Below are positions 1 through 47,456 of a stretch of 47,456 nt of DNA, one piece after another (the first letter of the stretch is position 1; the number at the start of each line of letters is the position of its first letter). The position numbers and the translations under genes were made by a program. The notes beneath the pieces were generated by a model. That model worked only from the letters and a program-made list of their open reading frames with translations. It had not been told where the DNA came from and ran no database searches. This DNA is from an uncultured Lachnospiraceae bacterium (lineage in GTDB: Bacteria; Bacillota; Clostridia; Lachnospirales; Lachnospiraceae). The stretch covers positions 1 through 47,456 of the forward strand of contig CACYMJ010000011.1 of NCBI GenBank assembly GCA_902775485.1. Direction: 5' to 3'.

Positions 1-462
1 AAAGGACTGATGCAGTTTGTCAATCTTTCCAAACTGATAAACGAACGCTGTGTTATAGTTCTGGTCGGTTTGAATGATGAGCAGCTCTCATCACTGCCTG
101 ATTCGATCATCGGTATCGGACATACGGACAGCGCCGAGGAACTGGCAGCGCTTTATTCAATGGCCGATATTTACGTTAATCTCACTCTTGAGGATACTTT
201 CCCGACGACAAACCTTGAGGCGACGGCATGCGGGACACCGGTGATCACCTACCGTTCCGGCGGAAGCGCAGAGACGATCGATGATACATGCGGCATCGCC
301 GTGGAGAGAAACTCCGTACAGGGCGTCGTTGCGGCTATAGATACGATACTTAACCAGAAGGGCATTGCATATACAAAGGAAGACTGTGTCAGACATGCCA
401 TGCTCTATGACAGGGAAGTAAGGTTTGAAGAGTACATACGTGAAGTATATGAGGGAATGTAG
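1..462 (+). CDS. Glycosyltransferase family 4, C-terminal part (5' end outside the window)
   Basis: The reading frame is open from the first base of the window, so this is the 3' end of a longer gene; the ATG at 10 is internal. The visible 153 residues are the C-terminal Rossmann half of a GT-B fold glycosyltransferase of the GT4 type. The diagnostic E-x7-E nucleotide-sugar binding segment is seen as EDTFPTTNLEA (about nt 190-222), followed by GTPVITYRSGG and an ETID segment. GT4 enzymes are retaining transferases that act in the cytoplasm or at the inner membrane face, adding a sugar from an NDP-sugar to a growing lipid-linked glycan. The sugar cannot be told from sequence. It ends directly before the next gene (stop 460-462, next ATG 463), which fits one transcript with the polysaccharide cluster. 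Confidence 0.85.
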   Translation, partial: KGLMQFVNLSKLINERCVIVLVGLNDEQLSSLPDSIIGIGHTDSAEELAALYSMADIYVNLTLEDTFPTTNLEATACGTPVITYRSGGSAETIDDTCGIAVERNSVQGVVAAIDTILNQKGIAYTKEDCVRHAMLYDREVRFEEYIREVYEGM

Positions 463-1824
463 ATGAAACTTCGTGATATATGTACCAAATTCCAGCATTC
501 CATAATGTTCCTCATCGAAATGGTGCTCTATGTTCTGTGCCTGGCAGCATTCTTTTTTCTGTTCGCGATAGACAACCCCGAGATCATATCGTTGTCAAGA
601 ACGGCGGCCGTAACGCTTTCGACTTTTGTAATAATGCTCGTTGTCCTGACATTCATGTACGGAAAGTACGATATAGGAAGACGCAGATGGGGACAGGTGG
701 CGCTTTCCGTATCGATCACGCTTATCTTTACGGATCTTGTCACATGGTTTGAACTGTCGATCATGAAGACGAACGAAGCCAATAATACCACTTTCAGGCT
801 GGAAAACATCGGCATACTCTTTCTTGTTTTCATCATTCAGATAGCCGCGATAATGCTCATGTCGTTTCTGGGAGAGGCGTTTTACTTCTGGATACATCCG
901 AAGGAGAAGTGTCTTATCGTAACAGGGGATAGCGAAAACGCAAAAAGAGTGGCACAGGCGCTCTCGTCGTTCGAAAAAAGATACGAGATAACAGGGACGG
1001 TCTCCTATGAAGATACGGATCTTGAAAAACTGATGGTCGCAAACGACACGATAGTCCTTTATGAACTTCCCGTTGAGGAAAGGACAAGGATAGTTGATTT
1101 CTGCTATCAGAATCTTAAGAATATTTACTTCAATCCCCATATAGCCGACATTCTCGAACAGAATGCAAGACCCGTGATAGCGGATGACATATCCCTGTTT
1201 TCAACAAGGTATCATATGATCTCTTTTGAGGAGAGGATCGTAAAACGCCTTATGGATACGGTCGTCTCGCTTATCGCCCTTATCATAACGAGCCCGATAA
1301 TTCTGATCGCCGCCATCTGCATAAAAAAGAATGACGGCGGCTCCGTATTTTTCAAACAGAAGAGGGCAACGGTACACGGAAGGGTGTTTGAGATAATCAA
1401 GTTCAGGACGATGCGCGAGAACGTCGAGAACTTCTCATCGACCGAAGGAGACGAGCGTATAACAAAGGTGGGACGTATACTCAGAAAGTACCGTATAGAC
1501 GAACTTCCGCAGTTCGTGAACATCTTAAAGGGTGATATGAGTCTGGTGGGACCGCGCCCGGAGATGCTGGAAAATGTACGTGACTATGAAAAGGAACTGC
1601 CGGAATTCCGCTACAGGCTGCGAATGAAAGCGGGTCTTACCGGATATGCCCAGGTATACGGAAAATACAATACGTCATCAAGGGACAAGCTCATGCTTGA
1701 TCTTATGTACATAGAAAACTACAGCCTTGTCAGGGACATTCAGCTCCTGTTCCAGACACTGCTTGTTCTGTTCAGGGCGGATGAGGCTACGGAAGCGTTT
1801 AAATCGGATGATGCGCGGGATTGA
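463..1824 (+). CDS. Polyprenyl-phosphate sugar-phosphotransferase (first initiating enzyme)
   Basis: A 453-residue polyisoprenyl-phosphate hexose-1-phosphate transferase of the WcaJ/WbaP type, which starts a glycan by moving a sugar-1-phosphate from an NDP-sugar onto undecaprenyl phosphate. About four hydrophobic helices lie in residues 18-138. A degenerate Rossmann-like domain follows (about 148-240), then a membrane-entering helix (266-286) and the catalytic domain. Catalytic motifs are FKQKR (297-301), KFRTM (313-317), DELPQ (346-350, with the Asp-Glu catalytic pair) and LVGPRPE (361-367). The length is normal for the large members of the family. The donor (Glc, Gal, HexNAc or bacillosamine type) cannot be read from the sequence. 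A second enzyme of the same class lies at 33606-35006, so two chains may start from this cluster. Confidence 0.92.
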   Translation: MKLRDICTKFQHSIMFLIEMVLYVLCLAAFFFLFAIDNPEIISLSRTAAVTLSTFVIMLVVLTFMYGKYDIGRRRWGQVALSVSITLIFTDLVTWFELSIMKTNEANNTTFRLENIGILFLVFIIQIAAIMLMSFLGEAFYFWIHPKEKCLIVTGDSENAKRVAQALSSFEKRYEITGTVSYEDTDLEKLMVANDTIVLYELPVEERTRIVDFCYQNLKNIYFNPHIADILEQNARPVIADDISLFSTRYHMISFEERIVKRLMDTVVSLIALIITSPIILIAAICIKKNDGGSVFFKQKRATVHGRVFEIIKFRTMRENVENFSSTEGDERITKVGRILRKYRIDELPQFVNILKGDMSLVGPRPEMLENVRDYEKELPEFRYRLRMKAGLTGYAQVYGKYNTSSRDKLMLDLMYIENYSLVRDIQLLFQTLLVLFRADEATEAFKSDDARD

Positions 1825-1830
1825 CGCAAG

Positions 1831-2580
1831 ATGGAAACAGGTAAACTGAAAATATCCGTAATAACCGTTACATACAATTCGGGATCCACCTTTGCCGATA
1901 CGATCCGTTCCGTGCTCGCACAGACATATGCTCCGTATGAGTATATCGTTATAGACGGCATGAGTACGGATGACACGCTGCAGGTCATTGATGGGTTTGC
2001 ATGCGAGTTTGAAAAAAAGGGTATAGCCCTTAAGATCGTCAGTGAAAAGGATAACGGTATATATGATGCCATGAACAAAGGCATCAAAATGTCATCCGGT
2101 GACATGGTCGGAATAATAAACAGTGACGACTACTACGAGCCCGATGCACTCTTAACGGTGGCCGATACTTATGCATCGCAGCCGTTTGATCTGTTCTATG
2201 CGGATATCAGGATGATCAGACCTGACGGGATCAGTTTTGTTAAACACTCAAAAAACCGTACGTACGCAACGAGCAGGGACTGGAATCATCCGACGACATT
2301 TATAAAAAGGGAAATATATGACAGGTTTCTGTACAGGAACGAGACGATACACGATGATTACGATCTGATACTTCGTCTTCGAAAGGAAAATGTCAGGATC
2401 GCGGTTGTAAACAAGGTCATCGCAAACTTCAGGATGAACGGAGTCAGCCATGCGAGATCGATAAAGGCTGCAGTAAAGAGTATCGGTATTAAGTACGGTA
2501 TATACAGGCAGAACGGGTACAGCCGGCTTTATCTGTTTGAATGTATCATTGTCGAGGCGGGAAAGCTTATCATAGGATGA
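1831..2580 (+). CDS. Glycosyltransferase family 2
   Basis: A 249-residue GT-A fold inverting glycosyltransferase (GT2). It begins with the N-terminal strand ISVITVTYNSG (about 8-18), then SVLAQTY and IDGMSTDDT. The metal/nucleotide-binding triad INSDD is at 96-100, and a later NHPTTFIKREIYD stretch is typical of WcaA-like GT2 enzymes that act on colanic-acid-type or other surface glycans. No membrane helix is evident, so it should work on the cytoplasmic membrane face. It lies 6 bases after the initiating transferase and overlaps the next gene by an ATGA junction. Donor and acceptor are unknown. Confidence 0.88.
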   Translation: METGKLKISVITVTYNSGSTFADTIRSVLAQTYAPYEYIVIDGMSTDDTLQVIDGFACEFEKKGIALKIVSEKDNGIYDAMNKGIKMSSGDMVGIINSDDYYEPDALLTVADTYASQPFDLFYADIRMIRPDGISFVKHSKNRTYATSRDWNHPTTFIKREIYDRFLYRNETIHDDYDLILRLRKENVRIAVVNKVIANFRMNGVSHARSIKAAVKSIGIKYGIYRQNGYSRLYLFECIIVEAGKLIIG

Positions 2581-3764
2581 AGACCATCACCTTTTTTTCC
2601 AATTATTTCAATCATCATCAGAAGGCTCTTTGCGATGCTTTTTACGGCATTTTGCGTGAGGGCTTTACGTTTGTTGAGACGATGCCCATGGAAGAGTTTC
2701 GAAGCTCGATGGGATGGGGAGAGGATGTGCCTTCATATGTGCTCAGGACATATGAGAGCAGCGAGAACGAGCAAAGAGCAATGGATCTTGCCGCATCCTC
2801 GGATCTGGTGATAATGGGAACTGCTCCCGAGTATTACATAGAGAGCCGCCTTGATGAGAACAGGATGGTGTTCCGGTACTCGGAGAGACCGCTTAAGGAA
2901 GGGTTTATCAAGTTTTTCATTCCGAGACTTACGAAAAAATATATACATCTGCACGTCAGAAACAGGAAAAAGAACATTTACGTTCTTGCCGCAAGTGCTT
3001 ATACATCATGGGATTTCAGAAAGATGTTTGGAAGCTACCCCGACAAGTGTTATAAGTTTGCGTATTTTCCCAGGCATATTGAATACGATTTTGAGAAGCT
3101 TTATGAAGATAAGTGCAGGATCGCCGAGGCAGCAGGCGCACCGACGATACTCTGGGAAGGCCGGATGATCGGACTGAAGCGCGCCGATCTGCTCATAAAG
3201 GCCGCCGCTTCATTAAGATATGCGGGATACGATTTCCGATTAAAGCTTGTAGGTGACGGGGACCAGAAGGACAGACTCATAGCGCTTGCCGACAGACTGG
3301 GATTGTCGGATATCACGCAGTTTGAAGGCTTTCTGTCACCGGATGAGGCAAGGCAGCGTATGGCGGATGCGCAGATATACGTTATGACCAGTAATTTCCT
3401 CGAGGGATGGGGGTCGGTCATATATGAAGCTTTAAATGCCGGATGTGCCGTGGCAGCCAGCCATGCCTGCGGCGCAACCCCGTATCTTGTAAGACCGGGC
3501 GAGACCGGATTTGTATTCGAGTCGGGAAGCGAAAGAAGCCTTGCCGATAAATTGAAAAAACTCCTTGATAACGAACAGCTGCGTCATGATCTCGGAAAGA
3601 GAGCATATGAGCAGATGCATGAGAGCTGGAATCCCGGTGAGGCCGCAAGGAGAGTGATCGGACTGTATGAGGCGCTCGCCTCGGGAGGGGAAACACCCTA
3701 TGAGGACGGCCCGTGTTCAAAAGCGCAGATCGTCAAAAACGACTGGTTTACGGATAACGTATGA
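2577..3764 (+). CDS. Glycosyltransferase family 4
   Basis: I place the start at ATG 2577, overlapping the upstream stop as ATGA, and not at the in-frame codon at 2541, which would add 12 residues lying inside the previous gene. The protein has 395 residues. Its N-terminal half begins KTITFFSNYFNHHQ, an acceptor-side GT-B domain. The C-terminal half has ILWEGRMIGLKR and LVGDGDQK, followed by the E-x7-E segment LEGWGSVIYEAL (about nt 3400-3435). It is a predicted retaining GT4 transferase acting on a lipid-linked intermediate in the cytoplasm. Junctions at both ends are ATGA overlaps, which indicates translational coupling within the operon. The sugar specificity is unknown. Confidence 0.88.
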   Translation: MKTITFFSNYFNHHQKALCDAFYGILREGFTFVETMPMEEFRSSMGWGEDVPSYVLRTYESSENEQRAMDLAASSDLVIMGTAPEYYIESRLDENRMVFRYSERPLKEGFIKFFIPRLTKKYIHLHVRNRKKNIYVLAASAYTSWDFRKMFGSYPDKCYKFAYFPRHIEYDFEKLYEDKCRIAEAAGAPTILWEGRMIGLKRADLLIKAAASLRYAGYDFRLKLVGDGDQKDRLIALADRLGLSDITQFEGFLSPDEARQRMADAQIYVMTSNFLEGWGSVIYEALNAGCAVAASHACGATPYLVRPGETGFVFESGSERSLADKLKKLLDNEQLRHDLGKRAYEQMHESWNPGEAARRVIGLYEALASGGETPYEDGPCSKAQIVKNDWFTDNV

Positions 3765-4930
3765 GTAAAAACGTCATGAAAATCCTATATCTTATGGAGT
3801 ATCCGATCGATCTGCCCGGAGGTGCACAGGAATCGACCGGGACTCTCTGCGAAGGGCTTGTCGCGGGCGGAGAGTTTGAACCGGTAGTGGCATGTCCGGA
3901 GCTTCTTTCCAAGACGCCAAAAGACTATGCATTTACCGTCGTCACCTATCCTTCCGATGAAAACCGCGAGCAGTCAAAATTCTTAAGGATATCCAATTTC
4001 CTTGCTAGGATAGGACATTTCCGAAGGATAATAAAAGAGGTCGATCCGGATCTGATCCATGTATCGATGTCCGAGTCGCTCATTACTTTCGGAGCACTCA
4101 GGGTGACCGGATCTTTCCGAAAGATACCGTTTGTTTATACTGACAGGGGATTGTGTTTCGGATACAGGAAGCATTCGAAGGCATGCATCAAAATGACGAT
4201 GAAATATGCCGCACGCATGCTTACGACAACGCAATATAACGCTGATCTGTGGAAAAAGGAGATAAGCACTCCCGTGACGGTTATACCGAATACCGTAAGC
4301 AGTGCATTTGAAGATTTTGATCCCCTCAAAAGACAAAAGGCAAGGGATGAATATGGTATAGAGCAGGGCATGCCCGTCATCGGATTTGCCGGCAGGATCT
4401 CCGAGGAGAAGGACTGGGGACGTGTTCCCGTCATCACAAAAGCGCTGGCAGATTCGGGGTTGAGATTTAAGGTTGCTCTCGTTATGGCTGTTTACGAGAA
4501 AGGGGACGAAGATATCGCGAAGAGTGTAAGGGACGGGATAACTTCAGCGATCGGAGAGGATAATCTGATCTACATGCAGGACCTTTCCCAGAAGGAGATA
4601 TCCGACTATTACTATCTTGTTGATTTCTTTGTAATGACCAGCAGTTTTGAATCGTTCGGAAAGGCAGCGGTTGAAGCGATGAGCAGGAAGTGTATCGTGC
4701 TCTCGACACCTGTCGGAGGACTTGCCGAGGTCATAGGAAATAAAGAGGACCTGTACGACTCGTCAAAACCGGAAACACTTGCCGAACGGATAAAATATCT
4801 TTGGGCAAGACCCGGTGAGATCGAAAACAAACGTGAAAGTTCATACCGGCGATACAGGGATCTGTATACGGCGGATAAGAATATTGCGGGTCATATAAAG
4901 GTTTATAAAGAGATCCTCAACGGAAAATAA
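3761..4930 (+). CDS. Glycosyltransferase family 4
   Basis: A 389-residue GT-B fold transferase. The N-terminus LYLMEYPIDLPGGAQ contains the usual glycine-rich acceptor loop. The C-terminal donor domain has GFAGRISEEKD followed by the E-x7-E segment SFESFGKAAVEAM and a TPVGGLAEVI loop. It overlaps the preceding gene by ATGA (3761-3764) and is followed without any gap by the flippase gene (TAA-ATG at 4928-4933). This is the third GT4 enzyme in a row. With the GT2 at 1831 they would be enough for a repeat unit of about four or five sugars, assuming each adds one residue. Confidence 0.88.
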   Translation: MSKNVMKILYLMEYPIDLPGGAQESTGTLCEGLVAGGEFEPVVACPELLSKTPKDYAFTVVTYPSDENREQSKFLRISNFLARIGHFRRIIKEVDPDLIHVSMSESLITFGALRVTGSFRKIPFVYTDRGLCFGYRKHSKACIKMTMKYAARMLTTTQYNADLWKKEISTPVTVIPNTVSSAFEDFDPLKRQKARDEYGIEQGMPVIGFAGRISEEKDWGRVPVITKALADSGLRFKVALVMAVYEKGDEDIAKSVRDGITSAIGEDNLIYMQDLSQKEISDYYYLVDFFVMTSSFESFGKAAVEAMSRKCIVLSTPVGGLAEVIGNKEDLYDSSKPETLAERIKYLWARPGEIENKRESSYRRYRDLYTADKNIAGHIKVYKEILNGK

Positions 4931-6400
4931 ATGGAAAACGAAAACAAGAGCGAAGACAAAAAAAGCATACTTGGCGGATTCCTGGAATTTTTCTACGGGA
5001 ATCTCGTTGTGCTCATACTCGGGTTCATCTCGCTCCCGCTGAACACGCGGCTGCTGTCAACTGGTGAATTCGGCAGGACTTCCCTTTTTATGTCCGCGGT
5101 GTCGATCATATATATATTTGCGATACTCGGGCTCGATCAGTCGTATATAAGATATTATTACAGGGAAAAGGTCGATAAGAGAAAACTGTTTTGGCAGTGC
5201 GTTATGATCCCGTTTTTGCTCATCTGCGTTCTGACGGCGGTATATGCCCTGTTTTCGGGCTTTTTCAATAACCTTTTGTTTGAAAGGACAGGGGTGGACA
5301 TTACGCTTCTTGTTGTCGGCTACACCGTAACGTCGGTATTCGAAAGATTTCTGTTCTTAAATATCAGAATGGAGCAGCGCGGGAAGCTTTATTCAAACCT
5401 GAACATTGTGTCAAAGGCACTATACATCCTGTTCATTATCATATTTGTGAACATTCTCGGGGATGATTTCAGGATCGGACTTTACGCTCCCACACTCCCT
5501 CTTGTTATAGTGACTGCCGGTCTGCTCATTGCGTTTTTGGCAAAGGGCAGGGGATATAAGGGAAGTGAGCATGATCTGTCCACGGCGGAACTGCTTCGAT
5601 ACGGCATTCCCTTTGTGCCGATGCTGCTTATGGAGTGGCTTCTGTCCTCGATGGATAAGTGGTCGATCCGTTTTCTTAACGATTTTTCCGAGACCGGAGT
5701 ATATTCCTCCGCGATGCAGATAATGACTATCCTGCTGACGCTGAAGATAACGTATGTGGCCTTCTGGTCGCCGATAGCGATGCAGAAATACGAGCAGGAA
5801 GACGAGGCAAGGGTAAAACCGTTTTTTGCCGACATGTTCCAGAAGGTTCAGTTTCTGTGCATGCTTGCTGCGTTCGGACTTACCGCTTTTCGAAGCTTGA
5901 TCGTTCTGATACTGGGAAGCGATTACCGGGATGCCTCAAAGATCATACCCTTCCTGTCACTCATGCCGGTCCTTTCGATACTGTTTGAGATGACGGGCCA
6001 GGGGATCAAATTCGTAAAAAAGACCGTATATTTCAATTATGCCTCACTGGCCGCCATAGTCTGCAACCTTGCCGGAAATCTCCTGTTAGTGCCCCGGTAT
6101 AAGGGTGTGGGAGCGGCGTTTGCGACAGCGGTCACGTACATAGTGTATTTTGCGATAGGAACATATCTGTCCGGGAAATGCTATCCCGTGGATTATAAAT
6201 ACCGCAGTTTTGCCGTCAGTCTTGCGGCATATATGATCTATGCTTTTTATGCCACATTTACCGATAAGGAATGGATGAACATCGCCGCAGGTGTTATACT
6301 TATCATCGGACTGATAATACTTAACCGGAATGTTACAGCATCTCTTTGGGGTTACTGCATGCAGTATATAAACAGGATCAGACGGAGGAAATTAAAATGA
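4931..6400 (+). CDS. wzx: Wzx-type lipid-linked oligosaccharide flippase
   Basis: A 489-residue integral membrane protein of the polysaccharide-synthesis branch of the MOP/MATE superfamily. Hydrophobic helices are spread through the whole length, about 12-14 by eye. The beginning, FYGNLVVLILGFISLPLNTRLLS, is the typical first helix and loop of this family, and there is no nucleotide-binding motif. Such proteins flip undecaprenyl-PP-linked repeat units to the outer face of the membrane. A flippase of this type normally works with a Wzy polymerase; no Wzy-like multi-spanning protein with a large outer loop is visible here, so it may lie upstream of the window. It overlaps the next gene by ATGA. 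Confidence 0.88.
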   Translation: MENENKSEDKKSILGGFLEFFYGNLVVLILGFISLPLNTRLLSTGEFGRTSLFMSAVSIIYIFAILGLDQSYIRYYYREKVDKRKLFWQCVMIPFLLICVLTAVYALFSGFFNNLLFERTGVDITLLVVGYTVTSVFERFLFLNIRMEQRGKLYSNLNIVSKALYILFIIIFVNILGDDFRIGLYAPTLPLVIVTAGLLIAFLAKGRGYKGSEHDLSTAELLRYGIPFVPMLLMEWLLSSMDKWSIRFLNDFSETGVYSSAMQIMTILLTLKITYVAFWSPIAMQKYEQEDEARVKPFFADMFQKVQFLCMLAAFGLTAFRSLIVLILGSDYRDASKIIPFLSLMPVLSILFEMTGQGIKFVKKTVYFNYASLAAIVCNLAGNLLLVPRYKGVGAAFATAVTYIVYFAIGTYLSGKCYPVDYKYRSFAVSLAAYMIYAFYATFTDKEWMNIAAGVILIIGLIILNRNVTASLWGYCMQYINRIRRRKLK

Positions 6401-7716
6401 GCCTTTATGAGGATATCAAGAACGGAAATGAGAAGATCGCGCTTATAGGTCTCGGATACGTCGGTATGCCGATCGCGGTCGCTTTTGCCAGAAAGGTAAA
6501 GGTTGTCGGGTTCGATCTTAACAAGGAGAAGATCGCCGCGTACAAAGCCGGAAAGGATGCCACAAAGGAAGTCGGTGATGAGGCCATCTCCAAATCGACC
6601 GTGGAGTTCACATCCGATCCGTCGGATCTAAAGAGCGCGAAGTTTCATATAGTGGCTGTACCCACACCCATCAATCAGGACAAGACCCCCGATCTGTATC
6701 CGGTGGAGTCGGCCAGTCAGATACTCGGACAAAATCTTACAAAAGGTTCGATAGTGGTGTATGAGTCAACCGTTTATCCGGGTGTTACCGAAGATATCTG
6801 CGTTCCGATACTTGAGCGTGAATCCGGACTTAAATGCGGAGTTGATTTCAAGATCGGATACTCGCCCGAGAGGATCAACCCCGGTGATAAGGTTCACCGT
6901 CTGGAGAATATCAAAAAGATCGTATCGGGTATGGATGCCGAAACTCTTGAAGAGGTGGCAAACGTTTATGAGCTTGTCATAGAGGCCGGAGTGCACCGCG
7001 CAAGCTCCATCAAGGTCGCCGAGGCCGCAAAGGTTGTCGAGAACTCGCAAAGAGATATCAATATCGCTTTTATTAATGAGCTTGCCATGGCGTTTGACAA
7101 GATGGGAATCGATACGAATGAGGTCATAGATGCCATGAACACGAAGTGGAATGCGCTCGGATTCCGGCCCGGTCTTGTTGGCGGACATTGTATAGGCGTT
7201 GACCCTTATTACTTCGTTTATGAGGCCGAACGTCTCGGTTACCATTCAAGGATCATTTCCGCGGGAAGACAGATAAACGACGACATGCCCGCGTATGTCG
7301 GCGAACAGATCGTCAAGCAGCTGGTACTGGCCGGCAAGAAGGTAAGGGATGCAAAGATAGTTTTCTTCGGAGCAACGTTCAAGGAAAACTGTCCGGATGT
7401 GAGAAATTCAAAGATCATGGAGATACTGCGGCATCTCGAGCAATATGACATGAAGCCGATGCTTGTTGATACATGGGCTGATCCGGCCGAGGTAAAACGG
7501 TCATACGGCTATGAACTGGATAATGAGAAAAACGCATATGATGCCGACTGTATAGTTCTGGCAGTGGCTCATGAAGGATATAAGAACCGTTCGCTGAAGG
7601 AATGGGATTCGTTTTTTGCCGCATCCCCCAATGCGGAAAAGGTCATCATAGACATAAAGGGAATACTGAATAATGCAGAGGTTACGGAAGCGGGGTACAG
7701 GTATTGGCGCTTATAG
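6397..7716 (+). CDS. UDP-N-acetylhexosamine / UDP-ManNAc dehydrogenase (TviB/WbpA type)
   Basis: Start at ATG 6397 (ATGA overlap with the flippase stop); the upstream in-frame codon at 6346 would lie inside the flippase gene. The product is 439 residues, in the nucleotide-sugar 6-dehydrogenase family, which oxidises C6 of a UDP-sugar to a uronic acid in two NAD-dependent steps. The NAD-binding Rossmann motif GLGYVG is at 18-23. GYSPERINPGD at 154-164 is the signature of the TviB/WbpA/WbpO branch, which acts on UDP-GlcNAc, UDP-GalNAc or UDP-ManNAc and not on UDP-Glc. The catalytic cysteine is C265 in VGGHCIGVDPYYF. The glycan is therefore likely to carry an N-acetyl-hexosaminuronic acid. Which epimer cannot be said. 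Confidence 0.9.
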   Translation: MSLYEDIKNGNEKIALIGLGYVGMPIAVAFARKVKVVGFDLNKEKIAAYKAGKDATKEVGDEAISKSTVEFTSDPSDLKSAKFHIVAVPTPINQDKTPDLYPVESASQILGQNLTKGSIVVYESTVYPGVTEDICVPILERESGLKCGVDFKIGYSPERINPGDKVHRLENIKKIVSGMDAETLEEVANVYELVIEAGVHRASSIKVAEAAKVVENSQRDINIAFINELAMAFDKMGIDTNEVIDAMNTKWNALGFRPGLVGGHCIGVDPYYFVYEAERLGYHSRIISAGRQINDDMPAYVGEQIVKQLVLAGKKVRDAKIVFFGATFKENCPDVRNSKIMEILRHLEQYDMKPMLVDTWADPAEVKRSYGYELDNEKNAYDADCIVLAVAHEGYKNRSLKEWDSFFAASPNAEKVIIDIKGILNNAEVTEAGYRYWRL

Positions 7717-8438
7717 TAAATGCCGACGATCTCGGCCTTAATGAAAGCATTAACAGTGCGATATGCGAGGCCGTAGCAAAGGGGATCGTTGACAGAACGA
7801 CGCTGCTCGTCAATATGGAAGCGGCGCAGGCCGGAATGGAGCTTGCCGGGGAAAACGGTTTTGCGGACCGGGTCGGACTTCACCTGAATCTTACATCCGG
7901 AAAACCTCTTACGGACTCTGTTGCCGCAGATCGCATAATGTGTAATGGATCCGGTGAGTTCACAGCGGAATTTGCACGGGATCTGAAGACCAGATTTTTT
8001 CTCCCGAAAAGCACGGTAAAAAACGTTGAAGCGGAGATCCGTGCCCAGTTTGACAGATACAGGGAACTTGGCGGCACACTCTGGCATATCGATTCGCATC
8101 ATCATGTTCATACGGACCCGTCGATCTGGAGGATATTAAAAAGGGTGATACCTGATTATCCGGTAACGTCCGTCAGGCTCGGAAGGAATATGTACAGGGG
8201 CGGCAATCCTCTGATGCATATATACAAGCATCTGCTGAACGCATCGATCCGACGGTTTTGCAAAAAGAGATGTGATCTGTTCGGATCGGCAGCGGATTAT
8301 GAGCAGTTTTTTAAGACTGACGGGGCTTTGGCGCGCAGGTATGACATTGAGGTCATGGTACATCCCGCATATGATGATGCCGGAGGGCTGTGCGACATCT
8401 GCGGTGGAAATTATCTCAAATTATCGCGACCGGATTGA
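7704..8438 (+). CDS. YdjC/ChbG-type carbohydrate deacetylase
   Basis: A 244-residue metal-dependent carbohydrate deacetylase of the YdjC (ChbG/HpnK) family. The metal and catalytic signatures are NADDLG at 6-11, H60 in GLHLNLT, and D130 with SHHHVH (131-136); a late VHPAYDD segment also fits. The start is TTG 7704, overlapping the dehydrogenase gene by 13 bases; no ATG in frame precedes the NADD motif, so a non-ATG start is required. The known family removes N-acetyl groups from small amino-sugar glycans or lipid-linked sugars. Its place after the N-acetylhexosamine dehydrogenase suggests it makes a free amine on the same residue or on a neighbouring HexNAc. Confidence 0.85.
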   Translation: MALIVNADDLGLNESINSAICEAVAKGIVDRTTLLVNMEAAQAGMELAGENGFADRVGLHLNLTSGKPLTDSVAADRIMCNGSGEFTAEFARDLKTRFFLPKSTVKNVEAEIRAQFDRYRELGGTLWHIDSHHHVHTDPSIWRILKRVIPDYPVTSVRLGRNMYRGGNPLMHIYKHLLNASIRRFCKKRCDLFGSAADYEQFFKTDGALARRYDIEVMVHPAYDDAGGLCDICGGNYLKLSRPD

Positions 8439-8463
8439 CTCAAAAAGTTAGTTATGTTAACAT
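8435..8463 (+). promoter_or_regulatory. Candidate sigma-A promoter for rmlBA, overlapping a palindrome
   Basis: TTGACT (8435-8440), a 17-base spacer and TAACAT (8458-8463) make a plausible -35/-10 pair. The -35 overlaps the stop codon of the deacetylase gene. The -10 lies inside the perfect 12-base palindrome TATGTTAACATA (8453-8464), which could be an operator. This is the longest gap in the first 35 kb of the cluster (about 90 bases) and is therefore the best place for an internal promoter. The -10 matches the consensus at only four of six bases. Confidence 0.4.
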
Positions 8464-8529
8464 ATTAAATGATTATGCGTTACTATGTGCTTTTTGTGCG
8501 CGTATTCATATATTTGGAAGGAAATAAAG

Positions 8530-9603
8530 ATGAAGACCTATCTCGTAACCGGAGGAGCCGGATTTATCGGTTCGAATTTTATCCATTACGTGTTTGACAA
8601 GCACGGGGATGATATCAGGGTAATAAATGTTGACCTGCTTACATACGCAGGCAATCTGGAAAATCTGACGGACGTTGAGAATAATCCGAATTATTCGTTC
8701 GTAAAAGCGGATATATGCGATAAGGAAGCTATATCAAAGATATTTGAGGAAAACGACGTTGACTTCGTCGTTCATTTTGCTGCGGAATCACATGTTGACA
8801 GAAGCATACGCGATCCCGAAGTGTTTGCAAGAACCAACGTGATAGGAACGCTCAATATGCTCAACTGCGCGAAATGTGCCTGGGAGACTTCCGACGGATT
8901 TAAGCCCGGAAAGAAGTTCCTGCACGTTTCCACCGATGAGGTATACGGATCACTGTCGGAAGAGGGAACATATTTTTACGAGACCACTCCGTATGATCCC
9001 CACAGTCCGTATTCTGCAAGCAAGGCTTCATCGGACTTCATGGTAAAGGCATATGTGGATACGTACAAGTTCCCTGCGTTCATCACGAACTGCAGTAATA
9101 ACTACGGCCCTTATCAGTTCCCTGAAAAGCTCATACCGCTTATCATAAACAATGTCCTTACCGGCAAAAAGCTTCCGGTATACGGTGACGGCAAAAACGT
9201 CCGCGACTGGCTGTATGTGATGGATCACGCCAAGGCCATCGACATGGTGCTTGAGAAGGGAAGGTTCGGCGAAAAGTACAACATCGGCGGACACAATGAA
9301 AAACAGAATATCGAGATAGTTAAGATCATAATAGACACGATTAAGGAAATGCTGCCCGAATCGGATCCGAGAAGGGAACATATCAATTATGATCTTATTA
9401 CCTATGTAGAGGACAGAAAAGGTCACGACAGAAGATATGCCATAGCTCCGGACAAGATCAGGTCCGAGATAGGCTGGGAGCCCGAGACAATGTTTGCCGA
9501 GGGCATAAAGCTGACCATCAAATGGTATTTCGAACATACCGAATGGATGGAACACGTAACAAGCGGCAATTACCAGAAATATTACGAGGAAATGTATAAA
9601 TGA
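8530..9603 (+). CDS. rfbB: dTDP-glucose 4,6-dehydratase
   Basis: RmlB/RfbB of 357 residues, a short-chain dehydrogenase/reductase-type enzyme that converts dTDP-glucose into dTDP-4-keto-6-deoxyglucose, the second step toward dTDP-L-rhamnose. It shows the NAD-binding motif [10 protein letters not shown] at the N-terminus, [11 protein letters not shown], the STDEVYGS segment and the catalytic YSASKASSD (Y-x3-K). I use ATG 8530, which has a GGAAGG ribosome site 9-14 bases upstream; an in-frame codon at 8485 would add 15 residues ahead of the normal family N-terminus. It is followed by rmlA with an ATGA overlap. Confidence 0.95.
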
Positions 9604-10469
9604 AAGGTATAATCCTTGCGGGAGGATCGGGAACGAGACTGTATCCTCTTACGAAGGCGATGTCCAAACAGATGATGCCTGTCTACGACAAGCCCATGAT
9701 CTATTATCCGCTTTCGATCCTGATGCTTGCCGATATCAGGGAGATACTCATAATCTCAACACCAAGGGATCTTCCGATGTTCAGGGAACTCTTCGGTGAC
9801 GGAAGCCAGCTCGGCCTTTCGATGTCATATGCCGTGCAGGAAAGTCCGAGAGGACTTGCCGATGCGTTTATAATAGGCGCCGATTTTATAGGCAGCGACA
9901 GTGTTGCACTCATACTCGGTGACAATATCTTCTACGGACAGAGTTTTTCCCGGGTGCTGCGGACGGTTGCATCCAGGACGGTGGGCGCCACCATATTCGG
10001 TTACTATGTAAGAGATCCGAAAGAATACGGTGTTGTTGAATTTGATGAGGACGGGAAGGCGATATCTATCGAGGAGAAGCCCGAAAAGCCCAAATCCAAT
10101 TACGCCGTTCCCGGACTGTATTTTTACGATAATCAGGTCGTAGCGATCGCAAAGGATGTCAAGCCCTCGGCAAGAGGCGAGATAGAGATCACGTCAGTGA
10201 ACAACGAGTATCTGCGGATGGGACAGTTGTACGTGGAGACGCTCGGGCGCGGATTTGCATGGCTCGACACAGGCAATCACGACATGCTCCTTGACGCCGC
10301 TGATTTTGTAAGGGCATTCCAGAAACGCCAGGGAATGTACATATCCTGTATAGAAGAGATAGCATACAGAAGAAAGTTCATAGACAGGGATCAGCTGCTC
10401 AGGCTGGCCCAGCCGCTTCTGAAAACGGATTACGGAAAATACCTGACAGATGTGGCAAACGGTTTGTAA
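9600..10469 (+). CDS. rfbA: Glucose-1-phosphate thymidylyltransferase
   Basis: RmlA of 289 residues, which makes dTDP-glucose from glucose-1-phosphate and dTTP, the first step of the dTDP-rhamnose route. The nucleotide-binding loop [11 protein letters not shown] is at the N-terminus, followed by [17 protein letters not shown] and later LGDNIFYG with the metal Asp. The length is the normal family length. Glucose-1-phosphate could come from the phosphoglucomutase encoded at 22525-24252. It shares an ATGA overlap with rmlB. The following gene is not rmlC but a muramidase, which interrupts the usual rml order. Confidence 0.95.
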
Positions 10470-10527
10470 ACGTCTCTGACCGGAAGAGGGAGCCGGAAGG
10501 GACACAGATATTGATAAGGGGAACGAT

Positions 10528-13185
10528 ATGAAAAAGAACATGTATGACGGCAGGGGGGCCGAAGAGTGCACGAGACTTGACTGGGTTCAGTTATCGGAAG
10601 AGCTTGACGCAAATGAAAACAAGCAGATGGCTGATCATATCGTGGGAGAAACATTATCCCAGATAGTTTCGGAAGACCTGAAGGTAGACACATCGGACAT
10701 GGACGGCGTAAGAGCTGCCGTTGATTCTTTTTACGCATACGAAAACAAAAAGTCCAAAAAGAGCGTATCCGCTGCCGAAGACAGGGAAGAGGCGATCAGA
10801 AGATCGGTTGATGAAAAGATCATCATCAGATCCGAGGAGCTCAAGCATAAGCGCAGATCTTCGGAAATGACAAGAGCCGAGAAGATGGCGGCGCTCAAGG
10901 CCAAGAGCAGGAAACAGGAAAAGAAGGAAGAGCCTGAAAAGACGGATGATTCCTTCAGACATGTAAAGGGCCTTGAAAAGTACAGAAAGCTCGGTATTCT
11001 TCCTACAAAGAAAAACGGTCCTTCAGATTTCAGAAAACAATCAGCCGACTGGAGATACGACAGTGTTCCGGAGGCTCAGATAAGCGATGAGGCCATTGAG
11101 GCTGCAGAAGAGGATGAAACCTTTTGGGACAGGCTCAGGAATATGTCTCCGGTACAATGGATATGTACGGCCATGGCCGGAGTGCTTGTTATCACGTCTG
11201 TAATGACAACTACGGTGTATGCCGATTACAGAGGGGAAATGAACAAAGTCGCGGCTATGTCAGCTCTGCCGTATTTTGAAGACGATGCCACGGCTATAGC
11301 ATATAACGGTCCGGACGGGTACGAGGTAGAGGACGTTCCGATGGAGGACGTTGCGGCGGCTCCGGATTCGGCAGAGGGCAGGATGCTCTCGCTCGTGCTT
11401 ACAAGCGTGGAAAAGGATCTGAAAGTCAAGCTGGTCGATGATCAGGATACCCTTGTAAAGGGCGTTAAATGGGGGATCAGCGTAACCGACAGCAAGGACA
11501 AGGAAAGCGATTACGAGGATGAGGACGAGGACGGTATCATCCATCTGACCGGCATCAGCGCCGGAGATTATTCCGTAGCGATCAAAGATTCCGATGCGCT
11601 TTCGGGATATGTATTTCCGACGGTAGGACAGAAGGTCAGCGTAAAAGCAAAAGTTGAATATAAAGTAATAGCAAATATCAAGGACGAGATCAAGAAAGAG
11701 AGCGAGGTCAACGCAGCTGCGGAGGATAACGGAAACAAGGCTGCCGATGTTGAGACCGGTACGGCTCCCAAAGATACGGTTGAGTTTGTTGAATCGACAA
11801 AGACGGAAAACGGCGAGGAGTATGTTGAATCCTCAGTCGATCTGAGTAAGACGGAAGTTATCGCTTCCGCAGCCGGAAGACTGTTTGCGGCACTTTCGGA
11901 TATGGCTCGATTCGGAAGATCTTTCTCGGCAGATTCACTTGCAACAATAAAGCTGATTCCGAGAATGGTTGCTGATGAAAATGACGCCAATACAGTTGGA
12001 ACCGGTGAAGGCTCGGGCACGGGCGAAGGATCCGGAGAAGGATCGGGAAGCGGCTCAGAAGGTTCAGGTACAGGCGAAGGATCCGGAAGCGGCTCAGAAG
12101 GCTCGGGCACAGGTGAAGGATCTGGAAACGGTTCAGAAGGTTCGGGATCTGGAGAAGGATCGGGCACGGATAATGTAAATCCGACAAATACACCTACCCC
12201 CACCCCGACGCCTACACCTACACCTACACCGACACCTACACCTACGCCGACACCGACACCCACGGCGACACCTACAGCAACACCTACACCGACACCGACT
12301 CCTACGCCTACGCCGACAACATACAAGCCGGAGGCACAGCTTTACGATTCCGCAAAGAATCCGCTGTATGTCAGCGACAACGGCACATACAGACTTGCCA
12401 AGTATGCCGATATTAACAATTTCACCAAGTTCTACAAGAAGGTGGCAGGTTATCTGTACACCGGCTGGCAGAACATAGACGGCAGAAGCTATTACTTCAC
12501 CAAGGACCATCAGAAGGTAACGGGCGATCAGGTCATCGGAGGCGTTTCGTACAGCTTCAATTCGGACGGATCGTTAAATGTCGGCTCGGGAGTTATGGGT
12601 ATCGACGTATCCAAGTACCAGCCGAGTATCAACTGGGGTTCGGTCAAGGCCTCGGGAGTTGATTTTGTCATAATCAGATGCGGATACAGAGGAGCGTCAA
12701 CAGGTGCACTGATCGAGGATCCGTACTTCAGGAGCCATATAAAGGGTGCCAAGAATGCCGGACTGAAGGTAGGCGTTTACTTCTTCTCGACGGCACTTTC
12801 CGAAGCGGAAGCGGTAGAAGAGGCAAGTATGTGTGCGGCACTTTGCGGCGGATACGGTCTCAGTTATCCCGTATTCCTCGATGTGGAGAGTTCTTCAAGG
12901 CCCGGATACAACACGCTCTCGCCGTCGCAGAGAACGGCCAATATACAGGCGTTCTGCAAGACGATAGCATCTGCGGGATATACACCGGGACTGTATGCGA
13001 ACAAGACATGGCTGACAGAGAAGATCAATACGTCATCACTGTCATGCAAGATCTGGCTGGCACAGTACAATGCAAACGGACCGACATACAGCGGACGTTA
13101 CGATATCTGGCAGTATACATCAAAAGGCCATGTTGACGGCATCCCCGGAAACGTGGACATGAACAAGAGCTTCTTAAGGTACTGA
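10528..13185 (+). CDS. Membrane-anchored GH25 muramidase with cytoplasmic head and Gly-Ser / Thr-Pro linkers
   Basis: An 885-residue type II membrane protein. Residues 1-210 are highly charged, Lys/Glu-rich and presumably cytoplasmic. One helix (about 211-231, WICTAMAGVLVITS) crosses the membrane. A region to about 490 has a beta-rich, Cna/SpaA-like look in part (KVKLVDDQDT, DYSVAIKD). Then come a Gly-Ser-Glu linker (about 491-549) and a Thr-Pro linker (about 551-595), followed by choline/cell-wall-binding-like repeats (YLYTGWQNIDGRSYYF). The C-terminal GH25 muramidase domain (about 690-885) has GIDVSKYQ, VFLDVESS with the catalytic acid, and WQYTSKG. Such enzymes cut the MurNAc-GlcNAc bond of peptidoglycan. 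It sits between rmlA and rmlC, so it is probably co-expressed with glycan synthesis. The long cytoplasmic domain is unusual and its function is unknown. Confidence 0.9.
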   Translation: MKKNMYDGRGAEECTRLDWVQLSEELDANENKQMADHIVGETLSQIVSEDLKVDTSDMDGVRAAVDSFYAYENKKSKKSVSAAEDREEAIRRSVDEKIIIRSEELKHKRRSSEMTRAEKMAALKAKSRKQEKKEEPEKTDDSFRHVKGLEKYRKLGILPTKKNGPSDFRKQSADWRYDSVPEAQISDEAIEAAEEDETFWDRLRNMSPVQWICTAMAGVLVITSVMTTTVYADYRGEMNKVAAMSALPYFEDDATAIAYNGPDGYEVEDVPMEDVAAAPDSAEGRMLSLVLTSVEKDLKVKLVDDQDTLVKGVKWGISVTDSKDKESDYEDEDEDGIIHLTGISAGDYSVAIKDSDALSGYVFPTVGQKVSVKAKVEYKVIANIKDEIKKESEVNAAAEDNGNKAADVETGTAPKDTVEFVESTKTENGEEYVESSVDLSKTEVIASAAGRLFAALSDMARFGRSFSADSLATIKLIPRMVADENDANTVGTGEGSGTGEGSGEGSGSGSEGSGTGEGSGSGSEGSGTGEGSGNGSEGSGSGEGSGTDNVNPTNTPTPTPTPTPTPTPTPTPTPTPTPTATPTATPTPTPTPTPTPTTYKPEAQLYDSAKNPLYVSDNGTYRLAKYADINNFTKFYKKVAGYLYTGWQNIDGRSYYFTKDHQKVTGDQVIGGVSYSFNSDGSLNVGSGVMGIDVSKYQPSINWGSVKASGVDFVIIRCGYRGASTGALIEDPYFRSHIKGAKNAGLKVGVYFFSTALSEAEAVEEASMCAALCGGYGLSYPVFLDVESSSRPGYNTLSPSQRTANIQAFCKTIASAGYTPGLYANKTWLTEKINTSSLSCKIWLAQYNANGPTYSGRYDIWQYTSKGHVDGIPGNVDMNKSFLRY
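11998..12172 (+). repeat. Gly-Ser-Glu coding tandem repeats inside the GH25 gene
   Basis: Imperfect tandem units (variants of GGCGAAGGATCCGGAAGC and GGCTCAGAAGGTTCAGGT) encode a flexible GSGTGEGSG/GSEGSG linker. Unit number could vary by slippage or recombination, which would change the reach of the muramidase domain through the wall. Confidence 0.85.
12186..12321 (+). repeat. Thr-Pro coding hexanucleotide repeat tract inside the GH25 gene
   Basis: A run of ACACCT / ACGCCG / ACACCG hexamers encodes roughly twenty Thr-Pro pairs, with two Ala substitutions (TPTATPTATP). Such tracts form stiff, extended wall-spanning linkers. Any unit change is a multiple of six bases, so length changes keep the frame. 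Confidence 0.88.
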
Positions 13186-13222
13186 TAGTTTCAGGAAGCA
13201 ACAGAACAGGGAGAATATCAAA

Positions 13223-13768
13223 ATGGGAAAGATCACCGTTGAAAAAACACCTATCGAGGGACTGCTTGTTATAAGTCCCCAGGTGTTCGGAGACGAGCGC
13301 GGATATTTTATGGAGACATACAATATCGCGGATTTTAAAGAGGCAGGGATAGACTGTACGTTCGTTCAGGACAATCAGTCTGCTTCGAGAAAAGGTGTTA
13401 TACGCGGACTGCATTTTCAGAAGGAATTCCCGCAGGATAAGCTGGTGCGTGTGATCAGCGGCGAAGTTTTCGATGTTGCCGTGGACATGCGCCCGGGGTC
13501 TTCCACATACGGAAAATGGTACGGGATACGACTGAGCGCGGAGAATAAGAAAATGTTCTTTATACCGAAGAATTTTGCCCACGGTTTCCTGGTACTGTCT
13601 GATTATGCGGAGTTTACATACAAGTGTACGGAACTCTATCACCCCAATGATGAGGGGGGAATAATCTATAACGATCCCGGAATAGGCATCGAATGGCCGA
13701 TAGAAGAGGGAATGGAACTGATATTTTCCGAAAAGGACAAAAAATGGCCGACGCTTAAGGAGTTGTAA
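13223..13768 (+). CDS. rfbC: dTDP-4-dehydrorhamnose 3,5-epimerase
   Basis: RmlC of 181 residues, a cupin-fold enzyme that epimerises C3 and C5 of dTDP-4-keto-6-deoxyglucose. Family motifs are the start IEGLLVISPQVFGDERGYFMET, SASRKGVIRGLHFQ with the catalytic His, DVAVDMRPGSSTYGKW and FIPKNFAHGFLVLSD. It is preceded by a GGGAG ribosome site and overlaps the ABC permease gene by one base. No rmlD reductase gene is in the window, so the last step to dTDP-L-rhamnose must be encoded elsewhere, or the 4-keto sugar is used differently. Confidence 0.94.
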   Translation: MGKITVEKTPIEGLLVISPQVFGDERGYFMETYNIADFKEAGIDCTFVQDNQSASRKGVIRGLHFQKEFPQDKLVRVISGEVFDVAVDMRPGSSTYGKWYGIRLSAENKKMFFIPKNFAHGFLVLSDYAEFTYKCTELYHPNDEGGIIYNDPGIGIEWPIEEGMELIFSEKDKKWPTLKEL

Positions 13769-14751
13769 TGGCAAGAAAGAAAACGGTCATATCTGTTGTC
13801 ACCGTGCTCATCGTGGCACTTACGGCATATATAATCCTGCATCACAATCAGTTTGCGGATCCCGGCGAGGAAATGATCAAGAAGATCATTTCCTGCGTTA
13901 TTCTTATTGCCATATATACCGTATTCCTGCTTAAATACGACAAGATAGTCATTCTTCCGGTTGAGCTGTTCCAAAACCGCCAGCTGATCTGGAAACTGGC
14001 AAAGAATGATTTCAAGACAAGATACGCGGGCTCTTACCTCGGCATAGTCTGGGCTTTTGTCCAGCCCGTAATAACGGTATTGCTGTACTGGTTCGTTTTT
14101 TCGGTGGCCCTTCCTTCAAGAGCGGTGGCTGTCAAGGGTGATATTACGATACCGTATATACTCTGGCTGATCGCCGGCATCGTCCCCTGGTTTTTCTTCT
14201 CTGAAGCACTTTCCAACGGAACGGGCGCACTTCTTGAGTATAATTATCTTGTCAAAAAAGTTGTGTTCAAGATCAGCATACTTCCGATAATCAAGATAAT
14301 ATCCGCGCTTTTTGTCCACGGATTTTTCCTGATATTTACGGTAGTGCTCTTTAGCTGCTACGGTTATTATCCCGACCTTTACACACTGCAGGTGTTTTAC
14401 TACAGTGCATGTATGTTCATATTTGTGCTCGGGCTTTGTTATATCACGTGCTCGATCATCATATTTTTCAGGGATCTGGGACAGATCATATCAATTGCGC
14501 TCCAGGTGGGTATATGGGCGACACCGATCCTCTGGAACATAACGACTCTCTCACCAAAGCTTCGCATAGTGTTCAAACTCAACCCGATGAACTATATCGT
14601 GGAGGGATACAGGGACGCTTTTATTGACAAGATCTGGTTCTGGGAGAATTTTTATTCGACTGCATATTTCTGGATACTGACGATGTGTGTGTTCGCTTTC
14701 GGAGCGATCATATTTAAGCGCCTCAAGGTGCATTTTGCCGATGTTTTGTAA
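13768..14751 (+). CDS. wzm: Polysaccharide ABC exporter, permease subunit (Wzm/TagG type)
   Basis: A 327-residue ABC-2 family permease. The core starts at about residue 65 with the family hallmark LAKNDFKTRYAGSYLGIVWAFVQP, followed by five or six membrane helices and a C-terminal NPMNYIVEGYRDA segment. Wzm/TagG proteins form the channel that exports undecaprenyl-PP-linked O-antigens or wall teichoic acids after full polymerisation in the cytoplasm. The protein has about 60 extra N-terminal residues with two added hydrophobic helices (about 6-24 and 36-54), longer than the usual 260-275 residues. The start at ATG 13768 is supported by AAGGAG 5 bases upstream. The partner ATPase is the next gene. 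Confidence 0.92.
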   Translation: MARKKTVISVVTVLIVALTAYIILHHNQFADPGEEMIKKIISCVILIAIYTVFLLKYDKIVILPVELFQNRQLIWKLAKNDFKTRYAGSYLGIVWAFVQPVITVLLYWFVFSVALPSRAVAVKGDITIPYILWLIAGIVPWFFFSEALSNGTGALLEYNYLVKKVVFKISILPIIKIISALFVHGFFLIFTVVLFSCYGYYPDLYTLQVFYYSACMFIFVLGLCYITCSIIIFFRDLGQIISIALQVGIWATPILWNITTLSPKLRIVFKLNPMNYIVEGYRDAFIDKIWFWENFYSTAYFWILTMCVFAFGAIIFKRLKVHFADVL

Positions 14752-14759
14752 GGTGGATC

Positions 14760-16124
14760 ATGGCTGATTTTCTCGATGCGATAAAACAACCGAATAGTGC
14801 GGCGGAGCATACCGACCACGTGCGCGCGGGAAATATATCCGATGAGGTAGCGATAAGCGTGGCAAACGTGTCAAAGGTATACAAACTGTACGACCGTAAC
14901 CGCGACAGATTAAAGGAAGCGCTTCATCTGGGCAGGAACATTCACTGCCGGGAACATTTTGCGCTCGATAATGTAAGTTTTGACGTATATAAGGGCGAGA
15001 CAGTCGGGATAATCGGAACGAACGGATCAGGAAAATCCACCATCCTTAAGATAATCACGGGTGTTCTGTCGCCGACATCCGGAGAGCTTAATATAAGCGG
15101 CAGGATAAGTGCGCTGTTGGAACTGGGTGCAGGATTTAACATGGAATTTACCGGGATCGAGAATATATATTTGAACGGAACGATGCTCGGTTTTTCGGAA
15201 AAGGAGATAGACGACAGGCTCGAATCCATACTCGAGTTTGCCGACATAGGTGATTTTGTTTACCAGAAGGTCAAGACATATTCGAGCGGTATGTTCGTGC
15301 GCCTTGCATTTGCGGTTGCGATCAATATAGATCCGGAGATCCTTATAGTAGACGAGGCTCTGTCGGTCGGAGATGTTTTCTTCCAGAACAAGTGTTACAG
15401 GAAGTTCGAGGATTTTAAAAAACAGGGTAAGACCATTCTGTTTGTCAGTCATGATCTTGGAAGCATAAGCAAGTATTGTGACAGGGTGATACTTCTCGAG
15501 CGCGGACACAAGATCGGAGAGGGTGACGCCAAAACCATCATAGACATGTACAAAAAGGTTCTTGTCGGACAGCTTGACAGCACGATGAGCGAGGCCGGAC
15601 CGGGCAGCGATGAAAAAGGCAGCATGTGGAAGGACCTTATGCAGCTTAACCCGAACGTGGATGCGTACGGGAGCGGACTTGCCGAATTTGTTGATTACTG
15701 CGCGTACGATAACAGCGGAACAATAACCAATACGATCATAAAGGGCGACGAATTTACCGTAAAGGTTAAGATAAAGTTTTACGAAACCATTCAGGATCCG
15801 ATATTTGCGCTTTCGTTCAAGAACATGCAGGGTACCGAGATCACCGGCACGAACACTATGTTTGAGAAGATCACGACCGGTACACCCCATGCGGGCGATA
15901 CATATATAGTCACCTTTACCCAGAACATGTCGCTTCAGGGAGGGGAATATCTGATCTCCCTGGGCTGCGTAGGATACAGGGAAGGAAGTTTTACCGTTTA
16001 TCACAGGTTGTATGACGTATTCAACCTGACAGTCATATCATCAAAGAACACGACCGGATTTTATGACATGAACTCGGTCGTTACAGTTCGCAGCGAGGAC
16101 GAAGATGCCGTACAAAAACCGTGA
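14760..16124 (+). CDS. wzt: Polysaccharide ABC exporter, ATPase with C-terminal cargo-binding domain (Wzt type)
   Basis: A 454-residue ATPase. Walker A is GTNGSGKST (86-94), the signature is YSSGMFVRLAFA (from 174), Walker B is ILIVDEAL (194-201) and the switch His is H231. After the ATPase domain and a linker (about 270-300), residues 300-445 form a beta-rich domain (FVDYCAYDNSG, GDEFTVKVKIKF, FALSFKNMQGTEI), typical of the Wzt C-terminal domain. In the E. coli O8/O9a systems this domain binds the modified non-reducing end of a finished glycan and so licenses export. Its presence points to recognition of a capped chain. The gene overlaps the methyltransferase-kinase gene by 20 bases. Confidence 0.93.
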   Translation: MADFLDAIKQPNSAAEHTDHVRAGNISDEVAISVANVSKVYKLYDRNRDRLKEALHLGRNIHCREHFALDNVSFDVYKGETVGIIGTNGSGKSTILKIITGVLSPTSGELNISGRISALLELGAGFNMEFTGIENIYLNGTMLGFSEKEIDDRLESILEFADIGDFVYQKVKTYSSGMFVRLAFAVAINIDPEILIVDEALSVGDVFFQNKCYRKFEDFKKQGKTILFVSHDLGSISKYCDRVILLERGHKIGEGDAKTIIDMYKKVLVGQLDSTMSEAGPGSDEKGSMWKDLMQLNPNVDAYGSGLAEFVDYCAYDNSGTITNTIIKGDEFTVKVKIKFYETIQDPIFALSFKNMQGTEITGTNTMFEKITTGTPHAGDTYIVTFTQNMSLQGGEYLISLGCVGYREGSFTVYHRLYDVFNLTVISSKNTTGFYDMNSVVTVRSEDEDAVQKP

Positions 16125-18450
16125 CCGCATTGGAAATGTGACAGTAGATTACACATATTACGGAGGAGAAGACCTGTACACCGAGGGAGCCGCGGAGGAC
16201 AGGCTTCTTGACTACGTCAGGAATCATACCGCGCTTGACTACGAACATTACATTCAGGAAACAAGATCGTGGTCGGTGATGTATCATCTCTCCTACATAA
16301 GGGAAAATGTTGCCGAGTGGCTTCCGATAACATCGGGCGATAAGGTTCTTGAGATCGGCAGCGGATGCGGTGCCATAACGGGCGTGCTCGCACGGCTCGC
16401 AAAATCGGTCACCTGCGTTGAACTTTCCAAAAAAAGAAGCCTGATAAATGCATATAAAAACAGGGAACACGACAATATCAACATAATGGTCGGTAACTTC
16501 CAGGATGTTGAGAAGGGCCTGAAAGAAAAGTACGATTACATCACACTTATCGGAGTGTTGGAATATGCAGGGTCATATATCAACGCCGATAAGCCTTACA
16601 ATAAATTCCTTGAGATATTAAAGGGCCATTTAAATCCCGGCGGAAAGATAGTCATAGCCATAGAAAACAGGCTTGGAATGAAGTATTTTGCGGGATGCAA
16701 GGAAGATCACCTCGGAAAGTATTTCGGAGGGATAGAAGGATATGCATCCTCTCCGAATGTCAGGACATTTTCGAAGTCAAGTCTTGAAAAGATAATAGAA
16801 GATGCGGGATTTACGGACGCCAGGTTTTATTATCCGTATCCGGATTACAAGCTTCCCCATACCATATATTCGGATGACATGCTCCCTTCGATCGGGGATC
16901 TTGATACCAATCTTCGTAACTATGATGATGACCGCCTCGTGTTGTTTGACGAGACCAAAGCTTTTGATGCGATGATCGAGGAACACCGTTTCCCTGATTT
17001 TTCCAATTCGTTCATAGTGATCGCATCAACGCAAAAGGGATGGCAGGATCATACGGTGCTTCCCATATATGTCAAATACGGAAACGACCGGAAGGATGAT
17101 TACCGGGTCTGCACATCAATAATCAGGACACCTGACGGTCAGAAGCGTGTGTACAAGCATGCGCTTTCCACCCATGCAAACGCGCATATCAGGCATCTTT
17201 CGGAAGGCTATAACAGGCTGGTGGAACAGTTTGGCGATACGAATCTCGTACCTGTGGGATGCGAATACATCATGGGAGAAGAGCGGGGAACCGTATTCGC
17301 AGGAGTAGCGTCAACCGCAAAGGACAGCGTCAGATTCGATTATATTTCCGGAATAACGCTGGAAGACTATTTAAGTGAACTTGAAAATGCCGGACAGTAT
17401 GAGAAGATGGAATCGGTCATACTCGAATATTGCAGGAAACTCTCATCATGTACGGACGTTACCGAATTCAAGCGAAGCGTCAAGTTTGATGAAGTTTTCG
17501 GAAAACGTGAGTTCAAAAAGAAATACATTGCGAGCAATCCATGCAATTTCGACATGATCTTTTCGAACATAGTCCTTGATGAGGATGAGAAGGATGCCGG
17601 ATCATGGACCGTTCTCGATTATGAGTGGATATGGGATTTTGCCGTACCGATACAGTTCGTGATATACAGGGCACTGTATTATCATTTCCGCAACAGGACG
17701 GATGAAGGGTTTGCACTGTATCTGTCCAGAAAAGGGATGGATGTGTACGGACTGTGCGGCATAGATATCGGCGAGAGGATGCTTTTCAATGAGATGGAGC
17801 ATTCGTTCCAGGTGTATATCATAGGCGGAGCCGCATCGCTTGAGGTGATGCAGGTACTGATGCCCACTACGACGATCAGGATAGACAATATCGTTAAGAT
17901 AGGGTCATATCTTCGTAATCTTGATACTCCCAGGATATATTTTTCGAGGGGCACCAATTTTACATCCGAAAACCAGATCAGCGTTATCGGACGTGTAGAG
18001 GACGGAATGGTGAACCTTCATATCCCGTTTGACCATTACATCAATTCGATCAGGATCGATCCCACGGAATATCCGTGCCTTCTCTATCTTGACGGTATAT
18101 CATATACGCTTAACGACGGGATACATCAGGATGTTTCCGAGGTGATAGTAAACGCTTACAAACTGGCAGAGGATGCATATATCTATGATACGAACGATGC
18201 ACAAATCGTTGTTACGGGGATACCTCAGAACGCACAGGCGATAGACCTTCGTTACCGTGTAACAATGATCGAAGATCCGTTTTACGAGAAGATGCTGAGT
18301 ATCCTGAAAGCCGAGGAAGAGCGCAAACTTGCTGAAAAACGTAAGATAATATACCGTGCAAAACGCAAGGTCGGTTTGATCAAAGAGGATATACTGCCTG
18401 AAGGGTTCGTAAGGGCATTTCTTAAAAAGGACGAACGGTCGGAACAGTAA
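16105..18450 (+). CDS. Fused SAM methyltransferase and APH-like kinase, probable WbdD-type chain terminator
   Basis: A 781-residue protein in at least three parts. (1) A class I SAM-dependent methyltransferase (about 60-320) has motif I LEIGSGCGA (82-90), acidic E106 and the post-motif LNPGGKIVIAIEN. (2) Residues about 330-590 read as an aminoglycoside-phosphotransferase/kinase fold. They contain a candidate ATP lysine K351 (RVYKHA), a hinge-like FDYISGITLEDYL, a catalytic-loop-like D483-x4-N488 (NFDMIFSN) and a metal-site-like LDYEW (D505, E507). (3) A beta-rich region (about 610-715) ends in a charged helix. The methyltransferase is clear; the kinase is an inference from motif spacing. E. 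coli WbdD has the same methyltransferase-then-kinase order, caps the O8/O9a glycan with methyl or methyl-phosphate, and acts with Wzm/Wzt. The gene overlaps wzt by 20 bases. Confidence 0.8.
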   Translation: MPYKNRDRIGNVTVDYTYYGGEDLYTEGAAEDRLLDYVRNHTALDYEHYIQETRSWSVMYHLSYIRENVAEWLPITSGDKVLEIGSGCGAITGVLARLAKSVTCVELSKKRSLINAYKNREHDNINIMVGNFQDVEKGLKEKYDYITLIGVLEYAGSYINADKPYNKFLEILKGHLNPGGKIVIAIENRLGMKYFAGCKEDHLGKYFGGIEGYASSPNVRTFSKSSLEKIIEDAGFTDARFYYPYPDYKLPHTIYSDDMLPSIGDLDTNLRNYDDDRLVLFDETKAFDAMIEEHRFPDFSNSFIVIASTQKGWQDHTVLPIYVKYGNDRKDDYRVCTSIIRTPDGQKRVYKHALSTHANAHIRHLSEGYNRLVEQFGDTNLVPVGCEYIMGEERGTVFAGVASTAKDSVRFDYISGITLEDYLSELENAGQYEKMESVILEYCRKLSSCTDVTEFKRSVKFDEVFGKREFKKKYIASNPCNFDMIFSNIVLDEDEKDAGSWTVLDYEWIWDFAVPIQFVIYRALYYHFRNRTDEGFALYLSRKGMDVYGLCGIDIGERMLFNEMEHSFQVYIIGGAASLEVMQVLMPTTTIRIDNIVKIGSYLRNLDTPRIYFSRGTNFTSENQISVIGRVEDGMVNLHIPFDHYINSIRIDPTEYPCLLYLDGISYTLNDGIHQDVSEVIVNAYKLAEDAYIYDTNDAQIVVTGIPQNAQAIDLRYRVTMIEDPFYEKMLSILKAEEERKLAEKRKIIYRAKRKVGLIKEDILPEGFVRAFLKKDERSEQ

Positions 18451-20508
18451 ATGAGAGCAAAAAAAGACAGTCTTTTGCTTGAATATCAGCAGGAGTGTTT
18501 TAAGCAGACAAAACCATACGGTTATGAACTGGCATATACAGACGAAACCGAAGAAGCGGAGGGCGTCCCGGGCAGAGGCGGCCATCCGAGCGGACATATC
18601 ATATTTTTTCCCGATGATGATCAAAACATATTGAATTTCGAGGGCATAAACGAGGATTATGTGATCTTCGTTTCAAAAGAGGGTGTTTATGAGCCTGACC
18701 TTGTAGGATCACTGCTTTCGGCAGGCGGCGGCGCGGACATTGTATACCCCGATGAGGATTTTGCAACGGATGCATCAGCGGATCTATCGGATATTAATGT
18801 CAGGGTCCGTACGCTTCGTACCCCCTGGAGAAAGCCCGAATACTCTCCGGATACGATAGTGACCTTCCCGTATATCGAAACATGCTTTGCGATAAAAACC
18901 GCGTTTGCAAGGTGCGTCCCGGCAATGAAAAGGACTCCCGAACTCGGGGATAATATCAGATGCCGCGATTTTCTGCTTCGCTCGCTGGAGAGGGCATCAT
19001 CTGTTTCGCATGTTGCAAAGATACTGTATCACAGGGATCTTGAGTCACTTTTGCCGGGCATGGCCGATGTTTTCGATGAAGATATATTTGATGCTCTTTA
19101 CCGCAGGTATACGAAGCCCGGATATATACTCTGCCGTGAGGCTGCGGAAAAAAGGCGCGGTATAAACGTCATCCCCGAGCCTGAAAAGGATGCACCGCTG
19201 GTATCCATAATCATCCCTTCAAAGGATCAGCCCCGCGTGCTTAAGGAGTGTATACGCAATATCAGGCTTAATGCCGGCGACGTAAAATACGAGATCATCG
19301 TTGTGGATAACGGAAGCAGCGATGAGAACCGAGACATTATCGAAAGATACGTTACCCAGCTTCCCGGCGGAAGGGGAACGTATATTTACGACAAGCGTGA
19401 ATTTAATTTTTCGGTTATGTGCAATACCGGAGCAGAAGCCGCGAGGGGCAGGTTCCTCCTGTTCATGAACGATGATGTTGACGCCATAACGGAAGGTTTT
19501 ATTGATAAACTTGTGATGTATGCCGCCAGACCTTATGTCGGGGCTGTCGGGGCTAAACTTCTGTACCCGGATGATGTCAGTATTCAGCATATCGGAGTAA
19601 TGGATACAAACCGTGGTCCGGTGCATAAACTGGCCGGATTAAGGGATGATATCGTGCATTACTACTGCAGGAACAGATTTGCCTGGAATACTCTTGCCGT
19701 AACGGGGGCCTGCCTTATGACGGAGAGGGAAAAATACTATCAAACAGGCGGATTTTATGATAAAATGGAGGTCGGTTATAACGACATCGATCTGTGCTTG
19801 CGGCTGATCGAAAGAGGGTATTACAATGTCGTCAACAATGAGTGCGTGATGACACATCATGAGTCCATCGCACGCGGCACGGATTCGAAAAGTGATGAGA
19901 AGAGTGCGCGTCTTGCCGCAGAGCGTGCCATGCTATACTCCATTCATCCGTGGATCGCAAATCATACGGACCCGTTTTACGGATACATGCTCGACAAGGA
20001 TACGAATCTTATCAGATGCGGTATCGTTCCGGAATACCAGATCACCGATCTGAGGAACAAGGTGAAGGAGATCGACCATCTTCCCGGGAGGCGTTCCGAT
20101 AAGATACAGATGTCAATAGATGCATGCTCTGTTGAGCGAAGTGTTGCCGATGATGCCGAAGACGCTTATGTCATTGAGGGATGGTGCATGTCGAATAAAT
20201 GGGACAACGCACTGACCGGGAGATATCTCATCCTCATTCCGCTCGATGAAGAGGATATGGAAAAAAAGGACAGCTGTATCCTTGCACGGATTTCGCCTAA
20301 GTACAGAACGGATGTCAGGGAAGTATTCCCGGATGCCGTAAATACGAATCTGGCGGGATTTGTATGCAGGATATCTGCCGACAAGATAGACCCGCACATT
20401 AGATACAGGATCGGTGTGGCGGTCCGGAAACTGACAGGGATCAAAAGCTGCAGGATAGCTTTGGGTGATATATATGAACCGCGAAGAGGAATTGTCAAAG
20501 ACGAGTGA
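18451..20508 (+). CDS. Large GT2 glycosyltransferase with degenerate first domain and C-terminal beta domain
   Basis: 685 residues, starting immediately after the previous stop. Residues about 248-500 form a complete GT2 domain: LVSIIIPSKDQP, IIVVDNGSSDENR, the metal motif FMNDDVD (about 338-344), GACLMTERE and the late NDIDLCLRL. The first 240 residues resemble the second half of another GT2 domain (VYPDEDF, PEYSPDTIV, AKILYHRDLES) but lack the N-terminal nucleotide-binding strand and a DxD motif, so this half looks inactive. Residues about 545-680 are a beta-rich unit (AYVIEGWCMSN, NLAGFVCRI, YRIGVAV) that may bind glycan. This is a rhamnosyl-type GT2 by general resemblance only. It overlaps the next gene by about 35 bases. 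Confidence 0.85.
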   Translation: MRAKKDSLLLEYQQECFKQTKPYGYELAYTDETEEAEGVPGRGGHPSGHIIFFPDDDQNILNFEGINEDYVIFVSKEGVYEPDLVGSLLSAGGGADIVYPDEDFATDASADLSDINVRVRTLRTPWRKPEYSPDTIVTFPYIETCFAIKTAFARCVPAMKRTPELGDNIRCRDFLLRSLERASSVSHVAKILYHRDLESLLPGMADVFDEDIFDALYRRYTKPGYILCREAAEKRRGINVIPEPEKDAPLVSIIIPSKDQPRVLKECIRNIRLNAGDVKYEIIVVDNGSSDENRDIIERYVTQLPGGRGTYIYDKREFNFSVMCNTGAEAARGRFLLFMNDDVDAITEGFIDKLVMYAARPYVGAVGAKLLYPDDVSIQHIGVMDTNRGPVHKLAGLRDDIVHYYCRNRFAWNTLAVTGACLMTEREKYYQTGGFYDKMEVGYNDIDLCLRLIERGYYNVVNNECVMTHHESIARGTDSKSDEKSARLAAERAMLYSIHPWIANHTDPFYGYMLDKDTNLIRCGIVPEYQITDLRNKVKEIDHLPGRRSDKIQMSIDACSVERSVADDAEDAYVIEGWCMSNKWDNALTGRYLILIPLDEEDMEKKDSCILARISPKYRTDVREVFPDAVNTNLAGFVCRISADKIDPHIRYRIGVAVRKLTGIKSCRIALGDIYEPRRGIVKDE

Positions 20509-22480
20509 ATACTATAAGGATCTGTACGAGAAGGAACGTGCGAAAAATGCGCAGTTGACGGAAAAGCTCGTTGACGCCGAGGCAAAAGCGGCGGACCTTG
20601 AATACAAGATGGACAAGCTTCGCAATTCCATGATATGGAAGATGGTCTATCCCATAAGGCTTTTATGGAGTCATACAAAGAATATCTTTATCCGTATCAA
20701 AAGATACGGAAGTCTTTCAAATCTCAAGAAGAAAATTGAGAGCAAGATAATAGAGCGCCGTGCGTACAAGAGTTACGGAACGCTTTCCATGCCTGATGCC
20801 GAAGAGATAAAGCGTCAGAGGGATACTGTATTTGAGCGAAAGATACTGTTCAGCATACTCGTACCGCTTTACAATACTCCCGAACAGTTCCTTAGGGAGA
20901 TGATAGATTCGGTCGTCGCCCAGACTTATACAGACTGGGAGCTGTGCCTTGCGGACGGATCCGACGATGAACACGCATATGTGAAAACGATAGTCAGTTC
21001 ATACAACGATCCGCGCATCCGATACGAGAAACTGACTGAAAATCTCGGAATATCGGGTAATACGAACAAGTGCTTCGATATGGCAAAGGGAGACTATATC
21101 GGACTGTTCGATCACGATGACATATTGCATCCTACCGCGCTTTATGAGTATATGAAGGTCATTTGCGCAGAAGATGCCGATTACATATACTGCGATGAGA
21201 CAACCTTTTCGGGCAAGTCCATCGATCATATGATCACGCTTCATTTCAAACCGGATTTTGCACCGGATAATCTTCGCGCAAACAACTATATATGTCATTT
21301 TTCGGTATTTGCCAAGGAACTTGTAAAAAAGTGCGGCACCTTCCGTACGGAGTTTGACGGAAGCCAGGATCACGACATGATCTTAAGACTTACAAGGGAG
21401 GCAAAGCATATCTCACATGTTCCGAAGATACTGTACTACTGGAGGAGCCACGCAGGCTCGGTCGCCTCGGACATCAATGCTAAGACCTATGCGATCGATG
21501 CAGCCAAAGGTGCCGTTGCGGCTCACCTTACGGCCTGCGGATTTAAGGATTTTAAGATCGAAAGCTCAAGGGCGTTTGAAACGATATTCAGGATCAGATA
21601 TGCACTGACCGCGCATCCGCTTATCTCGATAATCATACCGAACAAAGATCATACGGAAGATCTGCGCAGGTGCATTGAATCGATAACCGACCTGACGTCC
21701 TACGACAATTACGAGATAATAGTCGTTGAGAACAATTCCGAAACGGATGAGATAAGGGAGTATTACAGATCCCTAAAAATGCATCCGAAGGTCAGGGTTG
21801 AAGAGTACGAGGGTCAGTTCAATTACTCGAAGATCAATAATTTCGGAGCCGGTTTTGCAAAGGGTGAGTATCTTCTGCTGCTTAACAATGACACAGAGGT
21901 GATCACGAGAAACTGGATCGAAGAACTCCTTATGTATGCACAGCGTGATGATGTCGGCGCGGTGGGCTGCATGCTCTACTATCCGGACTATACGATACAG
22001 CACGCAGGCATTGTACTCGGTATGGGAGCGCACAGAACTGCGGGCCATTCGCATTACAAAATGGCCAAGGAAAATCTAGGATATATGGGAAGGCTCTGCT
22101 ATGCGCAGAATGTATCGGCAGTTACCGGAGCCTGCCTGATGGTCAGAAAAGCGTTGTTTGACGAAGTGGGAGGCCTGTCCGGGGATCTGGCGATCGCGCT
22201 TAATGATGTGGATCTGTGCCTGAAATTGAGACAGAAGGGATTACTAAACGTGTTCACGCCGTTTGCCCAGCTGTTTCATTACGAATCCGCTTCAAGAGGT
22301 GACGATGTGACGGCGGATGCATCGAAGGAAAATGCCGAACGTTACAACAGGGAATGTGAGATTTTCAAAAACAGGTGGAAAGAAGTGCTTGAGGCGGGAG
22401 ATCCGTATTTTAACCCGAACTTTTCACTGGATTATTCCAATTACGTGCTCGCGGGAAACAGGAAGAGCATGCTCGAATAG
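20474..22480 (+). CDS. Tandem GT2 glycosyltransferase with N-terminal coiled coil
   Basis: 668 residues from ATG 20474, chosen over GTG 20465 because GGGTGA lies at a normal distance upstream. Residues 5-55 form a charged coiled coil. GT2 domain 1 (about 126-370) has FSILVPLYNTP and FDHDD (about 211-215), and ends KILYYWRSHAGS. GT2 domain 2 (about 381-640) has LISIIIPNKDH, LLNNDTEV (about 468-475), GACLMVRK and NDVDLCLKL. Both domains keep their metal motifs, so the protein could add two different linkages. This layout is common in Firmicute rhamnan and O-antigen-like polymer synthesis, and such two-domain enzymes can act as processive or alternating polymerases. The gene overlaps its upstream neighbour. 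Confidence 0.88.
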   Translation: MNREEELSKTSEYYKDLYEKERAKNAQLTEKLVDAEAKAADLEYKMDKLRNSMIWKMVYPIRLLWSHTKNIFIRIKRYGSLSNLKKKIESKIIERRAYKSYGTLSMPDAEEIKRQRDTVFERKILFSILVPLYNTPEQFLREMIDSVVAQTYTDWELCLADGSDDEHAYVKTIVSSYNDPRIRYEKLTENLGISGNTNKCFDMAKGDYIGLFDHDDILHPTALYEYMKVICAEDADYIYCDETTFSGKSIDHMITLHFKPDFAPDNLRANNYICHFSVFAKELVKKCGTFRTEFDGSQDHDMILRLTREAKHISHVPKILYYWRSHAGSVASDINAKTYAIDAAKGAVAAHLTACGFKDFKIESSRAFETIFRIRYALTAHPLISIIIPNKDHTEDLRRCIESITDLTSYDNYEIIVVENNSETDEIREYYRSLKMHPKVRVEEYEGQFNYSKINNFGAGFAKGEYLLLLNNDTEVITRNWIEELLMYAQRDDVGAVGCMLYYPDYTIQHAGIVLGMGAHRTAGHSHYKMAKENLGYMGRLCYAQNVSAVTGACLMVRKALFDEVGGLSGDLAIALNDVDLCLKLRQKGLLNVFTPFAQLFHYESASRGDDVTADASKENAERYNRECEIFKNRWKEVLEAGDPYFNPNFSLDYSNYVLAGNRKSMLE

Positions 22481-22524
22481 ATGATACCGGTCCGGTTACC
22501 AAGAATAAGAATGGAGGATGTGTT

Positions 22525-24252
22525 ATGAGTTACATGGAGCAGTACAGATACTGGTGTGAGGATGAGTATTTTGATGATGCGACAAAGGCTGAACTTGCCG
22601 CCATCAAAGATAACGAGGCCGAGATCGAAGACAGGTTTTACAAGGACCTTGAATTCGGAACAGGCGGTCTTCGTGGTGTGATAGGCGCCGGCACGAACAG
22701 GATGAACATTTATACGGTCCGCAGGGCGTCGCAGGGACTGGCCAACTACATCAAAAAGCAGAATGCTTCGGATAAGGGCGTTGCTATCGCATATGACTCA
22801 AGAAGGATGTCACCGCAGTTCGCGGATGAAGCGGCTCTCTGCCTGTGCGCCAACGGCATCAAGGCGTATGTTTTTGAAACACTGAGGCCTACACCGGAGC
22901 TGTCGTTCGCACTCAGAACTCTCGGCTGTACCGCGGGTATAGTCGTGACCGCAAGCCATAACCCTCCCGAATATAACGGTTACAAAGTATACTGGGAGGA
23001 CGGTGCTCAGATTACATCCCCCAGAGATACCGAGATAATAAATGAAGTCGGTGCCGTAAAGGACTACAGCGGGGTTTTGACGATGAGCAAGGAAGAGGCC
23101 ATCGCAGATCATCTGTATAACGTCATCGGAAAAGAGATCGATGACAAATACATGGCAGAGCTGAAAAAGCAGATCATCCATCCGGAGATCATAAAGGCTG
23201 TGGCCGATTCAATAAAGATCGTTTACACACCTTTCCACGGAACGGGAAATCTCCCCGTAAGACGCATACTTTCGGAACTGGGATTCAAGAACGTATATGT
23301 TGTTCCCGAACAGGAACTGCCCGATCCCGATTTTACGACACTCGAATACCCCAACCCGGAGGATCCGAAGGCATTTACGCTGGCACTTAAGCTTGCAAAG
23401 GAAAAAGATGCCGATATCGTGCTCGCCACCGACCCGGATGCCGACAGACTGGGCATATATGCCAAGGACAAGGCAACGGGTGAGTATATACCGTTTACGG
23501 GAAACATGTCCGGTATGCTTATCGCCGAGTATATACTGCGCGAGAGACAGAAAGAGGGCACACTTCCAGCAAATGCCGCCCTTATCAAGACTATCGTAAC
23601 GACAAACCTTGCCGATGCGATAACAAAAGCATTTGATGTAAAGCTCATAGAGGTTCTTACGGGATTTAAGTACATCGGCGAGCAGATCAAGTATTTTGAA
23701 CAAAATCACAAATATGAATATGTATTCGGTCTTGAGGAAAGCTACGGATGTCTTGCCGGAACACATGCAAGGGATAAGGATGCCGTAGTTGCCGTAATGT
23801 GCCTGTGTGAAGTTGCCGCATGGTGCAAATACAACGATATGACCGTATGGGACAGGATGCAGGAGATCTATAAAAAGTACGGTTATTACATGGAAGGCAT
23901 ACATACGATCACGCTCAAGGGTATTGACGGAGCACAGCAGATAAAGGATATGATGGACAGACTGCGTGCAAATCCGCCCAAAGAGTTTGACGGCCTCAAG
24001 GTGCTTAAATTCAGGGATTATGAAAAGGATACGGTAACGGATATCGCAACCGGAGAGGTTACATCAACCGGACTTCCCAAATCGAATGTCCTGTATTTTG
24101 ATATAGAAAATGACAGCTGGTGCTGTGCAAGGCCTTCCGGAACGGAGCCCAAGATTAAGTTCTATATGGGTATAAAGGGCAGCGATATGGATGACGCGAC
24201 AAAGAGGCTTGAAAGCTTTAAAGATGCAGTTGTCAGAGCGCTTGAAGGATAA
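22525..24252 (+). CDS. pgm: Phosphoglucomutase / phosphomannomutase
   Basis: A 575-residue alpha-D-phosphohexomutase that interconverts hexose-6-phosphate and hexose-1-phosphate. The catalytic phosphoserine is S144 in TASHNPPEYNGYK, the metal loop is TDPDADR (302-308), and the C-terminal phosphate-binding loop is ARPSGTEPK. The length and the early ATKAELA / LEFGTGGLRG motif (EFGTGGLRG, family-specific) match the Firmicute PgcA-type phosphoglucomutase. It has a strong GGAGG ribosome site and a 44-base gap before it. It would supply glucose-1-phosphate to RmlA and to UDP-glucose synthesis for the cluster. Confidence 0.94.
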   Translation: MSYMEQYRYWCEDEYFDDATKAELAAIKDNEAEIEDRFYKDLEFGTGGLRGVIGAGTNRMNIYTVRRASQGLANYIKKQNASDKGVAIAYDSRRMSPQFADEAALCLCANGIKAYVFETLRPTPELSFALRTLGCTAGIVVTASHNPPEYNGYKVYWEDGAQITSPRDTEIINEVGAVKDYSGVLTMSKEEAIADHLYNVIGKEIDDKYMAELKKQIIHPEIIKAVADSIKIVYTPFHGTGNLPVRRILSELGFKNVYVVPEQELPDPDFTTLEYPNPEDPKAFTLALKLAKEKDADIVLATDPDADRLGIYAKDKATGEYIPFTGNMSGMLIAEYILRERQKEGTLPANAALIKTIVTTNLADAITKAFDVKLIEVLTGFKYIGEQIKYFEQNHKYEYVFGLEESYGCLAGTHARDKDAVVAVMCLCEVAAWCKYNDMTVWDRMQEIYKKYGYYMEGIHTITLKGIDGAQQIKDMMDRLRANPPKEFDGLKVLKFRDYEKDTVTDIATGEVTSTGLPKSNVLYFDIENDSWCCARPSGTEPKIKFYMGIKGSDMDDATKRLESFKDAVVRALEG

Positions 24253-25432
24253 CAGGATAATAAGGATCGCCATTCTTTGCGTACTGGCTGCGCTGGCGGC
24301 TGTTTCAGTGTATCAGGGTGCAAGGAATGCGCTTTTGTACTCGCAGGATCTTCAGTGGGACGCGGCCAAAGCGCTGGCTATGAGGCTTGATCCGTATGAA
24401 CTCTCGCTGAATCCGGATGCGGCCTGTGATCACCCGGCACTGGCTGATTTTTACCGGATGTTTACGGATAAGGGGCTTGAGCAGAAGATGGAGGCCAATC
24501 AGTTTCCGTCACTCCTTATGCTACTGTTTCCGGTCACACTTTTTCCGCCGTCTGCCGCAAGATGCGTATGGCTGATACTTAATCTGGCATTTACTGCCGG
24601 TATAGTATATCTTGCACGAAGGACGATATTTGAGAGGGTAAGCGGTATCGTATATGCCGTGATGATCCTGGTAATGCTGGCGGGAACACCGTACAGAAAC
24701 CAGCTCGGAGTGGGTCAGCATACACTGTTTGCCTTCTTTTTCTTCATGCTGGCGGTATACATTGAAAAAACCGGGCCGAATGGTGCTAAAAAAACGGTAC
24801 ATACGGCCCTTTGCCTGTTTGTGTCGTTTTTCAAGTATACACTCACAGCTCCGCTTGCACTGTATTTTCTCTGCAGGAGGAGATATAAGGAACTTGCAGC
24901 ATCGGTGGCAATGCATGCTGTGCTGACTGTGGCGGCGGCCTTTTGGCTTAAAAGAGATGTCATATACATGATAACGGCCCCGCTTAGGGTTGCATCGGCA
25001 CTTGTTGCCGAGGGCGGGCTCGATCTGGGAGTGCTGCTTGGCACAAAAGCGTATGCGGTTGCTGCATTTGTCCTGGTAGCGGGCCTTACCGTGATGAGCA
25101 TTTACATGAAGGAGGGGAGGGAAAACATCCTCCTGGCCCTGCTCATATTCTGGTCGCTCGTCCTTACCTATCACAGGACATATGATTTCTTTGTTCTGAC
25201 GTTTGCCGCTGCCCCTTTTTTTGATGCAGCACAGGCGGATAAGATATTTACGAAAAAAGAAAAGACGTTTTTTGCACTATGGTACATTCTGGTCATTTTG
25301 GCGGTTTATTTTCTCCTGCGGGTATTTAATGAGAATGATGCGTCAAGGATCGGGGTCGGTATCATATATTACGCGTTTATGCTCGCCTATACGGCTGTGT
25401 GCATAAAAACGTCGCTTATCGGGAGTAAATGA
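24224..25432 (+). CDS. GT87 / GT-C type membrane glycosyltransferase
   Basis: A multi-spanning membrane protein of about 402 residues. The N-terminal pattern after the first helix (YSQDLQWDAAKALAMRLDPYE) matches the GT87 (DUF2029, PimE-like) family, in which the loop Asp is catalytic. GT-C enzymes use a polyprenyl-phosphate-linked sugar and work on the outer membrane face. I chose ATG 24224 as the start; the in-frame codon at 24191 would overlap the mutase gene by 62 bases instead of 29. It ends in an ATGA overlap with the GtrA gene, which supports a functional pair. Confidence 0.8.
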   Translation: MQLSERLKDNRIIRIAILCVLAALAAVSVYQGARNALLYSQDLQWDAAKALAMRLDPYELSLNPDAACDHPALADFYRMFTDKGLEQKMEANQFPSLLMLLFPVTLFPPSAARCVWLILNLAFTAGIVYLARRTIFERVSGIVYAVMILVMLAGTPYRNQLGVGQHTLFAFFFFMLAVYIEKTGPNGAKKTVHTALCLFVSFFKYTLTAPLALYFLCRRRYKELAASVAMHAVLTVAAAFWLKRDVIYMITAPLRVASALVAEGGLDLGVLLGTKAYAVAAFVLVAGLTVMSIYMKEGRENILLALLIFWSLVLTYHRTYDFFVLTFAAAPFFDAAQADKIFTKKEKTFFALWYILVILAVYFLLRVFNENDASRIGVGIIYYAFMLAYTAVCIKTSLIGSK

Positions 25433-25908
25433 TGGATAATACGGAAGTTACAAAAGAGGAAAAGCGCAAAAAGCTCTTTGCGCAGATACTAAAGTTCGGG
25501 TTTGTCGGCGGAACGTCGTTCGTGATAGATTTTGTCATTACGCTTATCGTATCGAAGCTTTGCCGCACATTCGGAATGGGGGTCGCAACGGCCGCAACCG
25601 TCGGAAGCGTGTTCGGTTTCTGTATTTCGCTTGTGTACAACTACATCATGAGCATGAAGTTTGTGTTCGAGCGCAGGGATGATATGAACCGTACAAAGGA
25701 ATTTGCGATATTTGTGCTGCTTTCGCTTATAGGAATGGGGATAAATTCAGCCATCATGTTTTTCGGAGTCCGCGGATTCGAGACGTTCCTTCCGGACATC
25801 GTAGCACAGTATCCCGATCCCGTTACCGCCTTTGTCAAGATGTTCGCAACGGGCGTAGTTATGGTATATAATTTCATCTCAAGAAAGATGACGTTGGAAA
25901 AGAAGTGA
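25429..25908 (+). CDS. GtrA-family membrane protein
   Basis: 159 residues with four hydrophobic helices. The start of the family domain is clear (FGFVGGTSFVIDFVITLIV, then YNYIMSMKFVFERR), as is the second pair of helices. GtrA/GtcA-type proteins are thought to flip undecaprenyl-phosphate-linked monosaccharides across the membrane for lipid-linked glycosylation of O-antigens or teichoic acids. It lies between a GT-C transferase and a polyprenyl-P-sugar-synthase-like GT2, which is the expected company. Confidence 0.9.
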   Translation: MMDNTEVTKEEKRKKLFAQILKFGFVGGTSFVIDFVITLIVSKLCRTFGMGVATAATVGSVFGFCISLVYNYIMSMKFVFERRDDMNRTKEFAIFVLLSLIGMGINSAIMFFGVRGFETFLPDIVAQYPDPVTAFVKMFATGVVMVYNFISRKMTLEKK

Positions 25909-25913
25909 TGATC

Positions 25914-27059
25914 ATGAAAAAAACAAAGATATACATGACTGCGATCGCCACGGTGCTGGTGGCGCTCCTGATATGCGGATGCGGATCGGGAGGCGCTCAG
26001 ACTGATACCGGCGAGGCCGGAAAAGAGAATGCACAGACAACGCAGGTACCCGATAAGAGCCCTTCGGAGCCCGTATCCGGTGATGATGGATCAACGGAAG
26101 GATACGGAGATACGTTTTCGGGACAGACCCAGGCTCCGGCCGAAGAGGAACAGATCGAGGAGACTGTAGAAGAAGAGCCTTCTGACGATAAAGATGTGGA
26201 CCTTATACTGTTCATGGGGCAGTCCAATATGTCGGGAGCCGCAGGGGATGCATCCCTTGCACCGAAGGTTTCCGAGGAAGCGGGCATGGAGTTTCGCGCT
26301 GTTTCAGACCCGACAACGCTCTACCCCATAACCGAGCCGTTCGGAATAAACGAGAACAATCCGTCAGGACTGCATGAATACCCCGGAGCCAAGAAAGGTT
26401 CCCTTGTGTCGGCATTTGTAAATGAATATCACAAACTGACAGGCAGACGCGTGATCGCGGTATCGATTTCCATGGGAGCTACCGACATGAAAGTCTGGGA
26501 TTCTCCCGGGGTAATTGCGGACGTTAAGGACAGATACGAGAAGGCGGTAAAATTCCTTCAGGATAACGGATACAGCGTCAAACATAAATATGCGCTCTGG
26601 CTGCATGGAGAATCAGACGGTATGGAGCATACGGATCCTGCGGTATACAGGACGAACCTGGACAATATCATACGTCCGCTCTTTATCGGCGGGCTGGAGA
26701 AGATGTTCATAATCACTCCGGGAAGGACAATAGACTACAGAGACATATTTCTGGATATAATAAACGTTCAGAAACAGATTTGTGCCGAAAGCGGCTATTA
26801 TGCGATAGCCACGACGATCCTGACAGGTGTCAGCACCGAATATATGCGCGATATGTTCCATTACAACCAGCATGTGCTTAACATGACAGGGCAGCGTGCG
26901 GCACAGTCGGTTGCTTATTATACCAATAACGGCGTTGAGATGATCGTATATGATTACAGAACGGGCGATTATATCGTGCCTGAAGGTGCGGATCCCGAAT
27001 CGGATGAGAAGGAAGAGCCGGTAGATCTGGCCGGGATCAATATAGACGAAGTGTATTAA
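25914..27059 (+). CDS. Lipoprotein SGNH/SASA-type carbohydrate esterase
   Basis: 381 residues from ATG 25914 (ATG 25908 and GTG 25905 are also in frame; 25914 gives the usual MKK signal start). A lipoprotein signal is present, with the likely lipidated cysteine C23 (LLICGC, 18-23). A Ser/Glu-rich low-complexity linker follows (about 30-90). The sialate-O-acetylesterase-like (SASA/CE6) domain starts with FMGQSNMSG (nucleophile S104), has WLHGESDG (H231-D235), and a late FHYNQHVLN with a likely catalytic His. The family removes O-acetyl groups from carbohydrates. As a cell-surface lipoprotein inside the cluster it could trim O-acetyl groups on the exported glycan, or on an environmental one. 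Confidence 0.82.
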   Translation: MKKTKIYMTAIATVLVALLICGCGSGGAQTDTGEAGKENAQTTQVPDKSPSEPVSGDDGSTEGYGDTFSGQTQAPAEEEQIEETVEEEPSDDKDVDLILFMGQSNMSGAAGDASLAPKVSEEAGMEFRAVSDPTTLYPITEPFGINENNPSGLHEYPGAKKGSLVSAFVNEYHKLTGRRVIAVSISMGATDMKVWDSPGVIADVKDRYEKAVKFLQDNGYSVKHKYALWLHGESDGMEHTDPAVYRTNLDNIIRPLFIGGLEKMFIITPGRTIDYRDIFLDIINVQKQICAESGYYAIATTILTGVSTEYMRDMFHYNQHVLNMTGQRAAQSVAYYTNNGVEMIVYDYRTGDYIVPEGADPESDEKEEPVDLAGINIDEVY

Positions 27060-27095
27060 CAGCAGGAACGGCCCTTGTGCCGGGGAGGTCAAGAC

Positions 27096-27878
27096 ATGAC
27101 AGGTGACAGGATTTTGCTCTTTATTCCCGCATATAACTGCGAGAAGCAGATAGTACGTGTGCTGGAACAGTTGAATCCGGGTATCATGGCCATGATCAGC
27201 AAGGTCATAGTCGTTAACAACCGCAGTACCGATAATACCGAGCAGGCGGTCACGGATTTTATGCATGCCCATGCCAATCTTCCGATAACACTCCTTCGTA
27301 ACAGGGAGAACTACGGACTCGGAGGATCTCACAAAGTGGCATTTGATTATGCTATAGAGCACGGATATGATTATGTGATAACGCTTCACGGTGATGATCA
27401 GGGACAGATTTCCGATTTTCTTCCGGTTATCGGAAAGGGATACTACCGGAAGCATGACTGTATACTCGGGGCAAGGTTCATGCCCGGATCCAAGCTCGAG
27501 GGGTATTCAAAGTTTAGGACATTCGGGAATATCGTATACAATTTCCTGTTTGCATTTGTTGTCAGAAAAAGGATATATGATCTGGGTTCCGGACTGAACA
27601 TGTACAGCGTTGACATGCTGCGTTCGAGGTTTTACGAAAAATTTCCCGATAATCTTATGTTCAACTATGTGATGATAATGGCCTCGGAGTATTACGGACA
27701 TGATATAAAGTTCTATCCGATAAGCTGGAGAGAGGATGACCAGGTATCAAACGTAAAGATGGCCGCACAGGCTAAAAAGGTACTTGCCATGCTTAAGGAA
27801 TACTATGACGATCCCGGCGTTATCACGTCGGATTACAGGGACAAGCCGATAGAACGGTATGAGGCGGACGTGGTATGA
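27096..27878 (+). CDS. Polyprenyl-phosphate sugar synthase-like GT2 (DPM1 type)
   Basis: 260 residues from ATG 27096, preceded by GGGGAGG (27082-27088). The upstream in-frame codon at 27075 is not needed. The GT2 fold shows ILLFIPAYNCE, VIVVNNRSTDNTEQ, GLGGSHKVAFDYA and the metal motif TLHGDDQGQ, followed by LGARFMPGS. That spacing is typical of dolichyl/undecaprenyl-phosphate mannose or glucose synthases (DPM1-like). There is no C-terminal membrane pair. It would load a sugar onto undecaprenyl phosphate for the GT-C enzyme at 24224. It ends in an ATGA overlap with the next gene. Confidence 0.85.
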   Translation: MTGDRILLFIPAYNCEKQIVRVLEQLNPGIMAMISKVIVVNNRSTDNTEQAVTDFMHAHANLPITLLRNRENYGLGGSHKVAFDYAIEHGYDYVITLHGDDQGQISDFLPVIGKGYYRKHDCILGARFMPGSKLEGYSKFRTFGNIVYNFLFAFVVRKRIYDLGSGLNMYSVDMLRSRFYEKFPDNLMFNYVMIMASEYYGHDIKFYPISWREDDQVSNVKMAAQAKKVLAMLKEYYDDPGVITSDYRDKPIERYEADVV

Positions 27879-28636
27879 TCATTCTGATCGCTGTGCTGAC
27901 TCTTGCGGGATTTCTCGGTGTGCATCTGATCAAGATGATGAGGATGTATCTTATTGTCATGGACAGGAAGATATCGTTTGACGGATTTGTTCCGGCATAT
28001 CTGCGCACAACACTTGTTAATCTGGCGGTTCCGTACAAACTCGGGGAAATATACAGGATCGCGGTATTCTACAGAATATCCGGAGGGTTCAAGACCGGAT
28101 TTTTCTCCGTGCTTACGGACCGGTTTTTTGATACGATGGCCCTTGTGATGATCCTGCTGCCCTATCAGCTGTTCATATCGCGCAGTGTTACCGTCCCGAC
28201 GATAATGCTTACGGTGTTTCTGGCTGTTGTGTTGATGACATACGTGGTGTTTCCGTCCTCATATGTGTTTCTTAACAGATATATCATAACTTCAAGGACA
28301 TCCAAAAGATCCATGACGGCACTTATGATTCTTGAGCATGTGAACGGATGGTATGAGTATGTCCGCGATCTTGTAACGGGCCGGTACGGTATTCTCCTGC
28401 TGTTCTCACTTGCCGCGTGGATACTCGAGATAGCGGTTCTGGCCGGATTTTCCCGGATATGCGGCAGGAACTTTACGGTTGCGGATTTCGGGGCATATAT
28501 CGAATCTATCGTATCCGGCAGGGGTTTTGAACTCGGAAAGCGGTACACACTTACCGGAGCCGTTATAATGGCGGTACTTACAATAGTATTTACCGCGATA
28601 TATCTGATCAGACGTCGAAGAGAAAAAAGGATCTAG
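27875..28636 (+). CDS. LPG-synthase-TM-like membrane protein (UPF0104 / AglD family)
   Basis: 253 residues, mostly hydrophobic, with about six or seven helices. The segment YLRTTLVNLAVPYKLGEIYRIAVFYRISGG followed by VLTDRFFDTMAL is the typical conserved core of the lysylphosphatidylglycerol-synthase TM-region-like family. The exact activity of these stand-alone family members is uncertain. They often sit with polyprenyl-phosphate sugar synthases, as here, where the gene overlaps the DPM1-like gene by four bases. A role in lipid-linked sugar transport or use is likely but unproven. Confidence 0.8.
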   Translation: MIILIAVLTLAGFLGVHLIKMMRMYLIVMDRKISFDGFVPAYLRTTLVNLAVPYKLGEIYRIAVFYRISGGFKTGFFSVLTDRFFDTMALVMILLPYQLFISRSVTVPTIMLTVFLAVVLMTYVVFPSSYVFLNRYIITSRTSKRSMTALMILEHVNGWYEYVRDLVTGRYGILLLFSLAAWILEIAVLAGFSRICGRNFTVADFGAYIESIVSGRGFELGKRYTLTGAVIMAVLTIVFTAIYLIRRRREKRI

Positions 28637-28639
28637 AAA

Positions 28640-30037
28640 ATGTCAAGAAGCGTTTCGATCGTTTATGACGATACCAGAAAACCCGGAAGGGAAATAGCGG
28701 TCATTACCGGAAACAAGAGTTTCGGACAGACTATCTACAAAAGGCAGACTCTTAAGGACAGGATAGAGGATGTCTTTCTGTCACTGCCCCAGGTGGCAGG
28801 ATTTTTTGAAGCTGGTTCGAAAGAAATGTCCGAGATTAACAATACACCTGTTATCCTATACTACTCGGACTTTGGAGTGGCGGATTTAAAGGAATTGGAG
28901 ACGATTGTATACAAAGCGGGGTATGCTCACGAGAACTATAAAATAACACAGGCGAATAGAATAGCATGCGTTATCTTCAAGGATGCCGCCTCATTCTTTT
29001 CTGCATCTTTGGCTGATCTTGATAAATATACGGAAATAATCAGCAACGCCTTTACCGATCTGTCGGATGTCGGAAAATTCAGGTCATTTATCACGGGCGG
29101 ATTTGATGCCAGATTTTTCAACACTTTATCGGGCGATGAATATACAGTGGTAAAATCTTCTGACAAGAAGAGCAAGATAAAGGCTGAGTATACATTTTAC
29201 GGCCTTCTGCCCGATGATATGAAGCAATGGTTTGTAAGGCCTTACGATTACCGGGAGGACGCAGAGCGGGCAAGCTATAAGATGCCGCGATATCACATGA
29301 CGGATCTGGCTATCAGATACGTACACGGATCCATAGGACCGGATGAGTTCGCGGACATCTTAAAGCAGCTGTTCTGGTTCATCTCTCACAGGAAGAGCAT
29401 CGATACGACCGCTATGGAGTATGAGGCGCAGGCAAAACGGCTGTATGTATCGAAAGTATACGAGAGGATCACCGCTCTTAAACAGATGCCCGGATATGAT
29501 AAGATCGCCGGTCTTATAGCAAATGCCACACCTTATAAGGATATAGATGAGATAGTGGCCAGATATGTAAATCTTTACGATTCGATGCGCGAAAAGACTG
29601 AATTTGAACATGTTTTAACGATCAGTCACGGTGATATGTGCTTCTCGAACATTCTGTATTCGAATGCCGACTCACTTGTCATACTGATAGATCCGAAGGG
29701 AGCAATGACCGAGGACGAGCTGTACATGGACAGGTATTACGATATCGCAAAACTGTCGCATTCCATATGCGGTTATTACGATTTCTTTAACAGCGGACTT
29801 TATGAGATAACCCTGGATGAGGATCTTATGGCAAAGGTCAGGGTTGATGCGGATAACAGACAGTTCGCCGCAATGTTTAAGGAGTATCTTGAAAAGGCGG
29901 GGATCGATCTGGCACTTGTAAGGCTGTATGAGACATCCCTTTTCCTGTCGATGCTGCCGTTTCATATGGACAGGCCCGACAAGGTGTTTGCTTTTGTATT
30001 AAATGCCATAGCAATAATGGACAGTCTGGAGAAATAA
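28640..30037 (+). CDS. APH/choline-kinase-fold phosphotransferase
   Basis: 465 residues. The catalytic loop HGD (330-332) with N337 fits the HGD-x4-N motif, and D351 in LIDPKGAM is the metal Asp. This is the aminoglycoside phosphotransferase / choline-kinase fold. The first 180 residues have no recognised motif. In surface glycan clusters such kinases phosphorylate a small alcohol or sugar (LicA-like). The next two genes, a HAD phosphatase and a nucleotidylyltransferase, make a complete small activation cassette. The substrate is unknown. Residue 353 is Lys where choline kinases usually have an acidic residue, so the substrate may differ. Confidence 0.75.
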   Translation: MSRSVSIVYDDTRKPGREIAVITGNKSFGQTIYKRQTLKDRIEDVFLSLPQVAGFFEAGSKEMSEINNTPVILYYSDFGVADLKELETIVYKAGYAHENYKITQANRIACVIFKDAASFFSASLADLDKYTEIISNAFTDLSDVGKFRSFITGGFDARFFNTLSGDEYTVVKSSDKKSKIKAEYTFYGLLPDDMKQWFVRPYDYREDAERASYKMPRYHMTDLAIRYVHGSIGPDEFADILKQLFWFISHRKSIDTTAMEYEAQAKRLYVSKVYERITALKQMPGYDKIAGLIANATPYKDIDEIVARYVNLYDSMREKTEFEHVLTISHGDMCFSNILYSNADSLVILIDPKGAMTEDELYMDRYYDIAKLSHSICGYYDFFNSGLYEITLDEDLMAKVRVDADNRQFAAMFKEYLEKAGIDLALVRLYETSLFLSMLPFHMDRPDKVFAFVLNAIAIMDSLEK

Positions 30038-30436
30038 ATGTACGAAGAACTGACATTTGTGTTTGACGTGGACGGGACCATCTGTCCGATCAAAAAAGAA
30101 AACGAGAAATACGAGGATATCGTTCCTTATGCCGAAATGGTCGAAAAGATACGGGAATATAAGGCGGGCGGTGCAAAGATAGTGCTGCTTACGAGCAGGA
30201 ACATGAACTCATTCGGAGGCAATATCGGCCTTATAAACGCAAATACGGCCAAGATACTGCTTGCGTGGCTGGAAAAATGGGATATACCCTACGATGAGAT
30301 CATATACGGCAAGCCCTGGCCCGGATATCACGGTTTTTATGTCGATGACAGAACGGTCAGACCCTCCGAGTTCCTCTCCAAGAGCGTCGAGGAACTTGAT
30401 GAGATCGTAAGGAGGGACAGATGCAGACAGTCATAA
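30038..30436 (+). CDS. Small HAD-superfamily phosphatase
   Basis: 132 residues, starting right after the kinase stop. The HAD motif I is FDVDGTIC with the catalytic pair D10 and D12; motif II is LLTSRN; the late YVDDRTV provides the acidic residues of motif IV. There is no cap domain, so it may act on a small phosphorylated sugar or polyol, or may need a partner. Related short HADs are known in capsule clusters, often next to nucleotidyltransferases. It overlaps the following gene by 16 bases. The substrate is unknown. Confidence 0.85.
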   Translation: MYEELTFVFDVDGTICPIKKENEKYEDIVPYAEMVEKIREYKAGGAKIVLLTSRNMNSFGGNIGLINANTAKILLAWLEKWDIPYDEIIYGKPWPGYHGFYVDDRTVRPSEFLSKSVEELDEIVRRDRCRQS

Positions 30437-31170
30437 CCATGGCAGGACTTGGCACGAGGTTTAAAAAAGCCGGCTATGATGTTCCGAAATACGAGATAAT
30501 ATCTCACGGCAGATCGCTTTTTTACTGGTCAATGTCCAGTCTGAAAAAAAGCGTTTCCGACGATGATGATTTTTACTTTATCGTAAGGGCTGAGGATAAT
30601 GCGGCAGGATTTATACAGGATGAGGCTGCAAAGGTGTTCGGCTCCTGTAAGGACAGATTCCACGTGATACAGATCGATGCGATGACGGACGGGCAGGCCA
30701 CCACTGCATTGCTGGCTGCGCCCTGTTGGAAACCGTTTGAACCGCTTCTGATCTATAATATCGATACCTATGTCGAGCCCGGACATATGATGCCCAAAGA
30801 CGGTGTTCCTGCGTCAACGGACGGGTTTATCCCGTGCTTTAACGCCCCGGGCGATCACTGGAGCTTTGTTGAAACGGATAAGGACGGCATTGCCGTACAG
30901 GTCAGGGAGAAACAGCGGATCTCGGATAACTGCACGATCGGAGCTTACTGGTTTTCTTCGTGCGCCCTCTATGAGCGGATGTACGAAGAGTATTACAAAA
31001 ACGGCCAAAATATGGAAAAGGGCGAGAAATACGTGGCCCCGCTATACAATCACATGATCACGAAGGGTATGACGGTCAGGATATGCAATATCGGCAAAAG
31101 CTTCGTTCATGTCCTCGGGACGCCCGAAGAACGGCAGGTATTTGAGAACGAAGAGATCCGGGAGCTTTGA
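30421..31170 (+). CDS. Sugar-phosphate nucleotidylyltransferase-like protein
   Basis: 249 residues with a GT-A type nucleotidyltransferase fold. The N-terminal loop MAGLGTRFKKAGYDVPKYEI has the G-x-G-x-R and PK residues of sugar-phosphate nucleotidyltransferases. A metal Asp lies in LLIYNIDTYVEPG, and a conserved core REKQRISDNCTIGAYWF follows. The length is short, without the beta-helix C-terminal domain of GlmU or RmlA-long enzymes. It probably makes an NDP-activated form of the product of the kinase/phosphatase pair just upstream. The base (C, G, U or T) cannot be called. Confidence 0.8.
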   Translation: MQTVITMAGLGTRFKKAGYDVPKYEIISHGRSLFYWSMSSLKKSVSDDDDFYFIVRAEDNAAGFIQDEAAKVFGSCKDRFHVIQIDAMTDGQATTALLAAPCWKPFEPLLIYNIDTYVEPGHMMPKDGVPASTDGFIPCFNAPGDHWSFVETDKDGIAVQVREKQRISDNCTIGAYWFSSCALYERMYEEYYKNGQNMEKGEKYVAPLYNHMITKGMTVRICNIGKSFVHVLGTPEERQVFENEEIREL

Positions 31171-31173
31171 TAA

Positions 31174-32631
31174 GTGGGCAGGAACTATTTCAAGAGAGGA
31201 ATAGCGTATTTTCGCAGAAACGGGTTTGCCGCGGCGTTTATAAAGGCTTGTGAGCGCCTGACGACGGATAAATGCGAAAAGGGATATTTGCCTCTGCGTG
31301 CGGGAGAAGAGGAACTGGCGGCGCAAAGACTGCATGTTTTTGAGCATCCTTATAAGTTCAGCATACTCGTTCCCGTTTATGAAACCGATCCGGCTCTTCT
31401 GATGCAGATGATGAGAAGCGTCGGTGACCAGACCTATGCAAATTGGGAGCTTATACTTGCGGATGCAAGCAAAGATATATCGCGAAAGGATACGGTCGAT
31501 GAGTTTGTCACATCGTACCAAAACAGGTGCTCTGATGCGTTCGGAAGCATAGAGGATAAGGTAGTATACGTAAAGATCGGGGATAACCGCGGGATCGGGG
31601 CCAACACAAAAGAGGCCCTGGCCTATGCAAAGGGCGATTACACCGCACTTCTCGATCACGATGATGTTTTGGAAAACACCGCGCTTTTTGATATAATGAG
31701 CGCGATAGAGGAGCGCGAGAAGTTTTTTGCCGTATCCGGACATTGTGACAGGGTGCTTGCCGCGTATACGGATGAGGATAAGGTAAGCTTTGACGGTACG
31801 GGATATTTTGACCGCCATCAAAAACCTGATCCGGATCCGGTATTGCTTACTACAAATAATTATGTCTGCCATTTTTTTGCTGCGGACACATCGCTTGTCA
31901 GGAGCGTCGGTGCTTTTGACTCTGTATATGACGGTGCCCAGGATCATGATCTGATCCTCAGATGCTTTGAACAGGCGGACAGGAAACAGATAGTGCATGT
32001 TCCGAAGGTACTGTATCATTGGAGGAGCACTGCGAGCTCAACGGCGGAGAATCCTGAGGCCAAGTTGTATGCCTATGAAGCCGGGAAACGTGCTGTTTCG
32101 GACCATTTTAAAAGGCTTGGCATCGATGCGGTAGTAACAGACAGCGCGCATCTGGGATTTTTTGATCTGAAATACCCGAAGAACGGCATGAGACCGGTTA
32201 TCATCACACCGGATGAGATGGAAAAAATCTCGAAGAACAAGGCCCCTTTACCTGACGGAGAGTTTATCATGATACTCTCACCTGATCTTAAGCCGGCAGA
32301 CGATGGCTGCATTGACGATATGATGTCATGCATGTGCCTTGAGAATGTGGGAGCCGTTACGGGCAAGATACTGACAAAGAACGGTAAGGTTGAAAGCGCG
32401 GGCTTTGACATTGACGGGAACGGGGATATGGTCCCGTGTTTTGCAGGACTTTGGGGACGATTTTCCGGATATATGCACAGGGCCGGCCTTGACCGCCTTA
32501 CGGACGGATTTTCTCCGGATTGTGTACTTTTGAGGCGGGACTGTATAAAGGAGACTGCCCCTTGGCCGGTACTTGCCGACGGGGCGGATATATATTACCG
32601 GGCCGGTGCCGTATTTAAACGAAAGAGCTGA
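31174..32631 (+). CDS. GT2 glycosyltransferase with degenerate second domain
   Basis: 485 residues from a GTG start with GGGAG 9 bases upstream; no closer ATG lies before the GT2 domain. A basic N-terminal segment (about 1-60) is followed by a full GT2 domain (about 61-310): FSILVPVYETDP, DQTYANWELILADAS, ALLDHDD (about 158-164), DGAQDHDLILRC and KVLYHWRSTASS. The C-terminal 170 residues align in pattern with the second GT2 domain of tandem enzymes (IMILSPDL, VGAVTGKIL) but are shortened. They lack the metal-site acids (NDD to SPD) and the late ND-D segment (ADGADIYY), so they are probably inactive and structural. The cell may use this enzyme with the complementary one at 18451. Confidence 0.82.
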   Translation: MGRNYFKRGIAYFRRNGFAAAFIKACERLTTDKCEKGYLPLRAGEEELAAQRLHVFEHPYKFSILVPVYETDPALLMQMMRSVGDQTYANWELILADASKDISRKDTVDEFVTSYQNRCSDAFGSIEDKVVYVKIGDNRGIGANTKEALAYAKGDYTALLDHDDVLENTALFDIMSAIEEREKFFAVSGHCDRVLAAYTDEDKVSFDGTGYFDRHQKPDPDPVLLTTNNYVCHFFAADTSLVRSVGAFDSVYDGAQDHDLILRCFEQADRKQIVHVPKVLYHWRSTASSTAENPEAKLYAYEAGKRAVSDHFKRLGIDAVVTDSAHLGFFDLKYPKNGMRPVIITPDEMEKISKNKAPLPDGEFIMILSPDLKPADDGCIDDMMSCMCLENVGAVTGKILTKNGKVESAGFDIDGNGDMVPCFAGLWGRFSGYMHRAGLDRLTDGFSPDCVLLRRDCIKETAPWPVLADGADIYYRAGAVFKRKS

Positions 32632-33581
32632 TGAAAGAAGTAACGGTAATAATACCAAATTACAACGGAATAGTCTATCTGGGCGGCTGCCTTGAATCTC
32701 TTGCTGCCCAGACAATGAAGTGCGATATCATCGTTGTGGACAATGCCTCTACCGACGGTTCGCTTGATATTGCCCGGAAATACGATGATATCAGGATAAT
32801 CGAGCTGTCACAGAATTTCGGATTCTGCAGGGCGGTAAACGAGGGGATCGCCGCAACAAAGACAAAATACCTGATACTTTTAAATAACGATACCAAAGCA
32901 GATCCTATGTTCGTTGAGGAACTGTATAAGGCTATAGACAAACATGATGACACCTTTTCGGTCGCGGCAAAGATGCTGCAGATGAACAGGCCGGACAGGA
33001 TCGATTCCGCGGGAGATCTGTACTGTGCGCTCGGGTGGGCGTTTTCGCTCGGAAAGGACGGCAGCGCCGGGCGTTATGACAGGGAATCGGTGGTGTTCTC
33101 TGCATGCGGCGGCGCGGCCATTTACAGGAAGGATCTGTTTGAGCAGATCGGATACTTTGATGAACTTCACTTTTCGTATCTTGAAGATGTTGATGTGGGA
33201 TACAGGGCGAGGATAATGGGCTATACAAACAGATATACGCCCCGGGCCATTGTATATCATGCAGGCAGTGCCTCGACCGGATCGAGGTACAATCCTTTCA
33301 AGGTCAGGCTTGCGGCCCGTAACAGCTGGTATGTCATATACAAGAACATGCCCGCGCTGCAGATCATTCTGAATCTTCCGTTTTTCCTTATCGGGTTCGG
33401 CACGAAGGCGCTGTTCTTCATATGCAAGGGATACGGACGGGAATATCTTTCGGGAATGAAACGCGGATATCTTATGTGCGTTGCAGGCAGGAAATATCCG
33501 TTTGATTCGAGATTTATCAAAAACTACTGCAGGATACAGCTTGAATTGTGGTTTAATATGTTCAGGCGCATTTTCGGATAA
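32631..33581 (+). CDS. GT2 glycosyltransferase, rhamnosyltransferase-like (WbbL type)
   Basis: 316 residues, overlapping the preceding stop by one base. It has the full GT2 pattern TVIIPNYNG, IIVVDNASTDGSLD, ILLNNDTKAD and a later GGAAIYRKDLFEQIGYFDE and YLEDVDVGYRARIMG. This pattern (NNDT plus ED-D) is common in WbbL/RfbF-type rhamnosyltransferases that add L-Rha or a related 6-deoxysugar. The C-terminus carries basic/hydrophobic segments likely to hold it at the membrane. It is followed by a short gap with a 5-base-stem hairpin (AGCCC-gag-GGGCT at 33582-33594), which lacks a T-run and is unlikely to terminate transcription. Confidence 0.88.
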   Translation: MKEVTVIIPNYNGIVYLGGCLESLAAQTMKCDIIVVDNASTDGSLDIARKYDDIRIIELSQNFGFCRAVNEGIAATKTKYLILLNNDTKADPMFVEELYKAIDKHDDTFSVAAKMLQMNRPDRIDSAGDLYCALGWAFSLGKDGSAGRYDRESVVFSACGGAAIYRKDLFEQIGYFDELHFSYLEDVDVGYRARIMGYTNRYTPRAIVYHAGSASTGSRYNPFKVRLAARNSWYVIYKNMPALQIILNLPFFLIGFGTKALFFICKGYGREYLSGMKRGYLMCVAGRKYPFDSRFIKNYCRIQLELWFNMFRRIFG

Positions 33582-33605
33582 AGCCCGAGGGGCTGTGAGG
33601 ACATT

Positions 33606-35006
33606 ATGATCAGGGACAATCAGCGACTGATCAACCGGCTGACGCTGGTGATCGACGGTTTTGTAATAGCGGCAAGCTACCTGTTTGCCTATTTTCTCAA
33701 ATTTGAGAGCGGACTGCTTCTGTACGAAGAAGGTCTTTCGGTGCAGACGTATATGTTCGCGCTTGTTTTTCTGATCCCAGGTTATCTGATCCTGTATTCC
33801 CAGATGGATCTGTACAATACAAGGCGTGCATCGGGCCGTAAGAGGGAGCTGCTCAACGTTATAAAGGCCAATACGGTTGGCGCTCTCATCTTCATGATGA
33901 TCCTCTATGTGATAAACCAGCCCGATTTCTCCAGACAGATGATCTTCATATTCTGGGGCGTGTGCATCTGCCTTGAGACGGCAGTGCGTAACATGATGCG
34001 CGCGCTTATGATGTTCTGGTGGAAAAAGGGATTCAACATCAAATATGTTCTGCTTGTCGGATATTCCGGTTCGGCAACGAGCTACATAGACAAGATACTC
34101 CTAAATCCCCAGTGGGGATACGTCATCCGCGGCATTCTCGACGATAATACCGAAAGGGGCACGGATTACAAGGGCATAAAGGTTCTGGGCACCATCGACA
34201 ATCTGCCGCTGATCCTGCCCGAGAACAAGCTTGATGAGATAACGATCACGCTTCCGCTGGGACAGTACGGCAGATTGAAGGAGATAGTCAACCTGTGTGA
34301 AAAATCGGGTGTTCATACAAAGTTTATCCCGGATTACGCCGGTATCATACCGAACCGTCCGTATACTGAGGATATCCAGGGACTTCCGGTAATAAATATC
34401 CGCCGCGTTCCGCTCAACAACACGATAAACAACGTGGTAAAACGGCTTGTTGATATTGTCGGATCGATCGCAGGCATCATAATCGCATCTCCGGTAATGA
34501 TCGTCTCAGCCATACTCATAAAGGCAACATCCGACGGGCCGGTCATCTTTTCACAGGACCGTGTGGGGCTTCATAACAAGCCTTTCAGGATGTACAAGTT
34601 CCGCACGATGATCGAGCAGACCGAAGCCGAGGAGGCAAAGGGATGGACAACGAAGGATGATCCGAGGGTCACAAAGGTCGGTAAGTTCCTTCGCAGAACG
34701 TCTCTTGACGAGCTTCCGCAGCTGTTTAACATATTCGTGGGCCAGATGTCCCTCGTGGGTCCGCGTCCGGAACGCCCCCAGTTTGTCGAAAAGTTCAAGG
34801 AAGAGATCCCCAGGTATATGATCAAGCATCAGGTACGCCCGGGCCTTACGGGATGGGCGCAGATCAATGGCCTTCGCGGTGATACGGCCATTGACAAGAG
34901 GATCGAGTACGATCTTTACTATATCGAGAACTGGACGCTGGAATTTGACATAAAGATACTGTTTCTGACGGTATTTCGAGGCTTTATCAATAAGAATGCT
35001 TATTAA
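33606..35006 (+). CDS. Polyprenyl-phosphate glucose-type phosphotransferase (second initiating enzyme, WcaJ type)
   Basis: 466 residues. Four N-terminal helices (about 12-30, 48-66, 88-104, 111-128) are followed by a CoA-binding-like Rossmann domain (about 146-265, KYVLLVGYSGSA), a helix at 285-303 and the catalytic domain with KFRTM (331-335), SLDELPQ (366-372) and LVGPRPERP (383-391). RPGLTGWAQINGLRGDT (411 on) and the tail YDLYYIENW match the WcaJ/UDP-glucose-type undecaprenyl-phosphate glucose phosphotransferase branch. This is a second initiating enzyme in the cluster and differs clearly from the one at 463. The ribosome site is GTGAGGA just upstream. Confidence 0.93.
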   Translation: MIRDNQRLINRLTLVIDGFVIAASYLFAYFLKFESGLLLYEEGLSVQTYMFALVFLIPGYLILYSQMDLYNTRRASGRKRELLNVIKANTVGALIFMMILYVINQPDFSRQMIFIFWGVCICLETAVRNMMRALMMFWWKKGFNIKYVLLVGYSGSATSYIDKILLNPQWGYVIRGILDDNTERGTDYKGIKVLGTIDNLPLILPENKLDEITITLPLGQYGRLKEIVNLCEKSGVHTKFIPDYAGIIPNRPYTEDIQGLPVINIRRVPLNNTINNVVKRLVDIVGSIAGIIIASPVMIVSAILIKATSDGPVIFSQDRVGLHNKPFRMYKFRTMIEQTEAEEAKGWTTKDDPRVTKVGKFLRRTSLDELPQLFNIFVGQMSLVGPRPERPQFVEKFKEEIPRYMIKHQVRPGLTGWAQINGLRGDTAIDKRIEYDLYYIENWTLEFDIKILFLTVFRGFINKNAY

Positions 35007-35014
35007 AGAAACTT

Positions 35015-35950
35015 ATGACAGTAGATGTAATAATACCAACATATAAACCCGATGGCCGGCTTCTTGATGTTATCGAAAAGCTGCGCAGTCAGAGTCTCGC
35101 TCCGGGAAGGATCGTACTTATCAATACCGAAAAGGAATATATGGATCAGCTTCTTGAAAGAAGCGGTATCGATATTCTTAAGGCTCCTTTTGAGGTGATA
35201 AATATCAAAAAGAGCGAATTTGACCACGGAAAGACCAGGAATGAGGGCTCTAAAGGTTCAGACGCCGACTATATTCTGTATATGACAATGGATGCGACAC
35301 CGGCAGACGATAAGATGATCGAGAAAATGGCCGGTGCGTTTTGCGATAAAAACGTTGCAGCGGTCTATGCGCGTCAGCTCCCTTATGACGATGCTTCGCT
35401 TGGAGAGAGATTTTCGAGAAGTTTCAATTATCCTGCAGTATCCCATATCAAGTCGCTTGCCGACAAGGACCGGCTCGGGATCAAGACATTTTTCTGCTCA
35501 AATGCATGTGCCATGTATGACCGCAGGGTGTTTGAGGAACTTGGAGGATTTCCGGAGGGCATGATATTTAACGAGGATATGGTATTTGCCCGCCGTATCA
35601 TAGAGAGGGGATACAGCATCGCTTACGAAAGCGGGGCCGGAGTGTATCATTCCCACAATTATACGAATATGCAGCAGTTTCACAGGAATTTCGACCTGGC
35701 CGTCTCGCAGGCGATGCACCCGGAAGCATTTGCGGATGTATCTTCCGAGTCGGAGGGATTGACCTATGTGAAGACTGCTTTTGTTTATTTTTTGAAGGCA
35801 AAAAGGCCGTTTTACTTTATTCCGTTTGCCATACAGAGCTTTTTCAGGCTGGCAGGTTACAGACTCGGAAAGCGCTATGACAGACTCTCACACAAGAGGA
35901 TACTTAAGTATACGTCGAATCCTGATTTCTTTTACAGGTACTGGAGCTGA
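35015..35950 (+). CDS. GT2 rhamnosyltransferase-like
   Basis: 311 residues. The signature VDVIIPTYKPDGRL, INIKKSEFDHGKTRNEG and TMDATP, then a later FNEDMVFARRIIERGY, matches the rhamnosyltransferase GT2 branch (the SEFDHGxTRN motif is characteristic of enzymes that use dTDP-L-rhamnose). The metal motif is MDATP in place of DxD. The C-terminus is hydrophobic and basic, suggesting membrane association. This is the last gene of the polysaccharide cluster and the next gene (clpX-like) starts four bases after the stop. Confidence 0.87.
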   Translation: MTVDVIIPTYKPDGRLLDVIEKLRSQSLAPGRIVLINTEKEYMDQLLERSGIDILKAPFEVINIKKSEFDHGKTRNEGSKGSDADYILYMTMDATPADDKMIEKMAGAFCDKNVAAVYARQLPYDDASLGERFSRSFNYPAVSHIKSLADKDRLGIKTFFCSNACAMYDRRVFEELGGFPEGMIFNEDMVFARRIIERGYSIAYESGAGVYHSHNYTNMQQFHRNFDLAVSQAMHPEAFADVSSESEGLTYVKTAFVYFLKAKRPFYFIPFAIQSFFRLAGYRLGKRYDRLSHKRILKYTSNPDFFYRYWS

Positions 35951-35954
35951 TGAT

Positions 35955-37505
35955 ATGGGAGAAATAAAAGAATACTGCAATCTTTGCGGGAGAAGCTCGG
36001 ATGATGTCGGTGAGCTTATGTCTGTTACCGGAGGGATCAAGGTATGCAGATCATGTCTTGAAAACGCAATGAAGGTTGCCGAAAAACTGACCGACCTTAC
36101 GAGAAATTCCGACAACATAGAAATGTTCATGAAAAATATAACACCCGCGGCATCATCCGATGGGGAGAAAAACGAGGCAGGCAGCAAACCGACTTTTGTT
36201 CGGAATGAAAATGACGTTCCCGATAAGGATGTTCCCGATGAGCCAGATCCCGGTAAGCAGGACGGTGAAAAACAGCCGGAAGGCGGTAAAGGCGTCCGCT
36301 TTGCGGGAGGATTCGGCCTTCCTAACGTGGGATTCCTTAATATGGCGGATCTGCAGAACATGATGTTCGGAAGCCCGGCAGCGAAAAAGCGCGATAAGGA
36401 CAGCAAAAAACCGCCGGTTATCGATATTAAGGACATTCCGCTTCCGCACAAGATCAAGGAACTGCTGGATGATTATGTAGTGGGACAGGAGACGGCCAAA
36501 AAGATCATGTCCGTCGCCGTCTACAATCACTATAAACGCGTTGCGTCGGAGGGTATGAAGCCGGAAGATTTCGTTGACGATCTGAGGGATGTTGAGATAG
36601 AAAAATCAAACGTGCTTCTGATAGGACCGACGGGATGCGGCAAGACCTATCTTGTAAAGACGCTTGCAAGGCTTCTGGATGTACCGTTGGCCATAACGGA
36701 TGCCACAAGTCTTACCGAGGCAGGATATATAGGCGATGATATAGAATCCGTTGTCTCAAAGCTACTGGCTGCGGCCGACAATGACGTTGACAAAGCCGAG
36801 ACGGGCATTATCTTCATCGATGAGATCGACAAGATCGCCAAAAAGAAAAATTCACATTCAAGAGATGTATCGGGTGAGAGCGTTCAGCAGGGGATGTTAA
36901 AACTACTCGAGGGATCGCAGGTCGAGGTGCCGGTGGGTGCCAATTCCAAGAATGCAATGGTGCCTCTTGCAACGGTCGATACGCGCAATATCCTGTTCAT
37001 ATGCGGCGGGGCTTTTCCGGATCTTGATGAGATTATAAAACAAAGACTGCGTAAGCAGACATCGATAGGATTTAACGCCGAACTCAAGGACAGCCTTGAT
37101 AAACGCAAGGACATCCTGTCGGAGGTTACGGTAGAGGATATCAAGAAATTCGGCATGATCCCCGAGTTTGTCGGAAGACTGCCGGTGATATGCACGATGC
37201 AGGGCCTTACCGAGGAAATACTCGTAGATATACTAAAGGAGCCGAAGAATGCAATCATCAAACAATACCGGAAGCTTCTGTCAATGGATGAAGTTGATCT
37301 GGTATTTACGGATGATGCGCTCCTTGAGATCGCCAAAAAAGCCCTCGAAAAAGAGACCGGAGCCAGGGCATTGCGCTCGATAATCGAGGAGATAATGCTC
37401 GATATAATGTATGAGATCCCGAAAGACGACAACATAGGACGTGTAACGATAACTGCCGATTATCTGAATAAAAAGGGCAGTCCTATCATCGAAACACGCA
37501 GATAA
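35955..37505 (+). CDS. clpX: Divergent ClpX-type AAA+ unfoldase with long linker
   Basis: Start at ATG 35955 (GGAG 8 bases upstream), not at the in-frame codon 35826 inside the preceding gene; the product has 516 residues. An N-terminal zinc-binding domain is present (CNLCGRS and CRSCLEN, CX2C pairs). An acidic, low-complexity linker of about 95 residues follows, unlike the short linker of usual ClpX (about 420 residues). The AAA+ core has Walker A GPTGCGKT, pore loop 1 GYIG in place of GYVG, Walker B FIDEID, FVGRLP with the arginine finger, the IGF ClpP-docking loop (TSIGFNAE) and sensor 2 GARALR. The RKH pore-entrance loop of usual ClpX is replaced by ANSKNAM. It probably still engages ClpP but with a different substrate set. 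It may be a paralog; a normal clpX elsewhere cannot be seen. Confidence 0.85.
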   Translation: MGEIKEYCNLCGRSSDDVGELMSVTGGIKVCRSCLENAMKVAEKLTDLTRNSDNIEMFMKNITPAASSDGEKNEAGSKPTFVRNENDVPDKDVPDEPDPGKQDGEKQPEGGKGVRFAGGFGLPNVGFLNMADLQNMMFGSPAAKKRDKDSKKPPVIDIKDIPLPHKIKELLDDYVVGQETAKKIMSVAVYNHYKRVASEGMKPEDFVDDLRDVEIEKSNVLLIGPTGCGKTYLVKTLARLLDVPLAITDATSLTEAGYIGDDIESVVSKLLAAADNDVDKAETGIIFIDEIDKIAKKKNSHSRDVSGESVQQGMLKLLEGSQVEVPVGANSKNAMVPLATVDTRNILFICGGAFPDLDEIIKQRLRKQTSIGFNAELKDSLDKRKDILSEVTVEDIKKFGMIPEFVGRLPVICTMQGLTEEILVDILKEPKNAIIKQYRKLLSMDEVDLVFTDDALLEIAKKALEKETGARALRSIIEEIMLDIMYEIPKDDNIGRVTITADYLNKKGSPIIETRR

Positions 37506-37510
37506 AGCAG

Positions 37511-37544
37511 GCACGATCAAAGGTTACGGTGTAACAGTTCGTGC
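37511..37544. terminator. Weak candidate bidirectional hairpin between converging genes
   Basis: GCACGA (37511-37516) pairs with TCGTGC (37539-37544), and inside it GTTAC (37523-37527) pairs with GTAAC (37531-37535) around a three-base loop. The two stems are separated by an uneven internal loop (six and three bases). It lies across the 3' end of the hydrogenase gene, 6 bases after the clpX stop. There is no T-run on either side, so a classical intrinsic terminator is not shown. Confidence 0.25.
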
Positions 37545-39202
37545 TCGCGTCCTTTTATGAGATCCTCCCATATCTGTGATATGAGGGGATTTTCGTCTGT
37601 ATATCGTATGCTTGAGAGCTGGTCGACCTCGTAGATACCATCCATTCTCGCCTTCCTTGTCTTCGGCCCCATCGGAACGGGCTGTCCGCCGCCAAGGATA
37701 CATCCGCGCCGGCATGCCATGACTTCCACAAAATCATATTCGGCCCTGCCCGCTTTGATGTCTTCAAGAAGATCCGATGCATTTTTAAGCCCGTGAACTA
37801 CGGCGATCCTGACATTGCGATCTCCTATGGTAACGGTGGCATGTTTGAACCCTTCCTTGCCGCGGATGCCGGAATACTTGATGTTTTCGATGGTCGTGTG
37901 ATCCTTGTCGGGTGACAGATAACGAAGTACCGCCTCGGTCACGCCGCCGGTTATACCGAAGATCGAAGCACCGCCTGATGCCATGGAAAACGGCATATCA
38001 CACGCCTCGCTCGGCAGTGTTTCAAATTTGATGCCGACCTGTTTGATCATACGTATGATCTCCTGGGTCGTTATGACTATATCCGTATCCTGTCTGCCGC
38101 CGGTGTGGTTGTCGGGTCGAAGAATCTCATCTTTCTTTGCCGTACAGGGCATAATGGCGACAATGTAGGTCTGTTTGCCCTCTTCTTTATCTTTTTTCGC
38201 AAAATATTCCTTTATGACAGGAGAGAACATGCTCATCGGAGAACGGCACGTACTGACATTTTGGGCAAATTCCGGATACTTGTTCTCGCAGAACTTGACC
38301 CATCCGGGACAGCACGACGTAAACAGGGGAAGCTTTTCGCCGGATTTTAACCTGTCGGCAAATTCCGCAGCCTCTTCCATTACAGTCAGGTCCGCACCGA
38401 AATTAGTATCGTAAACCTCGTCAAATCCCATGATACGAAGAGCCTTTACAAGCTTACCCATGGCATTTTCGCCCTTGGGAAGACTGAACTTGTCACCGAC
38501 CGCGACTCTTACCGCGGGAGCGATCTGTGCTACCACACGTTTATTGGGATCTTCGATCGCATCCCATACTTCGGTAACGTTCGTTCTGACGGAAATCGCG
38601 GCTGTGGGACATACAACGGCACACTGTCCGCAACCGACACAGTCGGTATCGCACAGATTTTTGCCGAAGGCAGGGCTGATCTGCATCTTGGAGCCCCTGT
38701 GGGCAAAATCGATGGCACCGATCCCCTGATTTTCCGAGCAGGTTCTGACACAGTCACCGCAAAGAATGCATTTATTCGGATCGCGGACGATACAGTTGGA
38801 ACTCATATCTATCGGAAGAGGATCCTGCTTGTTATCGAAACGGACCGAGTGCACGCCTACGCGGTATGCAAGGCTCTGGAGCTCGCACATTCCGTTCTTG
38901 GTGCATGTTGTGCAGTCTCTGCAGTGTCTTGACAGAAGGAGCTCTATGATAAGTCTTCTGTATTTCTGCAGCTTTTTCGTATTGGTGTGTATGATCATGC
39001 CGGCTCTGGGCTGTTCGGAACATGATGCGAACATGCGGCCTCTGTCATCCTCGACCATACACATCCTGCATGCACCATAGATCGACAGATCCGAGTGATA
39101 ACAGAACGTGGGTATGTCTATCCCGGCCTTCCTGATAAGGGACAGGATGTTCTTTTCGTCCTCTATCGGCACCTTGATGCCGTCTATTGTCATATATTCC
39201 AT
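37517..39202 (-). CDS. hydA: [FeFe] hydrogenase catalytic subunit (HydA / HndD type)
   Basis: 561 residues from the ATG at 39202 (preceded by GGAGGA; the codon at 39259 would overlap the upstream gene more). N-terminal [2Fe-2S] ligands are C34, C45, C48 and C61. The His-Cys [4Fe-4S] cluster is H93, C97, C100 and C106. Two further [4Fe-4S] clusters use C145/C148/C151/C155 and C188/C191/C194/C198. The H-cluster motifs are TSCCPGW (295-301, with the proton-relay second Cys), MPCTAKKDE (351-359) and MACRRGC (495-501). It reduces protons or oxidises H2 in the cytoplasm. Together with HydB and HydC it should form the trimeric bifurcating complex that uses NADH and reduced ferredoxin together. Confidence 0.95.
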   Translation of the reverse strand: MEYMTIDGIKVPIEDEKNILSLIRKAGIDIPTFCYHSDLSIYGACRMCMVEDDRGRMFASCSEQPRAGMIIHTNTKKLQKYRRLIIELLLSRHCRDCTTCTKNGMCELQSLAYRVGVHSVRFDNKQDPLPIDMSSNCIVRDPNKCILCGDCVRTCSENQGIGAIDFAHRGSKMQISPAFGKNLCDTDCVGCGQCAVVCPTAAISVRTNVTEVWDAIEDPNKRVVAQIAPAVRVAVGDKFSLPKGENAMGKLVKALRIMGFDEVYDTNFGADLTVMEEAAEFADRLKSGEKLPLFTSCCPGWVKFCENKYPEFAQNVSTCRSPMSMFSPVIKEYFAKKDKEEGKQTYIVAIMPCTAKKDEILRPDNHTGGRQDTDIVITTQEIIRMIKQVGIKFETLPSEACDMPFSMASGGASIFGITGGVTEAVLRYLSPDKDHTTIENIKYSGIRGKEGFKHATVTIGDRNVRIAVVHGLKNASDLLEDIKAGRAEYDFVEVMACRRGCILGGGQPVPMGPKTRKARMDGIYEVDQLSSIRYTDENPLISQIWEDLIKGREHELLHRNL

Positions 39203-39212
39203 AAGATCCTCC

Positions 39213-41090
39213 TTATGAGCGTGAGATTGCGCCAAACGGACAATTATCGGCACATGCACCGCACTTGATGCACTTGCTCTGGTCGATCGTATACGGTGAC
39301 TTGAGCTCGCCGGATATAGCGCCTACGGGGCAGTTTCTGGCACATTTGCTGCAGCCTCTGCACAGATCGGGCGAGATCGAGTAGCTGGCCAGTGCTTTGC
39401 AGGTGCCTGTGCGGCATTTCTTTTCGTTTACGTGCTCCTCGTATTCGTCCCTGAACACTCTCAGCGTTGACAGAACAGGCAGAGCCGCCGATTTTCCGAG
39501 ACCGCACAGTGCGGTATCCGTTACGGCACTGCCGAGCTCTTCGAGAAGATCGAGCATTTCCGGTGTTCCGCGTCCGTTTACGATATCCTCGAGTATCTCA
39601 AGCATTCTCATCGTTCCTTCACGGCACGGTACGCACTTTCCGCAGCTCTCGTTCTGGGTAAAGTTCATAAAGAACCTGGCGACTTCGACCATACAGGTAT
39701 CCTCGTCCATGATAACGAGACCGCCCGAGCCGATCATCGCACCCTTCGCTTTAAGGGAATCAAAATCAAGGGGAACATCAAGATCCGCCGAGATCAGGCA
39801 TCCTCCTGAAGGACCGCCTATCTGAACAGCCTTAAAGGCCTTGCCGCCCTTTATTCCGCCGCCTATATCGTATATTATCTCGCGCAGCGTTGTTCCCATC
39901 GGAACCTCGATAAGACCGGTGTTGTTGATGCTTCCGGTAACCGCAAAAGCCTTTGTACCGGGGCTCTTCTCGGTACCGATCGTATGATACCAGTCGGAAC
40001 CGTTTAATATGATCATCGGAACGTTGGCATATGTCTCCACATTGTTAAGGACGGTGGGCTTGCCGAACAGACCCTGTTCGACCGTTCGGGGCGGCTTGGT
40101 CCTGGGCATTCCGCGCTCGCCTTCGATAGATGCCGTAAGAGCGCTTCCCTCGCCGCACACGAATGCACCCGCGCCTTTGTTGATATGGAGTCTGAACGAA
40201 AAATCCGATCCGAGTATGTTATCGCCGATAAGACCTGCTTCTTCAGCCTGAGCTATGGCGATCTTCAGCCTGGATACGGCAAGAGGGTATTCGGCTCGGA
40301 CGTATATGTATCCTTCGGCTGCGCCAACCGCATATGCGGCGATCAGCATACCCTCGATCATCTTATGGGGATCGCCTTCCATGACGCTTCGGTCCATGAA
40401 TGCACCCGGATCGCCTTCATCGCCGTTACATACGATATACCGGGTCTTTTCTTCCTGCCGTGCGACCTGTCTCCATTTATAACCCGTCTGGAAACCGCCG
40501 CCTCCTCTTCCGCGAAGATTTGAGTCGTAAATGACATTTATGACCTCATCGGGAGTCATTTCAAAAAGCGCTTTTTCAAGGGCTTTGTAACCGTCAAATG
40601 CAAGAGCTTCTTCAATATGTTCGGCGCCGATATGGCCGCAGTTTTTCAGGACAAGGCGCATCTGTTTGGCATAGAACGGGATCTCTTCCTGCGCTTTGTA
40701 GGTAACACCGTTCATTGTGTACAGGAGGCGTTCAACCGGCTTGCCGCCGAGGATCGTCGTGTTGTATATCTCTTCACAGTCTTCGGGCTTTACCTTGATA
40801 TACAGGTAGTTGTACGGCTCGATGCGGACAAGGGGACCCATTTCACAGAAGCCGTGGCATCCGCTTTTTTGTATATCGGTTTTATCGTGAGCCGCTTCGG
40901 GCCCGAACACTATTTGCAGATCCGGGTCCTGTCCGGTAAGTTCACACATTTTTTCGTATATTTTCTGGGATCCGCCGGCAAGACAGCCTGTTCCGGCGCA
41001 TATAAGTACACGGCACGGGATCTTTGAGATACGCTTTTCGGAAGCGGCGCGTACCTTTGCCAGATCTTCGCGTGATGTCAGTCTGTTCAT
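39213..41090 (-). CDS. hydB: NuoF-like electron-bifurcating hydrogenase subunit (HydB / HndC type)
   Basis: 625 residues. A thioredoxin-like [2Fe-2S] domain at the N-terminus uses C31, C36, C78 and C82. The NADH/FMN-binding core has GRGGGGF (194-200) and CGEGSALTASIEG. The NuoF-type [4Fe-4S] cluster is C483, C486, C489 (ESCGKCVPCREGT) and C529. The C-terminal ferredoxin domain has two CX2CX2CX3C sets (577-587 and 607-617). It oxidises NADH and passes electrons to the HydA chain and ferredoxin. ATG 41090 shares an ATGA overlap with hydC and has GGAGGA upstream. Its 3' end overlaps nothing; hydA starts 11 bases after the stop. Confidence 0.94.
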   Translation of the reverse strand: MNRLTSREDLAKVRAASEKRISKIPCRVLICAGTGCLAGGSQKIYEKMCELTGQDPDLQIVFGPEAAHDKTDIQKSGCHGFCEMGPLVRIEPYNYLYIKVKPEDCEEIYNTTILGGKPVERLLYTMNGVTYKAQEEIPFYAKQMRLVLKNCGHIGAEHIEEALAFDGYKALEKALFEMTPDEVINVIYDSNLRGRGGGGFQTGYKWRQVARQEEKTRYIVCNGDEGDPGAFMDRSVMEGDPHKMIEGMLIAAYAVGAAEGYIYVRAEYPLAVSRLKIAIAQAEEAGLIGDNILGSDFSFRLHINKGAGAFVCGEGSALTASIEGERGMPRTKPPRTVEQGLFGKPTVLNNVETYANVPMIILNGSDWYHTIGTEKSPGTKAFAVTGSINNTGLIEVPMGTTLREIIYDIGGGIKGGKAFKAVQIGGPSGGCLISADLDVPLDFDSLKAKGAMIGSGGLVIMDEDTCMVEVARFFMNFTQNESCGKCVPCREGTMRMLEILEDIVNGRGTPEMLDLLEELGSAVTDTALCGLGKSAALPVLSTLRVFRDEYEEHVNEKKCRTGTCKALASYSISPDLCRGCSKCARNCPVGAISGELKSPYTIDQSKCIKCGACADNCPFGAISRS

Positions 41091-41566
41091 GCTTCGTCCT
41101 CCTTAAGTTTCTTTATGGTCTCGGAAACCTTCTCGGGTGTCATTGAAGGATGTACCACGTCATTGACCGTCATGACAGGTGCAAGCCCGCATGCCCCGAG
41201 GCATGATACGGTCTCCACGGTAAAGAGCATGTCGTCGGTGGTTTTTTTACCGTCGGAAAGCCCCAGCTCCTTATACAGTCTTTCGAGTATGAGGGTTCCT
41301 TTTCTGACGTGGCAGGCTGTCCCGTCACAGACCTTTATGACGTATTTGCCCTTCTGGTCAAAAGAGAAATTCTCGTAAAACGTTGCCACGGAATAGGCCT
41401 TTGCCTCGGTAACCCCGATCTTTTTTGCCACATATGACAACAGTTCGGGCGGGATATAGCGATACTGCGCCTGAATATCCTGCATTATAGGTATGAGCGA
41501 TTTCTTGTCTTTTCCGTGATCGGCGATGAACTCATCCGCCTTGTCAAAATAGGATCTGTCCAGCAT
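41087..41566 (-). CDS. hydC: NuoE-like [2Fe-2S] hydrogenase subunit (HydC / HndA type)
   Basis: 159 residues. The helical N-terminus is followed by a thioredoxin-like domain with the [2Fe-2S] ligands C80 and C85 (KVCDGTACHVR) and C122 and C126 (SCLGACGLAP). It is the first gene of the hydC-hydB-hydA operon, with AGGAGG 5 bases upstream of the ATG. There is no HndB-like gene, so this is the three-subunit arrangement (HydABC), not the four-subunit Hnd one. It presumably works in NADH-ferredoxin-coupled H2 metabolism during fermentation. Confidence 0.93.
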   Translation of the reverse strand: MLDRSYFDKADEFIADHGKDKKSLIPIMQDIQAQYRYIPPELLSYVAKKIGVTEAKAYSVATFYENFSFDQKGKYVIKVCDGTACHVRKGTLILERLYKELGLSDGKKTTDDMLFTVETVSCLGACGLAPVMTVNDVVHPSMTPEKVSETIKKLKEDEA

Positions 41567-41607
41567 GGCTCCTCCTGTATGAGATGCATAGTGATAAATA
41601 CTATATC

Positions 41608-41635
41608 ATTATATCAAATGAGTTTTTTATAACAA
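41608..41635 (-). promoter_or_regulatory. hydC: Candidate sigma-A promoter of the hydCBA operon
   Basis: On the - strand, TTGTTA (the complement of 41630-41635), a 16-base spacer and a perfect TATAAT (the complement of 41608-41613) precede hydC by about 40 bases. It faces away from the promoter of the HD-GYP gene in the same 155-base intergenic region. Confidence 0.55.
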
Positions 41636-41667
41636 GAAAAACTATACGATTGTATTGACTATTATGC

Positions 41668-41696
41668 GTGACGTTGTGACCTAAAAGGAGTATAAT
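41668..41696 (+). promoter_or_regulatory. Candidate promoter of the HD-GYP operon
   Basis: A perfect TATAAT (41691-41696) lies 26 bases upstream of the ATG. The best-spaced -35 is GTGACG (41668-41673; 17-base spacer), a weak match to TTGACA. The nearby TTGACT (41655-41660) is 30 bases from the -10 and too far. A short direct repeat GTGAC-gtt-GTGAC (41668-41680) lies over the -35, where an activator could bind. The ribosome site AAAGGGGTGAT is at about 41705-41715. Confidence 0.45.
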
Positions 41697-41721
41697 TAAA
41701 AATCTAAAGGGGTGATCTGTT

Positions 41722-43902
41722 ATGGGAGAAAACAACAGGGCAGAATCTGCCGATCAGAAGAACAACAGACATATTCTGCTGCGTACCGCTTTTATAGCCG
41801 GTGCGGTTCTTATCAATTTTGTTTTGCCCCGGACTGCCGCTGCTCTTGGGCTTCCTCTTTATCTTGACAACGTGGGCACTCTTCTGGCCGCCGTGCTCGG
41901 AGGGTATCTTCCCGGAATCCTGGTCGGGTATCTCAATAACATCATAAATATGCAGGGTAATCCCGGAAATGCGTATTATGTCGTACTTTCCACGATCATA
42001 GCCGCAAGCGGAACGTTTCTGGCCGGAAAGGGATATTTTGATAGATTTACAAAAGCGCTTCTGACCATTCCCGTTTTTGCGTTCATAGGAGGAGTGCTCG
42101 GATCGATCCTTACGTATCTTATGTACGGTTTCGGAATGGGCGAGGGCATAAGTTCTCCTTTTGCCAGAACTCTTCTTGAAAAGGGTATGCTGAACGTGTT
42201 CTGGGCACAGATGGTATCGGATGTGATCATCGATCTGATAGATAAGGGCATAACCGTTATACTGGCTTTTCTAATTATCAGGCTTATCCCCGACTCAATA
42301 AAGCCCGAGTTGTGGCTGACGGGATGGAGACAGGCTCCTCTTTCCGCGGAAGCTCTCAAGGCTGCCAAGAAAAGTGATACCAGATCGTTTTCTCTGAGAG
42401 GAAAGATAATCACCATCATATCCGTGATCATGTTCTGTGTTGCGGTTGTAACAACAGTGATCAGTTACATACTGTACACCAATTTTGCCATGAGACAATA
42501 CCGTTCAGGCTGCACCAGTGCTGCAATGCTTGCCGCGAATCTGGTGGACGGTAACAGGCTTGATGACTATGCCGCTCTCGGGCGAGAAGATGACGAGTAC
42601 AGGTATATAGAGAACAAACTCGACAGTATACGGCTGTCCAATCCCGATATCGAATATATATACGTATACAGATTCCTTCCCGACGGGATCGAGGTCCTGT
42701 TCGATCTTAATACTGCGGATGTAGCTGCTCAAAAACCCGGGGATATCATTCCCTACGAGGATTATCTTCTGCCGTATAAAGACACCCTTCTTGCGGGACG
42801 TGAGCTGGATCCGATCATCGACAACACGAAGTACGGAAGGCTGCTTACCGTGTTCGAACCCGTGAAGGACATCAACGGCCGTACCGTCTGTTATGCGGCA
42901 GCCGATATCAAGGTGGAGGATATCAGACTGTCAAACCTTAACTACATGACAAAGGTATTTTCGCTTTTCATGGGCTTTTATATATTCATCCTTTCACTGT
43001 GTATTTGGCTGGTCGACTACCAGCTTATCTATCCGATAACCGCAATGACGGTATCCGCCAGAAAGTTTGCCTATGACAGCGAGGAAGCAAGAGAGATAAG
43101 CGTGGACAGGCTTCAGCATCTGGACATTACAACCGGAGACGAGATAGAAAAACTCTATGAGTCGTTATCGAAGACGATCTCCGAAACGGTCGGCTACCTT
43201 GAGGATGTCGAAGAAAAAAGTGAAGAGATAAGCCGCATGCAGAACGGCCTTATATACGTTCTTGCCGATATGGTCGAGTCGAGAGACAAGAATACAGGCG
43301 ATCATGTGCGCAAGACTGCGGCATATGTACGGCTGATCATGGAAAAGATGAAAGAAAAGGGCATATATGCCGATCAGATCGATGACGCTTTCATAGATGA
43401 TGTTGCCAACTCGGCACCGCTGCATGACGTCGGTAAGATAATGGTTTCGGATATGATACTCAATAAGCCCGGGAAACTAACTGATGAAGAATTTGCAATG
43501 ATGAAAAACCATACAACCGCCGGTTCGCAGGTCATATCATCCGCGATGTCGCTTGTTGCCGACAGCGGATATCTGGAGGAAGCCAAGAATCTGGCGACTT
43601 ACCATCATGAGAGATGGGACGGAAAGGGATATCCGAGCGGGAAGGCCGGTGAGGATATACCTTTGTCGGCACGTGTCATGGCCGTGGCGGACGTGTTCGA
43701 TGCGCTTGTTTCAAGAAGGAGCTATAAGGAACCGTTCCCGTTTGAGAAAGCCATGGATATAATAAGGGAAGGCGCCGGAACGCAGTTTGACCCGCAGATC
43801 GCGATGCTGTTTGTTGAGTCGGAAGATGAGGTCCGCAAGATAACAAATGCTCATGAAGCCGCGCTCATATCTTTTGAACGGTTAAAATCAGGGGAAGAAT
43901 AG
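41722..43902 (+). CDS. Membrane-bound HD-GYP cyclic-di-GMP phosphodiesterase-type sensor
   Basis: 726 residues. An N-terminal domain of about five or six helices (residues about 15-195) has a glycine-rich LYLDNVGTLLAAVLGGYLPG pattern resembling ECF-type S-component or MASE-like sensor domains. A second membrane helix (about 228-252), an extracellular sensor-like region (about 253-400), another helix (about 415-435) and a HAMP-like/coiled linker (about 436-510) follow. The C-terminal HD-GYP domain has L567-H568-D569-V570-G571-K572 and the HHERWDGKGYP motif (628-638). HD-GYP proteins hydrolyse c-di-GMP to GMP or bind it. It likely controls a surface trait and sits next to the glycan cluster and the hydrogenase operon. 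The N-terminal family is uncertain. Confidence 0.88.
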   Translation: MGENNRAESADQKNNRHILLRTAFIAGAVLINFVLPRTAAALGLPLYLDNVGTLLAAVLGGYLPGILVGYLNNIINMQGNPGNAYYVVLSTIIAASGTFLAGKGYFDRFTKALLTIPVFAFIGGVLGSILTYLMYGFGMGEGISSPFARTLLEKGMLNVFWAQMVSDVIIDLIDKGITVILAFLIIRLIPDSIKPELWLTGWRQAPLSAEALKAAKKSDTRSFSLRGKIITIISVIMFCVAVVTTVISYILYTNFAMRQYRSGCTSAAMLAANLVDGNRLDDYAALGREDDEYRYIENKLDSIRLSNPDIEYIYVYRFLPDGIEVLFDLNTADVAAQKPGDIIPYEDYLLPYKDTLLAGRELDPIIDNTKYGRLLTVFEPVKDINGRTVCYAAADIKVEDIRLSNLNYMTKVFSLFMGFYIFILSLCIWLVDYQLIYPITAMTVSARKFAYDSEEAREISVDRLQHLDITTGDEIEKLYESLSKTISETVGYLEDVEEKSEEISRMQNGLIYVLADMVESRDKNTGDHVRKTAAYVRLIMEKMKEKGIYADQIDDAFIDDVANSAPLHDVGKIMVSDMILNKPGKLTDEEFAMMKNHTTAGSQVISSAMSLVADSGYLEEAKNLATYHHERWDGKGYPSGKAGEDIPLSARVMAVADVFDALVSRRSYKEPFPFEKAMDIIREGAGTQFDPQIAMLFVESEDEVRKITNAHEAALISFERLKSGEE

Positions 43903-43934
43903 TATATGTTAAACAGATCAAGGGGGGTATTGTA

Positions 43935-44726
43935 ATGAAAACGATTTTGGCTGTAGTACCGGACAGTCCGCTAAAGGATGAGTTCATAAGTCTTCTGGTC
44001 GAAGACTTTGTCGTGATCACAACCGACAATACCGTTAAGGCTCTTTCGACGGTTTATGAGTGCCTGGAAGACATATCGGCGGTACTTATCGACCTTGCAA
44101 TAGAGCAGATAAACGGTTTTTCGTTCATAAGGGCAATGAATGAGGAACCTCTGTATGCTTCGATACCGGTTATCGCGATGTCGGACCATCTTCCGGAAGA
44201 GCGGGACATGCAGGTATTTGAACTGGGATACTCCGATCTTCTCACTCCTCCGGGCCTTAGGCAGCACGTGGTCAGGAGGATCAATAATGCCATTCGCGCA
44301 AAGGATTCTTATACGTATTCGGAAATGCAGGAAATGCTCAGACAGCTCCCTTCCAATATTTTCCTGAAGGATGCGGAGGGGAAATACGTTTTCTCGACAC
44401 AGTACTGGAATCATCTTCGTCAGGACGGTAAGCACTGGACCATACGCGGCAAGACCGATATGGATATCCGCAAGGACAAGGAGAATGCAAAAAAGGCCAT
44501 GGAAGCCGATCAGGAGATCATCAGGACCGGTAAGGGCACGGATTACGTGATCGAAGAGAATGTTGACGGTGTAAAGGAATACCTTGAGCTTATCAAGAGG
44601 CCTGTGTTTGATAAAAAGGGAAACGTTACGGGAATAATCGCGCTTATAAACAATGTTACGGAGCATGAGCTTTTAAAGCAGGAACTTGAAAAACGTTCGG
44701 ATGGAACGGACGGCAGGACGTCATGA
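43935..44726 (+). CDS. Degenerate receiver domain plus PAS domain protein
   Basis: 263 residues with AAGGGGGG upstream. Residues 1-120 have a receiver fold with D53 (LIDLA) as the phospho-acceptor position and S83, but the acidic pair that binds metal (normally DD at about 8-9) is absent and only D10 is nearby, and the conserved Lys (position 105) is Pro (LLTPPG). This half may not be phosphorylated in the normal way. Residues about 130-250 form a PAS domain (LPSNIFLKDAEGKYVFS and VTGIIALINNVTEHE). There is no output domain such as HTH or GGDEF. It overlaps the Smr gene by four bases and probably regulates, or is regulated with, the HD-GYP protein just upstream. Confidence 0.82.
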   Translation: MKTILAVVPDSPLKDEFISLLVEDFVVITTDNTVKALSTVYECLEDISAVLIDLAIEQINGFSFIRAMNEEPLYASIPVIAMSDHLPEERDMQVFELGYSDLLTPPGLRQHVVRRINNAIRAKDSYTYSEMQEMLRQLPSNIFLKDAEGKYVFSTQYWNHLRQDGKHWTIRGKTDMDIRKDKENAKKAMEADQEIIRTGKGTDYVIEENVDGVKEYLELIKRPVFDKKGNVTGIIALINNVTEHELLKQELEKRSDGTDGRTS

Positions 44727-44974
44727 ACATCACATCGGGAATAATCGAGGTCGATCTTCACGGCCTTCGTGTTGAAGAAGCGATCAGAAAAGTTGAGAAG
44801 GAACTGTCAAAGGCTTCGGGATCTGTTTATATGATACGTCTTATCCACGGTTATCACGGCGGTACGCGCATAAAGGAAGCCGTGGAGGATGAGTTCTCAT
44901 ACGGGAGAAACTCAAGGGTCAAAAGCATCCGCCCCGGATCCAATCCGGGGATAACCGAGCTTGTTTTAAGGTAA
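44723..44974 (+). CDS. Standalone Smr-domain protein
   Basis: 83 residues, essentially one Smr domain (the C-terminal domain of MutS2). DLHGLRVEEA (11-20) is the LDLHG motif and IHGYHGGT (41-48) is the HGxGxG-like motif with a changed spacing. Smr domains nick or bind branched DNA or cleave mRNA during ribosome rescue. A standalone copy in a sensor operon has unclear purpose. It overlaps the receiver-PAS gene by an ATGA junction. Confidence 0.88.
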   Translation: MNITSGIIEVDLHGLRVEEAIRKVEKELSKASGSVYMIRLIHGYHGGTRIKEAVEDEFSYGRNSRVKSIRPGSNPGITELVLR

Positions 44975-44986
44975 GGATTTGAACAT

Positions 44987-46174
44987 ATGACCGGAAAGGA
45001 TCATTACGGGAAGACAAAGCTGGCGTGTTATCTGGGATTTGTTACCCAGGCAATATCCGCAAACTTTGTCCCCCTTCTTTTTTTGACATTTTACACGGCA
45101 TATGGGATATCTTATGCGGACCTTGCACTTATACCGTTTACTTTTTTTGTCACGCAGCTGATAGTCGATCTTCTGTGTGCAAAGGCGGCGGACCGGATAG
45201 GATACAGGACGAGTGTTGTCATTGCCCAGGTCACCTCGGGACTGGGACTGCTGATGCTCGCGTTTGTTCCGGATCTGTGTTCGAACCCTTTTGTCGGAAT
45301 ACTGGTCAGCGTAACGGTTTATGCCATAGGAAGCGGGCTGATAGAAGTGTTGTGCAGCCCGATCATAGAAGCCTGTCCGTTTGATAATAAAGCCGGGATG
45401 ATGAGTCTTCTGCATTCATTCTATTGTTGGGGAGCGGTCGGAACGATCCTTGCATCTACGCTGTTTTTTGTGCTGTTCGGAACTTCGAACTGGCGCATTC
45501 TTACCTGTCTGTGGGCAGCAGTCCCCCTTTACAATGTATATAATTTTGCGACATGTCCCATTGAGCCTATTGTTGCCGAGGGGGAAGGAATGACGATCAA
45601 ACAGCTGTTTGGGACAAAACTGTTCTGGCTGTTCGTTGCTCTTATGGTATGTGCAGGTGCGGCAGAGTTGTCCATGGCCCAATGGGCATCAGCCTTCGCC
45701 GAATCGGGCCTTGGCGTGACAAAGACAACCGGGGATCTGCTTGGAGCATGCGGATTTGCGGCGTTTATGGGATTGAGCAGGATATGGTACGGCCGGTACG
45801 GACAGAAGGTCGATCTTACGAAATTCATGATCTTATCCGGCATTTTATGTCTTGTGGCTTATATTCTTGCGGCGTTTGCCATGTGGCCGCTGATGGGGCT
45901 TATCGGATGCATGCTCTGCGGTTTTTCCGTAGGGATAATGTGGCCCGGGTCGATAAGCATATCATCATCACGATTACCCGGAGGAGGTACCGCATTGTTT
46001 GCATTTCTGGCACTGGCCGGGGATCTGGGAGGTGCTGTCGGACCGGCTGTGGTCGGAAGCATTTCACATATATTCGGAGAAAACATACAGGCGGGTCTTA
46101 CGGCCGGAATGGTATTTCCGCTCATGCTTGCCGTGATCGTATACCTTGTCAAAACGGACCGGAATGCCGGGTAA
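44987..46174 (+). CDS. MFS-family transporter
   Basis: 395 residues with about twelve membrane helices by eye. The loop between helices 2 and 3 has AKAADRIGYRTS, a degenerate form of the MFS DxxGRR motif. The protein resembles the FHS/FucP-like sugar branch or other general MFS solute transporters. No substrate-defining motif was found. AAGGA is just upstream, and the gap from the Smr gene is 12 bases, so it is likely in the same operon. A terminator-like hairpin follows. Confidence 0.85.
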   Translation: MTGKDHYGKTKLACYLGFVTQAISANFVPLLFLTFYTAYGISYADLALIPFTFFVTQLIVDLLCAKAADRIGYRTSVVIAQVTSGLGLLMLAFVPDLCSNPFVGILVSVTVYAIGSGLIEVLCSPIIEACPFDNKAGMMSLLHSFYCWGAVGTILASTLFFVLFGTSNWRILTCLWAAVPLYNVYNFATCPIEPIVAEGEGMTIKQLFGTKLFWLFVALMVCAGAAELSMAQWASAFAESGLGVTKTTGDLLGACGFAAFMGLSRIWYGRYGQKVDLTKFMILSGILCLVAYILAAFAMWPLMGLIGCMLCGFSVGIMWPGSISISSSRLPGGGTALFAFLALAGDLGGAVGPAVVGSISHIFGENIQAGLTAGMVFPLMLAVIVYLVKTDRNAG

Positions 46175-46243
46175 TGTTGATGAGCAGTTGATGAAATATA
46201 ATGATTCTAAGATTTTTCTTGAAAACAATTTTTAATTGCATTA

Positions 46244-46288
46244 GCCTCTTCTTAGGACGTTCGAATCTTTCTTAAGAGGAGGTTTTTT
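46244..46288 (+). terminator. Terminator-like hairpin that contains the ribosome site of the next gene
   Basis: A 14-pair RNA stem is formed by 46244-46257 and 46270-46283 (eleven Watson-Crick pairs and three G-U pairs), with a 12-base loop, followed by TTTTTT (46283-46288). The 3' arm contains AAGAGGAGG, the ribosome binding site of the GTG at 46289. So the structure can both end the MFS transcript and hide the ribosome site when read through. Confidence 0.6.
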
Positions 46289-47308
46289 GTGCATAAAGAA
46301 CAACTTCATCAATACATTTGTGCAAACACCGGAAATGAGAGTAATATCTGTCAGATATATGCAATTAAAGATGGTGGCACAGCTTATGAAGACTGTTGGC
46401 ATGGATTTAAAACATCAGATGCCATGAATGTGAATTCCGTGACCAAAGGGGTTATGGCATTGCTTGCGGGAATTGCACTGGACAATGGTTTCATTAGGAG
46501 TGTGGATCAGAAGGTGATGGATTTCTTTCCGGACTACTCTGTAAAGCGCGGAGAAAAAACCATATATGATGTTACGCTCAGGCACCTGCTCACGATGACG
46601 GCTCCGTACAAAGGAAAGTCGGAACCGTGGAAAAAAGTGTGTACTTCACAGGATTGGACTCTTGCTGTACTTGACTATCTCGGCGGCCGCAGGGGAATTA
46701 CCGGTGAGTTCAGGTATGCAACACTGGGCATTCAGATACTTGCCGGGATAATTGAGAGAGCAACCGGCAGGAAGTGTATTGAATTTGCCAATAATAACCT
46801 GTTTGAGCCGTTAAACCTGCCCAAACGGATACTGCATGGAGACAGTTCCAAGGAAGACCAGTTTGATTTTTTTATGAACAGGAATCCCAGAAACTATGAG
46901 TGGTATTCGGATCCGCAAGGATGTGTTACTGCCGGCTGGGGATTATGCATGTCGGCAAGAGATATGGCGGTGATCGGTGCGCTTGTGCTGGATGGCGGAT
47001 TGTATAATGGGGACAGATTGATCTCGGAAGAATACTTAAGAGACATGTTGTCGCCACATGTTAAGTTGGGTGAACGATTTGGCTTCATGAACTATGGATA
47101 TCTGTGGTATAAGCCATATGATGACAAGGAAGTCTATGCAGCGATCGGAGACAGTGGGAATATCATATATGTGAACAAAGAGATGAACGTTTCCGTCGGA
47201 ATAACCGGTACGTTCAAGCCCAGGATCTTTGACAGGGTTGAATTTATAGAACAAAAAGTACTGCCGGCTATAACAGCAGTGATAAGGCAGCCTTCATACA
47301 GTGGATAG
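46289..47308 (+). CDS. Beta-lactamase-fold serine hydrolase
   Basis: 339 residues from a GTG start, with AGGAGG 6 bases upstream. The catalytic S-x-x-K is S50-V-T-K53 (NSVTKGV), followed by RHLLTMTAPYKG and a Tyr-containing YATLGIQILAG segment in the place of the Y-x-N motif. This family includes esterases, D-amino-acid peptidases and penicillin-binding relatives, so beta-lactamase activity is not implied. There is no signal peptide, so it is probably cytoplasmic. The early part of the gene is visibly more A/T-rich than its neighbours, so a separate origin is possible. Confidence 0.87.
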   Translation: MHKEQLHQYICANTGNESNICQIYAIKDGGTAYEDCWHGFKTSDAMNVNSVTKGVMALLAGIALDNGFIRSVDQKVMDFFPDYSVKRGEKTIYDVTLRHLLTMTAPYKGKSEPWKKVCTSQDWTLAVLDYLGGRRGITGEFRYATLGIQILAGIIERATGRKCIEFANNNLFEPLNLPKRILHGDSSKEDQFDFFMNRNPRNYEWYSDPQGCVTAGWGLCMSARDMAVIGALVLDGGLYNGDRLISEEYLRDMLSPHVKLGERFGFMNYGYLWYKPYDDKEVYAAIGDSGNIIYVNKEMNVSVGITGTFKPRIFDRVEFIEQKVLPAITAVIRQPSYSG

Positions 47309-47342
47309 GGATAAGCAGCAATAAGGAGAGGAGGCCGGACAG

Positions 47343-47456
47343 ATGTCTTTGTTTGACGAGAAGAACATCAAAAGGGTTCTGGAGATTCTCACATACAGAG
47401 AAGTTCAGAAGATAGCTAAGGATACTATCGAATACATAATAGATGAAATAAAGCCC
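47343..47456 (+). CDS. Start of an unidentified gene (3' end outside the window)
   Basis: ATG 47343 is preceded by a strong AAGGAGAGGAGG (47323-47334). An open frame of 38 codons, beginning MSLFDEKNIKRVLEIL, runs to the window end. The visible part is charged and helix-forming. I do not recognise the family. Confidence 0.6.
   Translation, partial: MSLFDEKNIKRVLEILTYREVQKIAKDTIEYIIDEIKP

Follow-up and report, generated by a model that had tools for sequence, protein, structure and literature searches.

A probable methyl-phosphate-capping terminator of the Klebsiella O7 ORF6 lineage in an ABC-transporter-dependent surface-glycan cluster of Lachnospiraceae

Introduction

ORF6 of the Klebsiella O7 cluster carries a methyltransferase, an AmiN-like kinase, a CBM, a coiled coil and two GT2 modules, and adds phosphate and methyl-phosphate to the 3-position of the terminal Rha; a D441A substitution abolishes the reaction and leaves only polymer in vivo, as expected for unexported chains (PMC11231755). 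In E. coli O9a, WbdD is a methyltransferase-kinase fusion that acts beside a Wzt whose cargo-binding domain (CBD) binds the cap, and makes a methyl-phosphate cap; its kinase is tyrosine-kinase-like and the protein has a long C-terminal coiled coil (PMC3482155). Methyl-only caps are known from E. coli O8 (PMC3482155) and from Gram-positive Geobacillus, whose methyl-capped rhamnan is exported by Wzm/Wzt (PMC2943079). In the latter system, the S-layer glycan of Geobacillus stearothermophilus, the methyl sits at the terminal rhamnose and Wzt is predicted to bind it (PMC2943079). In the Wzt of Aquifex aeolicus, Trp362 stacks on the methyl cap, and the 3-O-methyl sugar is read by way of this residue (PMC9445017).

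Here we describe a locus in a 47,456-nucleotide stretch of DNA (the window; contig CACYMJ010000011.1) from an uncultured Lachnospiraceae bacterium, for which an original prediction had proposed a WbdD-like chain-termination and export module. In our reading, to which we give a probability of about 0.75, it is an ABC-transporter-dependent surface-glycan cluster with a methyl-phosphate-capping terminator of the Klebsiella O7 ORF6 lineage.

Results

Gene order in the window

The genes for Wzm, Wzt and the methyltransferase-kinase are neighbors, with the GT2 genes gtA and gtB behind them:

8485-9603, + strand: rmlB, dTDP-rhamnose supply (NCBIfam TIGR01181 5.7e-146, above curated cut-off)
9600-10469, + strand: rmlA, dTDP-rhamnose supply (NCBIfam TIGR01207 4.9e-147, above curated cut-off)
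13223-13768, + strand: rmlC, dTDP-4-dehydrorhamnose 3,5-epimerase (TIGR01221 4.3e-77, above cut-off), directly preceding wzm
13768-14751, + strand: Wzm permease, 327 aa (PF01061 1.7e-15)
14760-16124, + strand: Wzt ATPase with C-terminal cargo-binding domain, 454 aa (PF00005 and PF14524 Wzt_C)
16105-18450, + strand: methyltransferase-kinase terminator, 781 aa (Methyltransf_23, AF2 model, alignments, profiles)
18451-20508, + strand: gtA, GT2 glycosyltransferase (PF00535 4.2e-19)
20465-22480, + strand: gtB, N-terminal coil and two GT2 modules, 671 aa (PF00535 3.2e-47, two stretches)

The predicted adjacency of the three genes at 13768-18450 is borne out by the ORFs and their Pfam domains; the 20-base overlap of wzt and the fusion gene (16105-16124) and the residue numbers of K351, D483, N488 and the run D505-Y506-E507-W508 were also as predicted. 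Homologues of rmlC occupy the matching position in L003-L005, L007-L014 and other loci, and rmlD lies at a separate genome site (G000:C15, TIGR01214 4.3e-90). As far as the O7 cluster is described in the source cited above, it shares wzm, wzt, rml genes and SAM-site residues with the window.

The methyltransferase and its Gram-negative relatives

The terminator comprises three domains:

16126-17040, + strand: methyltransferase domain, residues 8-312 (Methyltransf_23 2.8e-11, residues 64-237)
17050-17844, + strand: kinase-like domain, residues 316-580, with K351/D483/N488/D505/E507/W508 (AF2 element order, profile matches)
17920-18279, + strand: beta-rich domain after the kinase, residues 606-725 (AF2 strands 610-720; at the place of the O7 CBM)

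Two Gram-negative relatives, from Pseudomonas and Citrobacter, were found in a search of plasmids. Both are encoded behind Wzm and Wzt and are 31-33% identical to the window protein in the methyltransferase, and a Wzt cargo domain was scored in the neighboring Wzts. When the Citrobacter gene was used for a distant search of E. coli genomes, no relative was found. The Pseudomonas protein has the order methyltransferase-kinase-...-GT2-GT2 in a single 1457-aa chain, and its methyltransferase is 33% identical to that of the window in an alignment of 349 columns (residues 8-344, E 2.7e-46). This alignment places the SAM-site set of the terminator at Y25, Y60, G85, G87, E106 and Y154, which correspond to Y28, Y66, G91, G93, E112 and Y158 of the Pseudomonas relative, where the numbering is identical to that published for ORF6-O7. 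The features of an O7 ORF6-type enzyme found in the window are this SAM-site set, a following kinase with a catalytic Asp (D483), and a Wzt with a CBD in the same operon.

A kinase-like domain with near-invariant active-site residues

In residues 330-590 no domain was placed by any of the listed matches from Pfam, NCBIfam (best 25 of 46) or single-sequence PDB comparison, so the predicted kinase had only its motifs as a basis. Against our reading, the kinase region of the terminator has no Pfam match even at E 5, and in seven proteins whose kinase-bearing parts were compared with Pfam no kinase match rose above noise (only L026 had Pkinase, at E 0.077). Conservation showed that the motif set is more than chance: D483, N488, D505 and E507 are kept in 68/69 distinct relatives and W508 in 69/69, a set that includes sequences used for building the profile, and K351 is kept in all 65 relatives that align there. 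In the printed rows the D505 and E507 exceptions are explained by the poorly aligned L089. The catalytic residues stay even in more distant members, in which the identity of the kinase domain drops to 22-29%.

The AF2 model of the terminator (30 sequences, mean pLDDT 78.9) predicts elements in the order of a kinase: strands 319-325, 335-341 and 347-353, the third holding K351, then helix 356-376; further on come helix 432-447, the D483/N488 loop, strands 489-491 and 501-503, and then D505. The predicted fold puts K351, D483, N488, D505, E507 and W508 at kinase positions, and together with their conservation this upholds the kinase reading. With Foldseek and VIA, the 50 matches listed by each for the 781-residue model were all of methyltransferase fold and bear on that part only; WbdD and AmiN are absent from these matches, which does not count against either.

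The near-invariance of these residues argues against a cap with methyl only on a sugar hydroxyl, as in E. coli O8 or with Geobacillus WsaE, in which the kinase-like domain would be structural or would act elsewhere. Such a cap has a described Gram-positive example in Geobacillus, and the methyltransferase is better kept than the kinase (~55% vs 25% in most of L013-L029), yet the kinase stays beside the methyltransferase even as a separate protein in 19/73 loci, and the CBD has an Arg where a methyl-stacking Trp would sit. We consider the methyl-only cap unlikely. The Geobacillus system resembles the window in being Gram-positive with Wzm/Wzt, and probably in having a rhamnan chain with a methyl group at the terminal rhamnose that Wzt would bind, and differs in that WsaE, here compared by description only, makes a 2-O-methyl without phosphate and joins a methyltransferase with two GT domains in one protein (PMC2943079).

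Relation to O7 ORF6 and to WbdD

A kinase profile compared by hhalign with the two Gram-negative O7-like proteins gave a probability of 95.3% (E 2.2e-8), and 95.5% (E 1.5e-8) with Pseudomonas alone; five control profiles scored 0.0-0.4%. Widening the target profile by five phylum relatives gave 98.3% (E 2.5e-14), and we prefer the stricter 95.3% since those relatives were found with the terminator itself. Against our reading, the profile matches only weakly when the kinase region of Citrobacter is taken by itself (6.7%, E 0.0055). The homology to O7 ORF6 runs through these two relatives.

The original prediction had taken WbdD of E. coli O9a as its model, and a true WbdD-family enzyme, orthologous to WbdD, would have the same methyltransferase-kinase domain order beside a Wzt with a cap-binding CBD (PMC3482155), as well as a CBD closest by sequence to 2r5o, which is the case here (see below). 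The kinase profile also weakly matches tyrosine kinases, as would suit the WbdD kinase, with JAK kinases reaching E 7.2e-4 at best. At E<=10 it matched 58 sequences of the PDB in all, and none of these 58 is named WbdD. In addition, the homology is to the O7-type lineage, and the C-terminal coiled coil of WbdD (PMC3482155) was found neither in the AF2 model nor by heptad score. WbdD orthology is thus very improbable. What stands of the WbdD-like module is probable capping and export in the manner of WbdD and the Wzt CBD, and a methyl-phosphate cap like that of O9a (PMC3482155) would be expected; the enzyme itself relates to the O7 ORF6 type, with no recognizable kinship to WbdD. The closest characterized relative appears to be Klebsiella O7 ORF6, not WbdD. 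The orthologues named in the text of the O7 paper are alpha- and gammaproteobacterial and cyanobacterial (PMC11231755), while the window is placed in Lachnospiraceae by its relatives.

Modules behind the kinase

In the window as in the O7 cluster, a methyltransferase is followed by an unannotated kinase, a beta domain, a coil (in the window a predicted one) and two GT2 modules. The beta-rich domain may be equivalent to the O7 CBM, as a weak profile match suggests (E 0.0056, 6.5% with Pseudomonas; 0.5% with a wider set). In contrast to the single chain described for O7 ORF6, the window splits the order into the 781-aa methyltransferase-kinase-beta domain protein and the 671-aa coil-GT2-GT2 protein, with a GT2 gene between:

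20537-20638, + strand: predicted coil of gtB, residues 25-58 (own heptad score)

The coil, which acts as a ruler in known terminators and is described within the O7 ORF6 polypeptide, was not found in the terminator by our heptad score, nor in any of 43 fused methyltransferase-kinase-CBM proteins. This home-made score, calibrated on shuffles, does not detect every coil: it called none in the repeat-rich tail of L109, nor in the Citrobacter relative. For split kinases the count was 11/19, or 12/19 on recount, L106 being the sole differing locus. At the C-terminus of the terminator the AF2 model has only helices 726-748 and 750-755, with pLDDT <60 in three of four ten-residue blocks. gtB aligns with the end of the Pseudomonas O7-like protein that holds its two GT2 modules, at 39% identity over 546 columns (E 1e-121), and is likely a rhamnosyl polymerase.

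An Arg in the Wzt cargo-binding domain accompanies the terminator

15657-16079, + strand: Wzt cargo-binding domain, residues 300-440 (PF14524 Wzt_C 2.5e-40, residues 301-437)
16005-16016, + strand: R416-L417-Y418-D419 of Wzt, R416 aligning with Aquifex Wzt Trp362 and with an Arg in 2r5o

The 145-residue beta-rich C-terminal domain noted originally is a true Wzt_C jelly roll. Among solved structures its best relative by sequence is 2r5o (E 2.5e-5), which we take to be the C-terminal domain of Wzt from E. coli O9a, followed by the Aquifex CBD (6.6e-4). With Aquifex WzmWzt (7k2t, 8dku) the homology covers full-length Wzt, at 39% over 347 aligned residues in a model comparison. At the position of the cap-reading Trp362 of Aquifex (PMC9445017) the window Wzt has R416, and 2r5o likewise has Arg at the equivalent position.

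R416 and Y418 are present in 65/65 Wzts beside a methyltransferase-kinase, while Arg occurs at position 416 in 2/17 Wzts without one nearby. These 17 are the fetched part of the Wzt_C matches, some further matches being left out, and derive from 20 stretches around Wzts without a terminator seen, two of which were moved (L125 and L127, split terminator) and one dropped (L144, contig end). A converse idea, that an aromatic residue at Wzt 416 means a methyl cap, was examined with a SAM-motif pattern in up to four downstream ORFs. The pattern was found in 1/13 loci, so this idea is unsupported and only the link of Arg with the methyltransferase-kinase stands.

Distribution among relatives

A search for the gene trio across relatives, as had been proposed, found it to be common. 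The terminator is present in 58/145 related genomes, 57 of which have Wzt_C, compared to 14/87 genomes without the terminator. Outside its own genus Wzt_C is found in 21/22 genomes with and 13/86 without the terminator (Fisher 1.4e-12), counts and Fisher values here being taken over genomes related by descent and not independent. The 58 still include the doubtful G070; with it moved, the numbers are 56/57 overall and 20/21 vs 14/87 outside the genus (8.4e-12). The module is therefore not unusual in its group, where the original prediction had supposed a mechanism unusual for a Firmicute, and methyl-capped export in Geobacillus had already been described (PMC2943079).

We tallied 75 loci (L003-L037, L081-L120), leaving out L001, L002 and L038-L078, which are short, and L079-L080, which come from plasmids; removal of L115 (from G070, without methyltransferase by HMM) and of the near-duplicate L029 gave 73. 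Methyltransferase and kinase are fused in 50 of them and adjacent as separate proteins in 19, and Wzt_C lies <=500 bp away in 58. Against our reading, a methyltransferase is without a detected kinase in 4/73 loci (L086, L090, L116 and L036, where the contig ends within the locus), and a CBD was not found in 10/73; short contigs account for some of these, but in L109 and L091 the Wzt is short and lacks a CBD.

The pair beside such a Wzt in L109 and L091 would suit an enzyme that decorates many chain residues or a side group instead of the end, with the CBD reading an unrelated epitope. The same can be said of the R-type CBDs without a nearby pair in L126 (same genus) and L128, which also count against our reading, as no terminator lies within the fetched stretch. 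Decoration along the chain is nevertheless improbable given the tight co-occurrence of the pair and the R-type CBD, and the relative of proven function, ORF6-O7, is a terminator (PMC11231755).

Discussion

If the locus encodes a methyl-phosphate-capping terminator of the O7 ORF6 lineage, a rhamnose-containing chain would be assembled in the cytoplasm on a lipid carrier, with gtB as the likely polymerase. The kinase domain would then phosphorylate the sugar at the non-reducing end, and methylation of this phosphate by the methyltransferase would stop growth. The Wzt cargo-binding domain would read the methyl-phosphate cap, probably with R416 in contact with the phosphate, and Wzm/Wzt would most likely export capped chains only.

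Two aspects look new. The first is the association, seen in the sequence alignments, of Arg at the Trp362-equivalent Wzt position with the methyltransferase-kinase. The second is that the O7 module order appears to be cut before the coil, so that no coil is seen in the terminator and a predicted one lies on the neighboring polymerase gtB. The titles and abstract beginnings of the literature searched name neither a Gram-positive methyltransferase-kinase terminator nor an Arg/Trp rule, and the O9a recognition paper (PMC6791312) may treat this residue.

More speculatively, the ruler once built into the Lachnospiraceae terminator may have passed to the polymerase and, at the same time, Arg-for-Trp in the Wzt cargo domain may be a general methyl-phosphate code; we hold this combined proposal to be tentative and rather doubtful. 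If the ruler was lost, any length control would gauge the chain across two proteins, and the natural re-cutting of the order methyltransferase, kinase, beta domain, coil and two GT2 modules would amount to a ready-made experiment on the measurement of chain length. If the Arg code is true, cap chemistry would be readable from the transporter sequence alone in Gram-positive and Gram-negative bacteria. The capping terminator itself, if our reading is true, would extend a quality-control step known from the O-antigens of Gram-negative bacteria to a large group of Gram-positives from gut and rumen, and would provide a testable rule that ties the type of terminator to one residue of the exporter.

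Gene cluster and its surroundings

ORF calls and domain matches bear out the original prediction that genes for a Wzm permease, a Wzt ATPase with a Wzt_C cargo-binding domain (CBD), and a 781-residue methyltransferase-kinase (here the terminator) form a trio, and the ORF coordinates confirm that the last two overlap by 20 bases. The features discussed here are:

13768-14751, Wzm
14760-16124, Wzt with CBD
16105-18450, terminator
18451-20508, GT2 gene (gtA)
20465-22480, gene for a predicted coil and two GT2 modules (gtB)
10528-13185, GH25 lysozyme-like surface protein (885 aa), between rmlA and rmlC
463-1824, 4931-6400, and 33606-35006, two Bac_transf initiating sugar transferases and a Wzx-like flippase
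28640-30037, second APH-like kinase, weak EcKL/APH matches

By domain and family matches, rmlB, rmlA, the GH25 gene, and rmlC lie 5' of the trio, and gtA, the two-module gtB, and a phosphohexomutase-like gene lie 3'. Profile searches of the window's own genome (G000; 2.33 Mb, 61 contigs, 84% complete) located rmlD on contig C15 and one LytR-CpsA-Psr protein on C3, both outside the window contig. Because of these gene families, the cluster product is most naturally read as a putative rhamnose-containing, lipid-linked, ABC-exported glycan. The Bac_transf pair and the Wzx-like flippase share the window with the ABC exporter, which suggests that two glycan assembly systems coexist there. In the GH25 protein, long SG/E-rich and PT repeats accompany a choline-binding-type repeat and a SpaA-like domain. 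The second APH-like kinase contains HGDMCFSN with a D motif further on, and adjoins genes for HAD-like and weakly nucleotidyltransferase-like proteins (30038-30436 and 30421-31170; TIGR03992 at 3.9e-4, far under the cut-off); the genes in 28640-31170 possibly form a phosphate module for sugars or small molecules, one with no relation to the terminator.

The kinase domain and its O7-type relatives

The kinase region of the terminator gave zero Pfam matches even at E 5. Its reading as a kinase is supported by three lines of evidence. The AF2 model (30 sequences) has the strand and helix succession of kinases, with K351 on the third strand, D483 and N488 within its catalytic loop, and D505 just beyond the final strand. 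Over 311-560, ten-residue blocks have a pLDDT of 83-96 except for 44 and 72 (391-410) and 78 (531-540). In fold comparisons of the model with Foldseek and VIA, the 50 rows listed by each are all of the methyltransferase fold, and the kinase part was judged by predicted element order. A profile of 21 kinase regions matched JAK tyrosine kinases (best E 7.2e-4; many entries, all one family) over the third-strand lysine and the next helix. Finally, the active-site positions are near-invariant among the kinases of 69 distinct relatives, while whole-domain identity is only 22-29% in more distant members.

A protein search of plasmids yielded two records, from Pseudomonas asturiensis and Citrobacter braakii (33 and 31% identical to the terminator over about 350-365 columns), both directly 3' of Wzm and Wzt genes. 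Upstream of the Citrobacter genes come rfbA, rfbC, and rfbD, with an intervening transposase. The Pseudomonas relative is a single 1457-residue chain with a methyltransferase, a kinase motif, and two GT2 modules. It has all six SAM-site residues that the accessible text on the Klebsiella O7 terminator-polymerase ORF6-O7 reports (Y28, Y66, G91, G93, E112, Y158) at identical numbers, and its catalytic Asp is 443 vs 441 (PMC11231755). Against a profile built from both Gram-negative proteins, the window kinase family scored 95.3% (E 2.2e-8); against the Pseudomonas protein by itself it scored 95.5%, and against the Citrobacter protein by itself only 6.7% (E 0.0055). With five phylum relatives added to the pair the value was 98.3% (E 2.5e-14), and in the controls (methyltransferase profile, reversed sequence, gtA, gtB, and Wzt) it was 0.0-0.4%. 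gtB is 39% identical to the two-GT2 end of the Pseudomonas relative over 546 columns, and by profile comparison the equivalence of the terminator's beta-rich domain to the O7 CBM is weak. ORF6-O7 is reported to phosphorylate the 3-position of the terminal rhamnose and also to form methyl-phosphate, incompletely in vitro; D441A abolished the reaction, and in vivo high-molecular-weight polymer remained, as expected of unexported chains (PMC11231755, accessible text). On the strength of the SAM-site residues, the kinase profile and gtB matches, and this published activity, we read the window enzyme as a probable relative of ORF6-O7 that would work like WbdD, the E. coli O9a terminator. The sequence is not recognisably of the WbdD family, no WbdD being among the 58 PDB sequences that the kinase profile matched at E<=10, and its homology is O7-type instead.

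Spread among genomes

The closest named loci are in Lachnospiraceae MAGs (69-77% identity); 36 of 42 candidate stretches gave a set of 35 distinct related loci. The terminator is present in 58 of 145 related genomes, counting G070, where the methyltransferase HMM gave no confirmation, and in 12 of 398 genomes sampled across the phylum, own genome included. Contrary to the original prediction, the mechanism is not unusual for a Firmicute: relatives commonly carry the module, and a 2-O-methyl-capped rhamnan with Wzm/Wzt is already described in Geobacillus (PMC2943079, accessible text). Among the titles and abstract openings listed by literature searches, in a collection with few subscription papers, none names a Gram-positive methyltransferase-kinase terminator.

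Seventy-five loci were tallied, 73 of them distinct with a methyltransferase; the kinase is fused to it in 50, on an adjacent gene in 19, and undetected in 4. Wzt_C was found in 63 of the 73, within 500 bp in 58. By genome, Wzt_C occurs in 57/58 with the terminator vs 14/87 without; a closer look at two of these 14 (G055, G084) revealed split terminators that had fallen under the first threshold. Outside the own genus the figures are 21/22 vs 13/86 (Fisher 1.4e-12) or, after moving G070, 20/21 vs 14/87 (8.4e-12), both ignoring relatedness. Two loci, L109 and L091, have the methyltransferase-kinase pair beside a short Wzt without a CBD; with L126 and L128, described below, they are unexplained exceptions to the link between pair and CBD.

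Re-cut modules and the coil

The O7 order methyltransferase-kinase-CBM-coil-GT2-GT2 recurs, cut at differing points. It is uncut in the Pseudomonas relative, and a single ORF of locus L087 likewise joins methyltransferase, kinase, and GT2; seven loci (L031, L084, L101, L104, L108, L113, L114) are cut after the methyltransferase, keeping kinase and GT2 together, and the window type is cut before the coil. In known terminators the coil is described as the length ruler (PMC11231755, PMC11127046, accessible texts). By our own heptad score, a coil was found in 0 of 43 fused methyltransferase-kinase-CBM proteins; 39 of these have a two-GT2 protein close by, with an N-terminal-side coil in 34. Where the kinase is on a separate protein, 11 or 12 of 19 have a coil. 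Here a length ruler, if there is one at all, would have to work across two proteins. The separate kinase of L109 (7564-8931, minus strand) has 'ELEKGIxWH'-like C-terminal repeats by eye, possibly a repeat-built coil; the heptad score called no coil in this tail.

An arginine in the cargo-binding domain

In a HMMER alignment, R416 of the window Wzt falls opposite Trp362 of Aquifex Wzt (identified from the intervals between His350, His355, and Trp362) and opposite an Arg of 2r5o, which we take to be the O9a Wzt domain. R416 and Y418 are kept in 65/65 Wzts beside a terminator, and both Gram-negative relatives' Wzts have them too. The 17 Wzts without a terminator have Y (8), W (4), F (2), R (2), or N (1) at this position. 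The accessible text on Aquifex has Trp362 stacking on the 3-O-methyl group, with Trp362 to Leu essentially abolishing LPS binding (PMC9445017), and the O9a cap is reported as methyl-phosphate (PMC3482155, accessible text). We propose that R416 would contact the phosphate of a methyl-phosphate cap.

Descent could account for part of the Arg pattern, since most Wzts of the two sets belong to separate CBD clades. Among the 63 Wzt_C loci with a terminator, 61 have profile scores of 168-250, vs 19-35 or no score for the 15 Wzts that lack the Arg. However, the Arg is kept in L087 and L088 (score 55) and in the two Gram-negative Wzts (53, 56), which also stand well apart from the main clade. The two R cases without a terminator, L126 (G019) and L128 (G070), have R-type CBDs and no methyltransferase-kinase in the stretch examined; in L126, polytopic-membrane-like and glycosyltransferase-like genes come next instead (by eye). 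Four other Wzt_C loci without a terminator (L136, L137, L139, L140) have large GT2 proteins and Wzm-like ORFs of 460-465 aa, vs about 260-365 in most other loci.

Our overall verdict, drawn from sequence comparison, is that this would be an O7-type cap-and-export module in Gram-positives whose exporter carries a putative Arg/Trp switch and whose coil is displaced.
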